A DNA stretch of 64,000 nucleotides from Lolium rigidum (lineage: Eukaryota; Streptophyta; Magnoliopsida; Poales; Poaceae): assembly GCF_022539505.1 (NCBI RefSeq), contig NC_061508.1, positions 340,207,484 through 340,271,483 of the forward strand. Direction: 5' to 3'. Each line of letters begins with the position of its first letter. Position 1 is the stretch's first letter. A model generated the notes under the pieces. It saw only the letters and a program-made list of their open reading frames with translations. It searched no databases and was not told the DNA's origin. Below are positions 1 through 64,000 of the stretch, piece by piece. A program made the position numbers and the translations under genes.

Positions 1-208
1 GATCCAGCTCTGCGGTTTTAGTCGGAAAAACATACACGATCCGTAAATGAAAAATTAAAGGAGGTAAATGACTCTAAGAGTGAACCAAAAGCTTTATTTC
101 ATTGATCATGTATCATAGATATTACAAGGTATGTAATGCGTAAAGCGCTAAGTGTGGAAAGGACGTAGCTGTGCTATGTTCCAGGGACGATCTGTTTCAT
201 CATATATG

Positions 209-1756
209 TCACCCGGATCTTCTCGTTTTCGCTTCCGATGCCGCTTGGCAGTGTCTATCCTTTAGTTCCCGGAAATCAACGAGATAGTAGGATCCGTTGT
301 GTAGTACTTTGCCGATGACAAAAGGTCCTTCCCATGGAGATTGCAACTTGTGATCTTTCACCCGGCGAAGGCGGAGGACTAAGTCTCCGACCATGAACGA
401 GCGGTTCCGAACTCGACGGCTATGATAGCGTCGGAGCTTCGCCGGTAAATGGTGGAGCGTTGGTCAGCTAGATTCCGAGCTTCTTCGATCAGGTCCACGG
501 ATAGCCGTCGAGCCTCGTCGCCAGCTTCTTCATTGTAGGCGGAAACTCGCGGTGAATCATGGATGATGTCGGTGGGGAGCACAGCTTCGGATCCGTATAC
601 CAGGAAGAAAGGAGTAAATCCTGTTGACCTCGTTAGGGGTAGTTCGTAAACTCCACGTAACGTAGTCCAGCTCATCAGCCCAAGCTCCGGCTGCGCGGCG
701 CAGCGGTTCTTCAAGGCGAGGTTTGATTCCGGCTAGTATAAGGCCATTGGCTCGTTCGACCTGACCGTTAGATTGTGGATGAGCCACAGATGCAAGGTCA
801 AGCCGGATCCCAACTTCATCGCAGTAATCCTTGAGTTCTCCCTGCGCAAAGTTTGTGCCATTGTCTGTGATTATGCTGTGTGGGATGCCGAATCTTGTCA
901 CGAGGCTGCAAACAAATTTTAGTGCCGTAGCACCGTCGGCTTTTCTCACAGGCTTTGCCTCGATCCACTTACTGAACTTGTCAATAGCGACCAGGAGGTA
1001 TTCATGACCACCAGGAGATGATTTCTTTAACTTACCAACCATATCGAGCCCCCAGACCGCGAACGGCCAGGTGATAGGGATGGTCCTCAGCTCTTGGGCT
1101 GGAGCGTTTGGTTGAGTAGCGTAGTACTGACAACCGCGGCAAGTTTTCACCAGCTTGTCAGCGTCTTCTTTAGCTGTTAGCCAGTAAAATCCTAACCGAA
1201 AAGCTTTTGCAACGAGGGACCTGGGGGCGGCATGATGCCCGCAATCCCCCGCATGGATCTCTCTGAGGATTTCAATGCCATCTTGACTAGAGACGCATTT
1301 GAGAAATACCCCGTTTGCACTTCGTTTGTAGAGCTGTCCATCAACAATTGTGTAGGATCTTGCTCGTCTGATGATCTGTCGTGCGTGGACCTCGTCCTCC
1401 GGCAACTTTTGATCAATGAGATAATCCAAGAACGGCTGAGTCCAGGCCGGAATGATTGCCATCACTTCCTTAGCCGGAGAAACCGCCGCATCAGGATTTT
1501 CCGGGTTTGCACCCTTCACCGAGGGTACTCGCAGATGCTCAAGGAAGATTCCAGGCGGAATTGGTTTCCCGCCGGATCCGAGCTTGGACAGCATGTCCGC
1601 CGCCGTGTTATCGTCTCTCCCGACGTACTTGACTTCGTATCCGAGGAAGCACTTGGCGATCTCGTCCACTTCGTCTCCGTAAGCCGCCATGACGGAGTTT
1701 CGGCGTTCCAGGTTCCGGCTACTTGTTGTGCCACCAGGTCGGAATCTCCGCAGCAT
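209..1756 (-). pseudogene. gypsy integrase (frameshifted)
   Basis: Integrase inserts the cDNA into the genome. The main open stretch (557-1756) starts in the end of the RNase H region, then shows a zinc-binding HHCC module (HAGDCGHH followed by CRGCQYY) and the catalytic core. The three acidic residues are visible in WGLDMVGK, IITDNGTNF and SNGQVERAN. The C-terminal part is displaced into other frames: TPFFLVYGSEAVLPTDII at 379-714, and a GPFVIGKVLHNGSYYLVDF stretch, typical of the gypsy integrase tail, at 209-394. At least two frameshifts separate these pieces. The core looks intact, but the protein as a whole is not encoded in one frame. Confidence 0.9.
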
Positions 1757-2371
1757 ATGATGTGCTTGATCCCAATTTCCTTAGCGATGCGCAGTACCAT
1801 GTAGTAGAGCCTCGTATTCCGCCATATTGTTGGTTGCTTCGAAGTGAATCCGCAGAACGTACCGCAGCTCTTCTCCGGTAGGTGACTTCAGTGGTAACTC
1901 CAGCCCCCGAGCCTTGATGTTGCTTGGATCCGTCAAAGTGCATGACCCAAGCTTCGTGTTCCGGCACAGTGTGTGCCCTCCGGTGCTTCAGTCCAATCCG
2001 CGATGAAATCCGCTAGAACTTGAGACTTGATTGCAGCTCGGGCTTCGTAGTTGATGTCAAAGGCAGTATAATTCGATGCCCCATTTTGCTACGCGTCCTG
2101 TTGCGTCGGAGTTGTTGATGATTGTTGCCGTGGGAGCCTTGCTCACCACCGTCATTGGGTGCTCCCGGAAGTAGTGTCTCAGCTTCCGGCTGCCTAGGAA
2201 AACTCCGTATGCTAGCTTCTGAAAGTGAGGGTATCTCTGCTTGGATTCCGTCAAGACTTCGCTAATGTAATAGACAGGCCTTTGGACTCCGTGCTCAAAT
2301 CCTTCTTCCTTTCGCACCACCACGATGACGAGGCTGATAACTTTGTTGGTAGCCGCTATGTAGAGGAGCAT
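1719..2371 (-). pseudogene. gypsy RNase H region (fragmented)
   Basis: This lies between RT and integrase on the minus strand. Residues such as RPVYYISEVL, RYPHFQKLAYGV and LRHYFREHPMTVV (2057-2371) match the connection and RNase H segment of plant gypsy pol. The frame at 1719-1967 carries WVMHFDGSKQHQGSGAGV, the first catalytic Asp motif of a second RNase H domain. A further piece with VKYVGRDDNTAADMLSKL is fused in frame ahead of integrase at about 1560-1756. Two RNase H-like segments in tandem fit the Tat lineage, which carries an additional archaeal-type RNase H. This is an inference from motif order; frameshifts break the continuity. Confidence 0.75.
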
Positions 2372-2483
2372 AGGCTCGACTCAGCTCGGAGCTGCCAATA
2401 TAGGTGGGGAGGAGAGTATGTTCTTCAACTCCTCGAAGTGCTTTATCCGCTGCCTCATCCCGCACAAATTTGTCTCGTTTTCT

Positions 2484-3339
2484 TCAGCAGCTTGTATAGA
2501 GGTAGGGCTTTTCGCCAAGACGGCTAACAAATCTACTGATTGCCGCAACGCAACCAGTTAATCGTTGCACATCTTTGAGACAAGTTGGCCTTTTGATGTT
2601 CAGGATAGCCTTGATTTTTTCCGGGTTAACTTCGATGCCCCTGTGAGAAACAATGAAGCCAAGGAGTTTTCCGGCTGGTACGCCAAAGACGCACTTCAGC
2701 GGATTCAACATCATCTTGTACCGTCGGAGATTATCAAAGGTTTCCTTAAGGTCGCTCAGCAGGTCGGATCCCTTTCGGGTCATGACCGCGATGTCGTCGA
2801 CGTAGGCGTGCACGTTCCGGCCAATTTGGTCCTTCAGGCACCGCTGCATCGTACGTTGGTATGTGGCACCTGCGTTTTTCAAGCCAAAAGGCATGGTAAC
2901 ATAGCAAGTATGTGCCAAAGGGTGTGATGAAAGAGGTCGCCTTTTGGTCGACTCCTTCATCAAGATCCGATGATACCCGGAATATGCGTCAAGAAAACAC
3001 GAAGTTCCGCCCCGCCGTCGAATCAATGACTTGGTCAATGCGCGGCAAAGGGAACGGATCTTTCGGACAATGCTTATTCACGCCGGAGTAATCGATGCAC
3101 ATTCTTAGTATTTCAGAATTCTTTTTGGGTACAAGGACGGGGTTTGCGACCCAATCAGTATGGATAACTTCTACTACAAAACCTGCCTCTAGTAACTTTG
3201 CTAATTCCATTCCTATGGCGCGGCGCTTCTTATCTCCAAAGCGTCGCATAGCTTGCTTCACCGGTTTTGCACCCGGATTTATGTTGAGGTAGTGCTCGGC
3301 GAGTTCCCTTGGTACTCCGGACATGTCGAAGGTTGCCAT
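2484..3339 (-). pseudogene. gypsy reverse transcriptase (frameshifted)
   Basis: RT copies the element RNA into cDNA. Conserved blocks appear in order on the minus strand: WVANPVLVPKKNSEILRMC and CIDYSGVNKHCPKDPFPLPRID (2989-3339), then, in another frame, DAYSGYHRI, MPFGLKNAGATYQR, the catalytic AYVDDIAVMT and KCVFGVPAGKLLGFIVS (2484-3038). The YVDD box is intact. A frameshift near 2995-3035 separates the fingers from the palm. The start of the domain runs in from the gag-protease side without a clear boundary. Confidence 0.92.
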
Positions 3340-3652
3340 GCGAAGATATCCATGTTAGCTCGAGGAACTCGACGAGCGCGCTTTCCTATTTGGGGTCCAT
3401 GTTGGCTCCGACCGAAACCTGCTTGGAGTTGTCACCTTCAACGAGGTCATGCTTCTTGGTTTCTATCGCGGCCTTGAACGAGGTCTTCTGTTCGGAGATC
3501 TCGCTTCTTGGTGGTCTCGCATCTCGGCCGGATCCACCGCGGCTCGTAGCCTTGCAGCTCCTCTCCGGATATGACGGATTCTCGCAAAGGCGGCCTCGCC
3601 TTCCTCGCAGTCCCTAGCTTTCTTGTAGTCTCCGGACACGGTGATCCAACCG

Positions 3653-4090
3653 TTAGGACCCGGAATCTTGAGCTTGTTGTAGATGTAGCATGCTCCGGCG
3701 TGGAACTTGTGGTAGGTGGGCCTCGCCGAAGATCACGTGGTAGGAGCTTTTGAAGGGCACCACTTCAAACGTGATCATCTCTTCGCGGTAGTTGTTCACA
3801 TTGCCGAAGGCCACGGGAAGTTTGATGCTGCCCAGAGAGTTTGCCTTCTTACCCGGAACCACACCATGAAATTCAGTGGTGCCGTGTTTGAGCTGTTCCT
3901 TGGTGAGGTTCATCTTCTCCAGGGTCTCCAGGTACATGATGTTCAGGCTAGCTCCTCCGTCCATAAGACACTTGGAGAAGTCATACCCGTCTATGCGGGG
4001 ACTCACAACCGGAGCGTAGCACTCTTTGGGGATGACGGCCGGGTGATCCGACCTGTCAAAGGTACAGTGCTTTCTCCGACCACTTGACAT
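3653..4090 (-). pseudogene. gypsy aspartic protease region
   Basis: A retropepsin-like segment lies upstream of RT. The catalytic loop reads CLMDGGASLNIMY, with DGGAS in place of the usual DTGAS or DSGAS. A flap-like region follows, and FKSSYHVIFGEAHL stands where related elements usually have YHAILGRP. The substitutions at the loop and at the C-terminal motif suggest the protease is inactive or degenerate. It is separated from RT by about 300 bp with no matching frame. Confidence 0.8.
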
Positions 4091-4252
4091 ACCGCGGCAC
4101 AGCCGGAACCGTGGCGTTCAAGATCCGGAGCGCCGATTTTTTCGCGCGGACAGCTTGGGGTTCCGAGGAAGGTGTGGTAAGTTCCGACACTCTTCTTGCC
4201 AAAGGGGTTGGACTTGTTGGCTGCGGTACCCTCCTTGGGTTCCGGCGAAGCG

Positions 4253-7200
4253 TCATCCTCGTCCATGGCTTCGGAACTGTCCTCCTCTTTGTCCTTGTTC
4301 TTGCCCTTGCCTCCTTTGCCGCGCGGGCGGTGCTTCCGGCTCGCTTGTATCCTGCCTCCGGGTCGTTCTTCGGATCGTTGACCCACTTGCAGCTTGCGAT
4401 TGGTATGGGTGGATTTGCCCGTAGCCGGATCCGGATGGGCCGTGCACGGCATATCCCCGTATTCTTCGTACGTTTGGGGGCGCGGGATCCGGCTGCGGTG
4501 ACCTCGTCGCCGCGCCGCTGGCCCCCGCCCGCTCCGCCTCCACGTCCGCGGCCTCTTCCGCCTCCCGGACCTCCGCGTTGGAACGTCATGGCTACCATGT
4601 CGGATCCTCCGCCCTTCCGGTCTTCGTGGGGGTTCTTCCGCTTGTTGCCGTTGCCGACGCCGTTATCACGGTTTTTCTTCTCGTTGGTGCAGGGGTATGG
4701 CCGTAGCTGCGAGATCTCCGCCCGCGTCGTCATCGGCGGCAGTATGATCGCCGGCGATGTTTATCATCTCATCAAGAGTGAGTTTGTTCGCGTTCACCGT
4801 GCAGGTAAGCTTGTGGCGCAGCAGCCCCCCACGCCGCAAACCACCAATGAAGGCGTGCATTGCCGTGCGGTTATCTACGTTCTCGCACTCGTTTCTCGGT
4901 TGCCAACCATCGGGTGAGGAAACTCCTAGATGTCTCACCCTTCTTCCGGATGCAAGCTTGAAGATCGCCGGTGGTGGCCGGTCTCTTGTAGGTACCCCCG
5001 AAGTGGTTCTCGAAAGCCTTCTTCAGGTCCAACCAGCAAAAGATAGTGTTCTCCTCAAGGTCACCGAGCCAAACACGAGCTGGACCAATAAGGTACAACC
5101 GGAGCATGCGGCAGGCTATATTCGGGGTTCCTCCGGCGAAGGTTACCGCATTGTAGTAATCCTCAATCCAGTATCCGGCCTCTCGCTGCCATCATAATGC
5201 TTCAGGTTTCCCGGTAGCTTAAGGTTCAAGCTTCTTGGCTTTGGTTCCTCTCGGATCATCCGGCCAAAGCACCTTGGACCGATGTAGTCGGATCTGTACT
5301 CGTTGAGGCGATCCCGGCATCACGAGGGGCACCACCGGGTGATTTTGAGCGGGAACGGGATCTCCGGCCTCCGCCTCCGCCTCCACCTCCGCCTCCACTG
5401 GGTGGTGGCGAGGGAGATCCGCGAGGGGGCCCGTAAGATGATCTTCCGCCTTCGGACTCGCGGCGTGGCTCCCGCGGCCGGCTCCGGCTCGGTGGCTCCT
5501 TTCCTCTTGGTGGTGGTCGCCTCCGTCGTTCCGGCTCCCGCGTGGCTCGGTGCGTACTCCTCGTTCCGGCTCCTCCTTGGTTCCGGATCGCGTCCTTGGC
5601 TTCTCGCGAGGCTCGTGGTCGCGTTCTTGATTCCGACGAGGCTCGTGCTCGCGGTCTTGGTTCCGGCTTCTGCGTGGTTCCGGCGTACGCTCCCTCGCTC
5701 CTCGTCTCTAGGAGGCGGCATGTTGTCGCGGATGTTGATTCCACCCGGCCCATGGGGCCCGGGGTTTCCGGCGGGACCGCGACGTCGAGGAGGTAGCGGA
5801 GGACGCGAAGCTCGGGGTGGTGGTGATGGAACACGGTACTTATCTCTCGCCGATATACATCGCATCCTTTCCCTTTGCCGGATCTTTCGGGGTTGAATCC
5901 GATGGTATGGGGATTGGATTTGGATGATCTCTGACTTTCCTCCTGCGCTCCGTAGATCCGGTGCGCGACTCGCCATCACGGTGTTGACTTGCTATGGCGT
6001 CCTTCTGCGCGGTGGATATGCATTGCTCCGGATTGGATGCTAACCTGCGCGAAGTGTCTGCCTTGCTCGTTGCCGCATTGCCGAGGCAACGAGCTTCCGG
6101 ACGTAGTTGATGTCAATCTCCTCGTCCTTCTTCTTTAGGAGCTCCGCAGCCTTCTTCATGTTATCCTTTGGAGTTGCGAGCGGCCGCTGCTCCGTGGGTG
6201 TTGCGAAGGTAATCTTGCGGGGAAGGATGGCTTCTCGCCCGATTCTAGCTTCTTCCTCCCGCACAAATTTTACCTTGGCCTCCCACTGCTTCTCGAGTTG
6301 CCTCGACCTTTTCGAGAGATTCATCGACCTCGCGATCCTTCTTTCAGGAAGTGGTCCACGAAATTTGCCGCTATGGTTCTTTCTTCCGCCATTGCGGCTG
6401 CGGTCTCGGCGAACTTCTGAGCCGTTGCTAGCATCTCCTCGTCTTTTGGCTTCTAAGGCCTCCGGATCTGCAGCTTCCTCGGGAGTTATTGGCTTGTTGA
6501 GGATATCAGACTTTGCGACTAAATCCATGCGTGCTTGCTCGACCATCTCTTCTGGTGACAGGACATCCTTTCGCGGTCGTGCCCGATCCTAACGGAGACC
6601 TTACGTTGGATGGTCCCGGGTCGGAGTTGGAGGCTTCGTCTTCCGTTTCCGGCTGATCCAGGCGGTGCCACGGTTGCTAGAACCCGCATCGGCCGGGCGG
6701 ATTCCACTTCAGCTTGCTCACCGCCTCCGAGTTCCTCGAGCTTGCGGTTGAATTCCTCTCGTGTTCATGGATGAAGCGCCGTCATCTTCTTCCCCGATTG
6801 CGAGCTCCTTCGTCAAGCGATTGTATTCTTCTCGTGCCTATTGAGGAGGCATCATCGGAATTTGGGCTCAAGTTACCGAGGATTGATTCCTCGTGGTTTC
6901 CGGCTTCCTCTTGTCCCGGAGCGTCGCTGTCTCCGATCGCTTCGGCAGATCCGGAGCTACGTTGTTTCCGGGTGCCTCAACCTCGCAAAGGATCGGCCTC
7001 GTCCCGGTGGAGGGCGTCTCCTCGCGGTATGGGCCAAGAAGTGCACGAAGTGACACCTTTGCTTCTCTAACACCCGGGAGACCCGAGCGGATCCGCATTG
7101 GTCTTCCACCGTTTTCTCCCGCTCGGGGCGGATTGGGTGGGTTTTGATTTTTCCCGATCTAAGGCGGAACCTTCCTTAAGAAGCTCCCGCGACTCGGATC

Positions 7201-7434
7201 GGATCTTCGCGACGGCGTCCAGCTCAGCGGCGGACGCGTCGGCGTTACTTACCGATGCGTTTCCGTCGGAATCGACGGTCTCGCCGATGAAGATGTGGAT
7301 GCCGCCGATTGGGACGATGGAGAGCTTGACGGGGTTTGACCTAGCCGGAATCCGAATTCGTCCGGACGGACGATCGGAAAATTCCCGGCGTAGAGTACGC
7401 GCCCCACGGCGATCGAGTCGTCGTAGCTTCCCAT
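4253..7434 (-). pseudogene. gypsy gag polyprotein region (multiply frameshifted)
   Basis: Translation probably starts at the ATG at 7434-7432 (GSYDDSIAVGRVLYAGNF), about 40 bp after the primer binding site. Pieces in several frames follow: a charged Lys/Glu/Arg-rich stretch at 6040-6546, a low-complexity Arg/Pro/Gly stretch at 5320-5979 that includes a CCTCCG repeat at about 5366-5400, and the capsid-like core at 4871-5107 (WLGDLEENTIFCWLDLKKAF, then FLTRW). The segment at 4666-4938 continues this core (HAFIGGLRRG). A Gly/Arg-rich basic tail lies at 4056-4733. No single reading frame spans it. Confidence 0.75.
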
Positions 7435-7473
7435 GGCGGAGCCCTCCCGGCTCCGGCCTCCGCACGCCTCAGG

Positions 7474-7490
7474 CCCCACGGTGGGCGCCA
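7474..7490 (-). other. primer binding site of the Tat-type element
   Basis: On the minus strand this reads TGGCGCCCACCGTGGGG, just inside the 5' LTR with a gap of about 5 nt. TGGCGCC-type sites are common tRNA primer sites in plant gypsy elements. The exact tRNA cannot be named from the sequence. Confidence 0.75.
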
Positions 7491-7495
7491 ACCGT

Positions 7496-8051
7496 CGTTG
7501 CCTAATCGACGATACCTCGGAGGAGGGATCCTCACGAGGGGGAGAAGAAGTAGGGGCCATAGGGCGGAGTGCACACGGGACGGTGGTACGCGAGTTACCC
7601 AGCCTTCGGAACACCCGCACGATGACAGGGCCTACCGCCGCTTGTCCGGAATTATCCGGGCGCTTGCGCGTTGTTACAATGGTTGTGGTTGTGCCTCTAG
7701 GGCTCCCGAGATCCGGCTTATAAAGGCGCACGGATCTAGGGTTTACATGGAGAGTCCTAGCCGGAATACAAGTTGCCTAACTACGGTACAATATCTTGCC
7801 GTGTACGTCAAGGATCCGCCTTCCTTATGGCCGTACCGGATCCGGATACTTTATGGGCCTCCACGGATCCGGCCTCCTTCGTAGGTCGGTTAGGATCCGG
7901 CTCCAGGTTCCTGGGCTGGACTTCATCCTTCTTGATCAACAAGAATCGGGCCGCCCGATGGGCCCCATGCCACCATCACCGTCTGTGGGCCACCCGGGCT
8001 TGCCGGATCTAGGCCATGTCGTTGATATACCCATAAAGTATACCCACAACA
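7496..8051 (-). repeat. 5' LTR of the Tat-type gypsy element
   Basis: On the minus strand the repeat begins TGTTGTGGGTATAC at 8051 and ends in a CAACG-like sequence at about 7496, directly before the primer binding site. That is close to the TGTTG/CAACA terminal inverted repeat expected. Length is about 556 bp. A TATA-like box (TTTATAAGCC on the minus strand, near 7716-7725) lies in the middle and is a plausible U3 promoter. The partner LTR is outside the window, so the ends rest on the terminal motif and the primer site. Confidence 0.75.
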
Positions 8052-8713
8052 TCGCGACACCGGAGTGCCGCCACCGCCCGATCCGAGAATCTTGGGTTTT
8101 CACCCGGAGACAGTAGAAAGACGGACAGAAGCCCCATGACGTCTTCAAGAAGGGGACGGCGTCCGCGGACGTCGCCGTCATGGCCCAAACGGGCAAGGGT
8201 TTCCCCTCGGCGTGGCCTCTCCTCCTTCTACACAGGGTTAGGACATCGAACGACGACCGAATCGCCACCACAACACGCTGCTCGCCGCGACCACATTGCC
8301 CGCACGACCATGGCCACCGACCAGCGCCAGAACCTCTGGCTCGCCCGTCAACCAGCAAGGTTCCCACTGACCAAGGCCGCCACCTTGAAACCAAACTCCT
8401 CGCGCCGCCGGACCGCAACAGAGCACCGAGAACCACCACCGACACAGAACACCCGCTCCCGAAAAAGGCGACGCCCGACCTCACCGGCATCTACCCCACG
8501 CAGATCACCTGGTGAGTGAGCAGCTCCAAAGATCTAGGCAGCCCACAGCCACCACGACGCGTGCTGACGCCATATCTGAGGATTGGACGGAGAGGGACTT
8601 CCGTTGCGCGATCCGCGGCCAGCAACCACCCCGGCTGCCGGCAGTGCGAGATCCGGCGGAGGAGACGCGAGGGGAGGGGGCTCGAAATAGGTCCGGGCCC
8701 CTGCCCGGCCGGT
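8052..8713. other. GC-rich sequence, no supported gene
   Basis: GC-rich sequence between two retrotransposons. It has several overlapping open frames on both strands with no recognisable domain, which is what high GC alone would give. Before the Athila-type insertion it was continuous with 29486 onward. It resembles the non-coding ends of grass transposons, but I cannot assign a family. Confidence 0.5.
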
Positions 8714-8718
8714 CGCAC
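8714..8718. repeat. target-site duplication (CGCAC), left
   Basis: CGCAC occurs immediately before the element end at 8719 and again at 29481-29485 immediately after the other end. A perfect 5-bp duplication is typical of gypsy integration and ties the two distant LTR ends to one insertion. Confidence 0.92.
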
Positions 8719-8834
8719 TGATACGCGTGAAGCACACGTCCGTTGGGAACCCCAAGTGGAAGGTATGATGCGTATAGAAGCAAGTTTCCCTCAGTATGAA
8801 ACCAAGGTTATCGAACCAGTAGGAGCCAAGAAGC
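8719..8834 (-). repeat. 3' LTR of the Athila-type element, outer fragment
   Basis: This 116-bp fragment starts TGATACGCGTGAAGCACACG and matches 27901-28016 of the intact LTR almost base for base. It stops abruptly at AAGAAGC, where the nested element begins. The rest of the LTR resumes at 22938. Confidence 0.95.
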
Positions 8835-10003
8835 TGTTATCACCAGATTTTGGCCAAATCAGGAGATGGGCCGTAAGTGAAGATGGGCTTGAAGGATACA
8901 CACGTGGAGCATCTTTGAAGCGGCCTTGCGCGAGGAATTTGGGCTTAATTGCCCGTGTATCTGTAATATTAGTAGATCGCATCTTAGTTTAGATTAAAAG
9001 ATAGAGTTTAACCCGTGCACGGTTAGGTGCACGTCCAGATTAGAAAGTCCCTTGGACTATAAATATGTATCTAGGGTTATCGGAAAAAGAGGACAATCAC
9101 GTTCACAACAAACACAAATCAGGCGCATCGCCACCCCTTATTTCGAGGGTTTCTCCCGGGTAAGCACCATGCTGCCTAGATCACATCTTGCGATCTAGGC
9201 AGCACAACGTTTATTCGTTTACATTGTGTTGCTCGTACTGAAGCGTTGTTGATGGCGAGCAGCACTATTTATCGTATATGTTTTGGGGCTTGCATAGATG
9301 CTTTTCTTACGCATATCTGCTTAGCTATGCCGTCCCTCAATATCTAGCTGCCCTTACACCTATCCAGGTGTAAGGGCATCTTGCTTGTTCGTTACTTAGT
9401 AGATCCGATCTGTTATAGTTGCTCCTTGTTCTTCAAGGATTAGTTTAATATCCGTATGGTTAGGCCTTGCAAACGGGTTGAACGATCCGGTAGTGCGTTA
9501 GGTATGGTTTGTTAGTCCTAAGAGGGATGTTCCGGGAATTAACGTAATTTTGGTTTTTAGGCCTCTTTTAGGGTTAGTTTTCCATTATCTTTCGTGCCTA
9601 TTAGGCTCAACTACGCGTAGGATGTTCCGATCATACGGTGAAAACACTAAACTGTCGTAGATTGGTTTAGCTTTGTTACGATCAAGCAGGATCCCCATGT
9701 CATTGAAAATCCAACGTGAACCATGGGGCGATCGGCTCTTTGAGCCGATCCGCAGGGCAACCTGAGAGCCGATAGGGCTCGTATTTAATGTTTACGTGTC
9801 TGCCATGCAGGGAACTAATCGAAGCAATCCAACACCTTCCTGGCCAGGTATAGGTCAGGTGGCACGCCCTTGCGGCCGCCGGGTCGTGTGCCGGAGCATT
9901 TGCGGGACGACGTCGAGGGACCAGGGCCCGCTGCCGCCTTGGAAGCCTCCCGGCTCTTCGTGTTGCTTAACCACTGCTCGCCGGTGGGTTTTGGCAGGCA
10001 ACA
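8835..10003 (+). repeat. 5' LTR of the inverted element
   Basis: Begins TGTTATCACCAG and ends in AACA at about 10003, giving TGTT/AACA ends. The right boundary is inferred from the primer site, because the other LTR copies are truncated at the equivalent of 9717. A TATA-like sequence (ACTATAAATATG, about 9056-9067) precedes a leader that contains a hairpin of CTGCCTAGATC against GATCTAGGCAG. A hairpin of CTGCCCTTACACC against GGTGTAAGGGC follows further on. Length is about 1.17 kb. Confidence 0.85.
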
Positions 10004-10008
10004 CATTC

Positions 10009-10026
10009 TGGCATGCCCGGTGGGAC
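10009..10026 (+). other. primer binding site of the inverted element
   Basis: TGGCATGCCCGGTGGGAC lies 5 nt after the inferred LTR end and just ahead of gag. It has the TGG start expected for a tRNA primer complement. It is absent from the right arm, which ends inside gag. Confidence 0.65.
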
Positions 10027-10048
10027 ATCGGGACAATCTTCCGCAGCA

Positions 10049-12259
10049 ACCATGTCGACATCTGCGTCTCAGATGGCGGAACCAGTCAAGTATGAAGATC
10101 TGCCTCCTGAGCATAAGAAGAGATATGATGAACTCAAGGCAATCTTGGAAGCCGATCTCATCGGCGCTTTTGAGAAAACCCGTTCGCACGGGATCAAGTT
10201 CAAAGGGTTCCAACCCGAAGGCGCGCTAGATGGACTAGATCTATCTCTCCCTTCGGACGAACGTACCGCAGCCCTGCGACAGGAAGTCAACTATGCCGTT
10301 GCTCACTCTCTTCATCGGCATGCTGAGAGCTTGGTGAATACTCTGGAGCGTGTCGCGCTCAATGTGGTGCAAGAAGTCACGAAGCACAAGTACTCTCCGT
10401 CAGGTCCTGCTCTAGGAACTCACCAAGGGGAGATACCGCTCTACACAAGGCCACCACTGCAACACACGTTTGCAGCTCCACAGCGAACAAGGTTCACCGG
10501 CGTACGTCGTCTACAAGGTTGGAGGTGATCCAGGCGACTACCAACTCCCGTATGATCCGCCCAAGGAAATTCCACATGGATACGTGTGCACATACGTGCC
10601 CGACCGCAATAACCGGATGACCCGGGTCACGGCGGGAAGGATCGCCACGGCGAGGAGGAGTCGCTGGAGCAGGAAGCAGTTCTGGAGCAGATGATGAGAA
10701 ACAGGCGTGGCTAACTAAATATGCCACCAATACAAGTCATGAACGATCAGCTTCTGCAGCTCCTACGGTGGATGAGATCACCGCAATCATGAGAGACCAG
10801 TTCGGCATCCTGCCGAAGAAGAGAATGATCGGCTATTCCAAGCCGTATCCCAACGACTACGACCCGATCCCACTGCCACCTAAGTATCGGCTCCCCGACT
10901 TCACCAAATTTAGTGGATCAGAAGGAACCAGCTCGATCGAGCACGTGAGCCGATACTTGGCACAGTTGGGCATGGTCTCAGCTTCATACGAGCTACGTGT
11001 GAGGCTCTTCTCGCAGTCTCTCACGGGTCCAGCCTTTGGGTGGTACACCTCGTTGCTACCAGACTCGGTTCGGACGTGGAAGCAGCTGGAAGAGCAGTTC
11101 CATGTACAATACCATTCGGAAACTACAGAAGCTAGCCTTGCCGATCCGACCCAAGTTCGGCGGAGACGAGGAGAGACGGTATCCGAGTACATCCGGAGGT
11201 TCGGGACCGTCGAGAACCGATGTTATTCGGTCCGCCTATCCGAGAAGGAAGCGATCGAGCCGGCGGTAGCGGGATTATCGGCGCCGCTCGGAGATGTGAC
11301 CTTCCGGGCGAGTACAATTCACCGGCGCACATGGTTCAGAAGTTGACGGCATATGAACAGCGCCATCCGAATTGTACCAAGACAAGTACAAGCGCGTCGC
11401 CACGATCGAGACAGACGAAGATGAAGATTCCGCAGGAGATCGGGAGGTCGGCCGTAGCTGAGTGGACTCGGGGGCAAAACCCGTGTCCTGCAAGTGGGTG
11501 AAGCAACCAGGGCTCGTGAAGGGGTTCGACTTCGATTTGAGCAAAACGGAGCAAATTTTTGATTTGCTGTCTTGAAGGAGAAACGAGTCGAAGTTACCCG
11601 AAGGCCACAAAATCCCCACGCCACAAGAGATGAACGGCAGGCCATACTGCAAATGGCATCACATGTTCACCCATACCACCAACGACTGCAAAGTCCTGCA
11701 CGGACAGATTCAGATGGCAATAGAACAAGGCCGATTACTCTTCGGTCAGTTTGCAATGAGAGTTGACACGCAGCCGTTTCCGGAAGTCAACATGGTCGAT
11801 CTCAGCCAGTGCATAGGACGCGAGCCAGGTTTCTCGTTTGATATCAATATGGCAGGGCTTGCAGATCGCCATGACGAGGATAAGCCAGAGAGCAGTCGCT
11901 CTCGCGGCAAAGATAAAAAGGAGGCCGATCCACGCGACCGGCCCCAGCATGATGACAGACGGTATTTGACTGAGGAAGAGGTGATCAGCGTGCGGTACCA
12001 ACGACCACTTTCCGCGCACCTCCTTAACAAATATGAACAGCAGTACGACCGACGTCGGCGCTACGACGTAGATGATGACAGATATCGTCGGTCTGATGCA
12101 GACAACAGGGAATACCGTCGATACGAAGGGTATGAGCGTCACGCCAGAGGGAGGTCAAGGGAGCAAGAGGACGTGGACAGGCATTGGAATTGTCCTTTCT
12201 TCAAACACCGCCGGGACTCGGGAATGAGCCGATTGCCTACAATCGAGAATTGCCCGTAA
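10049..12259 (+). pseudogene. gag of the inverted element, left arm (frameshifted)
   Basis: The N-terminal part runs from MSTSASQMAEPVKYEDLPPE through KRYDELKAILEADLIGAF and HSLHRHAESLVNTLERVAL (10013-10528). The next piece, SPAYVVYKVGGDPGDYQL, is in another frame (10470-10694). The capsid core is at 10768-11346 (FTKFSGSEGTSSIEHVSRYL, then GPAFGWYTSLLPDSVRTW). The C-terminal part at 11630-12259 has the zinc-binding pattern YCKWHHMFTHTTNDC and an Arg/Asp/Tyr-rich tail ending near CPFFKHRRDSG. At least three frameshifts separate these pieces. It would form the particle shell; with no pol in the element, other elements must supply enzymes. Confidence 0.85.
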
Positions 12260-12429
12260 TGTAGCGAAGAGGAAGGGAGCAAATGAAGTTTCAGTTTTCA
12301 AGCGTCTAGGACCTCTCCCACCTCAGAACAAACGAGCTGAGTCATCCCAAGATGAAGACTTTGAGGAGTCAGAAGAAGAAGATAGATATCACCGACCAAG
12401 GTGGTGTCCTGATGGACTCAGCCACTCCC

Positions 12430-13273
12430 AGAAGCGCAGAGTGCAACGGCTCAGAAATTTGGAAGAAGCCGAGGCGCAGTACCTGTACACGTTGAGGAAA
12501 GCACGGCCCGATCTGGCCGTGAAAATTCAGCAAACACTGGAGACAGAAGCTCGCCCACCGAAGAAAGTGTGGCGACCCAAGCAGACGAAAGCCGATGCAG
12601 GGACATCGGCTGACACAAACATGGTGTTCGTTCTCCCGTCAGAGTTTTGTGCTCCAAAAGACGAGGAAGTATCAGTGGCACAGCTTTGATTGCGGGCCAC
12701 GGCCGATTATCTTTGAGAAGCCACGAGAAAGGAGCTATAGGCATCCGAAGGCCCCGTACCCGAAGGATTATATCAACGAGCAGCCTATCGGCAAGATGCT
12801 GGTTGACACGGGAGCAGCGAGTCAACATAATTCCGTACTCCATGTTACGACGTTTGGGACGTTCTACCGAAGATCCGATCAAGACCAACGTCACGCTAAG
12901 CGATTTCAACGGCCAACCGTCAGAAGCCAAGGGTGTTCTGAACGTGGACTTAACTGTCGGCCGAAAGACCATCCCCACGTCCTTCTTCATCATCGACAGC
13001 AAGAGCACTTATGCTGTTCTGCTAGGAAGGGATTGGATCCACGCTAACTGCTGCATTCCATCCACAATGCATCAGTGCATCATACAATGGGATGGAGATG
13101 AAGTGGAGGTTGTTCATGCAGATGATTCAGTCGATATCTCTTTGGCTGCCATGAACATCTGGGAAGCAAATGACCAAGAGCCGCTCTCTGGAATCAATCT
13201 GGACGGCTGTGAGCGCATCGAAGCTACAAAAAACGGGGTGAGGCTAGTCTTCTCCACTGGCCTGACAGAGTAG
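12430..13273 (+). pseudogene. retropepsin-like C-terminal region, left arm (frameshifted)
   Basis: This continues gag toward an aspartic protease fold. The catalytic loop is KMLVDTGAA, but an extra base immediately after it shifts the frame, so the expected continuation of the loop is lost. The fold resumes in the frame at 12647-13273 with RRLGRS, NVTLSDFNGQPSEAKGVL, STYAVLLGRDWIHANCCIP and a stop after STGLTE. The right arm has the opposite defect: continuous frame, altered catalytic residue. Nothing resembling RT follows within the next 2.5 kb. Confidence 0.85.
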
Positions 13274-15097
13274 CAAGATCCAAGTCTAGGGACGTACGTG
13301 GCAAGGCCGATCCCTGCGATCGGCCCCAAAAAATAAGAAGCAAGGATCTCACTTCAAACATGCCACATTGTCGTAGCAGAGAACCAAGAAGTTGTAAACC
13401 CTCGTCAAACATTGCAATGGAAAAGGAGGCCGATTCTAGCAATTGGCCACAATTAACCTCAACCTACCTTCTGCCTGTGTTCATCGTTCATTTGGCAGGC
13501 AATGGAAAGCTGAGATATGGGTACAGCAGCTGATGGACTAGAAGAGATCGACATTGGTCCTGGGGATAAGCCATGGCCAACATTTATCAGCAAATAAGTT
13601 GGATCACCAACTGCAAGGGGAGCCGATTCTAGCAATCGGCTAAAACTATTCCCACCACCCATGTTTACTGATGTGCTATTTCGCATGGTGAGTGGTGAGA
13701 CAAGCTTGAATTGGTTGAAAAGCCGATATCTTCAATCACTTGAAGGATTCGGCTCGGGGGGCATACACACAGAGAAGGTACAAGACCATGAAGTATGTAC
13801 CCAGGGGAAGCCGATTCATGAATCGATCGGCCAATAAAAAATCGAAAACCAATAAAAAATCGAAAATACAAAAATTTTCAGCACGGCCGATGCTCGGACA
13901 TCGTCTTTAGAATTACTGAGTTTAAGCTCGCCACTTGATCGGGCCTCGGTGAAGGAGAATGACCTGAACAGGCAACGTCACGATTGGCCGAGGCTTCGGC
14001 TGCAGAGTCATCGTCAAGGATGGTGAGCCGATCTAAGCAGACAAAGCACAAGAATTGAGCCAGGAGGAGTTAGAGAGCCATTGCATGAAAAGCTTCTTGG
14101 TTCAAAGAAGGAATTTGTCTGGTCCCGCTGAGCCCTCGTGGTACATCGACTCCTTGTGCATAAGCTTTCCTATCTTGTGTTGATGGGAGTGGAGGGCTGA
14201 CCTTTTTGTGGAAGCCGATGGTGACATATCTGGCTAGTTCTACATGGTGGTGTACCCGGAGGTGTCCAAGTTGGAGCTCCGTCAGCTGGATTGCATGTCC
14301 TTGATGATATCATCTTCGGGGGAAGTCTACAAGAGCAGGATTACTGGGCTTAATAGGATAACCAAAGCCTAGAGGGGTGTTTGCCCTTCAAAGTTCACCT
14401 GGCAGCCACCTTCTTTGCTACTATTCTCGCCTTGACTGAGGCTCGGGGGGCAGCTGCCCTCGAAGATCCTTTGCTCTTGGGAGCCGATTTTGGTTAAAAT
14501 CGGCTAGCTCTGCACCACAATTGTTATAAAACGGTGGTGAACCGCCGGAGTTGGTGGGAGGAGTTTGAAGAGGGAGCCATTATCATTGAAAGGCTCCGGA
14601 CCAGCTTGTTGCTCGCAAAGAAATAGAGCATCACAAGGAAAGTTGTGGGCAAATGGTATACGTTATGCGAAGTTCTAGCTTCAGCATCAAGGTGTTCAGC
14701 AATGGTCCTGGAGTTCTCCTGAAGGCATTGACTCCGGAATTTTGGCCGTTAAAGCTAACATTAAGCTCAGGAGGTTTGGATTTCCAAGATCTGAGGTTTG
14801 CACGATTGCGATTTGGTCCTGTTCGATTGGATCTGGACTGATCTATCTTGAAATTTATCATAAGAGACCGATGCGTTGCCATCGGCTCATTGAGTGTTGA
14901 TCAGGCTAACAATCGGCAAAATCAGTTTGAGGGGACATCGGCTAAATTGACGTAAAAGGGATCGGCAAAATCAAGTCAAGGGAAATTCTTCATTGGTAGC
15001 AAGATTTCTTACACGAAGAGCTAATTGCTCTCAAAAGGAATTACTAGGGGATACATTGCCCCATCTACTACTACTAGCCCTATGCTAAAGATCCTAT
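13274..15097 (+). other. non-coding region of the inverted element rich in GCCGAT/ATCGGC
   Basis: About 1.8 kb with no conserved coding frame in the sense direction. The hexamer GCCGAT and its complement ATCGGC recur many times, often as facing pairs a few bases apart: 13431-13450, 13621-13640, 13721-13753, 13810-13830, 14481-14505, 14866-14890 and 14925-15000. Short open frames on the minus strand are conserved between arms only because the DNA is duplicated. Confidence 0.6.
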
Positions 15098-15603
15098 CTA
15101 CGGGCCGTTGCTGCCCTCATCGTCGTCGTCGCCGCTGTCGGCGCTGCTCCCGGCCGGCTCGTCGTCGCTGCTGTAGCGGCCGCCGGCAGGACCTTCATTG
15201 TCCTCGTCTTCCTCGTCAGCGTCGTCGTCGCTGTCGAAGTCGCTGAGGTTGCCCGGCCGGGGCGAGAGCGCTTGGCCGGCGGCTCGTCGGAGGAGGTGTC
15301 GTCCTCCTCCTCTTCTTCATCCTTCACCTCCTCGGAGGAGGTGAAGTCACCCCAGGAGAGGCGATCGTCCTCGCTCTCCTCCTCCGATTCTCCGGCGAGG
15401 AAGCGGAGGTCGCTCTCCCCGTCCGTCAAGGACTGGTCATCCTCGGACCAGACGGAGAAGTCGTGGCTCGACTCGTCCCCGTCGGCTATAACGCGGCGGA
15501 TGTTGGCTGCGTGGGCCTCCTGCGGATCCCACTCCGGCGTCGGCTCGCGGAAGGGGGAGGACTGGGTAGAAAGACCCGATGAGGAGGAAGAAGAAGAAGA
15601 CAT
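15098..15603 (-). pseudogene. antisense acidic ORF of the inverted element, left arm
   Basis: This ORF runs against the element, between the non-coding region and the 3' LTR. It starts at an ATG in a strong context (GCCACCATG) and encodes a Ser-rich N-terminus (SSSSSSSSGLSTQSSPF), then EPTPEWDPQEAHAANIRR and long Asp/Glu/Ser runs. A small deletion near 15268 shifts the frame; in the shifted frame the tail stays acidic (Asp/Glu/Gly/Ser-rich) to a stop at 15100-15098. A TATA-like TTTATTTAAC lies about 65 bp upstream. Antisense ORFs next to the 3' LTR are known in Tat-lineage elements. Function unknown; the composition suggests a nuclear or chromatin-binding acidic protein, which is only inference. 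Confidence 0.7.
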
Positions 15604-15871
15604 GGTGGCAGAGGAGGGCTTTTGGAGTGCTAATGCGAAGGGGATGAAGAGGAGAACTGTTCGATGCAGTTAAATAAAAGAGATGGAGATTTAATGTTCG
15701 AACAGTTTTCGAGGATGTGGTGCCAAAACTGTCAAATCGTGCAGAGAAGTTGAGAAGGCAAGGCGTCATGATGAAGAATACTGCGACGGTTCTGCTCTGC
15801 CACGACATGACCCCTCGAAGGTAAAAATAGAGTGGTTTTGAAATTATCATTCGCAAAACCAGGGGGGCGTG

Positions 15872-16276
15872 TGTTATCACCAGATTTTGGCCAAATCAGG
15901 AGATGGGCCGTAAGTGAAGATGGGCTTGAAGGATACACACGTGGAGCATCTTTGAAGCGGCCTTGCGCGAGGAATTTGGGCTTAATTGCCCGTGTATCTG
16001 TAATATTAGTAGATCGCATCTTAGTTTAGATTAAAAGATAGAGTTTAACCCGTGCACAGATGTCGGCCAAGTTAACTAGAAGCTGATTGCTCAGAAGAGA
16101 AAGAACGAAGGAAGAGCCGATTGATTAGGAATTGCCAAAACACAAGTCGTGCAGAGACGTTAAGGAGGCAAGGCGTCATGATGAAGAATACTGCGACGGT
16201 TCTGCCACGACATGACCCCTCGAAGGTAAAAACAGAGTGGTTTTGAAATTATCATTACCAAAACCAGGGGGCCATG
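15872..16276 (+). repeat. extra partial LTR plus duplicated 3' internal sequence, left arm only
   Basis: At 15872 an LTR starts (TGTTATCACCAG) after the polypurine-like CCAGGGGGG, but it runs for only about 186 bp. At about 16058 it switches to internal-type sequence. The block at about 16140-16276 then repeats 15735-15871 (GTGCAGAG ... CAAAACCAGGGGG) and a second LTR starts at 16277. The result is two polypurine tract-LTR junctions 405 bp apart. Confidence 0.88.
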
Positions 16277-17163
16277 TGTTATCACCGGATTTTGGCCAAA
16301 TCAGGAGATAGGCCGTAAGTGAAGATGGGCTTGAAAGATACACGCGTGGAGCATCTTTGAAGCGGCCTTGCGCGAAGAGTTTGGGCTTAATTGCCTATGT
16401 ATTTGTAATATAGTAGATCGTATTTTGGTTTAGATTAAAAGATAGAGTTTGACCCGTGCACGGTTAGGTGCACGCCCGAATTAGAAAGTCCCTTGGACTA
16501 TAAATATGTATCTAGGGTTATCGGAAAAAGGAGGACAATCACGTTCACAACAAACACAAATCAGGCGCATCGCCACCCCTTCTTTCGAGGGTTTCTCCGG
16601 GTAAGCACCATGCTGCCTAGATCGCATCTTGCGATCTAGGCGCGAGCAACGTTTATTCGTTTACCTTGTGTTGCTCGTCTTTGAAGCGTTGTTGATGGCG
16701 AGCATCACTATTTATCGTAGATGTTTTGGGGCTTGCATAGATGCTTTTCTTACGCATATCTGCTTAGCTATGCCGTCCCTCAATATCTAGCTGCCCTTAC
16801 ACCTATCCAGGTGTAAGGGCGGCATCTTGCTTGTTCGTTACTTAGTAGATCCGATCTGTTATAGTTGCTCCTTGTTCTTCAAGGATTAGTTTAATATCCG
16901 TATGGTTAGGCCTTGCAAACGGGTTGAACGATCCGGTAGTGCGTTAGGTATGGTTTGTTAGTCCTAAGAGGGATGTTCCGAGAATTAACTTAATGTTGGT
17001 TTTTAGGCCTCTTTTAGGGTTAGTTTTCCATTATCTTTCGTGCCTATTAGGCTCAACTACGCGTAGGATGTTCCGATCATACGGTGAAAACACTAAACTG
17101 TCGTAGATTGGTTTAACTTTGTTACGATCAAGCAGGATCCCCATGTCATTGAAAATCCAACGT
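16277..17163 (+). repeat. truncated 3' LTR, left arm
   Basis: Starts TGTTATCACCGG after CCAGGGGGCCATG and matches the 5' LTR from 8835 up to the equivalent of 9717 (AAAATCCAACGT), where it stops. About 285 bp of the LTR end are missing. It shares GGGCGGCATCTTG with the right-arm LTR, where the 5' LTR has GGGCATCTTG. Confidence 0.92.
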
Positions 17164-17177
17164 GAAAACACTAAACG
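17164..17177. other. 14-nt spacer at the inverted-repeat centre
   Basis: The spacer GAAAACACTAAACG separates the two arms, which are perfectly complementary at their inner ends (AATCCAACGT against ACGTTGGATT). GTGAAAACACTAAAC also occurs once inside each LTR about 80 bp away (17080-17098 in the left arm), so the spacer looks like a copied LTR fragment rather than random filler. Confidence 0.9.
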
Positions 17178-18058
17178 ACGTTGGATTTTCAATGACATGG
17201 GGATCCTGCTTGATCGTAACAAAGCTAAACCAATCTACGACAGTTTAGTGTTTTCACCGTATGATCGGAACATCCTACGCGTAGTTGAGCCTAATAGACA
17301 CGAAAGATAATGGAAAACTAACCCTAAAAGAGGCCTAAAAACCAACATTAAGTTAATTCCCGGAACATCCCTCTTAGGACTAACAAACCATACCTAACGC
17401 ACTACCGGATCGTTCAACCCGTTTGCAAGGCCTAATCATACGGATATTAAACTAATCCTTAAAGAACAAGGAGCAACTATAACAGATCGGATCTACTAAG
17501 TAACGAACAAGCAAGATGCCGCCCTTACACCTGGATAGGTGTAAGGGCAGCTAGATATTGAGGGACGGCATAGTAAGCAGATATGCGTAAGAAAAGCATC
17601 TATGCAAGCCCCAAAACATCTACAATAAATAGTGCTGCTCGCCATCAACAACGCTCAAGACTGGCAACACAAGGTAAACGAATAAACGTTGTGCTGCCTA
17701 GATCGCAAGATGCGATCTAGGCAGCATGGTGCTTACCCGGGAGAAACCCTCAAAAGAAGGGGTGGCGATGCGCCTGATTTGTGTTTGTTGTGAACGTGAT
17801 TGTCTTTCTTTTCCGATAACCCTAGATACATATTTATAGTCCAAGGGACTTTCTAATCTTGACGTGCACCTAACCGTGCACGGGTTAAACTCTATCTTTT
17901 ATCTAAACTAAAATGCGATTACTATATTACAGATACACGGGCAGTTAAGCCCAAATTCCTCGCGCAAGGCCGCTTCAAAGATGCTCCACGTGTGTATCCT
18001 TCAAGCCCATCTTCACTTACGGCCCATCTCCTGATTTGGCCAAAATCTTGTGATAACA
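17178..18058 (-). repeat. truncated LTR, right arm
   Basis: Reads as an LTR in reverse complement, starting on the minus strand at 18058 (TGTTATCAC) and truncated at 17178 at exactly the same LTR base as the left-arm copy. The polypurine tract (CCAGGGGGACATG on the minus strand) is at about 18059-18071. Confidence 0.92.
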
Positions 18059-18320
18059 CATGTCCCCCTGGTTTTGGTAATGATAATTTCAAAACCACTC
18101 TATTTTTACCTTCGAGGGGTCATGTCGTGGCAGAGCAGAACCGTCGCAGTATTCTTCATCATGACGCCTTGCCTTCTCTCTGCACGATTTGACAGTTTTG
18201 GCACCACATCCTCGAAAACTGTTCGAACATTAAATCTCCATCTCTTTTATTTAACTGCATCGAACAGTTCTCCTCTTCATCCCCTTCGCATTAGCACTCC
18301 AAAAGCCCTCCTCTGCCACC

Positions 18321-18805
18321 ATGTCTTCTTTTTCTTCCTCCTCATCGGGTCTTTCTACCCAGTCCTCCCCCTTCCGCGAGCCGACGCCGGAGTGGGATCC
18401 GCAGGAGGCCCACGCAGCCAACATCCGCCGCGCTATAGCCGACGGGGACGAGTCGAGCCACGACTTCTCCGTCTGGTCCGAGGATGACCAGTCCTTGACG
18501 GACGGGGAGAGCGACCTCCGCTTCCTCGCCGGAGAATCAGAGGAGGAGAGCGAGGACGATCGCCTCTCCTGGGGTGACTTGATGAAGAAGAGGAGGAGGA
18601 CGACACCTCCTCCGACGAGCCGCCGGCCAAGCGCTTCTGCCCCTGGCCGGGCAACCTCAGCGACTTCGACAGCGATGACGACACTGACGAGGAAGACGAG
18701 GACAATGAAGGTCCTGCCGGCGGCCGCTACAGCAGCGACGACGAGCCGGTCGGGAGCAGCGCCGACAGCGGCGACGACGACGACGAGGGCAGCAACGGCC
18801 CGTAG
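18321..18805 (+). pseudogene. antisense acidic ORF, right arm
   Basis: Counterpart of 15098-15603. It begins at the same GCCACCATG context with a Ser-rich start and the shared EPTPEWDPQEAHAANIRR segment, and continues to EESEDDRLSWGD. A deletion near 18585 (where the left arm has a TTCACCTCCTCCGAGG-type stretch) shifts it out of frame. The alternative frame stays acidic and ends at the stop at 18803-18805. Both arms are therefore broken, at different places. The ancestral ORF was probably intact before the inversion or in the source element. Confidence 0.72.
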
Positions 18806-20626
18806 ATAGGATCTTTAGCATAGGGCTAGTAGTAGTAGATGGGGCAATGTATCCCCTAGTAATTCCTTTTGAGAGCAATTAGCTCTTCGTGTAAGAAATC
18901 TTGCTACCAATGAAGAATTTCCCTTGACTTGATTTTGCCGATCCCTTTTACGTCAATTTAGCCGATGTCCCCTCAAACTGATTTTGCCGATTGTTAGCCT
19001 GATCAACGCTCAATGAGCCGATGGCAACGCATCGGTCTCTTATGATAAATTTCAAGATAGATCAGTCAAGATCCAATCGAACAGGACCAAATCGCAATCG
19101 TGCAAACCTCAGATCTTGGAAATCCAAACCTCCTGAGCTTAATGTTAGCTTTAACGGCCAAAATTCCGGAGTCAATGCCTTCAGGAGAACTCCAGGACCA
19201 TTGCTGAACACCTTGATGCTGAAGCTAGAACTTCTGCATAACAGATACCATTTGCCCACAACTTTCCTTGTGATGCTCTATTTCTTTGCAGCAACAAGCT
19301 GGTCCAGAGCCTTTCAATGATAATGGCTCCCTCTTCAAACTCCTCCCACCAACTCCGGCGGTTCACCACCGTTTTATAACAATTGTGGTGCGAGCTAGCC
19401 GATTTTAACCAAAATCGGCTCCCAAGAGCAAAGGATCTTCAGGGGCAGCTGCCCCCCGAGCCTCAGTCAAGGCGAGAATAGTAGCAAAGAAGGTGGCTGC
19501 CAGGTGAACTTTGAAGGGCAAACACCCCTCTAGGCTTTGGTTATCCTATTAAGCCCAGTAATCCTGCTCTTGTAGACTTCCCCCGAAGATGATATCATCA
19601 AGGACATGCAATCCAGCTGACGGAGCTCCAACTTGGACACCTCCGGGTACACCACCATGTAGAACTAGCCAGATATGTCACCATCGGCTTCCACAAAAAG
19701 GGTCAGCCCTCCACTCCCATCAACACAAGATAGGAAAGCTTATGCACAAGGAGTCGATGTACCACGAGGGCTCAGCAGGACCAGCAAATTCCTTCTTTGA
19801 ACCAAGAAGCTTTTCATGCAATGGCTCTCTAACTCCTCCTGGCTCAATTCTTGTGCTTTGCTGCTTAGATCGGCTCACCATCCTTGACGATGACTCTGCA
19901 GTCGAAGCCCTGGCCAATCGTGACGTTGCCTGTTCAGGTCATTCTCCTTCACTGAGGCCTGATCAAGTGGCAGCTTAAACTCTGTAATTCTAAAGACGAT
20001 GTCCGAGCATCGGCTGTGCTGAAAATTTTTGTATTTTCGATTTTTTATTGGTTTTCGATTTTTTATTGGCCGATCGATTCATGAATCGGCTTCCCCTGGG
20101 TACATACTTCATGGTCTTGTACCTTCTCTGTGTGTATGCCCCCCGAGCCGAATCCTTCAAGTGATTGAAGATATCGGCTTTTCAACCAATTCAAGCTTGT
20201 CTCACCACTCACCATGCGAAATAGCACATCAGTAAACATGGGTGGTGGGAATAGTTTTAGCCGATTGCTAGAATCGGCTCCCCTTGCAGTTGGTGATCCA
20301 ACTTATTTGCTGATAAATGTTGGCCATGGCTTATCCCCAGGACCAATGTCGATCTCTTCTAGTCCATCAGCTGCTGTACCCATATCTCAGCTTTCCATTT
20401 CCTGCCAAATCAACGATGAACACAGGCAGAAGGTAGGTTGAGGTTAATTGTGGCCGATTGCTAGAATCGGCCTCCTTTTCCATTGCAATGTTTGACGAGG
20501 GTTTACAACTTCTTGGTTCTCTGCTACGACAATGTGGCATGTTTGAAGTGAGATCCTTGCTTCTTATTTTTTGGGGCCGATCGCAGGGATCGGCCTTGCC
20601 ACGTACGTCCCTAGACTTGGATCTTG
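18806..20626 (-). other. non-coding region of the inverted element, right arm
   Basis: Mirror of 13274-15097, with the same recurrent GCCGAT/ATCGGC pairs (for example 19400-19420, 20080-20095 and 20262-20280). No conserved coding frame beyond those shared by duplication. Confidence 0.6.
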
Positions 20627-21457
20627 CTACTCTGTCAGGCCAGTGGATAAGACTAGCCACACCCCGTTTTTTGTAGCTTTGATGCGCTCACAGCCGTCCA
20701 GATTGATTCCAGAGAGCGGCTCTTGGTCATTTGCTTCCCAGATATTCATGGCAGCCAAAGAGATATCGACTGAATCATCTGCATGAACAACCTCCACTTC
20801 ATCTCCATCCCATTGTATGATGCACTGATGCATTGTGGATGGAATGCAGCAGTTAGCGTGGATCCAATCCCTTCCTAGCAGAACAGCATAAGTGCTCTTG
20901 CTGTCGACGATGAAGAAGGACGTGGGGATGGTCTTTCGGCCGACAGTTAAGTCCACGTTCAGAACACCCTTGGCTTCTGACGGTTGGCCGTTGAAATCGC
21001 TTAGCGTGACGTTGGTCTTGATCAGATCTTCAGTAGAACGTCCCAAACGTCGTAACATTGAGTACGGCATTATGTTGACTGCTGCTCCCGTTTCAACCAG
21101 CATCTTGCTGATAGGCTGCCCGTTGATATAACCCTGCAGGTATAGGGCCTTCAGATGCCTATAGCTCCTTTCTCGTGGCTTCTCAAAGATAACTGGCCGT
21201 GGCCCGCAATCAAACTGTGCCACTGATACTTCCTCGTCTTTTGGAGCACAAAACTCTGACGGGAGAACGAACACCATGTTTGTGTCAGCCGATGTCCCTG
21301 CATCGGCTTTCGTCTGCTTGGGTCGCCACACTTTCTTCGGTGGGCGAGCTTCGTCTCCGATGTTTGCTGAATTTTCACGGCCGGATCGGGCCGTGCTTTC
21401 CTCAACGTGTACGAGTGCTCGCGCCTCGGCTTCTTCCAAATTTCTGAGCCGTTGCAC
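20627..21457 (-). pseudogene. retropepsin-like C-terminal region, right arm, catalytic Asp replaced
   Basis: Continuous open frame of 276 codons from MQRLRNLEEAEA to a stop after STGLTE. Unlike the left arm, the loop stays in frame: KMLVETGAAVNIMPYSMLRR. However, the catalytic DTG is ETG (GAA in place of GAC), which should abolish aspartic protease activity. The rest of the fold (SDFNGQPSEAKGVLNVDLTV, YAVLLGRDWIHANCCIP) is preserved. The upstream gag part is in other frames. Confidence 0.85.
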
Positions 21458-22929
21458 TCTGCGCTTCTAGGAGTGGCTGAGTCCATCAGGACACCACCTT
21501 GGTCGGTGATATCTATCTTCTTCTTCTGACTCCTCAAAGTCTTCATCTTGGGATGACTCAGCTCGTTTGTTCTGAGGTGGGAGAGGTCCTAGACGCTTGA
21601 ACACTGAAACTTCATTTGCTCCCTTCCTCTTACGCTACATTCCGGGCAGTTCTCGATTGTAGGCAATCGGCTCATTCCCGAGTCCCGAGCGGTGTTTGAA
21701 GAAAGGACAATTCCAATGCCTGTCCACGTCCTCTTGCTCCCTTGACCTCACTCTGGCGTGACGCTCATACCCTTCGTATCGACGGTATTTCCTGTTGTCT
21801 GCATCAGACCGACGATATCTGTCATCATCTACGTCGTAGCACCGACGTCGGTCGTCATCGCTGTTCATATTTGTTAAGGAGGTGCGCGGAAAGTGGTCGT
21901 TGGTACCGCACGCTGATCACCTCTTCCTCGGTCAAATACCGTCCGTCATCATGTCGGGGCCGGTCGCGTGGATCGGCCTCCTTTTATCTTTGCCGCGAGA
22001 GCGACTGCTCTACGGCTTATCCTCGTCATGGCGATCTGCAAGCCCTGCCATATTGATATCAAACGAGAAACCTGGCTCGCGTCCTATGCACTGGCTGAGA
22101 TCGACCATGTTGACTTCCGGAAACGGCTGCGTGTCAACTCTCATGGCAAACTGACCGAAGAGTAATCGGCCTTGTTCTATTGCCATCTGAATCTGTCCGC
22201 GCAGGACTTTGCAGTCGTTGGTGGTATGGGTGAACGTGTGATGCCATTTGCAGTATGGCCTGCCGTTCATCTCTTGTGGCGTGGGGATTTTGTGGCCTTC
22301 GGGTAACTTCAGTCGTTTCTCCTTCGACAGCAAATCAAAAATTTGCTCCGTTTTGCTCAAATCGAAGTCGAACCCCTTCACAGGCCCTGGTTGCTTCACC
22401 CACTTGCAGGACACGGGTTTTGGCCCCCGAGTCCACTCAGCTACAGCGACCTCCTGATCTCCTTCAGAATCTTCATCTTCGTCTGTCTCGATCAGGGCGA
22501 CACGCTTGTACTTGTCTTGGAACAATTCTGGATGGCGCTGTTCATATGCTGTCAACTTTTGAACCATGTGCGCCAGTGAATTGTACTCTGCCTGGAAGGT
22601 CACATCTCTGAGCGGCGCTGATAATCCTCGCTACCGCCAGCCTCGACCGATTCCTTCTCGGATAGGCGAACCGAATAACATCGGTTCCTGACGGTCCTGA
22701 ACCTCTAGATGTACTCAGATACCGTCTCTCCTCGTCTCTGCCGAACTTGGGTCAGATCGGCAAGGCTAGCTTCCGTAGTTTCCGAATGGTATTGTACATG
22801 GAACTGCTCTTCCAGCTGCTTCCACGTTCGAACCGAGTCTGGTAGCAACGAGGTGTACCACCCAAAGGCCGGACCCGTGAAAGACTGCGAGAAGAGCCTC
22901 ACACGTAGCTCGTCTGAAGCTGAGACCAT
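21458..22929 (-). pseudogene. gag, right arm, truncated at the capsid core
   Basis: The open piece at 22010-22603 has AEYNSLAHMVQKLTAYEQRHPELFQ, the zinc-binding YCKWHHTFTHTTNDC and VNMVDLSQCIGREPGFSFDI. The piece at 22705-22929 holds the capsid core (GPAFGWYTSLLPDSVRTW, then RRGETVSEYI). The Arg/Asp-rich tail at 21635-21868 is in another frame. The gene stops at the right-arm breakpoint, so the N-terminal third, the start codon and the primer site are absent. Confidence 0.85.
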
Positions 22930-22937
22930 AACCCACA

Positions 22938-24405
22938 CACGTGAAGGTTGTTGGTGGAGGAGTGTAGTGCGGCGCAACACCAATGAAACCGGCGCCAACG
23001 TGGAACCTGCACAACACAATCAAAGTACTTTGCCCCAACGTAACAGTGAGGTTGTCAATCTCACCGGCTTGCTGAAAACAAAGGATTAAACGTATCGAGT
23101 GGAAGATGGTGTTTGTTTGCAAAGAACAAGTAAAAGCAAGTAGAATGTATTCAGATGTAAAAGAATGGACCGGGGTCCACAGTTCACTAGTGGTGTCTCT
23201 CCAATAAGATAACTAACATGCTTTGGGTGAACAATATACGAGCGAGCAATTGACAAATAAAGATTCAATACATATCAACGATGATTACTATGTGATTTAA
23301 TCGGTGCATTACGACAAAGTACATAGACCGCTATCCGGCATGCATCTATGCCTAAATAATCCACCTTCGGGTTATCATCCGAACCCCTTCCGGTATTAAG
23401 TTGCGAACAACGAGATAATTGCATTAAGTATGGTGCGTAATGTAATCAACACAAATATCCTTAGACAAAGCATCAATGTTTTATCCCTAGTAGCAACAAC
23501 ACATCCACAACCTTAGAACTTTACATCACGTATCCCAGATTTAATGGAGGCATGAACCCACTATCGAGCATAATTACTCCCTCTTGGAGTTACAAGTATC
23601 AACTTGGCCGAGCCTCTACTAGCAACGGAGAGCATGCAAGAACATAAACAACACATATATGATAGATTGATAATCAACTTAACATAGTATTCTCTATTCA
23701 TCGGATCTCACCAAACACAACATGTAGCATTACAAATAGATGATCTTGATCATGTTAGGCAGCTCACAAGATCTATAACAATGAAAGCACAAGCGGAGAA
23801 GACAACCATCTAGCTACTGCTATGGACCCATAGTCCAAGGATGAACTACTCACGCATCAATCCGGAGGCGGGCATGATGATGTAGAGCCCCTCCGGTGAT
23901 GATTCCCCTCTCCGGCGGGGTGCCGGAGGCGATCTCCTGAATCCCCCGAGATGGGATTGGCGGCGGCGGCCTCTCAGTAATGTTTTCCGTATCGTGGCTC
24001 TCGGTACGGGGGTTTCGCGACGGAGGCTTTAAGTAGGCGGAAGGGTAGGTCAAAGGGCGTCACGAGGCGCCGACACCACAGGGCCGCGCGGCCAGGGCCC
24101 GGGCCGCGCCGCCTCGGTGTCCGGCCACCTCGTGGCCCCACTTCGTCTCCTCTTCGGACTTACGGAAGCTTCGTGCAAAAATAGGCCCACGGGCGTTGAT
24201 TTCGTCCAATTCGAGAATATTTCCTTACTAGGATTTCTGAAACCAAAAACAGCGAGAAAAACAACAAGCGGCACTTCGGCATCTTGTTAATAGGTTAGTG
24301 CCGGAAAATGTAAAATAATGTTGTAAAATATGTGTAAAACACTCAAGTATTGTAATAAAAGTAGCATGGAACATAAGAAATTATAGATACGTTTGCGACG
24401 TATCA
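22938..24405 (-). repeat. 3' LTR of the Athila-type element, inner fragment
   Basis: Continues the LTR broken at 8834 and matches 28016-29480. It ends ACGTATCA at 24405. The two fragments total about 1584 bp against 1580 bp for the intact 5' LTR, so essentially no LTR sequence was lost at the insertion. The two LTRs differ by scattered substitutions and 1-2 bp indels. Confidence 0.95.
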
Positions 24406-27066
24406 AGCATCCCCAAGCTTAGTTCCTACTCGTCCTCGAGTAGGTAAACGATAACAAAAATAATTTACGAAGTGACATGCTACCAACATAATCTTGATCA
24501 ACATTATTGTAAAGCATATGAGATGAATGGAATGATCTGAACAAAAGATTGCTAACAAAGATAATGACTAAGCAAATGAATCATATAGCAAAACTTTTCA
24601 TGAATAATACTTTCAAGACAAGTATCAATAAGAGTTGCATAAGAGCTAACTCATAAGCAATAAATTCAAAGTAGAATGCATTGAAGCAACACAAAGGATG
24701 ATTAAGTTTCAGCAATTGCTTTCAACTTGTAACATGTATATCTCATGGATATTTGTCAACATAGAGTAATATAACGGGTGCAGTAAGTAAACATGTAAGA
24801 ATCAATGCACACAGTTAACACAAGTGTTTGCTTCTAAGATAGAAAGAAGTGGGTAAGCTGACTCAACAATAAAGTAAAAGATTGGCCCTTCGCGAGAGGA
24901 AGCATTGATTACTATTTTTGTGCTAGAGCTTTTGTTTTGAAAACATAGAAACAATTTTGTCAATGGTAGTAATAATTCATATGTGCTATGCATAATACTT
25001 CCTACAAGTTGCATGTCTCATGCATAGAGTACCAATAGTGCTCGCACCTTGTCCTACTATCTCGGAAACACGGATTCTCATCGCATAACATATGCTTCAA
25101 CCAAGTGTCACAAAGGGGTACCTCTATGCCGCCTGTACAAGTGTCTAAGGAGAAAGCACGCATTGGATTTCTCGCTTTTGATTATTCTCAACTTAGACAT
25201 CCATACCGGGACAACATAGACAACAGATAGTGGACTCCTCTTTTTCATGCTTAAGCATTCAACAATAGTTAATATTCTCATAAGAGATTGAGGTTGTATG
25301 TCCAAACTGAAACTTCCACCATGATACATGGCTTTAGTTAGCGGCCCAATGTTCTTCTCTAACATATGCATACTCAAACTATTTGATCATGAAGTCCACT
25401 ACTTCAGACAAGACGAACATGCATAGCATCTCACATGATATCCAACAAAGGTAAAGTTGATGGCGTCCCCAGAAAACATGGTTACCGCTCAACAAGCAAC
25501 TTATACGAATTAAGACACATAACTACATATTCATTACCACACTAGTTTTTAAGCTATTTGTCCCATGAGCTATATATTGTAAAGGTAGAGGAATGAAATT
25601 TAAAGGTATCACTCAAGTAATTTACTTTGGAATGGCAGAAAAATACCACATAGTAGGTAGATATGGTGGACACAAATGGCATGGAGTTTGGCTCAAGGTG
25701 TTTGGATGCACGAGAAGTATTTCCTCTCAGTACAAGGTTTGGGCTAGCAAGGTTGTTTGAAGCAAACACAAGTATGAACAGGTACAGCCAAAACTCACAC
25801 AAGAACATATTGCAAGCATTATAAGGCTCTACACTTGTCTTCCTTGTTGTTCAAACACTTTACCCGAAAATATCTAGACTTAGAGAGATCAATCATGCAA
25901 ACCAAATTAAATAAGCTCTACAGTAGTTCTTCATTAATAGATTAAACTACATGATGCAAGAGCTTAAACATGATCTATGAGAGCTCAAACAATTGCCAAA
26001 TTTACCAAACCATATGTAGCATTTTCCAATTCCAACCAAATAGCAATCTAACGAAGCAATGAGCTTTCGCCATGAACATTAAAGCACAATTAAGAACACA
26101 AGTGTTCCATAAGAAAAAGCGGAGCGTAATATCTCCAATATAAGAATGGCGAGATCCAACTTTATTCAAAACAAAACAAAAATAAAAACAAACCGACGCT
26201 CCAAGTAAAGAACATAAGAATGTGATGGAATAAAAATATAGTTTCACTAGAAGTGACCTGATAATGTTGTCGATGAAGAAGGGGATGCCTTGGGCATCCC
26301 CAAGCTTAGATGCTTGAGTCATCTTAAAATATTCAGGGATGAACCACCGGGGCATCCCCAAGCTTAGACCTTTCACTCTTCTTGATCATAGTATATCATC
26401 CTCTTCTCTTGACCCTTGAAAACTTCCTTCACACAAACTTCAAGCAAACTCATGAGAGGGTTAGTGCATAACCACAAATTCACATATTCAGAGGTTACAC
26501 AATCATTCTTAACACTTCTGGACATTGCACAAAGCTTCTGAAATTTAATGGAACAAAGAAACTCATTTAACATAGCAAAAGCGGCAATGCGAAATAAAAG
26601 ACAGAATCTGTCAAAAACAGAATAGTCCGTAAAGATGCATCTGGACTGGGCACTTAACTTGCTCAAATGGAAAAACTCAAAACTAATGAAAGTTGCGTAC
26701 ATATCTGAGGATCACGCTCGTAAATTTGCAGATTTTTTCGAATTTTTTTCAGAGACTTATGCCAGAATTCGTGACAGAACAGCAATGCTGTTTACGCGCA
26801 GCGATCCCAAATATAACATCAACTTTAACATAGAAACTTTACTTGGCACAAAAACATGATAAGGAGAGGTTGCTACAGTAGTAAACAACTTCCAAGACTC
26901 AACAAAACAAAAATTGCTGTAGTAAAATAAACACATGGGTTATCTCCCAAGAAGTGCTTTTCTTTAACGCCTTTCAGCTAGGCGCAGAAAGTGCAAATCA
27001 AGTAACATCAAGAGAAGAAGCATCAACATTATTACCTTGGGAGTTGGGAGTTTTCTCAACAATGCA
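24406..27066 (-). other. internal non-coding region of the Athila-type element with three polypurine-like copies
   Basis: AT-rich, no conserved coding frame. The 16-mer GCATCCCCAAGCTTAG occurs next to the 3' LTR (24407-24422), where on the minus strand (CTAAGCTTGGGGATGC) it is the polypurine tract, and twice more inside the element (26294-26309 and 26352-26367). Nothing resembling pol is present. Confidence 0.7.
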
Positions 27067-27645
27067 TTATATCTGGTCTATATAAGTAACTCCTCTCTCA
27101 TTGCTCCTAGGCTTACTATTCTCATCAAACAAATTTTCAGGAACAAGCCAAGCATAGTTATTTTCCAAAGCTTCATGCATCCCTAGGAGCTTACTAGGTA
27201 TTGGCGCTTTAATTTCCCTACCATCATTAACATTATTAGTATACTTAATTCTATCCATATCCATCTTTTCAAGTATTTGTTTAAAATTAGGAAAGAAACC
27301 AAGCCTCTTATGCTTAATAAAAACTTTTCTAGCTTCTTTAACTATATCCTCAAGTTCTCTAACAAGGACTTTTAAAACAAAATTTCTCTTTTCTCCCATC
27401 TCCATATCCGAAAGTGTAAGAAACATATGTTGTATTATGGGATTGAGATTAACAAATCTAGTTTCCAACATGTGTATTAAACAAGCAGAAGCACTTTCAT
27501 AAGTAGGAGCAATTTTTAATAATGGTATATCTTCAAAATCTTCATCCATGCTAACATGGGTGAAAAATTCTTCTATATTATCTCTTCCAATGATACACCC
27601 TCGTCCTACCGGTATCTTTTCCAAAGTAAACTTAGGATTAAGCAT
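27067..27645 (-). CDS. ORF of the Athila-type element, unrecognised
   Basis: About 192 codons if started at the ATG at 27645 (MLNPKFTLEKIPVGRGCI); an upstream ATG would add a hydrophobic stretch that I consider untranslated leader. It lies about 230 bp inside the primer site, the position of gag. The sequence is charged and partly helical (NFVLKVLVRELEDIVKEARK, FIKHKRLGFFPNFKQILEKM) and has no zinc knuckle or protease motif. It is open to its stop with no frameshift, the only intact ORF of this element. It may be a remnant gag N-terminus or a product specific to the non-autonomous family; I do not recognise a domain. Confidence 0.55.
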   Translation of the reverse strand: MLNPKFTLEKIPVGRGCIIGRDNIEEFFTHVSMDEDFEDIPLLKIAPTYESASACLIHMLETRFVNLNPIIQHMFLTLSDMEMGEKRNFVLKVLVRELEDIVKEARKVFIKHKRLGFFPNFKQILEKMDMDRIKYTNNVNDGREIKAPIPSKLLGMHEALENNYAWLVPENLFDENSKPRSNERGVTYIDQI

Positions 27646-27873
27646 GATGAAATAAGCAAAAAGTAAACTAGGCAAATAAAGTAAAGACAAGTAACTAATT
27701 TTTTTGTGTTTTTGATATAGAGAACAAGACAGTAAATAAAGTAAAGCTAGCAACTAATTTTTTGTGTGTTTTGTTTAAGTGCAGCAAACAAAGTAGTAAA
27801 TAAAATAAAGCAAGACAAAAACAAAGTAAAGAGATTGGAAGTGGAGACTCCCCTTGCAGCGTGTCTTGATCTC

Positions 27874-27889
27874 CTCGGCAACGGCGCCA
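27874..27889 (-). other. primer binding site of the Athila-type element
   Basis: Reads TGGCGCCGTTGCCGAG on the minus strand, 11 nt inside the LTR end. This is the well-known Athila-type primer site; TGGCGCCGTTGCCGGGG is the common form. Confidence 0.9.
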
Positions 27890-27900
27890 GAAATTTAGCT

Positions 27901-29480
27901 TGATACGCGTGAAGCACACGTCCGTTGGGAACCCCAAGTGGAAGGTATGATGCGTATAGAAGCAAGTTTTCCTCAGTATGAAACCAAGGTTATCGAACCA
28001 GTAGGAGCCAAGAAGCACGTGAAGGTTGTTGGTGGAGGAGTGTAGTGCGGCGCAACACCAGTGAAACCGGCGCCAACGTGGAACCTGCACAACACAATCA
28101 AAGTACTTTGCCCCAACGTAACAGTGAGGTTGTCAATCTCACCGGCTTGTTAAAAATAAAGGATTAAACCTATCGAGTGGAAAATGGTGTTTGTTTGCAA
28201 AGAACAGTAAAACAGTAGAATGTATTCAGATGTAAAAGAATGGACCGGGGTCCACAGTTCACTAGTGGTGTCTCTCCAATAAGATAACTAACATGCTGGG
28301 TGAACAAATTACAGGCGAGCAATTGACAAATAAAGATTCAATACATATCAACGATGATTACTATGTGATTTAATCCGGGCATTACGACAAAGTACATAGA
28401 CCGCTATCCAGCATGCATCTATGCCTAAATAATCCACCTTCGGAGTTATCATCCGAACCCCTTCCGGTATTAAGTTGCGAACAACGAGATAATTGCATTA
28501 AGTATGGTGCGTAATATAATCAACACAAATATCCTTAGACAAAGCATCAATGTTTTATCCCTAGTAGCAACAGCACATCCACAACCTTAGAACTTTCTGT
28601 CACTGTCCCAGATTTAATGGAGGCATGAACCCACTATCGAGCATAATTACTCCCTCTTGGAGTTACAAGTATCAACTTGGCCGGAGCCTCTACTAGCAAC
28701 GGAGAGCATGCAAGAACATAAACAACACATATATGATAGATTGATAATCAACTTAACATAGTATTCTCTATTCATCGGATCTCACCAAACACAACATGTA
28801 GCATTACAAATAGATGATCTTGATCATGTTAGGCAGCTCACAAGATCTATAACAATGAAAGCACAAGCGGAGAAGACAACCATCTAGCTACTGCTATGGA
28901 CCCATAGTCCAAGGATGAACTACTCACGCATCAATCCGGAGGCGGGCATGATGATGTAGAGCCCCTCCGGTGATGATTCCCCTCTCCGGCGAGGGTGCGG
29001 GAGGCGATCTCCTCAATCCCCGAGATGGGATTCGCGGCGGCGGCCTCTCGGTAATGTTTTCCGTATCGTGGCTCTCGGTACGGGGGTTTTCGCGACGGAG
29101 GCTTTAAGTAGGCGGAAGGGTAGGTCAAGGGGCGTCACGAGGCGCCGACACCACGAGGCCGCGCGGCCGGGGCTGGGCCGCGCCGCCCTGGTGTCCGGCC
29201 ACCTCGTGGCCCCACTTCGTCTCCTCTTCGGACTTACGGAAGCTTCGTGCAAAAATAGGACCACGGGCGTTGATTTCGTCCAATTCGAGAATATTTCCTT
29301 ACTAGGATTTACGAAACCAAAAACAGCGGAAAAACAACAAGCGGCACTTCGGCATCTTGTTAATAGGTTAGTGCTCAGGAAAATGTAAAATAACGCTGTA
29401 AAGTATGTGTAAAACACTCAAGTATTGTAATAAAAGTAGCATGGAACATAAGAAATTATAGATACGTTTGCGACGTATCA
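27901..29480 (-). repeat. intact 5' LTR of the Athila-type element
   Basis: 1580 bp with terminal inverted repeat TGATACG/CGTATCA, followed by the TSD CGCAC. The minus-strand start TGATACGTCGCAAACG resembles a large group of Triticeae gypsy LTRs that begin TGATACGTC. Confidence 0.95.
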
Positions 29481-29485
29481 CGCAC
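29481..29485. repeat. target-site duplication (CGCAC), right
   Basis: Matches 8714-8718 exactly and closes the Athila-type insertion. Confidence 0.92.
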
Positions 29486-29915
29486 CACCCAGGGCCCCGC
29501 GCCCTGCGCCCTCCTGGAAGCCGCCCCAGGCCGGCCGAACCACGTAGAGCCCCGCGCCCTACGCCCGATGCGCCGCCGGCCACTGTTCCTGTCGCCGCTC
29601 GCGCCGCGCTGGCCAGGCGGCGCCGCCCGCAGCCGTCGACCGGATGCCGCCGCTCAGATCAAGAGGGAGCCTGCACACGCGGAGTGCTGAGCCTCCGCCA
29701 GCCGACCACGAGGAGGGGGGCCTCGCCGCCGCCGTCAACCGCACGGGCTAGGCCCGGCGGCGACCATCGGCGGCGGCGGGGCGAGGGGGGTGGGGGAAGG
29801 TGTTAGGGTTAGGTGGGGAGCGGGGGGAGCGGTCTTGTCCTTCACTTAGAGCATATGGTACGGTATGTCGTGTTTGTTCCTCACGAATAAATTTTATTGG
29901 TGGTGGAGAATTTGA
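29486..29915. other. GC-rich sequence, no supported gene
   Basis: Continuation of 8052-8713 across the retrotransposon insertion. High GC to about 29830 with several overlapping open frames, then AT-rich. No domain recognised. Confidence 0.5.
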
Positions 29916-30155
29916 GACTAGTCATAGTGGGAAGTAACATAGAGTAGTAACATGCACATGTTACTACTCTATGTTACTACCTTCATAGTGGTTAGTAACA
30001 TCAAAGTAGTATCATAGATGTCTTCATTAATTAGCTTATAGACTCATTGTATCTTGGGAAGTGTGATGTTACAGTAACTAGCTATGTTACTCCATCCTCC
30101 TCTCTCCTCATTAACTCACTACCACATAAGCAAATTTGCTGAGTTGGACACTTAG

Positions 30156-31224
30156 TGTTGGATATATTAGCAATTTTCCCCATAATTTAATCAAAGAAAA
30201 CAGTGGATAAAACATGACTAAAAAGTTTGAGAATAAACTAGTCATGCAAATCACCATAGAGTAAAGGATCAACAAATCTAAAGCTGATTGATAAGAGCAA
30301 TGTGTTTCACGATAACGAGCCTAAACATGTTGCTAAGATAAGGAAGAGCATCATGATCTCACAAAATGAAGAGAAGAAGACATACGGTGCGGAAGAGGAA
30401 CCAGCGTTGACGTTGTCGCCGTTGAGAGCCATGTCGTTGAAGAGGTTGCGATGTCGGGGAAGAAGTCTTCGTTGGGGAAGTAGTCGTCGGCCTCCGTGTC
30501 GATGTCGAAGCCGACGGTCGCGCTAGAGCGCTCCCCAAAAACCTTATCGCCTCTCTCCCGTACGGGATCACAAGAGACGGGGTTCGGAGGCTGCTGTCCC
30601 GTCCAGCATTGCACGCCGGTAGACGGGATGGAGAAGTCTTGAGCGGCGGCACAAAGCTCTGGAACCGAGTGGTAGGCGCATATGGTGTTGTGTCTCGTAA
30701 TTTTTCTCTGGAGAGGAGCGCGACCTCTTTTATAGGCACAGAGAGAGGAGCCGAACAAGTCACGCGAGGAGATGAAACGAAGGGTCAGGGAGGTGAACCG
30801 AACGGGCGGCGATCGAAGGCTGAACAGCCTACGTATTCAAAACCCACCGAAAAACGTTTCAGTTTCTAGCGTATGTTCATATACCCATTCATGAGTGGCA
30901 AAAAGAAAGAGAGAGAGGCTCTCGGCTCGAGGCATTCCCGCAAACCGCGGCGCGACGTGTCGTGACGAGGCGAGCGAGTGGCGGCGTCGTCGGAGGAGGA
31001 GCGCGCGTGTGGTCAGCTCCTATTTCCTCCTATTATTTCTCTCTTGCAAATGGTATGAAGAGCTCCCCTTATAAGCTGCTCCAACTCTTCTTCAACTAGC
31101 AATGTGGGACTAAACTTTTGTCCCACCCCTGCCATGCATGAATGGGCCATGTGGGCCTCTAGGATTTATTAGAAATTTCTGGAATATTTATTGCGTTGGT
31201 CCAATATGGGCCAAAATTCCAACA
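30156..31224 (-). repeat. 3' LTR of the copia element (full length)
   Basis: 1069 bp. The segment 30689-30889 is missing from the other LTR and contains a clear TATA box on the minus strand (GCCTATAAAAGAGG, 30724-30737). A second TATA-like GCTTATAAGGGG lies at about 31065-31078 and is kept in both LTRs. The adjoining GGTGGGGGAT on the minus strand (31225-31234) is the polypurine tract. Confidence 0.93.
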
Positions 31225-31234
31225 ATCCCCCACC

Positions 31235-31786
31235 AGATCCTAGAGGCACATAGAATTTGCCTTTGGTTCCAAAACATTGTTTTATATGCCGGTACTATAG
31301 CGAAGACTGTTAAGTTGAACTTTCACCGAACTCTATGCTACACTAGGCTGCTACTTGAACAGTGGACTAAGCCTTGAACTGCAAGTTTTCTGCTATTCTA
31401 GCTTCACAAAGAGCCTTGACCGGTACTAGGCCGTCGCAGGGCTTCCCCGCGGGTGGAGCTTATGCGTCATACTCCATGGCCTTTCATGAGTTTATTAGAA
31501 AGCACCCAACTCCCATAGGTTGCGACGTTTTAACAACCAAACTCATATAGGTGTGTTCTTCAACGGATGTTACGCAGGACAACATACTTGTGCTTAAATA
31601 AGCAACTTAGAACACATTAAGATAAATCAGCCTACCGTGCGGATTAGGAAAGTATTGCATCTTTTACGGAGTGGTATCATACAAGGTGTAAGGATACTTT
31701 CCTCTCGGTTGACATACGGCTTGTCTCCCGAGTTCTAATTCACGGGATCTCCGATCACATAGAATGGGTTACCACTTGTGGACAAC
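31235..31786. other. 3' non-coding part of the copia element
   Basis: Between the polypurine tract and the end of RNase H. No supported gene. It has frame fragments of the C-terminus and untranslated sequence. Confidence 0.5.
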
Positions 31787-33445
31787 TTAAACGGTGGGTC
31801 TCATACCCATCTCCTTTGATGCATTATCTATCACGTTACGTGATAGACCCTTTGTGAAGAGGTCTGCGCGATTTCTAGACGTATGGATATAATCCAATGC
31901 AATAACTCCGGAGTTTCTCATTTTTCTGACAGATTTTAATCTCCTCTTCACATGCCTTGATGACTTCATATTATCCTTAGAACTGTTAACCTTGATGATC
32001 ACAGTTTGATTATCACAGTTCATTGGGATAGCGGGTATTGGTTTCTCAACCACGGGTAAGTTCATCAAGAGTTCACGGAGCCACTGCAGCTTCAACGGTG
32101 GTTTGTGTCTAATCGTTGTGAGTTCTCGCTTCCATTGTTGACCTCGTTAAGATGGTACGCTCGCAAGACTTCCAAGAAACAGCGCCACCACCAAGTGTAA
32201 ATACATATCAACTAGTGGCCTTAATCTCATCTGCATATCAGATATCTAGTTTGGGTCATTGTAACCCTCCGGTACCGTCAGGTACCCGGTATAGTGAATG
32301 ACATAGCTCGCGGTGCCTTTTAGATAGTGCATCACTCTTTCAAGAGCATGCCAGTGATCATCGCCAGGATTTGAGACAAATCGACTAAGTTTGCTCACAG
32401 CAAAGGCGATGTCAGGCCTCGTAGCGCTAGCCAAATACATAAGCGAGCCAATAATCTGAGAATATCTCAGTTGATCTCTAGCAGTCGCTTTATTCTTTCT
32501 AAGCAGCACACTAGGATCATAAGGCGTTGGACAAGACTTGCAATCGCTATACCCAAAATGACTCAAGATCTTTTCCACATAGTGAGATTGAAGCAGTGTA
32601 ATCCCACCATTTTCATCCTTCAACAGTTTGATGTTTAAGATTACATCAGCTACCCCAAGATCCTTCATCTCAAAGCGGCGAGATAGGAAATCCTTGGTCT
32701 TCTTGATGATATTCAGATTGGTTCCGAAAATCGGTATGTCATCGACGTACAAGCAAAGAATGACTCCTTCGCCCCCACCATGGCGATAGTACACACATTT
32801 ATCGGCTTCATTTACAACAAAGCCTTCGGCAGTTAAAGTTCTTTCGAACTTCTCATGCCCTTGCTAGGTGCTTGCTTGAGACCATATAGAGACTTCAACA
32901 ATTTGCACACCTTTCCTTCTTGACCATTTACTACAAATCCATCCGGCTGGTCCATGTAAATTTCCTCATCCAACTCTCCATTTAGGAAAAGCTGTCTTAA
33001 CATCCATTTGATGAATGAGAAGACCGTATGAGGGAGCCGATGATAGTAGTACTCTAATGGTAGTCAATCTAGCTACGTGTGAGTAAGTATCAAAGAAGTC
33101 TTCACCTTCCTTTTGTGTATAACCTTTGGCCACAAGTCGTGCCTTGTACTTTTCAATTGTACCATCAGGCCTAAGCTTCTTCTTAAACACCCATTTACAT
33201 CCTACGGGTTTGCACCCATAAGGACGATCAGTAATCTCCCAAGTTCCATTAGCCAAAATGGAGTCCATCTCACTTCGGACGACTTCCTTCCGGTGAGTCA
33301 ACATACGGAGATGCATAGGCTTACGAAATAGAGGTGGGAGTGTCATCCACGAGATACACAATGAAATCATTACCAAAGGACTTCGCAGTCCTCTGTCTCT
33401 TACTCCTTTTAGGAGCTTCATTGTTATCCTCATCCATATTCTCAA
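31787..33445 (-). pseudogene. copia reverse transcriptase and RNase H (frameshifted)
   Basis: On the minus strand the frame at 32966-33445 has RSEMDSILANGTWE, CKWVFKKKLRPDGTIEKYKA and ARLVAKGYTQ, the start of copia RT, and ends at a damaged YLNGEL-type site. The frame at 32246-32794 carries the catalytic LCLYVDDIPIFG and SLMYLASATRPDIAFAVSKL. RNase H follows at 31787-32095 with NCDNQTVI and HTSRNRADLFTKGL. Frameshifts at about 32800-32965 and 32100-32245 interrupt it. The YVDD box is intact. Confidence 0.92.
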
Positions 33446-33675
33446 GGTGTTCTATCGGAATGGTGGATTCAGGAATTGTAGAGAATTCCTGGATAGATGT
33501 ACTAGACATCCCCTGATTCGATGAGCTAGGCATATCCTTCATGGGAAATATATCCTCAAAGAAAGTCGCATCATTCGACTCCATGATTGTACCAACATGC
33601 ATGTCGGATACCTCAGACTTTACTATCAAGAATCTATAGCCAATGCTATGAAAAGCATAGCCCAGAAAAACACAA

Positions 33676-34935
33676 TCAACAGTTTTTGGTCCAAGCTTGC
33701 GTTTCTTGGGAATTGGCACATTGACTTTTGGCCAAACATCCCCAAGTCCGTAGGTAAGAGAGTTTCAATCTTTTCTTCTCCCATTCCTCGAATGGAGTTA
33801 TCTCCTTATTCTTTGTGGGAACTCGGTTTAGGACATGACATGCAGTCAATATCGCCTCCCCCCACCATGCCTTGGAGAGACCCGATGTGTCTAACATGGC
33901 GTTAACCAAATCAGTTAGAGTGCGGTTCTTTCTTTCGGCCACCCCATTTGAGTGAGGTGAGTAGGGAGGCGTCCTCTCATGGATTATACCATGCTCCGCA
34001 CAAAATGAGTCAAACTCATTGGAGAAATACTCTCCACCACGATCGGACCTAAGTCGGCTTGATCTTTCGTTCAAGTTGATTTTACTGTTTCAGCTTTATA
34101 GATTTTGAAGAAACTTAACGCCTCATCTTTCGATTTCGGAAGATACACATAACAATATCTAGTTGAGTCATCAATCAATGTCATGAAGTATTTCTTTCCA
34201 CCTTTTGTCAACACACCATTCATCTCGCAAATATCTGAATGTATGAGTTCTAGAGGTGCCAAATTTCTTACCTCCGCAGTCGTGTGAGACTTGCGAGGTT
34301 GCTTAACATGAACACACACTTGACACTTAGAACCCTTTACAGTATTGAAACTCGGGATTAAATTCAGTTTAGCTAGCCGCGTCATACAACCAAAATTAAC
34401 ATGAGAAAGACGTGAATGCCAAACATTTGTCTCAATGTTGGTGCAAATATGATTAACAACTTTATTACAAACGTCTGACAGGGATAAGCGGAACAAGCCT
34501 CCGCACTCATAGCCTTTACCAACAAAGGTTCCAAATTTTGACACAACAAATTTATTGGACTCAAACACAATCTTGTAGCCATCACGGCATAGAAGCGATC
34601 CGCTAACAAGATTTTTATTGATAGAAGGGACATGATGCACGTTCTTCAGGCGCACGATCTTCCGAAGTGAACTTCGGATCGACCGTACCAACACCACGAA
34701 CAGATAGCATGCGAGCCGTTGCCCATCAGCACGGAGGAAGTCCCTGCGACCCGATAAGAAGAAAACATGGAGATATCGGCACAAACGTGTACATTGGCAC
34801 TGTGTCAATCCACCATTCGGGAGAATGACATATTGAAAGGACGAGTAGGAAATATACCATACCCGAGCATCCTTCATCTCGGTGTCTCCAATGACAACAT
34901 TGGCAGTCTTGCCGCCTTTCCCTTGCTGACGCTTG
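33676..34935 (-). pseudogene. copia integrase (frameshifted)
   Basis: The zinc-binding module (HSRLSHVNFGCM with CQVCVHVKQ) and the first catalytic Asp (LELIHSDICEMNG) are in the frame ending at 34071. The next frame (33676-34074) has LRSDRGGEYFSNEFDSFC, YSPHSNGVAERKNRTL and WGEAILTACHVLNRVP, with the second Asp and the Glu. The link between the two contains an in-frame stop or frameshift at about 34071-34074. A protease-like stretch lies at about 34640-34850 but is too damaged to define. Confidence 0.9.
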
Positions 34936-35760
34936 TCAAAGCGGTTTGGGCAGTGGGGCCCAATGATCGGGATCACCACAAACATGGCATACTCCTTTCT
35001 TCTTATCGGTCTTCCTTTTGAAATTGGTAGATTGTGAGGCCTTGTTCTTCCCATCAAATTTTCCTTTGCCATCATACTTGTTCTTGTTCTTGGACTTGTA
35101 GGATTGGAAGTTCTTCTTCTGTACCAAGTTGGCACTAGAACCTCCTCAACACCTCGAGCACGTGTGTCTTTTGCCCTTGCCTTTTCCTCCACGTCAAGAG
35201 ACCCAATGAGATCCGTAGTGGAGAACTCTTGTCTCTTGTGCTTCAGAGAAGTAGCAAAATTCCTCCATGAAGGAGGAAGCTTGGCAATGATACCTCCGGC
35301 AATAAACTTGTCCGGCAACACACAAGTGAACTGCTCAAGTTCCTTAGCAATGGACTGTATCTCATGAGCCTACTCAACGATGGAGCGCTCATTAGTCATC
35401 TTGAAGTCATAAAATTGTTCCATGACATACAGTTCACTGCCCGCATCCGAGACCCCAAACTTGGCCTCGATTGCGTCCCACATATCCTTGCCCGTAGGGA
35501 TGGACAAATACGAGTCAACAATGTTCTCCCCAAGAACGCTGATGATAGCACCCCTCAGAAGGGGTGTCGGCATCCTCAAAAGCTTTCTCCTCGAGGGAGT
35601 AAGCTCTCCTTCAGAGCTTGCCCTTAGTGGCGTCAAAGCATCTCATGGTTGTAAGCCAGAGAATAGCTCTCGCACGCCACCTCTTGTAATTCACGCCCTC
35701 GAAAGGAGGAGGCTTAAGAGATGAAGCAAAGCTAACCGGGGAATAATGCCTATAAGGTTT
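34936..35760 (-). pseudogene. copia gag (frameshifted)
   Basis: Starts almost directly after the 5' LTR with FASSLKPPPFEGVNYKRWRA and TMRCFDATKGKL. It continues with YLSIPTGKDMWDAIEAKFGV and DAGSELYVMEQFYDFKM, then KFIAGGIIAKLPPSWRNFAT. The nucleocapsid part is Lys-rich with a zinc knuckle that reads CHVCGDPDHWAP and loses its last Cys to a frameshift; the lost end (HCPNRFDK) is found in the neighbouring frame. At least three breaks are present. Confidence 0.88.
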
Positions 35761-35766
35761 TTGGAT

Positions 35767-36633
35767 TGTTGGATATATTAGCAATTTTCCCCATAATTTA
35801 ATCAAAGAAAACAGTGGATAAAACATGACTAAAAAGTTTGAGAATAAACTAGTCATGCAAATCACCATAGAGTAAAGGATCAACAAATCTAAACCGATTG
35901 ATAAGAGCAATGTGTTTCCACGATAACGAGCCTCGAACATATTGCTAAGATAAGGAAGAGCATCATGATCTCACAAAATGAAGAGAAGAAGACATACGGT
36001 GCGGAAGAGGAACCGGCGTTGACGTTGTCGCCGTTGAGAGCCATGTCGTTGAAGAGGTTGCTGATGTCGGGGAAGAAGTCTTCGTTGGGGAAGTAGTCGT
36101 CGGCCTCCGTGTCGATGTCGAAGCCAGCAGTCGCGCTAGAGCGCTTCCCAAAAACCTTATCGCCTCTCTCCCGTACAGGATCACAAGAGACGGGGTTCCG
36201 GAGGCCTGCTGTCCCGTCCAGCGTTGCACGCCGGTAGACGGGATGGAGAAGTCTTGAGCGGCGGCGCAAAGCTCTGGAACCGAGTGGTAGGCGCATATGG
36301 TGTCATGAGTGGCAAAAAGAAAGAGAGAGAGGCTCTCGGCTCGAGGCATTCCCGCAAACCGCGGCGCGGCGTGACGAGGCGAGCGAGCGGCGGCGTCGTC
36401 GGAGGAGGAGCGCGCGTGTGGTCAGCTCCTATTTCCTCCTATTATTTCTCTCTTGCAAATGGTATGAAGAGCTCCCCTTATAAGCTGCTCCAACTCTTCT
36501 TCAACTAGCAATGTGGGACTAAACTTTTGTCCCACCCATGCCATGCATGAATGGGCCATGTGGGCCTCTAGGATTTATTAGGAATTTCTGGAATATTTAT
36601 TGCGTTGGTCCAATATGGGCCAAAATTCCAACA
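35767..36633 (-). repeat. 5' LTR of the copia element with a 201-bp deletion
   Basis: 867 bp against 1069 bp for the partner. The junction GGTGTCATGAG at about 36300 joins sequence that is separated by 201 bp in the other LTR (30689-30889). The lost piece contains the GCCTATAAAAGAGG TATA box. Only 1 nt of overlap is visible at the deletion ends. Confidence 0.93.
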
Positions 36634-36671
36634 CTTAGCTACTAGTGAAGTTACTCCCACTATGAGTAGTC

Positions 36672-38193
36672 TTAGTGAGGAGGTTGTACACTCCATTAAT
36701 TCCAAAGTCCTATGTTTTGACATTCTATTTGTCGCGCGGTACCCGTGGATTTAAGTAGGCTTTGTGTCATTGTGTGTGGTTGTGTGTCTATCCTACCATA
36801 TTCGTTGTTTGCAGGACGAAACATATACATCTACTACTTGTTCTTCAATCCAGAAAATCCTCATGAATCAATCAATGGATCTACCCACCCGCGTGATCTG
36901 CTTCAGAGAAATCAATCTATTAAATGTTGCTATCAGCAACTTTAGTAAAAGAAAGAAGAAAAACGCCGTCGACCATGCATGTCACTGCTTTATATGCTAC
37001 CTCTCTCGGTCTTCCAGTGTCGTCTACAGCGTCAGAATTCAAAGCGTCATATAGCACGAGAGGGACCTGTCGAACGGTCGCCACTCTCGTACTGCTTCAT
37101 CGCTATCGCGTCTTCTTCAAATTCATATCCCGTCAATCCGACTCGTCGAGGAATTCTGATGTACGCTTCTGTATAAGCATACACATATTTAATGAGTGAT
37201 ACTACTCCCCTGCTGAGAAAAGCTTGAGCGCATATGGTAGTGATAGAAACATATATAGGACCAAATGAGCGGAAACTCGATCTGGCTCTCGAGTCTAGAT
37301 GCTCTCGCATCCTAGACAAACCATGCGACGACAGCTGGATGGTCATGCGCGTATATTCTCGAGTACTAGTCTTGGTATCCCGATTATTGAACAGTGCTCC
37401 ATGCCCACTGGTTAGCATATTTAGTACGATCTAGTCGTTTCGGTTTTATCGGCACAGATGGTCATTGACGTCCTCCACTGTTCGTCCATGGAGGTCCCTA
37501 TTCCATCCACTGTAGGCTGTAGCAGCATCAAACTAAATCCCCATCCTCTGTTCATCCACAGATTTATCCATATCAATGGCATAATCGAGGACGTAGAAAT
37601 CTTCCACCAATTCCGTGTTCTTCTCTGCGGCCAGATGCGTCTGGATCCATAGGCTACCTAGATTCCGGCGGATGGCGCGCACGGATCTGGTGTGCCCCTT
37701 GTCTCCGGCGATAGTAGGGCGCGGATCCGATGAGCCCGTTGTCTCCGGCGGGCAGAGTTTGTAAGTCCAGTTTGTGCCTTGACTCCGGCCATATCGGTGG
37801 CAAATACGTCCCTGCCATGTTTATGTGCGTGTGTGCACGGCCGGCTTAGATCGATGCTACATGTGGATTCTCTAGCAACGAAGAGGGCTTCTCCTGAGTG
37901 CGGTTCTTGCGCTGCTTCTCTTTTTATTTGGGTTTTGTTTTCAGTTTGTGGTGAAGCAATTGTTTTTGGTGCTGCATGCTTGCATCAGTGCTTGTAGTAG
38001 ACACAATCGAAAGTACTTAATTTATTCTTGGCAGCAAAAGTGATGCTGGATGGCAGAACATTTCGTTTACTAATGGAGAGTTTGTTCATGGATGGGGCAT
38101 CAACTAATTCTTATGCCCAAACGATTTGAGTTATGTTCATTTCTTCCCATAACAAGCCATTTCATGCAAATATTTTACTACATGATTCATCTC
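36672..38193. other. intergenic, no supported gene
   Basis: Mixed-composition sequence with short open frames only. No recognisable domain, repeat structure or transposon end. Confidence 0.5.
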
Positions 38194-38377
38194 GAGCATC
38201 TCCAACAGGCGCGGCAAGAGACACCCGCAAAAAAAAAAACCACCAGTTTAGCGTGCGCGGGTGCCCGCCCGAACCTCTAACAGACGCGCGAAAAAGAGGA
38301 GCGCGCTAAAAAAATTTACCGCGCCCACGCTTTTGCGGTATCCCGCGCGGGAAACTTGCCGCTTCGGCTGGCGTGTG

Positions 38378-38385
38378 CTATAAAC
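38378..38385 (+). promoter_or_regulatory. TATA box of AP2-like gene, copy 1
   Basis: CTATAAAC, about 140 bp upstream of the ATG at 38518. Copy 2 has the same GCTATAAAC at the equivalent position (about 48637-48645, minus strand), so the box is inherited with the element. Confidence 0.65.
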
Positions 38386-38517
38386 GCCACGGGGCGTGCA
38401 CGCCAACCGTCCAGAATCTTCAGTTGCCCCTGCTTGTCGCTCTGCCTCTGCCTCCCTCCTCTCGCCGCCCTGCCTCCCACGTCGCGCCCGCGCCGCCGCT
38501 CCGTCTCCGACGACAAC

Positions 38518-39112
38518 ATGCCTCCGCGCAGCCGCTTCGCCTCCGGCTACCGCGGTGTTCGCTTGCGGCCAAGCGGTCGCTTCAACGCCGAGATCTGCTC
38601 TGGCGAGGATTGCATCCGCCTCGGCACCTTCGACACGGCGCATGAGCCGTCGCCTGGCGCCTCGGCCGCTCCGCTGCTACATGAACTTCCACGATGTGTG
38701 CACGCGGGAGCAGGTGGAGCAGCTCGCGCCGCCATCGCCGGCCATCACGCGCGAGCAGCAACGGCGCCAACGCGAGCTCGAGCAGCGCCTCCGCATCGCG
38801 GAGCAGGATGAGCGCCTCCGCCTCGAGTGGGTGCGGCAGTTCCCGGAGGACGTCGCCACGATGGAGGCGTTCTACGCGCAGAAGGAGCAGAAGGCGGCGA
38901 CGGCGAAGAAGAAGAAGGCGGACCGCGAGAAGCGTCGGGCGGAGTCCGCGGCGAGGAAGGCAGCGAGGGCGGAGAAGGCAGCGAGGAGGGCGGAGGAGAA
39001 GAAAAACGGCGCCGGGCCGTCGATGATCATCCTCTCCTCCTCCTCCTTCGAGTGGACGTCTACTCCGGTGTCCGACACTACTCCAAGCAGCCACTCGTCG
39101 GACTTCGACTGA
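38518..39112 (+). pseudogene. AP2/ERF-like transposon-borne gene, copy 1 (domain interrupted)
   Basis: Starts MPPRSRFASGYRGVRLRPSG, then RFNAEICSGEDCIRLGTFDT, which matches the YRG half of an AP2/ERF DNA-binding domain. A small deletion after FDTAHE shifts the frame and removes the RAYD half seen in copy 3. The downstream frame (from about 38645) gives MNFHDVCTREQVEQL, a QRRQRELEQRLRIAEQDERL helix, a long Lys/Arg/Glu-rich stretch (KKKKADREKRRAESAARKAA) and a Ser-rich tail ending at 39112. Known AP2 proteins bind GCC-like DNA; whether this one did is unknown. Confidence 0.8.
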
Positions 39113-39416
39113 GACTCGGAGTAGATTTTAGGGTAGTTTAAATAAAATGTCGTTGTACCGTCGAACTTTTAATATATTTCGTATTTTTAGTTAATTTTTC
39201 GTGTTTTGTTTGATTTGTTTTGAACAAAAAACGATCAAACTAGCCGTTCGCGCCGCGCCGCGCGCTGCAGAATGGCGCGCCCGACGGAGGAGCACTTTTA
39301 CCGCCCGAGCACGCGCCGCAAAATGGCGCATCCGGTGGTGCAACTTTCAGCGCATCGCGCGCTATCAAAAACGATTTTTAGTGCGCCGACTTTTAGTGCC
39401 TCTGTTGGAGATGCTC

Positions 39417-40335
39417 TTATACAGTAATCATTAAGTCCCAGCAAGTTTTATTTCCTAAAATATAACAGATGCGGATCATTATTGGTAATGTAGCACAATC
39501 TTTTGTTGATTTATTGCTATGACTAAACAAAAAAAATCGAACTTTACAGATATGCTTAAAAATGCCTTAGTGGTGCATTCAGTATCAAGCTACTTGGTCT
39601 TCCAAACGAGGATGCCATATTATTTTTTTCTGTACCACTGTGCATGACGTGGTAGTAGGATTATGGACTATCGGTCCACCAAACTCATACACTGCCCAGG
39701 CTCGTCAAGTGACTGGTCTTCTCAAGAACTCCGTCCAGTTCGGGATATACTGTACACACTGGGACCATACCGAGGCGTGAATACATTATTTTCTAGTGGA
39801 CCGTACCTGCAGCCAAAAGCCTCTTGTCACACATCCCCACACATCTGTCAGCGGTACAGATTTCAAGAGCAAATGAGCCCGAGAGCCAAAACGCTGCTCC
39901 CACGAGTGGGATGGAATTATCGTTGGCTCATGTCATTTTCCAACGCGCGTCTTCTAACGAGGTCACGTAGTAGGATCCATCTTGTACATATAGTCGTTGA
40001 GACATACCTATCGCTCGGGATCTCAGACACGGGGATACGTACGTAAACCGCCGCCATTTTTGAACTCTGCCTCGCCTCCCGTCCCCTCGCTCATGTGTTT
40101 CAGACTCGGACCCAACTAACACGCGCCCGGTCCACCGCCAACCAAGACACTCTAATCCTTTTTCGTTTAGCTAGCAGTCTTTTCTTCGGGACATGTACGT
40201 GTGTCTTTTTCAGCAAAAGGAGGAGAAAGAAAGCCAATTCCAATCCGTATCCTTCATGTTCCCTCCTCCTACCCTTTTGTTAGTCCTCGAGTGACGCTAC
40301 ACCACGGTAGTCATTTAGGAGCACATACATGCTTA
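39417..40335. other. intergenic, no supported gene
   Basis: No recognisable domain or repeat. Short open frames only. Confidence 0.5.
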
Positions 40336-40632
40336 GGGGCATTTTTTTAATGCCTTCAGAAGTTACAAATCAGGGCATATTTTTTAAGTGCCTTAATAGA
40401 ACATATCAATTAGGACACATTTTGGATGTGTCCTCAAAGATATACCTTTTATAAGGGCACATCCCTATGTCATGTGCCCTAAATACGCCTTCGTAGGTAT
40501 ACCTATGATGGCAGATATCTAATGTGCCCTAATAGGTAAACTATAAGGGCACAAATATATGTGCCCTAATAGCTATGAGGGCACAAATCCATGTGCCCTA
40601 ATAGCTATGAGAGACATTTTTGATGTGTCCTA
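40336..40632. repeat. array of short GGGCAC/GTGCCC hairpins
   Basis: About seven short inverted repeats follow one another in 300 bp: for example GGACACATTTTGGATGTGTCC (about 40412-40433, written here with both arms), GGGCAC...GTGCCC at 40455-40480, 40547-40567 and 40579-40599, and a decayed GACATTTTTGATGTGTC near 40613-40630. Arms are 6-9 bp with 6-14 nt loops, often linked by TAATAGCTATGA. Arrays like this occur as subterminal repeats of plant CACTA and related transposons, but no terminal CACTA sequence was found next to it. Confidence 0.7.
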
Positions 40633-41544
40633 AAAATATAACGCCCCAGAAAAACCCTATTATTAGATTTTTCTTCACCGCTCGTTTTTTCGTGTCGTTT
40701 CGAAAAAGAACATTAGCATCATGCTTTATTGTTCGCAAAATTATTTTATTAACACTTTATTTTTATTGCTAAAATTATTCTCTCATTTTCATCCCAAAAT
40801 TAAATCCACATTTTTCTAGTATTTTTCTGGTATCAAAATTATTTTAAAATGTTTTAAAACAAACAGGGAAATAAAACAGAAAACAATTTTTAAAAAAATA
40901 AAAAAGGAAGAAGACCAAGTCAACCGACCAGGCCAAGTAGCTTAGTCGGCAGCCCATCCGGAGCTGCTCCACGTCCCAATCTGACCCGCCCGGAAACCCT
41001 AGCTTCCAACCAGCACCTCCACCTGGTGTTTTTCCTCTCCCACCCCCGTCGCCGATCCTTTGCACAGACACCCCTCGCTTTTCTCTTTTTTGCTTCTGGT
41101 CCTCCCACCTCAACTCTCTGGATTCTCGCCAAAACGAACCCGAGCGCTCTCCTTCCCCGCTCGCTTTCCACGGTCGCCTCGTCCCCGAGCCGCTCGCTCC
41201 CGAGCTGACCCCGTCGCTTCCTCGGCTCTCCTCCGGCCGCCGTCTGTCCTCCCCCGACACATTGCGCGCCGCACTCTACCTCGACCCGCGCTGCCTCCTG
41301 CCTCCGTCGCCTCCCACGCAAGTTCGCGAGCGCCCCATAGCCGCGCTGTCGCGCTCGAGCTCCACCTTTGTCGTTCCCCACCGCCTCAAGGATGCCCTCG
41401 AGCCTAGCTCCGTCGTCCACCGCTGGCCTTTCCTCCGTCCAGCGCGCCTACCACCTTCAGTTCTGCGCCTCGCCTTCCTTCCTACCACGGCCACGACCGC
41501 CTTCCCATGCCGCAGATGGTCCCGCGCGCGGCCGCTAGCCTTGC
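40633..41544. other. sequence flanking the small CACTA element, unclassified
   Basis: AT-rich to about 40910, then GC/pyrimidine-rich to 41544. The GC-rich part continues beyond the CACTA insertion at about 42915-43330. It has open frames on several strands and no recognised domain. It may be a gene 5' region or a retrotransposon leader. Confidence 0.45.
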
Positions 41545-42830
41545 CACTACTAGGAAAAGGCTTATTGCTGGCGCACCAAAAAGGGCTATTGCTGGCGCAC
41601 TAGAGCCCGCCGGTGGGAACATGTCGGTGGTAATAGCTTATTACCGGCGCACCAGTTGGTGCGCCGGCGGTAATTCGCGTTATCCCCGGCACACCTGTCT
41701 AGTGCGCCGGCGGTAAGTTATACAAGAAAACAAAAATAAATTCAAATCTAGATCTAGCTAGTCAACCATGGTTGTTGTCTCTGCGCTGGTGTAGGAGGTG
41801 TAGGAGGATGCCGGAAGCTCCCGAGGTTGTCGCGCCGGTGTAGGAGGAGAAGGAGTAGGCCGGAGGTGGAGGAGCCTGGAGGAGGTGGAGGATGCCGGAG
41901 GTGGTGGAGGAGGCCGGAGGTGGTGGAGGAGGCCGGAGGTGATGGAGGAGTCCGGAGGTGTTGGAGGACGTCGGAGGACATCGAGGAGGTCGGAGGTGGT
42001 GGAGGAGGCCGAAGGACATCGTGGCCGTCGGTGCAGGAGGAGGATGAGTAGCTCGCCGCCGCCGCTCGGTGTAGAAGAGGAGGAGTAGGAGGAGGAGGGG
42101 GAGGAGGAAAAGAGAAGGAAAATGGAAAAGTGAGGACCACGGGTTGGTATGGAGTATATATACCATACGTTACCGCCGGCGCACCTAGTACGGCGGTGCG
42201 CGGGGGGTAATTCTAATTATTTTTTTCACCAAAATCTTAAACCTGAAAAAAGTCTTGTTTCTGTTTTGCATTTGCCGAATCCATTTTTTGTCCAAACGAC
42301 TGTAGGTGGTTGAATTCGGATAGGAAATTTCACGTAGATAGATTTTAAAATAAAAAAGTTTTTCATCAAAGATCGTATGCAACCAAAAATCCCGTTTTAC
42401 CGAAAGATGACCCCATTTTGCATAATATATCTAAATTCATTTTTTAAATTTTTATTAAAACTAGATTACATAATACATGGGCAGTTCAAAGGATTTTATT
42501 TTTTGAATTTTATATCATTTTCTTTTATTTTTTTCAAAACTGAAAAGGTGGTCCATGGGGGGTGTGTGGGGAGGAAAAATCAGGACACCCCTTACCGCCA
42601 GCCCACCATCATGTTGCAGCGCCGGTGGTAAGCAACATACCTGATTTTCAGATTTGCCCCAATCTGGTTCACCCTTATCCCCGGCGCACCCTATGGCCTG
42701 GTGCGCGGGCAGTAGAACTTCTTCGCGGGCACGGCGGGATAAGGGCGCGCTGGTGATAGTTTTGACCGGCGCATGTAAATCTGGTGCGCCGGCAGCATGT
42801 TTTCCATCTATAGGCGTTTTTCTAGTAGTG
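41545..42830. mobile_element. non-autonomous CACTA element
   Basis: Begins CACTACTAGGAAAAGGC and ends, read from the other strand, CACTACTAGAAAAACGCC. It is flanked by TGC on both sides (41542-41544 and 42831-42833), the 3-bp duplication of CACTA elements. Subterminal hairpins carry CCGGCGCACC/GGTGCGCCGG motifs. The middle has a GGTGGAGGAGGCCGGA-type minisatellite (about 41860-42040). No transposase. Confidence 0.92.
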
Positions 42831-42913
42831 TGCTCCGCCCGATGAGCGCATGGAAAATCTGGTGCGCCGGAAGCATGTTTTCTATCTATATGCGTTTTCG
42901 TAGTAGGGTGCTC
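42762..42913. repeat. tandem duplication across the CACTA 3' end and its flank
   Basis: Two copies of about 76 bp. Each contains AAATCTGGTGCGCCGG, the element 3' end and the flank TGCTCCGCCCGATGA. The first copy holds the canonical end CTAGTAGTG at 42822-42830. The second has GTAGTAGGG at about 42900-42908, a decayed end. Confidence 0.85.
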
Positions 42914-44753
42914 CGCCCGATGACCATGGTCCCTGCATCGCGGCTTCCTGCACAAGCGCGCGACTTCCTCTGCCTTTGCTCGCTGTCCTCGCGCGTCCTC
43001 GCCAGTTCACGCTCTCGCGCGCGAGCCCGCGGGCAACCGCACAGTCGTCTCTACACGCGCGTCCTTTTTCCCGAGCTCGACGCCATTGCCTCCGTTCAAT
43101 CCTCCCGCGCCCTGCCTGCATGCGCAGCGCTGCGCCTAGCCCCGGAGCAAGAGCAGTGCACGGCAGCACCCCTTTTTGTCCAATCTCTGTCCGGTATTTT
43201 TGGCACCTGTTACGTGTTCGACAAAATGCTTGCATGATTTTTGTCACTTCTAGCTCCAGCCTCGTGATCCCCGGCCGGCCGCTGGTCTGGTAATCTTGCA
43301 GCCATGGATTGGGCTGCAGGTCCATCGATGGAGGTACCCATTTGTCACGTTCTAGATTTGACACTTAGTTTTCTGCCTGTAATTTTTCCCCTTATCGTTT
43401 TTGTACGAATTTTTGTTCATCTAGTGGTGCCAATTACCTGATTTGTGGAGTCCGATCTTACATGCAAGCAATCCCCAAGAGCAGGAGCCAGACTAGGACC
43501 ACCAGGTCTTTGATCTTGTCATGTAGTGATCTGGTTTACCATCACATTTGAATAAAATATAAACTATCTAACTCCTGATGACAGGATTTTTAATACAGTA
43601 GATTATTATAACCATATGTGCTAACCGATCCATGTGATGCCTCCCCTTGTTTGTTTCGGCAAATGTTTCCTTATTTTGATTGTTAGTCTATTTTGTGTGC
43701 GCATTTAGTTGTATATTGCAATGATTAACTACTAGCATCCATAGATGAAAAGGTAAGATCTCTTCCGTATTGATACAAATTCATGAACAGTTAATTCTCT
43801 CCCTGACGGTGAATTGCTTTTGGTTTCATATTTCTATTTTCTTGCACTGGAAAGGTGACAATACATTTGTTTTCTTATCTCTATAAGTTACGTTGTTAGC
43901 AGGAGGATCTGGAAATTTTGTTTTCTGACCTCACTAACTATTTCTGGATAAACTGGTGACTTCATTTTGACCATTGTTACATGAGTAGGTATCATGCATT
44001 GTACACTTGTTCGCTCGTTCATTCATGTAATTCTTCATTTTTCTTAATTTTCACCTATTTGTATGTTTTGTGACTAGCACTAGCAAATGCCAATATAAAA
44101 GGCCGTACAAATGGGAAAATGGTAGATTGACTGAATGCATGCTCTACTACCATCAATTTTGTATGGTGCCTGGACTCCTGGAGTACCATCAATGTTTTTC
44201 ACACATGCTCATGCACTGGCCGTTCAAAGTTAGCGCATGCTTTACCATTTAGTGTCATGTCATTTCCAGAACAAAGAACACAAGGGGGTGTGAGTACTAC
44301 TGTATCTATCATGATTTGGTTATGTGTTACGGGCTCCTTTTTAGCAGGATGCCATTGCAGTAAGCAATACCAGCTGTGGTTGGTTCTGAATGTACGGATG
44401 CAGGGACAGCTGAGTAAGCTGGTAATGGGGGCATCTGCTGCTGGAGAAAGGCACGGATGGGGACGCTAGCTCCAAGGCGTCTATTGCTGGAATCGACTGT
44501 CCTTCAGCGTTAAGAGACATAGCTGGTCATAGGCATCATTGTTGAGCATTGGGCATGTCGACTGGGAGCTCACCGGAAAAAAATATCCTGCAAAATTACT
44601 GTTATTAAACCTGAACGAATATTCCACCAAAAAAAACAAAACAAAATTAATTATTGCACGCACAGTTCACTAAAACATCAATTTGTAAGCTGTTCAGGCT
44701 CCTCGTTTTTGCAGAAGGCTAAATTTAGCCTTACCAGACTTTATTTACAGTTT
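42914..44753. other. intergenic, no supported gene
   Basis: GC-rich at first (continuation of the sequence before the CACTA element), then AT-rich from about 43350. No recognisable gene. Confidence 0.45.
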
Positions 44754-44992
44754 TAACTCTCCTTATTACTGTACACCTAGGTACATACTCCCCACATAGA
44801 TGAATCAAGTATACCTCTTTATCATTTTTAATATAATTTATTATCAAAAGCAGGGGGGAGTAATATAACATTTAACTCTCCTTACTGTACACGTAGGTAC
44901 ATACACCCCACATAGATAACTCAAGTATACCTCTTTATCATTTTTAATATACTTTATTATTATCAAAAGCAGGGGGCAGTAATATAACATTT
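44754..44992. repeat. tandem duplication, two units of about 119 bp
   Basis: The unit begins AACTCTCCTTA and ends CAGGGGG(A/C)GTAATATAACATTT. The copies differ at several bases and one has an extra TTA. No coding content. Confidence 0.85.
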
Positions 44993-45075
44993 CCTATGTT
45001 TGTTAGCTTCAGTTCTGTCCCTTTTGATAATTATGCTAAAGAGAAGCTCCTGGCTGTTTCAGATTTGACTGGTGA

Positions 45076-45330
45076 AGAGAGTTACATAAGTGAGATGGTC
45101 CTTTATTATTACACACAATTCTTTACTGGAAGTTCTGTCAAATTTTGGGCCTCGGCAACAAGAGTGAAACTATGCACACATGAAATTGTGACTTTAGTAT
45201 CTTACTGGCAATATAGGCAGCTGTAATGCAAGGCGTGAAGAGAGTTACATAAGTCACAACTTGAAGAGATGGTCCTTTATTATTACACACAATTCTTTAC
45301 TGGAAGTTCTGTCAAATTTTAGGCCTCACT
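45076..45330. repeat. duplicated AT-rich segment
   Basis: AGAGAGTTACATAAGT ... CTGTCAAATTTT at 45076-45147 recurs at about 45238-45320, with an added CACAACTTGAA in the second copy. AT-rich, no frame conserved. It lies downstream of the DUF1618 gene exons and could be an intron or untranslated part of that gene. Confidence 0.7.
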
Positions 45331-45509
45331 ACTGGCAATATAGGCAGCTGTAATCCATGTAAGCTGTAACACCATCGTGGGAAATTATTTTTGGAATTTT
45401 TAAAATGATGACCAATGTTTAATAACTTCTAATACTTTAGGGTTAAATATTTTCAATAAATAGAAGGGAAAGGACAGCACCATGTCACAATCATGGAAAA
45501 TGTTCTTAC

Positions 45510-47301
45510 CTGACCCTGATGGAGTAAAATTGTGTTGCAGGGTTTGTGGAAACCTGTGTAGCTGTAAATCGAGCTGTGGCTGAACTTGGACGCTATTGAC
45601 TGGAAGTACCTCATTGCCATGTTGAATGGAACTCCTACAGAAGTGAGCCATGATCTGCATGTTCTGCTGGGGTCGACACAAAGACATGGTTAAATTAATT
45701 CTGTTTGCAAACAGATAAAAAACTGAAACATATAGATGGCCATTTATTGGATACCAGATTGTTTTGAATCATATTTCCTGGCCTAAGATTGTTTTGAATC
45801 ATATTTCCTGGACTAAGATGACCATTCAGTGGATCATGCTGGCCACAGGCATCTTCTGGCGGAGATGACCTTAAAGAAAAAAATAAGAAAGCAAATATGT
45901 CAGATACCATTCAGTAAAATAATTTGTGGAAATTTGGACAATATGCAGTTAGTTTGGAAGATTCATATCACTGTGTAGATACCTGGGAGTTGCATTCAGA
46001 TATCCAGAGAATGTACAGGCAAGAAAGGCCGTCTGGTGCAAACTAGATCTCACAGCACAATATGGTTTGAGTACTTCCACAGTCTTCTTTTGAAGGTCTA
46101 CACCAATCACCCATGCGTCCTTATCATCAATACCTACCTTGGAAACAAGGTAAACAACATCGCCACCATGAATGCCGAGTGTCGGGCAAACTGCTGTCAG
46201 ATTCCTCAATGTGAACTTGCCAGCACTGTCATCCCACAGCTCAGGCAACATCATGTAATAACTTGGCTTGTGGACCAAGATGTCATCAACATGAACAGTG
46301 TGCCCCTTGCACCAAAGGTTCCAAGAAATGTGCCTATAACATGTCCGGATCTTCCAAGTAATAGGGAAAGTACTGGGGCTCTCCAAACTGACAAGGCTGT
46401 GGAAGAAGAGCTCGGAATCATAGAGGACATCTTCGCTGTCAAGATCCCTGGTCGTCTTGCAATTCCTTTTGTTGTTGCTATAAACACTAGCCGGTCTGGG
46501 ATAGTGCTCCATCTCGATAAACTTTATAAAACCATTGCAGCATGTGACATCACGGATTTGCTGTGGGTCACCTTTGAGGTGAAAGTTGAATTCAGGCTTT
46601 GGTAGTGGGATGAAACGGAGAACAGGATCTGAGTCAAACACATTGCAGATCACAATGCCTCGCCAGAGGTCAATCCAGCCTATGGTACCTGCTCCGAGAG
46701 CAATCACCTTGTGGGCTAGACTAGGGAGGTCTTCTGTCGTGGCAGGAGATGCCTGCAACTCCAACGGCCTGGTGGTCCACTCTTTCGTCTTGGACGAGAA
46801 GATGTGGAGGAGATAGTGCCCAGCGGTCGATGTCATAGCGAGATCTGCCACAAGAAAATTTCCATCTTCGTCCTCGAACGGCAAGATGCTGGGATGTGAT
46901 GTTGTATTGTTAGGCCGATGAGAAGTGGGGATCGGTGTAAGCAACGGCTTGCCATGAACAGCCTTGTAGACAAAGTATTGGACAGGGTGAGACTCGCGGA
47001 CGGTGGTACGAGGGCGGAGGGCGAATCGGAGAAGAACGAGATCTTTAGCCGAGAATACAACCCGTGGCGCGAAGAGGAAGTCCTTATGCTCAAGTTTAGG
47101 GCCGTGGACGCAAAAGTAGGATACTGCCGGCGGGTCCGCCAGAACAAATGTTACCTTGACGATGTGGTCGGTGCTCGTCATGGCTTCAGCGGTGGTGGCG
47201 TTGTCGCAGTCGTTGTAGTAAGCCTCCTTCTCGAGGAGAACCCAGGTGGGGTAGATGGGGGCTGCGGCATCGACGGTGGGGGGCTGGATGGATGCCTCCA
47301 T
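45510..47301 (-). CDS. DUF1618-domain protein gene, at least three exons
   Basis: Exon 1 (47301-45983) starts MEASIQPPTVDAAAPIYPTW and holds a DUF1618 domain: repeated blocks on hydrophobic strands, including IGWIDLWRGIVICNVF and DVTCCNGFIKFIEME, with WTTRPLEL between. DUF1618 is abundant in grasses and of unknown function. Reading past exon 1 soon meets a stop, but CCCAG|GTATC is a donor. An acceptor TTCTTTAAG gives exon 2 (45869-45755, 115 bp), in phase, with a 10-residue repeat (PGNMIQNNL twice). A further GT donor and the acceptor GACCCCAG give exon 3 (45666-45510), a Gln-rich stretch, followed by the donor GTAAGAAC. The final exon is not identified. Exon 1 is certain; the downstream exons are inferred. 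Confidence 0.85.
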
Positions 47302-47547
47302 CGTAGGTGCTCAGAGCGAAGATCGGATTTGGGACTAGGGTTTCCCCTCAATCGACAGGTCGAACAATGGCCAAGGCTGAAGGGTTTCCGGGCACAAGAT
47401 CTTTTCTTTAGACGACCTTTTAATGGGCCGCTCCGACGAATAAGCACGCCCATCGCCGTTTTATGCCATGGCTCTGATTCTTCACGACTAAACAAATAAG
47501 TGTCGTTTGATTGCTTAATTAACCCATGATTCATGGACCATGCATTA
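47302..47547 (-). promoter_or_regulatory. upstream region of the DUF1618 gene
   Basis: Only 246 bp separate the DUF1618 start codon from the Harbinger-like element. The minus strand carries CGGCCCATTAAAAGG at about 47423-47437, combining a GGCCCA site II-like motif with a possible TATA-like ATTAAAA. This is suggestive only. Confidence 0.35.
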
Positions 47548-48822
47548 GAGCATCTCCAACAGAAGCTCCAAAAATCGGCGCGCTAAAAGTCGTTTACAAC
47601 GCGCTGTAAACCGATACCGCGCGTTGGCGCGAAAGTCGCCCCGCCGGAAGCGTCATTTTGCCGCGCGTGCTCGGGCGGCAAAACTGCTCCTCCACCAGAA
47701 GCGCCATTATGCAGCGCGTTGCTTTGTTTTCGTTCCAAATATGAATCAAACAAAACAAATAAAACACGAAAAATTACGAAATATATTAAAAGTTCGACAT
47801 TTGAAACTACACTCGGAGCAACATTTGAAACTACACTTCTATAGTCTACTCCGACTCCGAGTCCCAGTAAAAATCCGAGGAGTGCGAGCTCGGAGTCGTC
47901 TCCGACACCGGCGTCGAAGTCCACTCGAAGGACGAGGAGGAGGAGAGGATGATGGTGGACGGCCCTGCGCCGTTTTTCTTCTCCTCCTGCTTCCTCGCCG
48001 CCTTCTCGCCCTCGCCGCCTTCCTTGCGGCGGACTCCGCACGGCGCTTCTCGCGGCTCGCCTTCTTCTTCGCCTTCGCCGCCGCTCTTCTTCGCCTTCGC
48101 CGCCGCCTTCTCCTCCTCCTTCGCGCGTAGAATGCTTCGGTGGCGGCGTCATCTTGCGGAAATTGCCGCGCCCACTCGAGGCGGAAGGCCTCGTCGCGCT
48201 CGGCGATGAGTAGCCGCTGTTCCGGCCTCCCGACGGCGGCGCGCTGCCGCCGCGCGTGATAGTCGGCGGCGGCGGCGCCAGCCTGCTCCGCTCGCTCCCG
48301 CGTCCGGACGTCATGAAAGTTCATGGTCCGGCGGGAGTGGCCGAGGCGCCGGCGGCACGGCGTCGTACGCCGCGCGCCGCCTCGTGCGCCGTGTCGAACG
48401 TGCCGAGGCGAATCCGCTCCTCGCCGGAACGATTTCCGCGTCGAAGCGGCCGCTCGGCCGCGCACGAACGTCGTGGTAGCCGGAGGTGGGGCGGCGGCGC
48501 GGAGGCATCTTCGCGCGAGGCGGAGTCGCGCGGAGGCGGAGCGGTCGGAGGCGGAGCGGCGCGGGAGAGAGAGAGGCGGGGAGAGAGACAGACGCGTGGG
48601 AGGGATGGCAGTTGGGCGCGTTCGCGCGTGTCAAGTTTATAGCGCGCGCGGCAGCGCACACGGCAAGTTTCCCACGCGGGATAGCGCGAAAGCGCGCGGG
48701 CGGGAAAAATTTTAGCGTGCGCGCTTTTTTCCCGCCTCCGCTGGAGCTGCGCGGCAGCGCCCGCGCGCGGCAAACCGGCTTTTTACCGCGCGGGGCTTTT
48801 ACAGCGCCTGTTGAAGATGCTC
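47548..48822 (-). mobile_element. Harbinger-like TIR element carrying an AP2/ERF-like gene, copy 2
   Basis: Ends GAGCATCTCCAACAG and CTGTTGAAGATGCTC, with a perfect TTA duplication (47545-47547 and 48823-48825). 1275 bp. Same layout as copy 1 in opposite orientation: gene in the middle, GC-rich ends with GCGCGC-rich hairpin potential. It occupies the upstream region of the DUF1618 gene and lies in the same transcriptional direction. Confidence 0.9.
47846..48508 (-). pseudogene. AP2/ERF-like transposon-borne gene, copy 2 (frameshifted)
   Basis: Starts MPPRRRPTSGYHDVRARPSG, then RFDAEIVPARSG, with the frame shifted inside the AP2 domain. The domain continues in the next frame up to MNFHDVRTRERAEQ. 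The rest has AERDEAFRLEWARQFPQDDA, then a long Arg/Lys/Ala-rich stretch (KASREKRRAESAARKAA) and a Ser-rich tail with STPVSETTPSSHSSDF ending at 47846. Layout and tail match copy 1, so both descend from one element family. A TATA box (CTATAAAC) lies at about 48637-48645. Confidence 0.8.
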
Positions 48823-48825
48823 TTA

Positions 48826-51173
48826 GTGCTGGACTCTTGCTGCTCAATAGCGCCTTGTCTACCGAAGAGTATATACAAAATGTATGGCTTTTGAAATATT
48901 ATTTTACCAAATTTTCTATAACTATTCCATCTCTTGAAATGAATCGAGTTGTTACTTCCGGCAGTAACCGGCTTCCCTGTTTCATATTCTTCAATTGCAC
49001 ATTGGATATGTGAGAAGCTGGTTTCCCCTTTGTAGATGATTAGTTACACGGTATACTAATTCGGAGTTTTTTCTCGCAAGAGTACGATTTGTGAGTATTT
49101 CACAATGCTATGACACCAATAATCATATCCATCTAGGTACATATTTATTCGCACACATCCTACTACAATACAGGTATATGCATTAATATTTTCAAATTTA
49201 TTGTCATTTCAACGCTATATGAAGTCAAGACGATTGCATCACACCCAAGTGTAGTTGAAAATGAGGGATTCAATTTAATATAGCTCGATGATTTTCATGG
49301 CGAGCAACAATGTTTATCTACATATTAAAGACACCTACAACCGAAGGTAAGATGATATATAGGTTAGCCTCAATGAGAACACCGTGGTATAGTTTCGGTC
49401 GAGAAAACACCATGCACGACAGTATGCTAAAAGCTGGTAGCATGTCGGGTTATACAACCGGGTTTGGGAAGGATCAAGAATTCAGTTACAATTAGTCATG
49501 CCATTTACGGTACTCAACCTGAACGTTGCAGTACTTCTGAACGGTCACCTAGTTAACTCTAACGCCACAATGATATGGGCTAGTATATATCACCTTGTAC
49601 TCGATGGACATCTCGTACTAGATACTTTGGCTATTGCGGGATGCAAAATGACCACGAAGAATGGTTTGAGTACGTCCCTATGGATGTAAGCAGGGCCGTG
49701 CATGGTGATTTTGCGGTTCAAGTTTAATGAATTGTGAGCGCGCGGTTCCACGTAAAGAAAAAAAATGTCCAGCTAGTTAAGGCCAAGTTTAAGCTCATGA
49801 TGAAATTAAGTAACGCCAGCCTCGTAATATGATTCAGATGGATAGAGATGCACAAATAGTACTCCGGCTACCACGACGTTCCATGCCAACCAATATTCTC
49901 GTTGATAGCAGATGTCTATAAAGGTTTTGTCGACTTGAATCTCCGTGACTCGACCTCAAAGTTTTTTTATAAAATCTAAATAAAACCGTGGATGTAGCCA
50001 AGTTGTATCCTACAACCGTGCCAAGAACAATGTGAAATACGTTATGTTTTAGGCAATACAAAAATGACAAAAGCGCTGCGTAGATCAATTCACATTTTCA
50101 GAACTGAAAATTATGTCGGATTTGTCATATTTGTATAGCCTAAAAGATAAAATATTTCGCACTGAGATTTGCACTGTTGTAGAATACTAGTACATCATTG
50201 ACTATATCTACATTTTTTTTGGAGAACAATAACAAAAATTAATTCGAGTTTTTGAATTTTAGACCGGGCAAACATTTTGTTTTTTCTTTTCTGATTGAGC
50301 ATTTTAGCCCGGGTAGAAGTAATGTAGGACGTTTGGGTCGATGCTGACGATGAAGACTACTAGGCCAAGAAACGAACATACAAGTTGCTGACGATGACGA
50401 GTCCGGGACCTCCGGATAAGCCGGATATATCCACACGCGGATGGAGCACAAGTCCAAGCTAGGATGAGGGAACAAGACCGGCTGATCTCTGGCATCGCCC
50501 AGCACGTTCGTACTACCGGCCGGACGCAATCTGGCCACATGGAGCGGAAACACAGCCACACAGGCAGAGAGGTATGCATATGATAAACGCAGTTGGCCAT
50601 GTGAAATGAAAGAAGATCCCGCTATGTAGATCTTTGAGGCGTTATGCAGATCACGCGAGCATGCTTTATTTTGGATACGTACGTGGGCGTGTTAATTATG
50701 GTCTCACGGATCATGATGATTGCGTCTGGCTTTAAGAGACGTACGTGTTTTCGCGATCGCGGATGGATCGATCTCAGCGACCTTGAAAAGCAAACCTAAG
50801 CCTACATATCCCCTCCTAACTATCATAATCTGCAGTTAAAAGGATGTTCAAGTTCTAATTCTGTCTACGTCGCAACACCCAAAAGATGTTTCAAGTACTG
50901 ACCAGGAAGCATCGAGTGATTGCCAACAAAAGTGTGTTTGCAAACCTGCACTCCACTAATTCCTCGGGAGAGGATGTACTCGTGTAGGCCCTGCCAGTAA
51001 TTAATAATACATACACAAAATATGCCACTGTGTACACGTATTGTCGTTATGTATACTATTCACAAAATCAACCGTGTGTTCAGTGGTCTCTTATATCTTA
51101 CCGTAAACAATTATGATGGGCAAATGATTGGTTTTTGAAAACTTACCTTTTCGAACTTTGTACAGCTACCTGA
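48826..51173. other. intergenic, no supported gene
   Basis: AT-rich with short open frames only. No recognisable domain, transposon end or tandem repeat. Confidence 0.5.
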
Positions 51174-51389
51174 GCTTGGGTGGTTAGGAGGGTGGTTGTA
51201 CTCTCGACCACTGCAGTTCAAACCCCAGGTTTGACATCTGTGTGTCTCATAAAGACGGAATATTCATTTAGTGGGAGGCGACGTTCCCGTCGACAGCGAG
51301 GCGTCTGTGGTGACTTCGTCAATTTCAAGATCCAATCCGCCGACTCAATCTTCTGGAGGTGCTCATAGGGGTAGGGTGTGCGTGTGTGC
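51174..51389 (+). mobile_element. Au-like SINE, 5' part (cut by the CACTA insertion)
   Basis: A tRNA-type internal promoter is visible: an A-box-like GTGGTTAGGAGG and a B box AGTTCAAACCCC (about 51219-51230). The following sequence (GGAGGCGACGTTCCCGTCGA, then GGTGACTTCGTCAATTTC and GGAGGTGCTCATAGGGGTAG) matches my memory of the Au SINE family of wheat relatives. The SINE is interrupted at 51389 by the CACTA terminus, so its 3' end must lie beyond the window. Confidence 0.8.
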
Positions 51390-51660
51390 CACTAGTGGAG
51401 AAGAGGCCTTTGGTCCCAAGCAAATGTCCCACTGCTGAACCAAACCGGGTCCAATGCCCCCATTGGACCCGGTTCGTTTCTGCCCAGGACGACCCCACCG
51501 CCGGCGCTCGTCTCGTAGCGGCCTTTGGACCCGGTTTGTCATACAAACCGGGTCCAAAGAGTCCACCCGCAGGGCGCGGCAGGCCGTGTCGGCTCGGGGA
51601 ACCCTTTAGCCCCGGTTTGTATGACAAACCGGGTCCAAAGGCCCCCTCCGGCTATATAAC
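51390..51660 (+). promoter_or_regulatory. CACTA 5' terminus: TIR, subterminal hairpins and TATA box
   Basis: The terminus is followed by at least three hairpins of one motif: CCGGGTCCAATGCCCCCATTGGACCCGG (51446-51473), GGACCCGGTTTGTCATACAAACCGGGTCC (51526-51554) and CCCGGTTTGTATGACAAACCGGG (51611-51633). Such repeats are binding sites for the TNPA-type protein in known CACTA systems. A TATA box (GCTATATAAC, 51651-51660) follows and would drive the transposase. Confidence 0.75.
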
Positions 51661-51942
51661 CTTGCCCCTGCCCAAGTGTGAGCCACACTTAGCCATTTTT
51701 TCACTATCTTCACAAGAGGGGTGTATTGCTTTCCTCTCTTCTTCACATGCACAAGAGGTGTTCGATGAAATTCTTAAGAGGATTTGCCACTTGAGTTTAC
51801 ACAAATCAAGCCACACTTAACTTGCTTTTTTCTTCTTCATCGAGGTTAACGACTTTATCCTTTTCATCCGCAATTGATAAAATGCATGTGTATATATACA
51901 TCGTGATGTTCTGTAATGGTTTTGATCAGCTTAATTATATCA

Positions 51943-54900
51943 TGCGGATGAATCGGCAATGGATGTACATTGACCGATGGTTTGACGAGTTCACCTGCGG
52001 GCCTGGATAATTTTATGGCCGTGGCGGAGGCAAACAAACATGGTGGCTTCATGTATTGTCCATGTGTGGACTGCAAGAATATCGTAAATTACGCTCACTC
52101 GAGTCTCATTCACGACCACCTTCGTGATCCGGTTTCATGCCCAGTTACTATTGTTGGACCAAGCACGGAGAAAGAGGGGTTATGATGGAAGACAATGAAG
52201 AAGAGGAAGAGGATGATGACGGTTATCCCAATTTCCCGAATACGATGATACCGCGAAGGCAATGAAGACAATGAAGTATAAGATCAAGAGGCACCAGATG
52301 AGCCTCGTCGATGATGATCTTGGCCGGGCCATTGCCGATGCAAGGAGAGAATGTGAAACTGAAAAGGAAAGGTTGGCCTTCGACAAGATGATAGAAGATC
52401 ACAACAAATTGTTATACCCAACTTGCGAAGATGGCCAGAAAAAGCTAGGCAACACACCTGGAATTGTTGCAATGGAAGGCAGAGAACGGTGTCACTGACT
52501 CAGGATTTGGAAAGTTGCTGACAATAATTAAGAGGAAGCTTCCAAGGGGTAACGAATTGCCCGCCAGTACGTACGAAGCGAAGAAGATTGTCTGCCCTCT
52601 AGGATTAGATGTGCAAAAGATACATGCATGCATTAATGACGGCATCCTCTACCGCGGTGAGTACGAGAATTTGGATGCATGTCCGGTGTGCACTCGCATT
52701 GCGGTATAAGATCGGACGAGATGACCCCGGTGATGTTGAGGGCGAGCGCCCCAAGAAGAGGGTTCCTGCCAAGGTTATGTGGTATGCTCCTATAATACCA
52801 CGGCTGAAACGCTTGTTCGGGAATAAAGAGCACGCTAGGTTGTTGCGATGGCACAAAGAAGACCGTAAGAAAGACGTGATGTTGAGGCACCCCGCCGATG
52901 GATCCCAATGGAGAAAAATCGATAGAGAGTTCCCAAACTTTGCACAGGATGCAAGGAACTTAAGGTTTGGTCTAAGTACGGATGGCATGAATCCTTTTGG
53001 AGAGCGAGTAGCCGCAGCCATAGCACTCCGGCCTCGTGACTCTTTGTATATATAACCTTCCTCCTTGGTTGTGCATGAAGCGGAAGTTCATTATGATGCC
53101 GGTGCTCATACAAGGCCCGAAGCAACCCGGGAACGACATTGATGTGTACCCGAAGCCATTAGTCGAAGAACTTCTACAGCTGTGGTCCCTAGCAGGTGTA
53201 CGTGTGTGGGACGAGCACAAGCAGGAGGAATTTGACCTAAGAGCGATGCTTTTCGTAACCATCAATGACCGGCCTGCTCTTGGTAACATTTCGGGACGAC
53301 CAAACAAGGGATACAATGCATGCACACACTCGTTTACATGAGCTCGAAGGTGATTATTTGGAAAAAGGTCGAAGGTCGTGTACCCGGGGCATCGTCGATT
53401 TCTTAGGATTACCCATCCCGTAAGAAAGAAAGGAAAGCATTACGACGGTGAGGCTGATCACCGGAGGAAGCCTCCCCATCGTGATGGTGTTGATATATTT
53501 GGTATGGTCAAGGATCTAGATGTAATATTTGGAAAGGGTCCCGGCGGACGGTCCGTTCCGAATGACGCTGCCGGACACGCGCCCATGTGGAAGAAGAAAT
53601 CTATTTTTTGGGAGCTAGAATATTGGAAAGTCTTAGAAGTCCGCTCTTCAATCGATGTGATGCACGTGACGAAGAATCTTTGCGTGAACTCTGCTAGGCT
53701 TTCCGGGCGTGTACGGGAAGACAAAAGATACACCGTAAGCACGGGAGGACCAAGCAACGTTGGAAAGACCCCAAAAATCTGCATGAGAGAGTTAAAGGAC
53801 GTCATTTATCCAGCCTACGCTCTTACAAAAGCGAGAGAAGGAAATATTTTTTGAATGTCTTAGCGAGTATCAAGGTCCCGTCTCGCTTCTCCTCCAATAT
53901 AAAGGGAATAATAAATATGGAGAAGAAAACATTCCGGAACCCGAAGTCTCATGACCGTCACGTGATAATGACACAGGTTGCTTCCGATTGCATTGAGGGG
54001 GCTTCTACCGGAAAATGTTCGATCGCCCATTGTGAAGCTATGTGCATTCCTCAATGCAATTTCTCGAAGGTAATAAACCCAGAAATTCTACCGAGGTTGC
54101 AGAATGATGTGGTCCAATGTCTCGTTAGTTTTGAGCTGGTGTTCCCACCATCCTTCTTCAATATTATGACACATCTCCTTGTTCACCTGGTCGATGAGAT
54201 TTCCATTCTCGGTCCTGTGTTTCTACACAATATGTTCCCCTTCGAGAGGTTCATGGGAGTCTTGAAGAAATATGTTCATAACCGTGCTAGGCCGGAAGGA
54301 AGCATCTCCAAGGGCTATGGAACGAGAGGAGGTCATTGAATTCCGTGTTGACTTTATTCCCGACCTTAAGCCGATTGGTGTTCCCGAATCGCGGCATGAA
54401 GGGAGACTAAGTGGAAAAGGCACGCTAGGAAGGAAATCAATGATATGTAGGGACGGGATTTCTTTGACTCAAGCACACTACACGCTTCTACAAAGTTCCA
54501 CCATGGTGGCTCCGTATATCGGTGACCACAAGAACTTTCTACGCTCCCGAACCCGGGCGGTCGAACGATTGGATTAGACGTGAACACATGTCGACTTTCG
54601 GCGGTTGGTTGCAAAAACATCTCCCGAATAACAAAGATATTGAAGATCAGCTGTACTTGCTGGCCCGGACACCATCTTCGACCGTAGTGACTTTCCAAGG
54701 GTACGAGATAAATGGGAATACATTTTACACGATCGCCCAAGATAAAAAGAGCACCAACCAAAACAAGTGGTGTCCGCTTTGATGCAATAATGAATGAAGG
54801 CCCAAATGACACATATTATGGTTACATAGAGGATATCTCGGGAACTTGAGTATGGACCTTCTTTTAAGGTCCCTTTGTTTAGGTGCAAATGGGTCAACAA

Positions 54901-55260
54901 AACAGGAGGCGGGGTTCATGTAGACAAGTTGTATGGAATGACAACAGTGGATCTCAACAATCTTGGGTATAGAGACGAACCATTCGTCCTAGCCAAGGAT
55001 GTGGCCCAGGTTTTCTATGTGAAGGATATGTCTAGCAAACCAAGAAAAAGGAAACATAAGGAAACAAATACATCAAACGATGAGCCAAAGCGCCACATAG
55101 TTCTTTCGGAAAAAGAAACATCGTGGGAGTGGAGGACAAGACAGACATGTCGAAGATTATAATAAGTTTGATGAAATTCCACCCTTCGGAGTGAACATTG
55201 ATCCAAGCATCAAGTTAAATGATGAAGATGCTCCATGGTTAAGGCCGAAGAAGATTAAAT
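51943..55260 (+). pseudogene. CACTA transposase, TNPD/tnp2 type (frameshifted)
   Basis: The N-terminal Cys/His-rich transposase-associated domain is at 51943-52160 (MNRQWMYIDRW, then, after a frameshift, VAEANKHGGFMYCPCVDCKN). The catalytic region follows in several frames: KKRVPAKVMWYAPIIPRLKR and FGLSTDGMNPFG (52720-53040), LPPWLCMKRKFIMMPVLIQG (53060-53340), RDGVDIFGMVKDLDVIFGKG and SSIDVMHVTKNLCVN (53380-53850), and LVHLVDEISILGPVFLHNMF (54170-54240). The C-terminus includes FDEIPPFG and INPSIKL-like residues and ends at about 55258. Six or more frameshifts or stops make it non-functional. Some gaps could be introns. Confidence 0.9.
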
Positions 55261-55392
55261 GATGAAGATGCTCCATGGCACAAATGAGTATCTCAACATG
55301 GCAATCAATTTCCCATTTATTTTTGTGTAATCATTTAACTGTATGTAAGATATGAAAAGTGGAGATATGGTTGGCTTTTTGTACCATATATA

Positions 55393-55805
55393 TAGAGGAG
55401 ATGTAGTCGTTCACGGGTTTGCAGGGGAAAAATTCCGAGGCGCAGCTTCCGAAGATGCCGTAGGGCATGTGCACCAACAACATCTTCGAGAAACCGCGCC
55501 ACGGGAGATTTCCCAACCCTTTCCCCAACACTATTAGAGGAGATGTAGTCGTTCGAGGGCTTGCAGGAAAAATTCCGAGGAGCAACTTCCGAAGATGCCG
55601 TAAGGCTTGTGCACCAACGACATCTTCGAGAAGTTGCGCCACGGGAGATTTCCCAACCCTTTCCCCAACACCGTTAGAGGAGATGTAGTCGTTCACAGGC
55701 TTGCAGGGAAAAACTTCGAGGCGCAGCCTTCCGAAGATGCCGTAGGGCGTGTGCACCAACAACATCTTCGAGAAGCTGCGCCACGGGAGATTTTCCAATC
55801 CATGG
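55393..55805. repeat. three tandem units of about 141 bp
   Basis: Units start TAGAGGAGATGTAGTCGTT at 55393, 55535 and 55675. Unit length 140-142 bp is close to a multiple of three, and the minus strand is open across all three as a 155-codon frame with a 47-residue repeat (PYGIFG, PCKPVNDYISS). I do not take that frame as a gene. Confidence 0.88.
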
Positions 55806-55965
55806 GAATGAATCTCTCGCTTGGCTTGTTGATCCGCTTGGCAAGCCGTATCGATGCTCCTTTTATAGGCACAGCGACCGCTTCTACTCGACAGGCGTCG
55901 TGCGCTACATGCTTTATCTCATCGAGCGAGTGCGTCCACCCATGCGTTCTTATCTCGCCGACATC

Positions 55966-56366
55966 TTTAGTCCCGGTTGTACCCACCAGCCGGGACTAAA
56001 GGTTACCCACACGTCCTTATCCCACCGACAGCTTTGTTAGATGACAAAAAAGGATCTTTAGTCCCGGTTGTACCCACCAGCCGGGACTAAAGGTTACCCA
56101 CACGTCCTTATCCCACCGACAGCTTTGTTAGATGACAAAAAAGGATCTTTAGTCCCGGTTGTACCCACCAGCCGGGACTAAAGGTTACCCACACGTCCTT
56201 ATCCCACCGACAGCTTTGTTAGATGACAAAAAAAGGATCTTTCGTCCCGGTTGTACCCACCAGCCGGGACTAAAGGTTACCCACACGTCTTTATCCCACC
56301 GACAGCTTTGTGAGATGACAAAAAAAGGATCTTTCGTCCCGGTTGTACCCACCAGCCGGGACTAAT
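55966..56366. repeat. five tandem units of about 91 bp, each with a CCCGG hairpin
   Basis: Units start TTTAGTCCCGG at 55966, 56057, 56148, 56240 and 56331 (the last two begin TTTCGTCCCGG). Each has a hairpin of TTTAGTCCCGG against CCGGGACTAAA with GTACCCACCAG in the loop, followed by a constant spacer ending GATGACAAAAAAGGATC. This is a CACTA-type subterminal motif, but different from the one at the left end. Confidence 0.9.
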
Positions 56367-56490
56367 GTTTTCGGTGCCACCGCGTTCCCGCCTATTTTTC
56401 TTCCCGCGCTTTCCACCGCGTTCCCGCCTATTTTTCTTCCCGCGCTTTCCACTCGCTTCCCGCCTCTGTCCTCCCGCCAATTTTTTTCAC

Positions 56491-56501
56491 TATATATATA
56501 T
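56491..56501 (+). promoter_or_regulatory. TATA box of accessory gene A
   Basis: TATATATATAT, about 66-76 bp upstream of the ATG at 56567 and preceded by a duplicated CCGCGTTCCCGCC block (56390-56470). Confidence 0.65.
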
Positions 56502-56566
56502 GTAGGCTTGGCCTCCATTTACATATCACATCTAGACTCATATCCGCAAACCTCATCACTCGTCCC

Positions 56567-57105
56567 ATGGCTTCCATCGTATCTCTAACCCTCCGGGAGG
56601 CGGAGGCGCTTTGCGCGTCGAACTACCCCTCGCCCGCCGGGCTACCGTGTCCCGACCGGCTGGTTGCCGAGCTGTCGGAGGCGTACCGGTCCCTCCTCGT
56701 CCCTCTAGGTGTGGCGCGCGAGATGGCCATCACGAACCACTACTACTTCGAGCTCACGCCGGAGCAGCGGAGGAATCCCCGGTGGCATCCCGACTACTTC
56801 CCGACTTGGGAAAGCTTCTTCATCAATCGGCGTGAGAGGGCGCTTGCCGTGCACGAGGAGGGCGGCCCGCCTCCTTAGGACTTCAACGAGGCCGGCCGTC
56901 GGCCGTGGTGGTGCGGCCGGACTCTCCAGGGCGTCATGGCCTACCGTGGCCCCCGCCCGCGCTACCCTCGGTCCCAGCCCCACGCGTGCTCTCCCCGTCG
57001 AGGTTCGACTACCGCGACCCCGATGCCGCCGACGATGATGACGGCGACTACGACGACTACAAAGTGGCGAGTACTATAGGGCTAGGCACGAGTATGACCG
57101 AATGA
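56567..57105 (+). pseudogene. accessory gene A of the CACTA element, unrecognised
   Basis: Starts MASIVSLTLREAEALCASNY in a good context (CCCATGG). Open for 103 codons, with a conserved-looking YYFELTPEQRRNPRWHPDYF and ESFFINRRERALAVHEEGG, ending at a stop at 56876-56878. The frame downstream of that stop continues to look coding (DFNEAGRRPWWCGRTLQG), and a further shift leads to an acidic tail (FDYRDPDAADDDDGDYDDYK) ending at 57105. So a longer protein of about 175-180 residues was truncated by one stop and one frameshift. I do not recognise a domain. Similar ORFs occur in other grass CACTA elements, from memory. Confidence 0.65.
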
Positions 57106-57323
57106 CTAGAACAATCGAATCTGGTGATGTATCTTAATTAATTTTCAGTTGAGCTCGTACTTTAATTCCATGTATGTGGCGGGAAACTTTTCTCCGAGGA
57201 GCTTCGTACTTTAATTTCAGTTCAATCGTAATAAATTTCGTGTCAACCACTTTATTGAACAAAACCAACCGACATCGACTTTATTGAAATTACAATAAAA
57301 TAGATAAATTACTAGTCTAGTCT

Positions 57324-57847
57324 CTACTCGTCGTCGGAGGTTGTCTCCGTCCAAATGTCCTCCCACCGAGGGTCGTTTTCGGTCCAAGTTGTATTCGGGT
57401 TCTCGAGCTCGAAGGCGGCGACGGCCCGACGGTGGCGCCTATCGGACCTGCGTTGTGCCCTAAGGTTAGCAAAGAACGCGTCGGTGTTGTCGGCATCGTT
57501 GGGGAACTGCGCCCTCCACTGGCGCATCAACTGCTCGTCGCGCTCGGCGATGGCGATCCTGCGCTGCACCTGGCGGTGCCGGCGACGGTCCTCGTCGTCG
57601 ACGAGGCAAGGCGGCGGCGCGAGGAACTCCGCCTCCTCTAGCGATTCAACATCCGGGAAGTTCATGTCTCGCCCTGGCCGCCGAAAGCGCCACGCCGCCG
57701 CGTCGTAAGCGCGCGCCGCCAGCTCCGGCGTGTTGTACGTGCCGAGGGTGAGGCGGAAGCCACCGGCACGTATCTCGGCGGTGAACCTACCGCTCGGACG
57801 CACTCGAACGCCACGGAAACCGGACGCCCCTGACGACGTGGAGGCAT
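57324..57847 (-). pseudogene. AP2/ERF-like gene inside the CACTA element, copy 3
   Basis: Convergent with accessory gene A, with about 220 bp between their ends. From the ATG at 57847 the frame is MPPRRQG, then one lost base shifts it. The AP2/ERF domain is complete in the next frame: SGFRGVRVRPSGRFTAEIRA, GGFRLTLGTYNTPELAARAY, DAAAWRFRRPGRDMNFPDV. It has both YRG-like and RAYD halves; the usual WLG tryptophan is absent (LTLGTY). The C-terminus is helical and charged (RRRHRQVQRRIAIAERDEQL), ending FELENPNTTWTENDPRWEDI and TTSDDE. A TATA box (CTATATAG) lies about 60 bp upstream. It is clearly related to copies 1 and 2 but has a different tail. Confidence 0.85.
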
Positions 57848-57904
57848 CCCGGAGATGAATGAGCGGAGGCGGTGGCGACGTCCGGTTGCGCCCGCACTCG
57901 TCGC

Positions 57905-57914
57905 TCTATATAGC
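57905..57914 (-). promoter_or_regulatory. TATA box of AP2-like gene, copy 3
   Basis: GCTATATAGA on the minus strand, about 58 bp upstream of the ATG at 57847. Confidence 0.65.
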
Positions 57915-58094
57915 GCACGCGGGGCATGGCACGTGTAAGCCACGGCTACACACGCCGCACGCCGGCGTCGGCGGGGCGAGGCACGTGGAAGCGGTGGCTA
58001 CACGCCGCACGACGGCGTCGACGGGTAAGCGACACGTGTGGCACGGCGGAGGGACACGTGGCACGGGGAAGGGACACGTGTGGCACGGCGGCAG

Positions 58095-58845
58095 TGGCCG
58101 CACATGGCGGTGACGGTGGTGGCCAGTACACGGCGGTGGCGGTGGCGGTGGTGGCCGCACACGGCGGTGGCGGTGGCCGCACACGGCGGTGACGGTGGCC
58201 GCACACGGCGGTGGCGGTGGCGGCGGTGGCCGCACACGGCGGTGGCGGTGGCCGCACATGGCGGCGGCGGCGGTGGCGGTGGCCGCACACGGCGGTGGCG
58301 GTGGCCAGTACACGGCGGTGACGGTGGCCGCACACGGCGGTGGCGGTGGCGGCGGTGGCCGCACACGGCGGTGGCGGTGGCCGCACATGGCGGCGGCGGT
58401 GGCGGTGGCCGCACATGGCGGCGGTGGCGGTGGCCGCACATGGCGACGGCGGCGGTGGCGGTGGCCGGCACACGGCGGTGGCGGCGGTGGCCGCACACGG
58501 CGGTGGCGGCGGTAGCCGGCACATGGCGGTGACGGTGGTGGCCGCACACGGCGGTGGCGGTGGCGTTGGTGGCCGCACACGGCGGTGGTGGTGGCCGCAC
58601 ACGGCGGTGACGGTGGCCGCACACCGGCGGTGGCGGTGGCGGCGGTGGCCGCACACGGCGGTGGCGGTGGCCGCACATGGCGGCGGCGGTGGCGGTGGCC
58701 GCACACGGCGGTGGCGGTGGCCGCACATGGCGGCGGCGGCGGTGGCGGTGGCCGCACACGGCGGTGGCGGTGGCGGCGGTGGCCGCACACCGGCGGTGGC
58801 GGTGGCGGCGGTGGCCAGTACATGGCGGTGGCGGCGGTGGCCAAT
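58095..58845. repeat. GGCGGTGGC minisatellite, about 750 bp
   Basis: Irregular array built from GGCGGTGGCGGTGGCCGCACACGGCGGT-like blocks, read here in pieces: GGCGGT, GGTGGC, CCGCACA(C/T). Blocks are mostly multiples of 3, so all frames stay open on both strands (up to 312 codons), giving Gly/Val/Ala- or Pro/His/Arg-rich peptides. The plus strand has many runs of two G's. Confidence 0.92.
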
Positions 58846-58889
58846 ACGTGTTTTTTTTTATTTGAAATAAGGCGGGAATGAAATTTTTA

Positions 58890-59074
58890 AAAAAAATTGG
58901 CCTTTGGACCCGGTTTGTAATACAAACCGGGACTAAAGGCCTTTTTTGCGCGCGCAGCGAAAACGCAGCAAAAATGGCCTTTAGTCCCGGTTTGTATTAC
59001 AAACCGGGTCCAAAGGGGGGCCTTTGGTCCCGGTTTGTAATACAAACCGGGTCCAAAGGGGGGGGGTATAAAAG
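58890..59074 (+). promoter_or_regulatory. internal copy of CACTA subterminal hairpins with a TATA box
   Basis: Hairpins of the left-end type reappear: GGACCCGGTTTGTAATACAAACCGGGACT (58907-58935), AGTCCCGGTTTGTATTACAAACCGGGTCC (58983-59011) and GGTCCCGGTTTGTAATACAAACCGGGTCC (59025-59053). A TATA box (TATAAAAG, 59067-59074) follows directly. This looks like a second promoter for the right-hand gene, placed beside the same motif as at the element end. Confidence 0.8.
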
Positions 59075-59099
59075 TGGTCCTTCGTCTCCGCGCAGAGAT

Positions 59100-60106
59100 C
59101 AATCCCGCGGAGAAGACGACCCGACGCCGCCGAGCCGCCGAGTTCGCCCGCCGCCGCCGCCGCTGCCGCCGCCCCTGCCGCACGCAACCGCCGCCGCCGC
59201 CGCAGCCGCCGCCGCACGACGCCGCCTCCTCCTCAGCCGCGCGCACGCGCGCAACCGCCGCCTCGACTCCGCCGGCTCGATCCTCTCCGCCGGCAACCGC
59301 CGCCGGCAACCGCCGCCGGCAACCGCCACCGTCTCCGCCGCCTCCACTCCGCCGGCTACCGCCACCGTCGCCGCCTCCTCGCCGCCGCGCGCCTCCTCCT
59401 CCCCGGTAAGAGCCGCCGCCCCCCACGGCCCCTTCCTCCTTTTTTTTCTTTCTTTTTTAGTCTTTTTTTATATTAGTTTGTTAATTAGTTAGAAAAATTA
59501 GATTAGTTTGTTAAGTTAGAAAAATTAGTTTAGTTTGTTAATTAGTTAGAAAAATTAGATTAGTTTGTTAAGTTAGAAAAATTAGTTAAAACAATAGTTA
59601 GAAAATTAATTAGTAAAATTAGTTAGTAAAATATTTAGTTAGTGTGTTAGTGAAAAATAGTTAGAACTTTAGTTAAAACAATAGTTAGAAAATTAGTTAG
59701 TGTGTTAGTGTAAAATAGTTAGCGCGCAAAAACGCCGGCGCCCCCCCAAATAGAGATGTACGCCGGCGCCCCCCAAATAGAGATGTACGCCGGTGCCCCC
59801 TTACGCGGTAGTGCCGGCGCCCCCAAATAGAGATGTACGCCGGTGCCCCCTTACGCGGTAGTGCCGGCGCTCTTGCCGGCGCCCCCCAAATAGAGGATGT
59901 ACGCCCGGCGCCCCCTTACGCGGTAGTGCCGGCGCCCCCCAAATAGAGGATGTGCCCCCTTACGCGGTAGTGCCGGCGCCCCCCAAATAGAGTATGTAGT
60001 GCCGGCGCCCCCGAAATGGTAGTGCCGGCGCCGACTAACATATAGTGAAGTTATTTTTTAATTTATGTTAACGTTGGTACATATATATATGATTTGTTTT
60101 CGTAGC
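59100..60106 (+). other. leader exon and repeat-rich intron of the right-hand CACTA gene
   Basis: 59100-59403 is a GC-rich pyrimidine/CCGCCG leader, ending at a good donor (CCCCG|GTAAGAG). Then come T-rich sequence, TTAGTTAGAAAAATTAG-type repeats (59464-59725) and GCCGGCGCCCCC...AAATAGAG repeats of about 36 bp (59733-60040). An acceptor (TTTTCGTAG, ending about 60104) follows just before the ATG at 60111. An intron of about 700 bp is inferred. The leader is probably untranslated. Confidence 0.6.
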
Positions 60107-60110
60107 TACG

Positions 60111-60554
60111 ATGCCGCGACAGCCGCCGCGCCGTGGTCTGACTCTTCTAGAGGAGATGGAGCAGATGGGGGAGGTCCGGGACTGGGCTCCGCCGGGGTGG
60201 CACCGGGAGGTCTTAGCTTCCGGGTCGCGCACCTTGGTGCGGAATCCGGGTCCCGTTGTCGACCCGGATATTCTTTGGTGGAGGTCTTATGGGCCACGGT
60301 CGTTTCGAGAGGAGCCGGCCCCGCCGGAGGAGGTAGCTCAGCGCATTGCGGCGGAGGACGAGCACGTTCGCCGTTACATGTACGCGTTAGACAACATGTA
60401 TAGGACCGGATGGAGCGTTATGCGGGGATCTCATGTTAGCTATGCTCCCGTTGTTGTTCCGTGGCTTTGGGGGCACACCCAGCCGCGGCTCGAGACCCGG
60501 TCGGCGCCCTCTAGGACCCGGTCGGCGCGGTTGAGTGGTTGTAGTAGTGATTGA
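60111..60554 (+). CDS. unrecognised ORF upstream of the TNPA-like region
   Basis: 147 codons, MPRQPPRRGLTLLEEMEQMG at the start, acidic and Trp-rich centre (DWAPPGWHREVL, DPDILWWRSYGPRSF), then VAQRIAAEDEHVRRYMYALD and a Ser/Arg tail. Open with no break and preceded by a splice acceptor. It may be the first coding exon of the TNPA-like gene or a separate small gene. I do not recognise the domain. Confidence 0.6.
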   Translation: MPRQPPRRGLTLLEEMEQMGEVRDWAPPGWHREVLASGSRTLVRNPGPVVDPDILWWRSYGPRSFREEPAPPEEVAQRIAAEDEHVRRYMYALDNMYRTGWSVMRGSHVSYAPVVVPWLWGHTQPRLETRSAPSRTRSARLSGCSSD

Positions 60555-60748
60555 TATGTATTAGGGTTAAATAAACATGAACCCGATCTATGTATGCATG
60601 TAATCGCACTATCTGCTTTTAGCACTATATTATCGATCCTTAGTTAAGAACTACATATGTAACTCCATTTTCAGTTTTCTGCATTATCCTTAATTTGATC
60701 ATATGATGGTTCCTATATATGTATAGCTTGTAGGTCGTTGTAGAAAGC

Positions 60749-62420
60749 ATGGACAGAGATGAAATTCAAGAAAATTTCATGGAGAACCTCATAGCCCACG
60801 GTACTCTGGATGATCGCGACGACGACGTTATTCCAGATGATGGCGGTGACGATGTCACCGCAACTTATTTGAATGACTCCGGTGAGGGAGCGGAGAATAT
60901 TGAGGAAGAAGATCCTAGTGGCGCCGGTGAGGAACAAGATCATCATAATGGCTCCCGAACTCGTAGTTATCACCGAGGTATAGAAACTAATTAAGCCGCC
61001 GTTGATCGACTAGATGCATTAACTAATTAAATTGTACCGACTATGAATTATTTCTTTTTTAGCCCTCCGGATCGAGCACTTCTTCCGTAAAGTCGAGGAA
61101 GCGAGGCCCGGCCAAAAAGTTGGATGACGGTGTTAGGCACGACATCACCCACATCGAAAAGGATGGTAAACCGATTGCTCCGGAGAAAGGTGCAAAGGCA
61201 TTTATAGCTCAATGCGGAGTGCTTGTTAGGGACCACGTCCCGATCACCGTTCGAGAATGGCACAAGCCGAAGGGACTAGTGCCGTCTGCAGAGGAAGAAG
61301 GTCAAGGTCTTTATATCGATGATGTAGCCAAAAACAGCATTATGGACAAGCTCATGTCACATTTCAACATAGTACCCGAAGAGGGGGTGACGCCGAAAAG
61401 GCCAAGATGGAGCAGGCCCTCCGCGAGTTTGGCAAGAAGAAGATGGCCGAACTATTCAAGAGCCACAAGAAAAGATTGCGCCGCCTTATCAAGATAAAGA
61501 AGACTCCGGACAATGAGAAGGTAAAAACTCACCGGGAAGAATTCGTGAAGTACAGCACGGAGTCGAAGAATTTAAGAGAAGGTCGGAAATAAATAATGCA
61601 AATGCTGCGTTGAAGCTATATCACCAAATTCCGGGTCCAGGTGGATACAGGGCTAACCGTCCTAAGTGGCAAGCAGCTGAGGCGGAACTGACCAGTAAAG
61701 GGATCAGATTAGGGACACACGGTTGGATCGAACGGTGCAAGGAGTGGTTCTACGGGATTGGGGGAACGTTGCATCCAGAAACAGGGAAGTGCATCTATAA
61801 GAAAGCTCATCTGAAGGTTCCCATTGATGCCCTGGAAAGAGCACATAGGGACGTGGAGGCGGTGTTGTTCCAGCCCGAAAGAGAGAACGATGAGCTGACA
61901 CGCGCCCTTGGGAACAAAGAACACGGCGGACGAACACGAGGCACGAAGGCTCCGTTCCGTGGAAGTATGGCTTTCCCGCGGAAAGGAAGAGATTTCCCGA
62001 TAAAAGCCATGAGAGGAGGAAGGCAAGGGAAACAGACCGCCCGGCTAACTTAGAGGAGGGTATGAGCACCATGAAAGCCCAATTAACCATGGTAACCCAA
62101 GTACTTACATCTCGGATGGCTCGGGGGCAGGCTGTAGATCCCGCATTGCTCAATGCCATCGCCCCGCTGCAATCTCAACCACACCGGAAAAGCAGCGTGG
62201 CTTCCTCTCAGCAGGTGGATAGTGATGATGATGATGACCAGGTGGTCGAGCCTCCTCGCTACCCCCCCGTGGATGATCTCACTGAGAGCCGTCCTTGTGA
62301 GCTGCATGTTAAAGTTTTCAACCTATCCTTCAAGGCGGCGGTCGGCATCCTCTTACCTACAAGGTCTTACCATTGCCGTTCGGTCCAAGACGACTTTGCT
62401 CGTTGTGATGGTGGATGAAG
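60749..62420 (+). pseudogene. TNPA-like CACTA protein (transposase_24 type), partly frameshifted
   Basis: The first piece (MDRDEIQENFMENLIAHGTL, acidic, 60749-60994) is followed by an intron-like gap of about 85 bp, then SRKRGPAKKLDDGVRHDITH, GAKAFIAQCGVLVRDHVPIT and FNIVPEEGVTP (61070-61400). Further pieces are FGKKKMAELFKSHKKRLRRL (61407-61590), LYHQIPGPGGYRANRPKWQA and WIERCKEWFYGIGGTLHPET (61610-62050), and MSTMKAQLTMVTQVL (62062-62418). In known CACTA systems TNPA binds the subterminal repeats. Several frame changes break it; some may be introns. Confidence 0.82.
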
Positions 62421-63327
62421 TGATGAGAGCTTATGAGGGGTTGGTGCTTGAGCACCCTGCAGGTGAAGATGGGGAAATCAAAGAACCGGGAGAAGCCCGT
62501 AGAACCACCGTGCAATGGCGGAAGGAGAACATTGTGTTTCCAGGTGAGAAGCCAACAAGCATGCCACCTCCGCCTCCTCCGCCACCCGAGTCTCCTCCGC
62601 GTGATGATTCTCCCGTGCGCGATGATGATTCCCCTATCCATGACCAGTCCGCTCCGCGTGAAAATACTCCGCCGCCTCCTCCTCCTCCTCGTCGGGAGAC
62701 TCCGCCGCCTCCACTTAAGCAAAAGAGGAAGCTGTCCGCGGCACCTCCTACAGCTCCGAAGAGATCATCAACTCCAATGAGGGCACAGACTCCGCAGTTG
62801 TTACCACATGAGCAGACCGAAGAGCAAAAGGCGTTTCTTGCGCCGAAGAAGGTGTTTATTCGACCGCGTACGGTGAAGCACTTTGCCGAGACGAGAATGA
62901 AGAGACCCGAGCCGAGAGCTGATTATGACCGCTCTCTTGGACAGTCCTCTAGAGCGAGCAAAGAAGCAAAAAAGTCGCCCAGCCTTGGACAAGCAGGACA
63001 TTCAGAGCCGCACCCCACTTCATCGTGGAGCCATATCATGATCCAGAGACGGCATCGATGATCGAACGGGCGGCTAGAGCTCAGGGAGCATCAGTTGAGT
63101 ACGAAGATTACTATCCAACGGCTCAAGTGGTAAACACGTATAGATACGGAAAATATCTCGTCAAACCTGGCGAGCTCGCGCGTCTAGGGACTCAGATGCG
63201 AAGGTTGCATGAATGGTACCTGAAAGCCTGTCGAAGAAGTGAAAGCTACCTCACGGTGTATCTTAGAGATGAGCATTACTTCCGGGGGGAAGACGAGATA
63301 AACCTTGAGATAGAAGAACTGTTTTAG
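62420..63327 (+). pseudogene. Pro-rich linker leading into the C48 peptidase region
   Basis: 62420-63061 is an open frame whose true start is upstream. It contains a Val/Glu-rich start (VDEVMRAYEGLVLEHPAGED), then a strongly Pro-rich, Asp/Arg-rich linker (PPPPPPPPESPPRDDSP) and a basic part (KKVFIRPRTVKHFAETRMKR). A frame change at about 63025 leads to 63025-63327 (GASVEYEDYYPTAQVVNTYR, SYLTVYLRDEHYFRGEDEI). This is the usual linker between TNPA-like and Ulp1-like domains in grass CACTA elements. Confidence 0.7.
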
Positions 63328-64000
63328 TTATTCAATCAAGACGCCCTCGACAAAGCTGTTATCGCTTGCTACCGCTCGTAAGTGATTTATTTGTGTAATT
63401 AAGTTTGTAGCTCATTCATTTGCACTAACAATTATCCTTTGTGTACGCTATACATTTAATTATGCAGAATGAAGAAGCTGGAATACAAAAGAGGCAAGCT
63501 CCTACCGCTGGGGTTCATAGACCCAAACACAGTTCATGAAGTTACGGTTCGACAGGCACCCCAAGGACACGAGAGGACAACATCGTAATGTTTTTAGAGA
63601 AGCAAGCAGACAAAGAGGATATATTCTTTCCCTACAACTTCAAGTGAGTGTTATATATAACATACATTATGCTTGTGCACCTTCCACTTTATTCTCGTAA
63701 TCATTGAGCTATGCTTGTGCAGTTTCCACTTTATTCTCCTAATCATTGATCTTCAACTTGGAGTCGTAAACGTCATGGACTCGAAACGTAAAGAATATGC
63801 GGAATGGGCGGACATGGCTGCCATCCTCCGTAGGTAGTTTCAATCAATTTCGTATTGGCATCTTCATCTGCTCTAATTCGAAGATATCATCAACTAATCA
63901 ATTACTCATTTACTCATTATTTTTTGCCGGGCAGGGCTTGGAAACGGTTCATCAATACTGTTCCGGGTGAATGGAAACCGGAGCTTACATTTAGAGATTA
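63328..64000 (+). pseudogene. C48/Ulp1-like peptidase domain (incomplete at window edge)
   Basis: Broken pieces of a Ulp1-type cysteine peptidase. 63328-63379 reads LFNQDALDKAVIACYR. 63469-63643 has MKKLEYKRGKLLPLGFIDPN and DIFFPYNFK. 63727-63840 has FHFILLIIDLQLGVVNVMDS, which holds the His and the Asp region of the catalytic site. 63934-64000 has AWKRFINTVPGEWKPELTF. GT and AG signals between pieces allow introns. The Cys motif (QP-x-x-x-x-C) would lie beyond the window. Ulp1 peptidases cleave SUMO; the role in the transposon is unknown. Confidence 0.75.

Follow-up and report, generated by a model that had tools for sequence, protein, structure and literature searches.

A mirror-image LTR-retrotransposon composite nested in the LTR of an older element in Lolium rigidum

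How can one family of LTR retrotransposons come to form a giant inverted repeat whose two arms lie tail to tail? The question is raised by a region of Lolium rigidum contig NC_061508.1, of which we analysed a stretch of 64,000 nucleotides (positions 340,207,484 to 340,271,483; here called the window). Self-BLAST paired 10972-16057 with 22929-17876 at 96.7% over 5099 columns and matched 16133-18203 to its own reverse complement at 94.0%; the mirror therefore spans 10972-22929 about 17163|17178. The inverted repeat reported in a preliminary description of this DNA was thus confirmed in the given sequence by self-BLAST and arm alignment. The extent given there holds for the mirror, but the structure as a whole is larger, a single 14.1-kb composite insertion (8835-22937) of a putatively gypsy-type element, element A, nested in the 5′ LTR of a second element, element B (Table 1). 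Both outer limits of the mirror (10972 and 22929) lie in gag, the flanks belonging to element B are unmirrored, and the leftmost 2137 bp of the composite (8835-10971) have no mirror partner.

Table 1. Features of the composite insertion and its host element, in window coordinates.
Feature	Position	Strand	Content and basis
5′ LTR of host element B, left part	8719..8834	.	99.1% match to 27901-28016 (self-BLAST)
5′ LTR of element A, sole full LTR	8835..10005	+	start TGTTATCACC exact; end placed by ...CA and PBS-like sequence
Leader and first part of gag, left side only	10006..10971	+	self-BLAST; tblastn of Lolium proteins
Left arm, donor H1	10972..16057	+	gag, protease, non-coding DNA, antisense ORF, PPT-like tract, LTR bases 1-186
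Antisense ORF	15097..15669	-	191 codons stop to stop; right-arm counterpart 18255-18809 (+)
Extra block, donor H2	16058..16461	+	404 bp; diverged pre-PPT stretch, PPT-like tract, LTR bases 1-186
Remainder of left central LTR	16462..17163	+	to shared stop ...CCAACGT; self-BLAST, alignments
Centre spacer	17164..17177	.	GAAAACACTAAACG; 13/14 nt also at 17086-17098
Right arm, donor H3	17178..22929	-	truncated LTR back to mid gag, inverted
Right-junction filler	22930..22938	.	AACCCACAC, ~9 nt; final C may be the target's
5′ LTR of host element B, right part	22939..24405	.	self-BLAST, printed flanks
3′ LTR of element B	27901..29480	.	carries empty site 28016|28017; then target duplication CGCAC 29481-29485

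Element B is older than the composite and extends over 8719-29480, with the target duplication CGCAC at both of its ends (8714-8718 and 29481-29485). Its 3′ LTR serves as the empty site, and in comparison with it the right flank of the composite restarts at the same target base at which the left flank stops, so that both outer junctions coincide with one point and no target base is lost. The left boundary is the exact LTR start at 8835, whereas the right boundary is broken inside gag. Neither of the two marks of an ordinary LTR-retrotransposon insertion was found. A 5-bp target duplication is lacking, with GAAGC on the left and CACAC followed by ACGTG on the right, and in place of two complete LTRs, one per end, the left end of the composite has the only full LTR, the centre two truncated copies and the right end none. 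Because a second full LTR is absent, the end of the 5′ LTR of element A at 10005 is provisional.

The arms are not composed of the same pieces. The 405-bp block mentioned in the preliminary description is indeed present in one arm only, and it is better defined as a second, diverged pre-3′-LTR stretch followed by LTR bases 1-186. The corresponding H1 piece (15872-16057) is identical to the 5′ LTR (8835-9020) at 186 of 186 sites, whereas the H2 copy differs from it at 13 of 185 sites, all of them transitions; the left part thus resembles fresh, normal cDNA and H2 another subfamily. Donor H2 is therefore distinct from H1, and H3 was probably a molecule separate from H1. Beyond LTR base 186, private changes number 7 in the 5′ LTR, 10 in the left central copy and 12 in the right one. 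Such a star would also be expected from copies identical at birth.

At the centre, both LTR copies end in ...CCAACGT at 5′-LTR base 9717, in agreement within 0-3 nt, and the earlier observation that they break at one internal base was borne out by the alignment. The GAA that follows in the left copy also fits the LTR, but it is common to the templated spacer. This spacer is a copy of LTR sequence 78 bp upstream with GTGAA shared, and a match of 13 nt was reached in 1 of 5000 shuffles. In a collection of viral contigs, which is not the relevant one for this family, the centre junction had 0 matches. For the right-junction filler only short, chance-level matches were obtained as a source.

Over their whole length the arms differ by 139 substitutions at 5739 aligned sites and by 33 gap openings, among which are gaps of 405 and 22 columns. 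Raw K2P is lower between the arms (0.0247) than between the LTRs of element B (0.0306); dating by raw substitutions was set aside because swapped bases were found around CG. When differences were counted after masking of CG-linked sites, the arm interior had 5/1770, as compared with 11/600 in the LTR parts of the arms (p = 3e-4), 14/1319 in gag (p = 0.009) and 20/984 in the LTRs of element B (p = 7e-6). Divergence along the arms is uneven both at non-CG sites (p = 0.006) and, across four regions, at masked sites (p = 0.0006), and uniform ageing of one folded-back molecule is therefore not our first choice. Rate variation may also be responsible, since at non-CG sites the LTRs of element B too diverge unevenly from one end to the other (p = 0.02), and gene conversion between the arms could be an alternative cause of the patchiness. 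CG decay is unequal as well, with 43 sites in the right arm versus 16 in the left (p = 6e-4), and both different donors and consensus error are compatible with this.

We attach roughly even probability to the explanation that one LTR end was integrated, while broken copies of the family served to patch the other by templated end joining, in the manner of T-DNA inverted dimers. Element A would have entered the 5′ LTR of element B with normal joining at its left LTR end only, and the broken right end would have reached the target by end joining and template switching through other family copies, most likely cDNAs present in the cell. The probable order of events begins with a break in H1 at LTR base 186 and its linkage to H2; the end near LTR base 883 would next have been connected tail to tail with an inverted H3 through the short stretch copied from 78 bp away, and H3, broken in gag, with the target through the filler of about 9 nt, presumably along a polymerase-theta-like path. 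An origin at the time of integration fits best because the left limit coincides with the exact start of an LTR and the right limit with the base at which the target resumes. The suggestion made earlier, that the structure formed during or after reverse transcription, is retained in this form; the narrower idea of one cDNA simply folding back is a poorer fit, because the left part joins two donors and masked divergence is patchy. The raw K2P values, being lower for the arms than for the LTRs of element B, are still compatible with fold-back, as for arms identical at birth. The shared LTR stop counts against free end joining, which leaves it unexplained: with an LTR of about 1175 bp, two independent breaks would agree in this way in about 0.6% of cases. 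The right filler, having no traced source, is a further point against the end-joining explanation.

The shared stop would be accounted for if one break had given both ends, as in a chromosomal repair after normal insertion of element A, with a break in the 3′ LTR repaired by inverted copying, either of the sister chromatid or of related copies elsewhere, after which the right flank received the new end. Yeast breaks are known to acquire fold-back and templated inverted insertions, of 2 to about 150 bp in the accessible part of one study (PMC11724301), and the lower raw K2P of the arms is what arms younger than element B require. We nevertheless consider such a repair rather unlikely, since the right joint lies exactly at the original target point, where what remained of the 3′ LTR and the duplication are missing but no further target base is, since the flank left of element A is outside the mirror, which stops in gag at 10972/22929, and since H2 demands a second donor. 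It is improbable that the inverted repeat arose as such in reverse transcription, in one cDNA that folded back or switched template and was then integrated. In favour of this view, the two central LTR copies share a stop, the composite as a whole has limits like those of one insertion, and the raw divergences taken alone fit arms identical at birth. Against it, ordinary reverse transcription uses one template for both LTRs, and the 13 H2 differences of the left central LTR are absent from the 5′ LTR; the patchiness of masked divergence also speaks against a single molecule. An RNA 3′ end was considered as the cause of the shared LTR stop and would predict a poly(A)/T run, but at the centre junction no T run marking a poly(A) tail was found.

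Slightly more improbable still is an assembly error, either by misjoining or inversion of copies of an abundant family or by a read-level hairpin kept as sequence. Signs of consensus error do occur: adjacent difference pairs in the arms number 21 against 2.7 expected, 12 of them being base swaps and some adjoining gaps, and 8 small indels lie in the left arm at 11258-11587, 7 of them opposite an open reading frame in the right arm. The scattered substitutions, which had been taken to mean that the arms are not one sequence assembled twice, are therefore weak proof, because many resemble CpG consensus errors. That conclusion is better upheld by the indels of 405, 22 and 6 bp separating the arms and by the nested flanks, with element B and its perfect target duplication enclosing the structure and both junctions at one empty-site point; a read-level hairpin would, moreover, not leave H2 confined to a single arm. 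Grass genomes commonly contain nested insertions, and relatives of the family are numerous (the gag piece has 836 homologous proteins, 120 of them listed), yet two independent insertions in opposite orientation followed by several deletions are highly improbable, as the preliminary description had argued. This would take two deletions that converge on a single LTR base, the loss of all second LTR ends and target duplications, and a further deletion whose end falls exactly on the point of the first insertion.

The end-joining explanation takes its model from T-DNA inverted dimers in plants, for which the accessible part of one report (PMC8395108) gives filler and microhomology at the joints and theta-mediated end joining. 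Judged by its sequence, the composite appears to fit such a dimer, with one precise end, the others truncated, and mirror-image copies with filler or microhomology; polymerase theta is predicted here by analogy. Unlike those dimers, as far as that part of the report describes them, the composite has a retrotransposon donor and an LTR start as its precise end, and it cost the target no base. In yeast, according to the available portion of a second study (PMC10802722), Ty1 cDNA fragments are captured at double-strand breaks, and some inserts consist of several fragments joined. Retrotransposon fragments were thus likewise added by end joining, sometimes in several pieces, but at an induced break, whereas the composite has kilobase pieces, an inverted one among them, and one exact LTR start. 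The fold-back inversions in the excerpt of PMC11724301 share with it an inverted copy by the joint, short microhomology and an end-joined other end; they are 2 to about 150 bp long, in contrast to an inverted copy of 5.75 kb whose donor was seemingly another family copy. A sister-chromatid-fusion palindrome was rejected, as the arms do not run into duplicated flanks, and so was a fold-back or TIR DNA transposon, the 2137 bp at 8835-10971 being unmirrored and a target duplication missing. In the titles and abstract openings listed, most subscription journals being outside the search, no description of a tail-to-tail LTR-retrotransposon composite was found.

The inverted repeat seems to be the outcome of known processes gone wrong in an unusual way, and not a new kind of element. 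It is a tentative and on balance doubtful proposal that plant LTR-retrotransposon cDNAs are integrated at a steady rate in a T-DNA-like manner, one end by integrase and the other patched with inverted co-existing cDNAs by theta-type end joining. If true, LTR-pair annotation would be missing a class of insertions that are one-ended, mirror-image and free of target duplication, and these would be ready-made sources of hairpin RNA against their own family. Should such composites be common in large grass genomes, they would supply inverted repeats, hairpin RNAs and structural variation from a source that has been overlooked. The window holds its own controls, namely an empty target (the 3′ LTR of element B), a full reference LTR of element A and a second LTR pair for dating, and the locus can therefore show step by step how retrotransposon integration goes wrong.

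The assignment of element A to the gypsy type is provisional and is based on gag, protease and leader only; it was filed as non-autonomous. Pfam matches were PF03732 (gag) on 10624-11343 (E=1.1e-13) and PF13975 (aspartic protease) on 20630-21466 of the minus strand (E=1.2e-10), and among the 8 open reading frames of element A compared with Pfam, out of 82 listed, none matched reverse transcriptase, RNase H or integrase. No open reading frame longer than 106 aa was present in 13273-15024 of the left arm, and the longest in its right-arm counterpart has 138 aa. An Rfam search gave 0 matches at the gathering score, and in viral contigs the gag piece had no confirmed relatives. With its TG-start LTR, PF03732, PF13975, PPT-like tract and antisense ORF, element A resembles non-autonomous gypsy-type LTR elements of grasses; unlike these, the locus has an inverted extra arm and neither a second LTR end nor a target duplication. 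The gag piece is 91% identical to a Lolium multiflorum protein, and the antisense ORF has 53 homologous proteins.

Comparison of the whole window with itself bore out the large inverted repeat of the preliminary description, since 10972-16057 matches 22929-17876 in inverted orientation at 96.7% and 16133-18203 matches its own inverse at 94.0%, both far above chance level. Both arms derive from a gypsy-type LTR element (element A) and form part of a composite insertion in the 5′ LTR of an older element (element B). Pfam searches identified Retrotrans_gag (PF03732, E=1.1e-13) and gag-asp protease (PF13975, E=1.2e-10), and neither reverse transcriptase nor integrase was found among the 8 of 82 ORFs listed for the composite that were searched. 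The left-arm region 13273-15024 contains no ORF longer than 106 aa, and the longest ORF of its right-arm counterpart is 138 aa. A search with the gag piece yielded 836 homologous proteins; among the 120 matches listed, the best identity was 91%, to Lolium multiflorum, which is the sole organism name. For the antisense ORF there are 53 homologues, and the organism names shown are all Lolium. These matches place the window in ryegrass or a near relative. This ORF matches ryegrass gene models named, for example, 'histone chaperone ASF1-like' and 'coatomer subunit beta'-2-like', and these host-gene names suggest that transposon ORFs were annotated as host genes. Eight small indels also cluster at 11258-11587 in the left-arm gag, seven of them single-nucleotide and the other of 2 nt. 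The right arm has an open reading frame (22630-22010) opposite seven of the eight, and the cluster reflects either advanced decay or a patch left unpolished.

Coordinates of the composite insertion, its host element and other repeats
Feature	Position (strand)	Description
Element B	8719-29480	bordered by CGCAC at both ends
5′ LTR of B	8719-8834 and 22939-24405	split in two
Internal region of B	24406-27900	
3′ LTR of B	27901-29480	whole
Composite insertion	8835-22937	14,103 bp
5′ LTR of A	8835-10005 (putative end)	
Retrotrans_gag	10624-11343	
Left arm	10972-17163 (+)	second half of gag, aspartic-protease region, non-coding DNA, antisense ORF, truncated LTR
Antisense ORF	15094-15669 (-); 18255-18809 (+)	
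H2 block	16058-16461	404 bp
Centre spacer	17164-17177	
Right arm	17178-22929 (-)	content as left arm
gag-asp protease	20630-21466 (-)	
Direct repeats	30156-31224; 35767-36633	96.8-97.6% alike
Second inverted pair	38194-39122; 47854-48822	73.6% alike
DUF1618 ORF	45949-47301	
91-bp tandem repeat	55963-56365	4.4 copies, 98% alike
Minisatellite array	58086-58842	units 22, 31, 53 bp

Since B's 3′ LTR is intact, it displays the empty target site, AAGAAGC followed at the insertion point by ACGTGAAGG. The left flank of the composite closes with GAAGC and the right flank opens with ACGTG; no target bases were lost, a 5-bp duplication is absent, and at most one base (C at 22938) could be shared. The left boundary is the exact LTR start of A (TGTTATCACC), and at the right boundary A starts inverted in mid gag after 8-9 nt of filler, for which a source was looked for and none identified. 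Two ORFs of B's internal region gave no Pfam matches, so this large LTR element may lack coding capacity.

Within the composite, the left arm's 3′ LTR extends to LTR base 186 (16057), and 15872-16057 is identical to the 5′ LTR at 186/186 sites. With identical LTR pieces at both ends, the left part as far as 16057 behaves like normal, fresh cDNA. The block that follows, from a donor termed H2, is a diverged repeat of the pre-LTR stretch and LTR 1-186, with 13 differences from the 5′ LTR in 185 sites, all transitions, and would belong to another subfamily. None of these 13 differences occurs in the 5′ LTR, so H2 did not template it and probably joined after the left end was complete. The inverted arm, from a putative separate donor, is near the left part in the interior and less near in LTR and gag. 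At the centre the sequence is CCAACGT-GAAAACACTAAACG-ACGTTGG; 13 of the 14 spacer bases are also present in the LTR 78 bp upstream (17086), with entry via a common GTGAA, a match reached in 1 of 5000 shuffles of the spacer. Both LTR copies end at the same base, as had been proposed, to within 3 nt; if an LTR of ~1175 bp broke twice independently, the calculated chance of this is ~0.6%.

Raw K2P distances (arms 0.0247, B's LTRs 0.0306), taken alone, are compatible with arms that started out identical and aged after B's insertion. However, 10972-16057 contains 21 pairs of adjacent differences vs 2.7 expected, 12 of them swaps and a few next to gaps. Fourteen such pairs in the arms (10972-22929) have NCG on one side and CTG on the other, or the complement; four cases of this kind lie between B's LTRs (22938-24411 vs 28016-29486) and none between the central LTR copies. 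We suspect consensus errors at methylated CpG, likelier than mutation, which would skew ages estimated from LTRs in this assembly. Nanopore base calling is documented to be poor at methylated Dcm sites (excerpts of PMC6591954); no description of the NCG/CTG form was found in the literature searched. Columns ≤2 from a CG and ≤3 from a gap were therefore masked. The arm interior then differs at 5/1770 sites (non-coding 4/1398, antisense ORF to PPT 1/372), lower than B's LTRs (20/984, p = 7e-6), the arm LTR parts (11/600, p = 3e-4; LTR 1-186 4/127, central LTR 7/473) and gag-protease (14/1319, p = 0.009). The composite is thus younger than B, and its arms are patchy in divergence. Against this, B's LTRs are also uneven at non-CG sites (p = 0.02), and the three LTR copies past base 186 are star-like, with 7, 10 and 12 private changes. 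The masked 5′ LTR differs from the right arm at 16/608 and from the left central LTR at 6/472 sites.

The H2 evidence, exact LTR start, untouched target, missing duplication and templated spacer make one-ended integration the simplest history, at roughly even odds in our judgement: one LTR end of A would have integrated into B's 5′ LTR, and the other would have been patched by template-switching end joining that drew on broken copies of the family. Free end joining leaves the shared LTR stop unexplained, and gene conversion between the arms may also underlie the patchy divergence. Chromosomal repair drawing on related copies accounts for most features but leaves unexplained why the right joint falls precisely where A had inserted, and we consider it possible though doubtful. 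An assembly error is improbable, given that a single element B, complete with target duplication, encloses the whole structure.

The nearest precedent for a patched one-ended insertion is plant T-DNA, for which the available portion of one account describes head-to-head dimers, filler, microhomology and template switching by polymerase theta, and T-circles whose right borders are precise and whose left borders carry deletions (PMC8395108). Breaks in yeast capture fragments of Ty1 cDNA, with a hotspot in the 3′ LTR region; among about 33,000 insertions captured there, nearly 4,000 combine two to four fragments, mostly mitochondrial (excerpts of PMC10802722). An encounter between cDNAs of one family is not far-fetched given the abundance of LTR elements in ryegrass, a perennial ryegrass assembly being reported to hold 42,085 full-length elements, with Gypsy at 72% of detected transposons (PMC9281035, in part). 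A hypothetical transcript across the centre would form a hairpin with arms of ~5.7 kb that might feed small RNAs; we claim no function for it.

Elsewhere in the window, an older inverted pair with ~1 kb arms 8.7 kb apart surrounds the DUF1618 ORF. Between the direct repeats of 30156-36633 lies an ORF on the minus strand that encodes a GAG-pre-integrase domain, and the whole is probably a truncated copia-type element. The GC-rich minisatellite array has long overlapping ORFs on both strands that are probably not genes, and the 91-bp tandem unit carries a short inverted repeat, TTTAGTCCCGGTT...CCGGGACTAAA.
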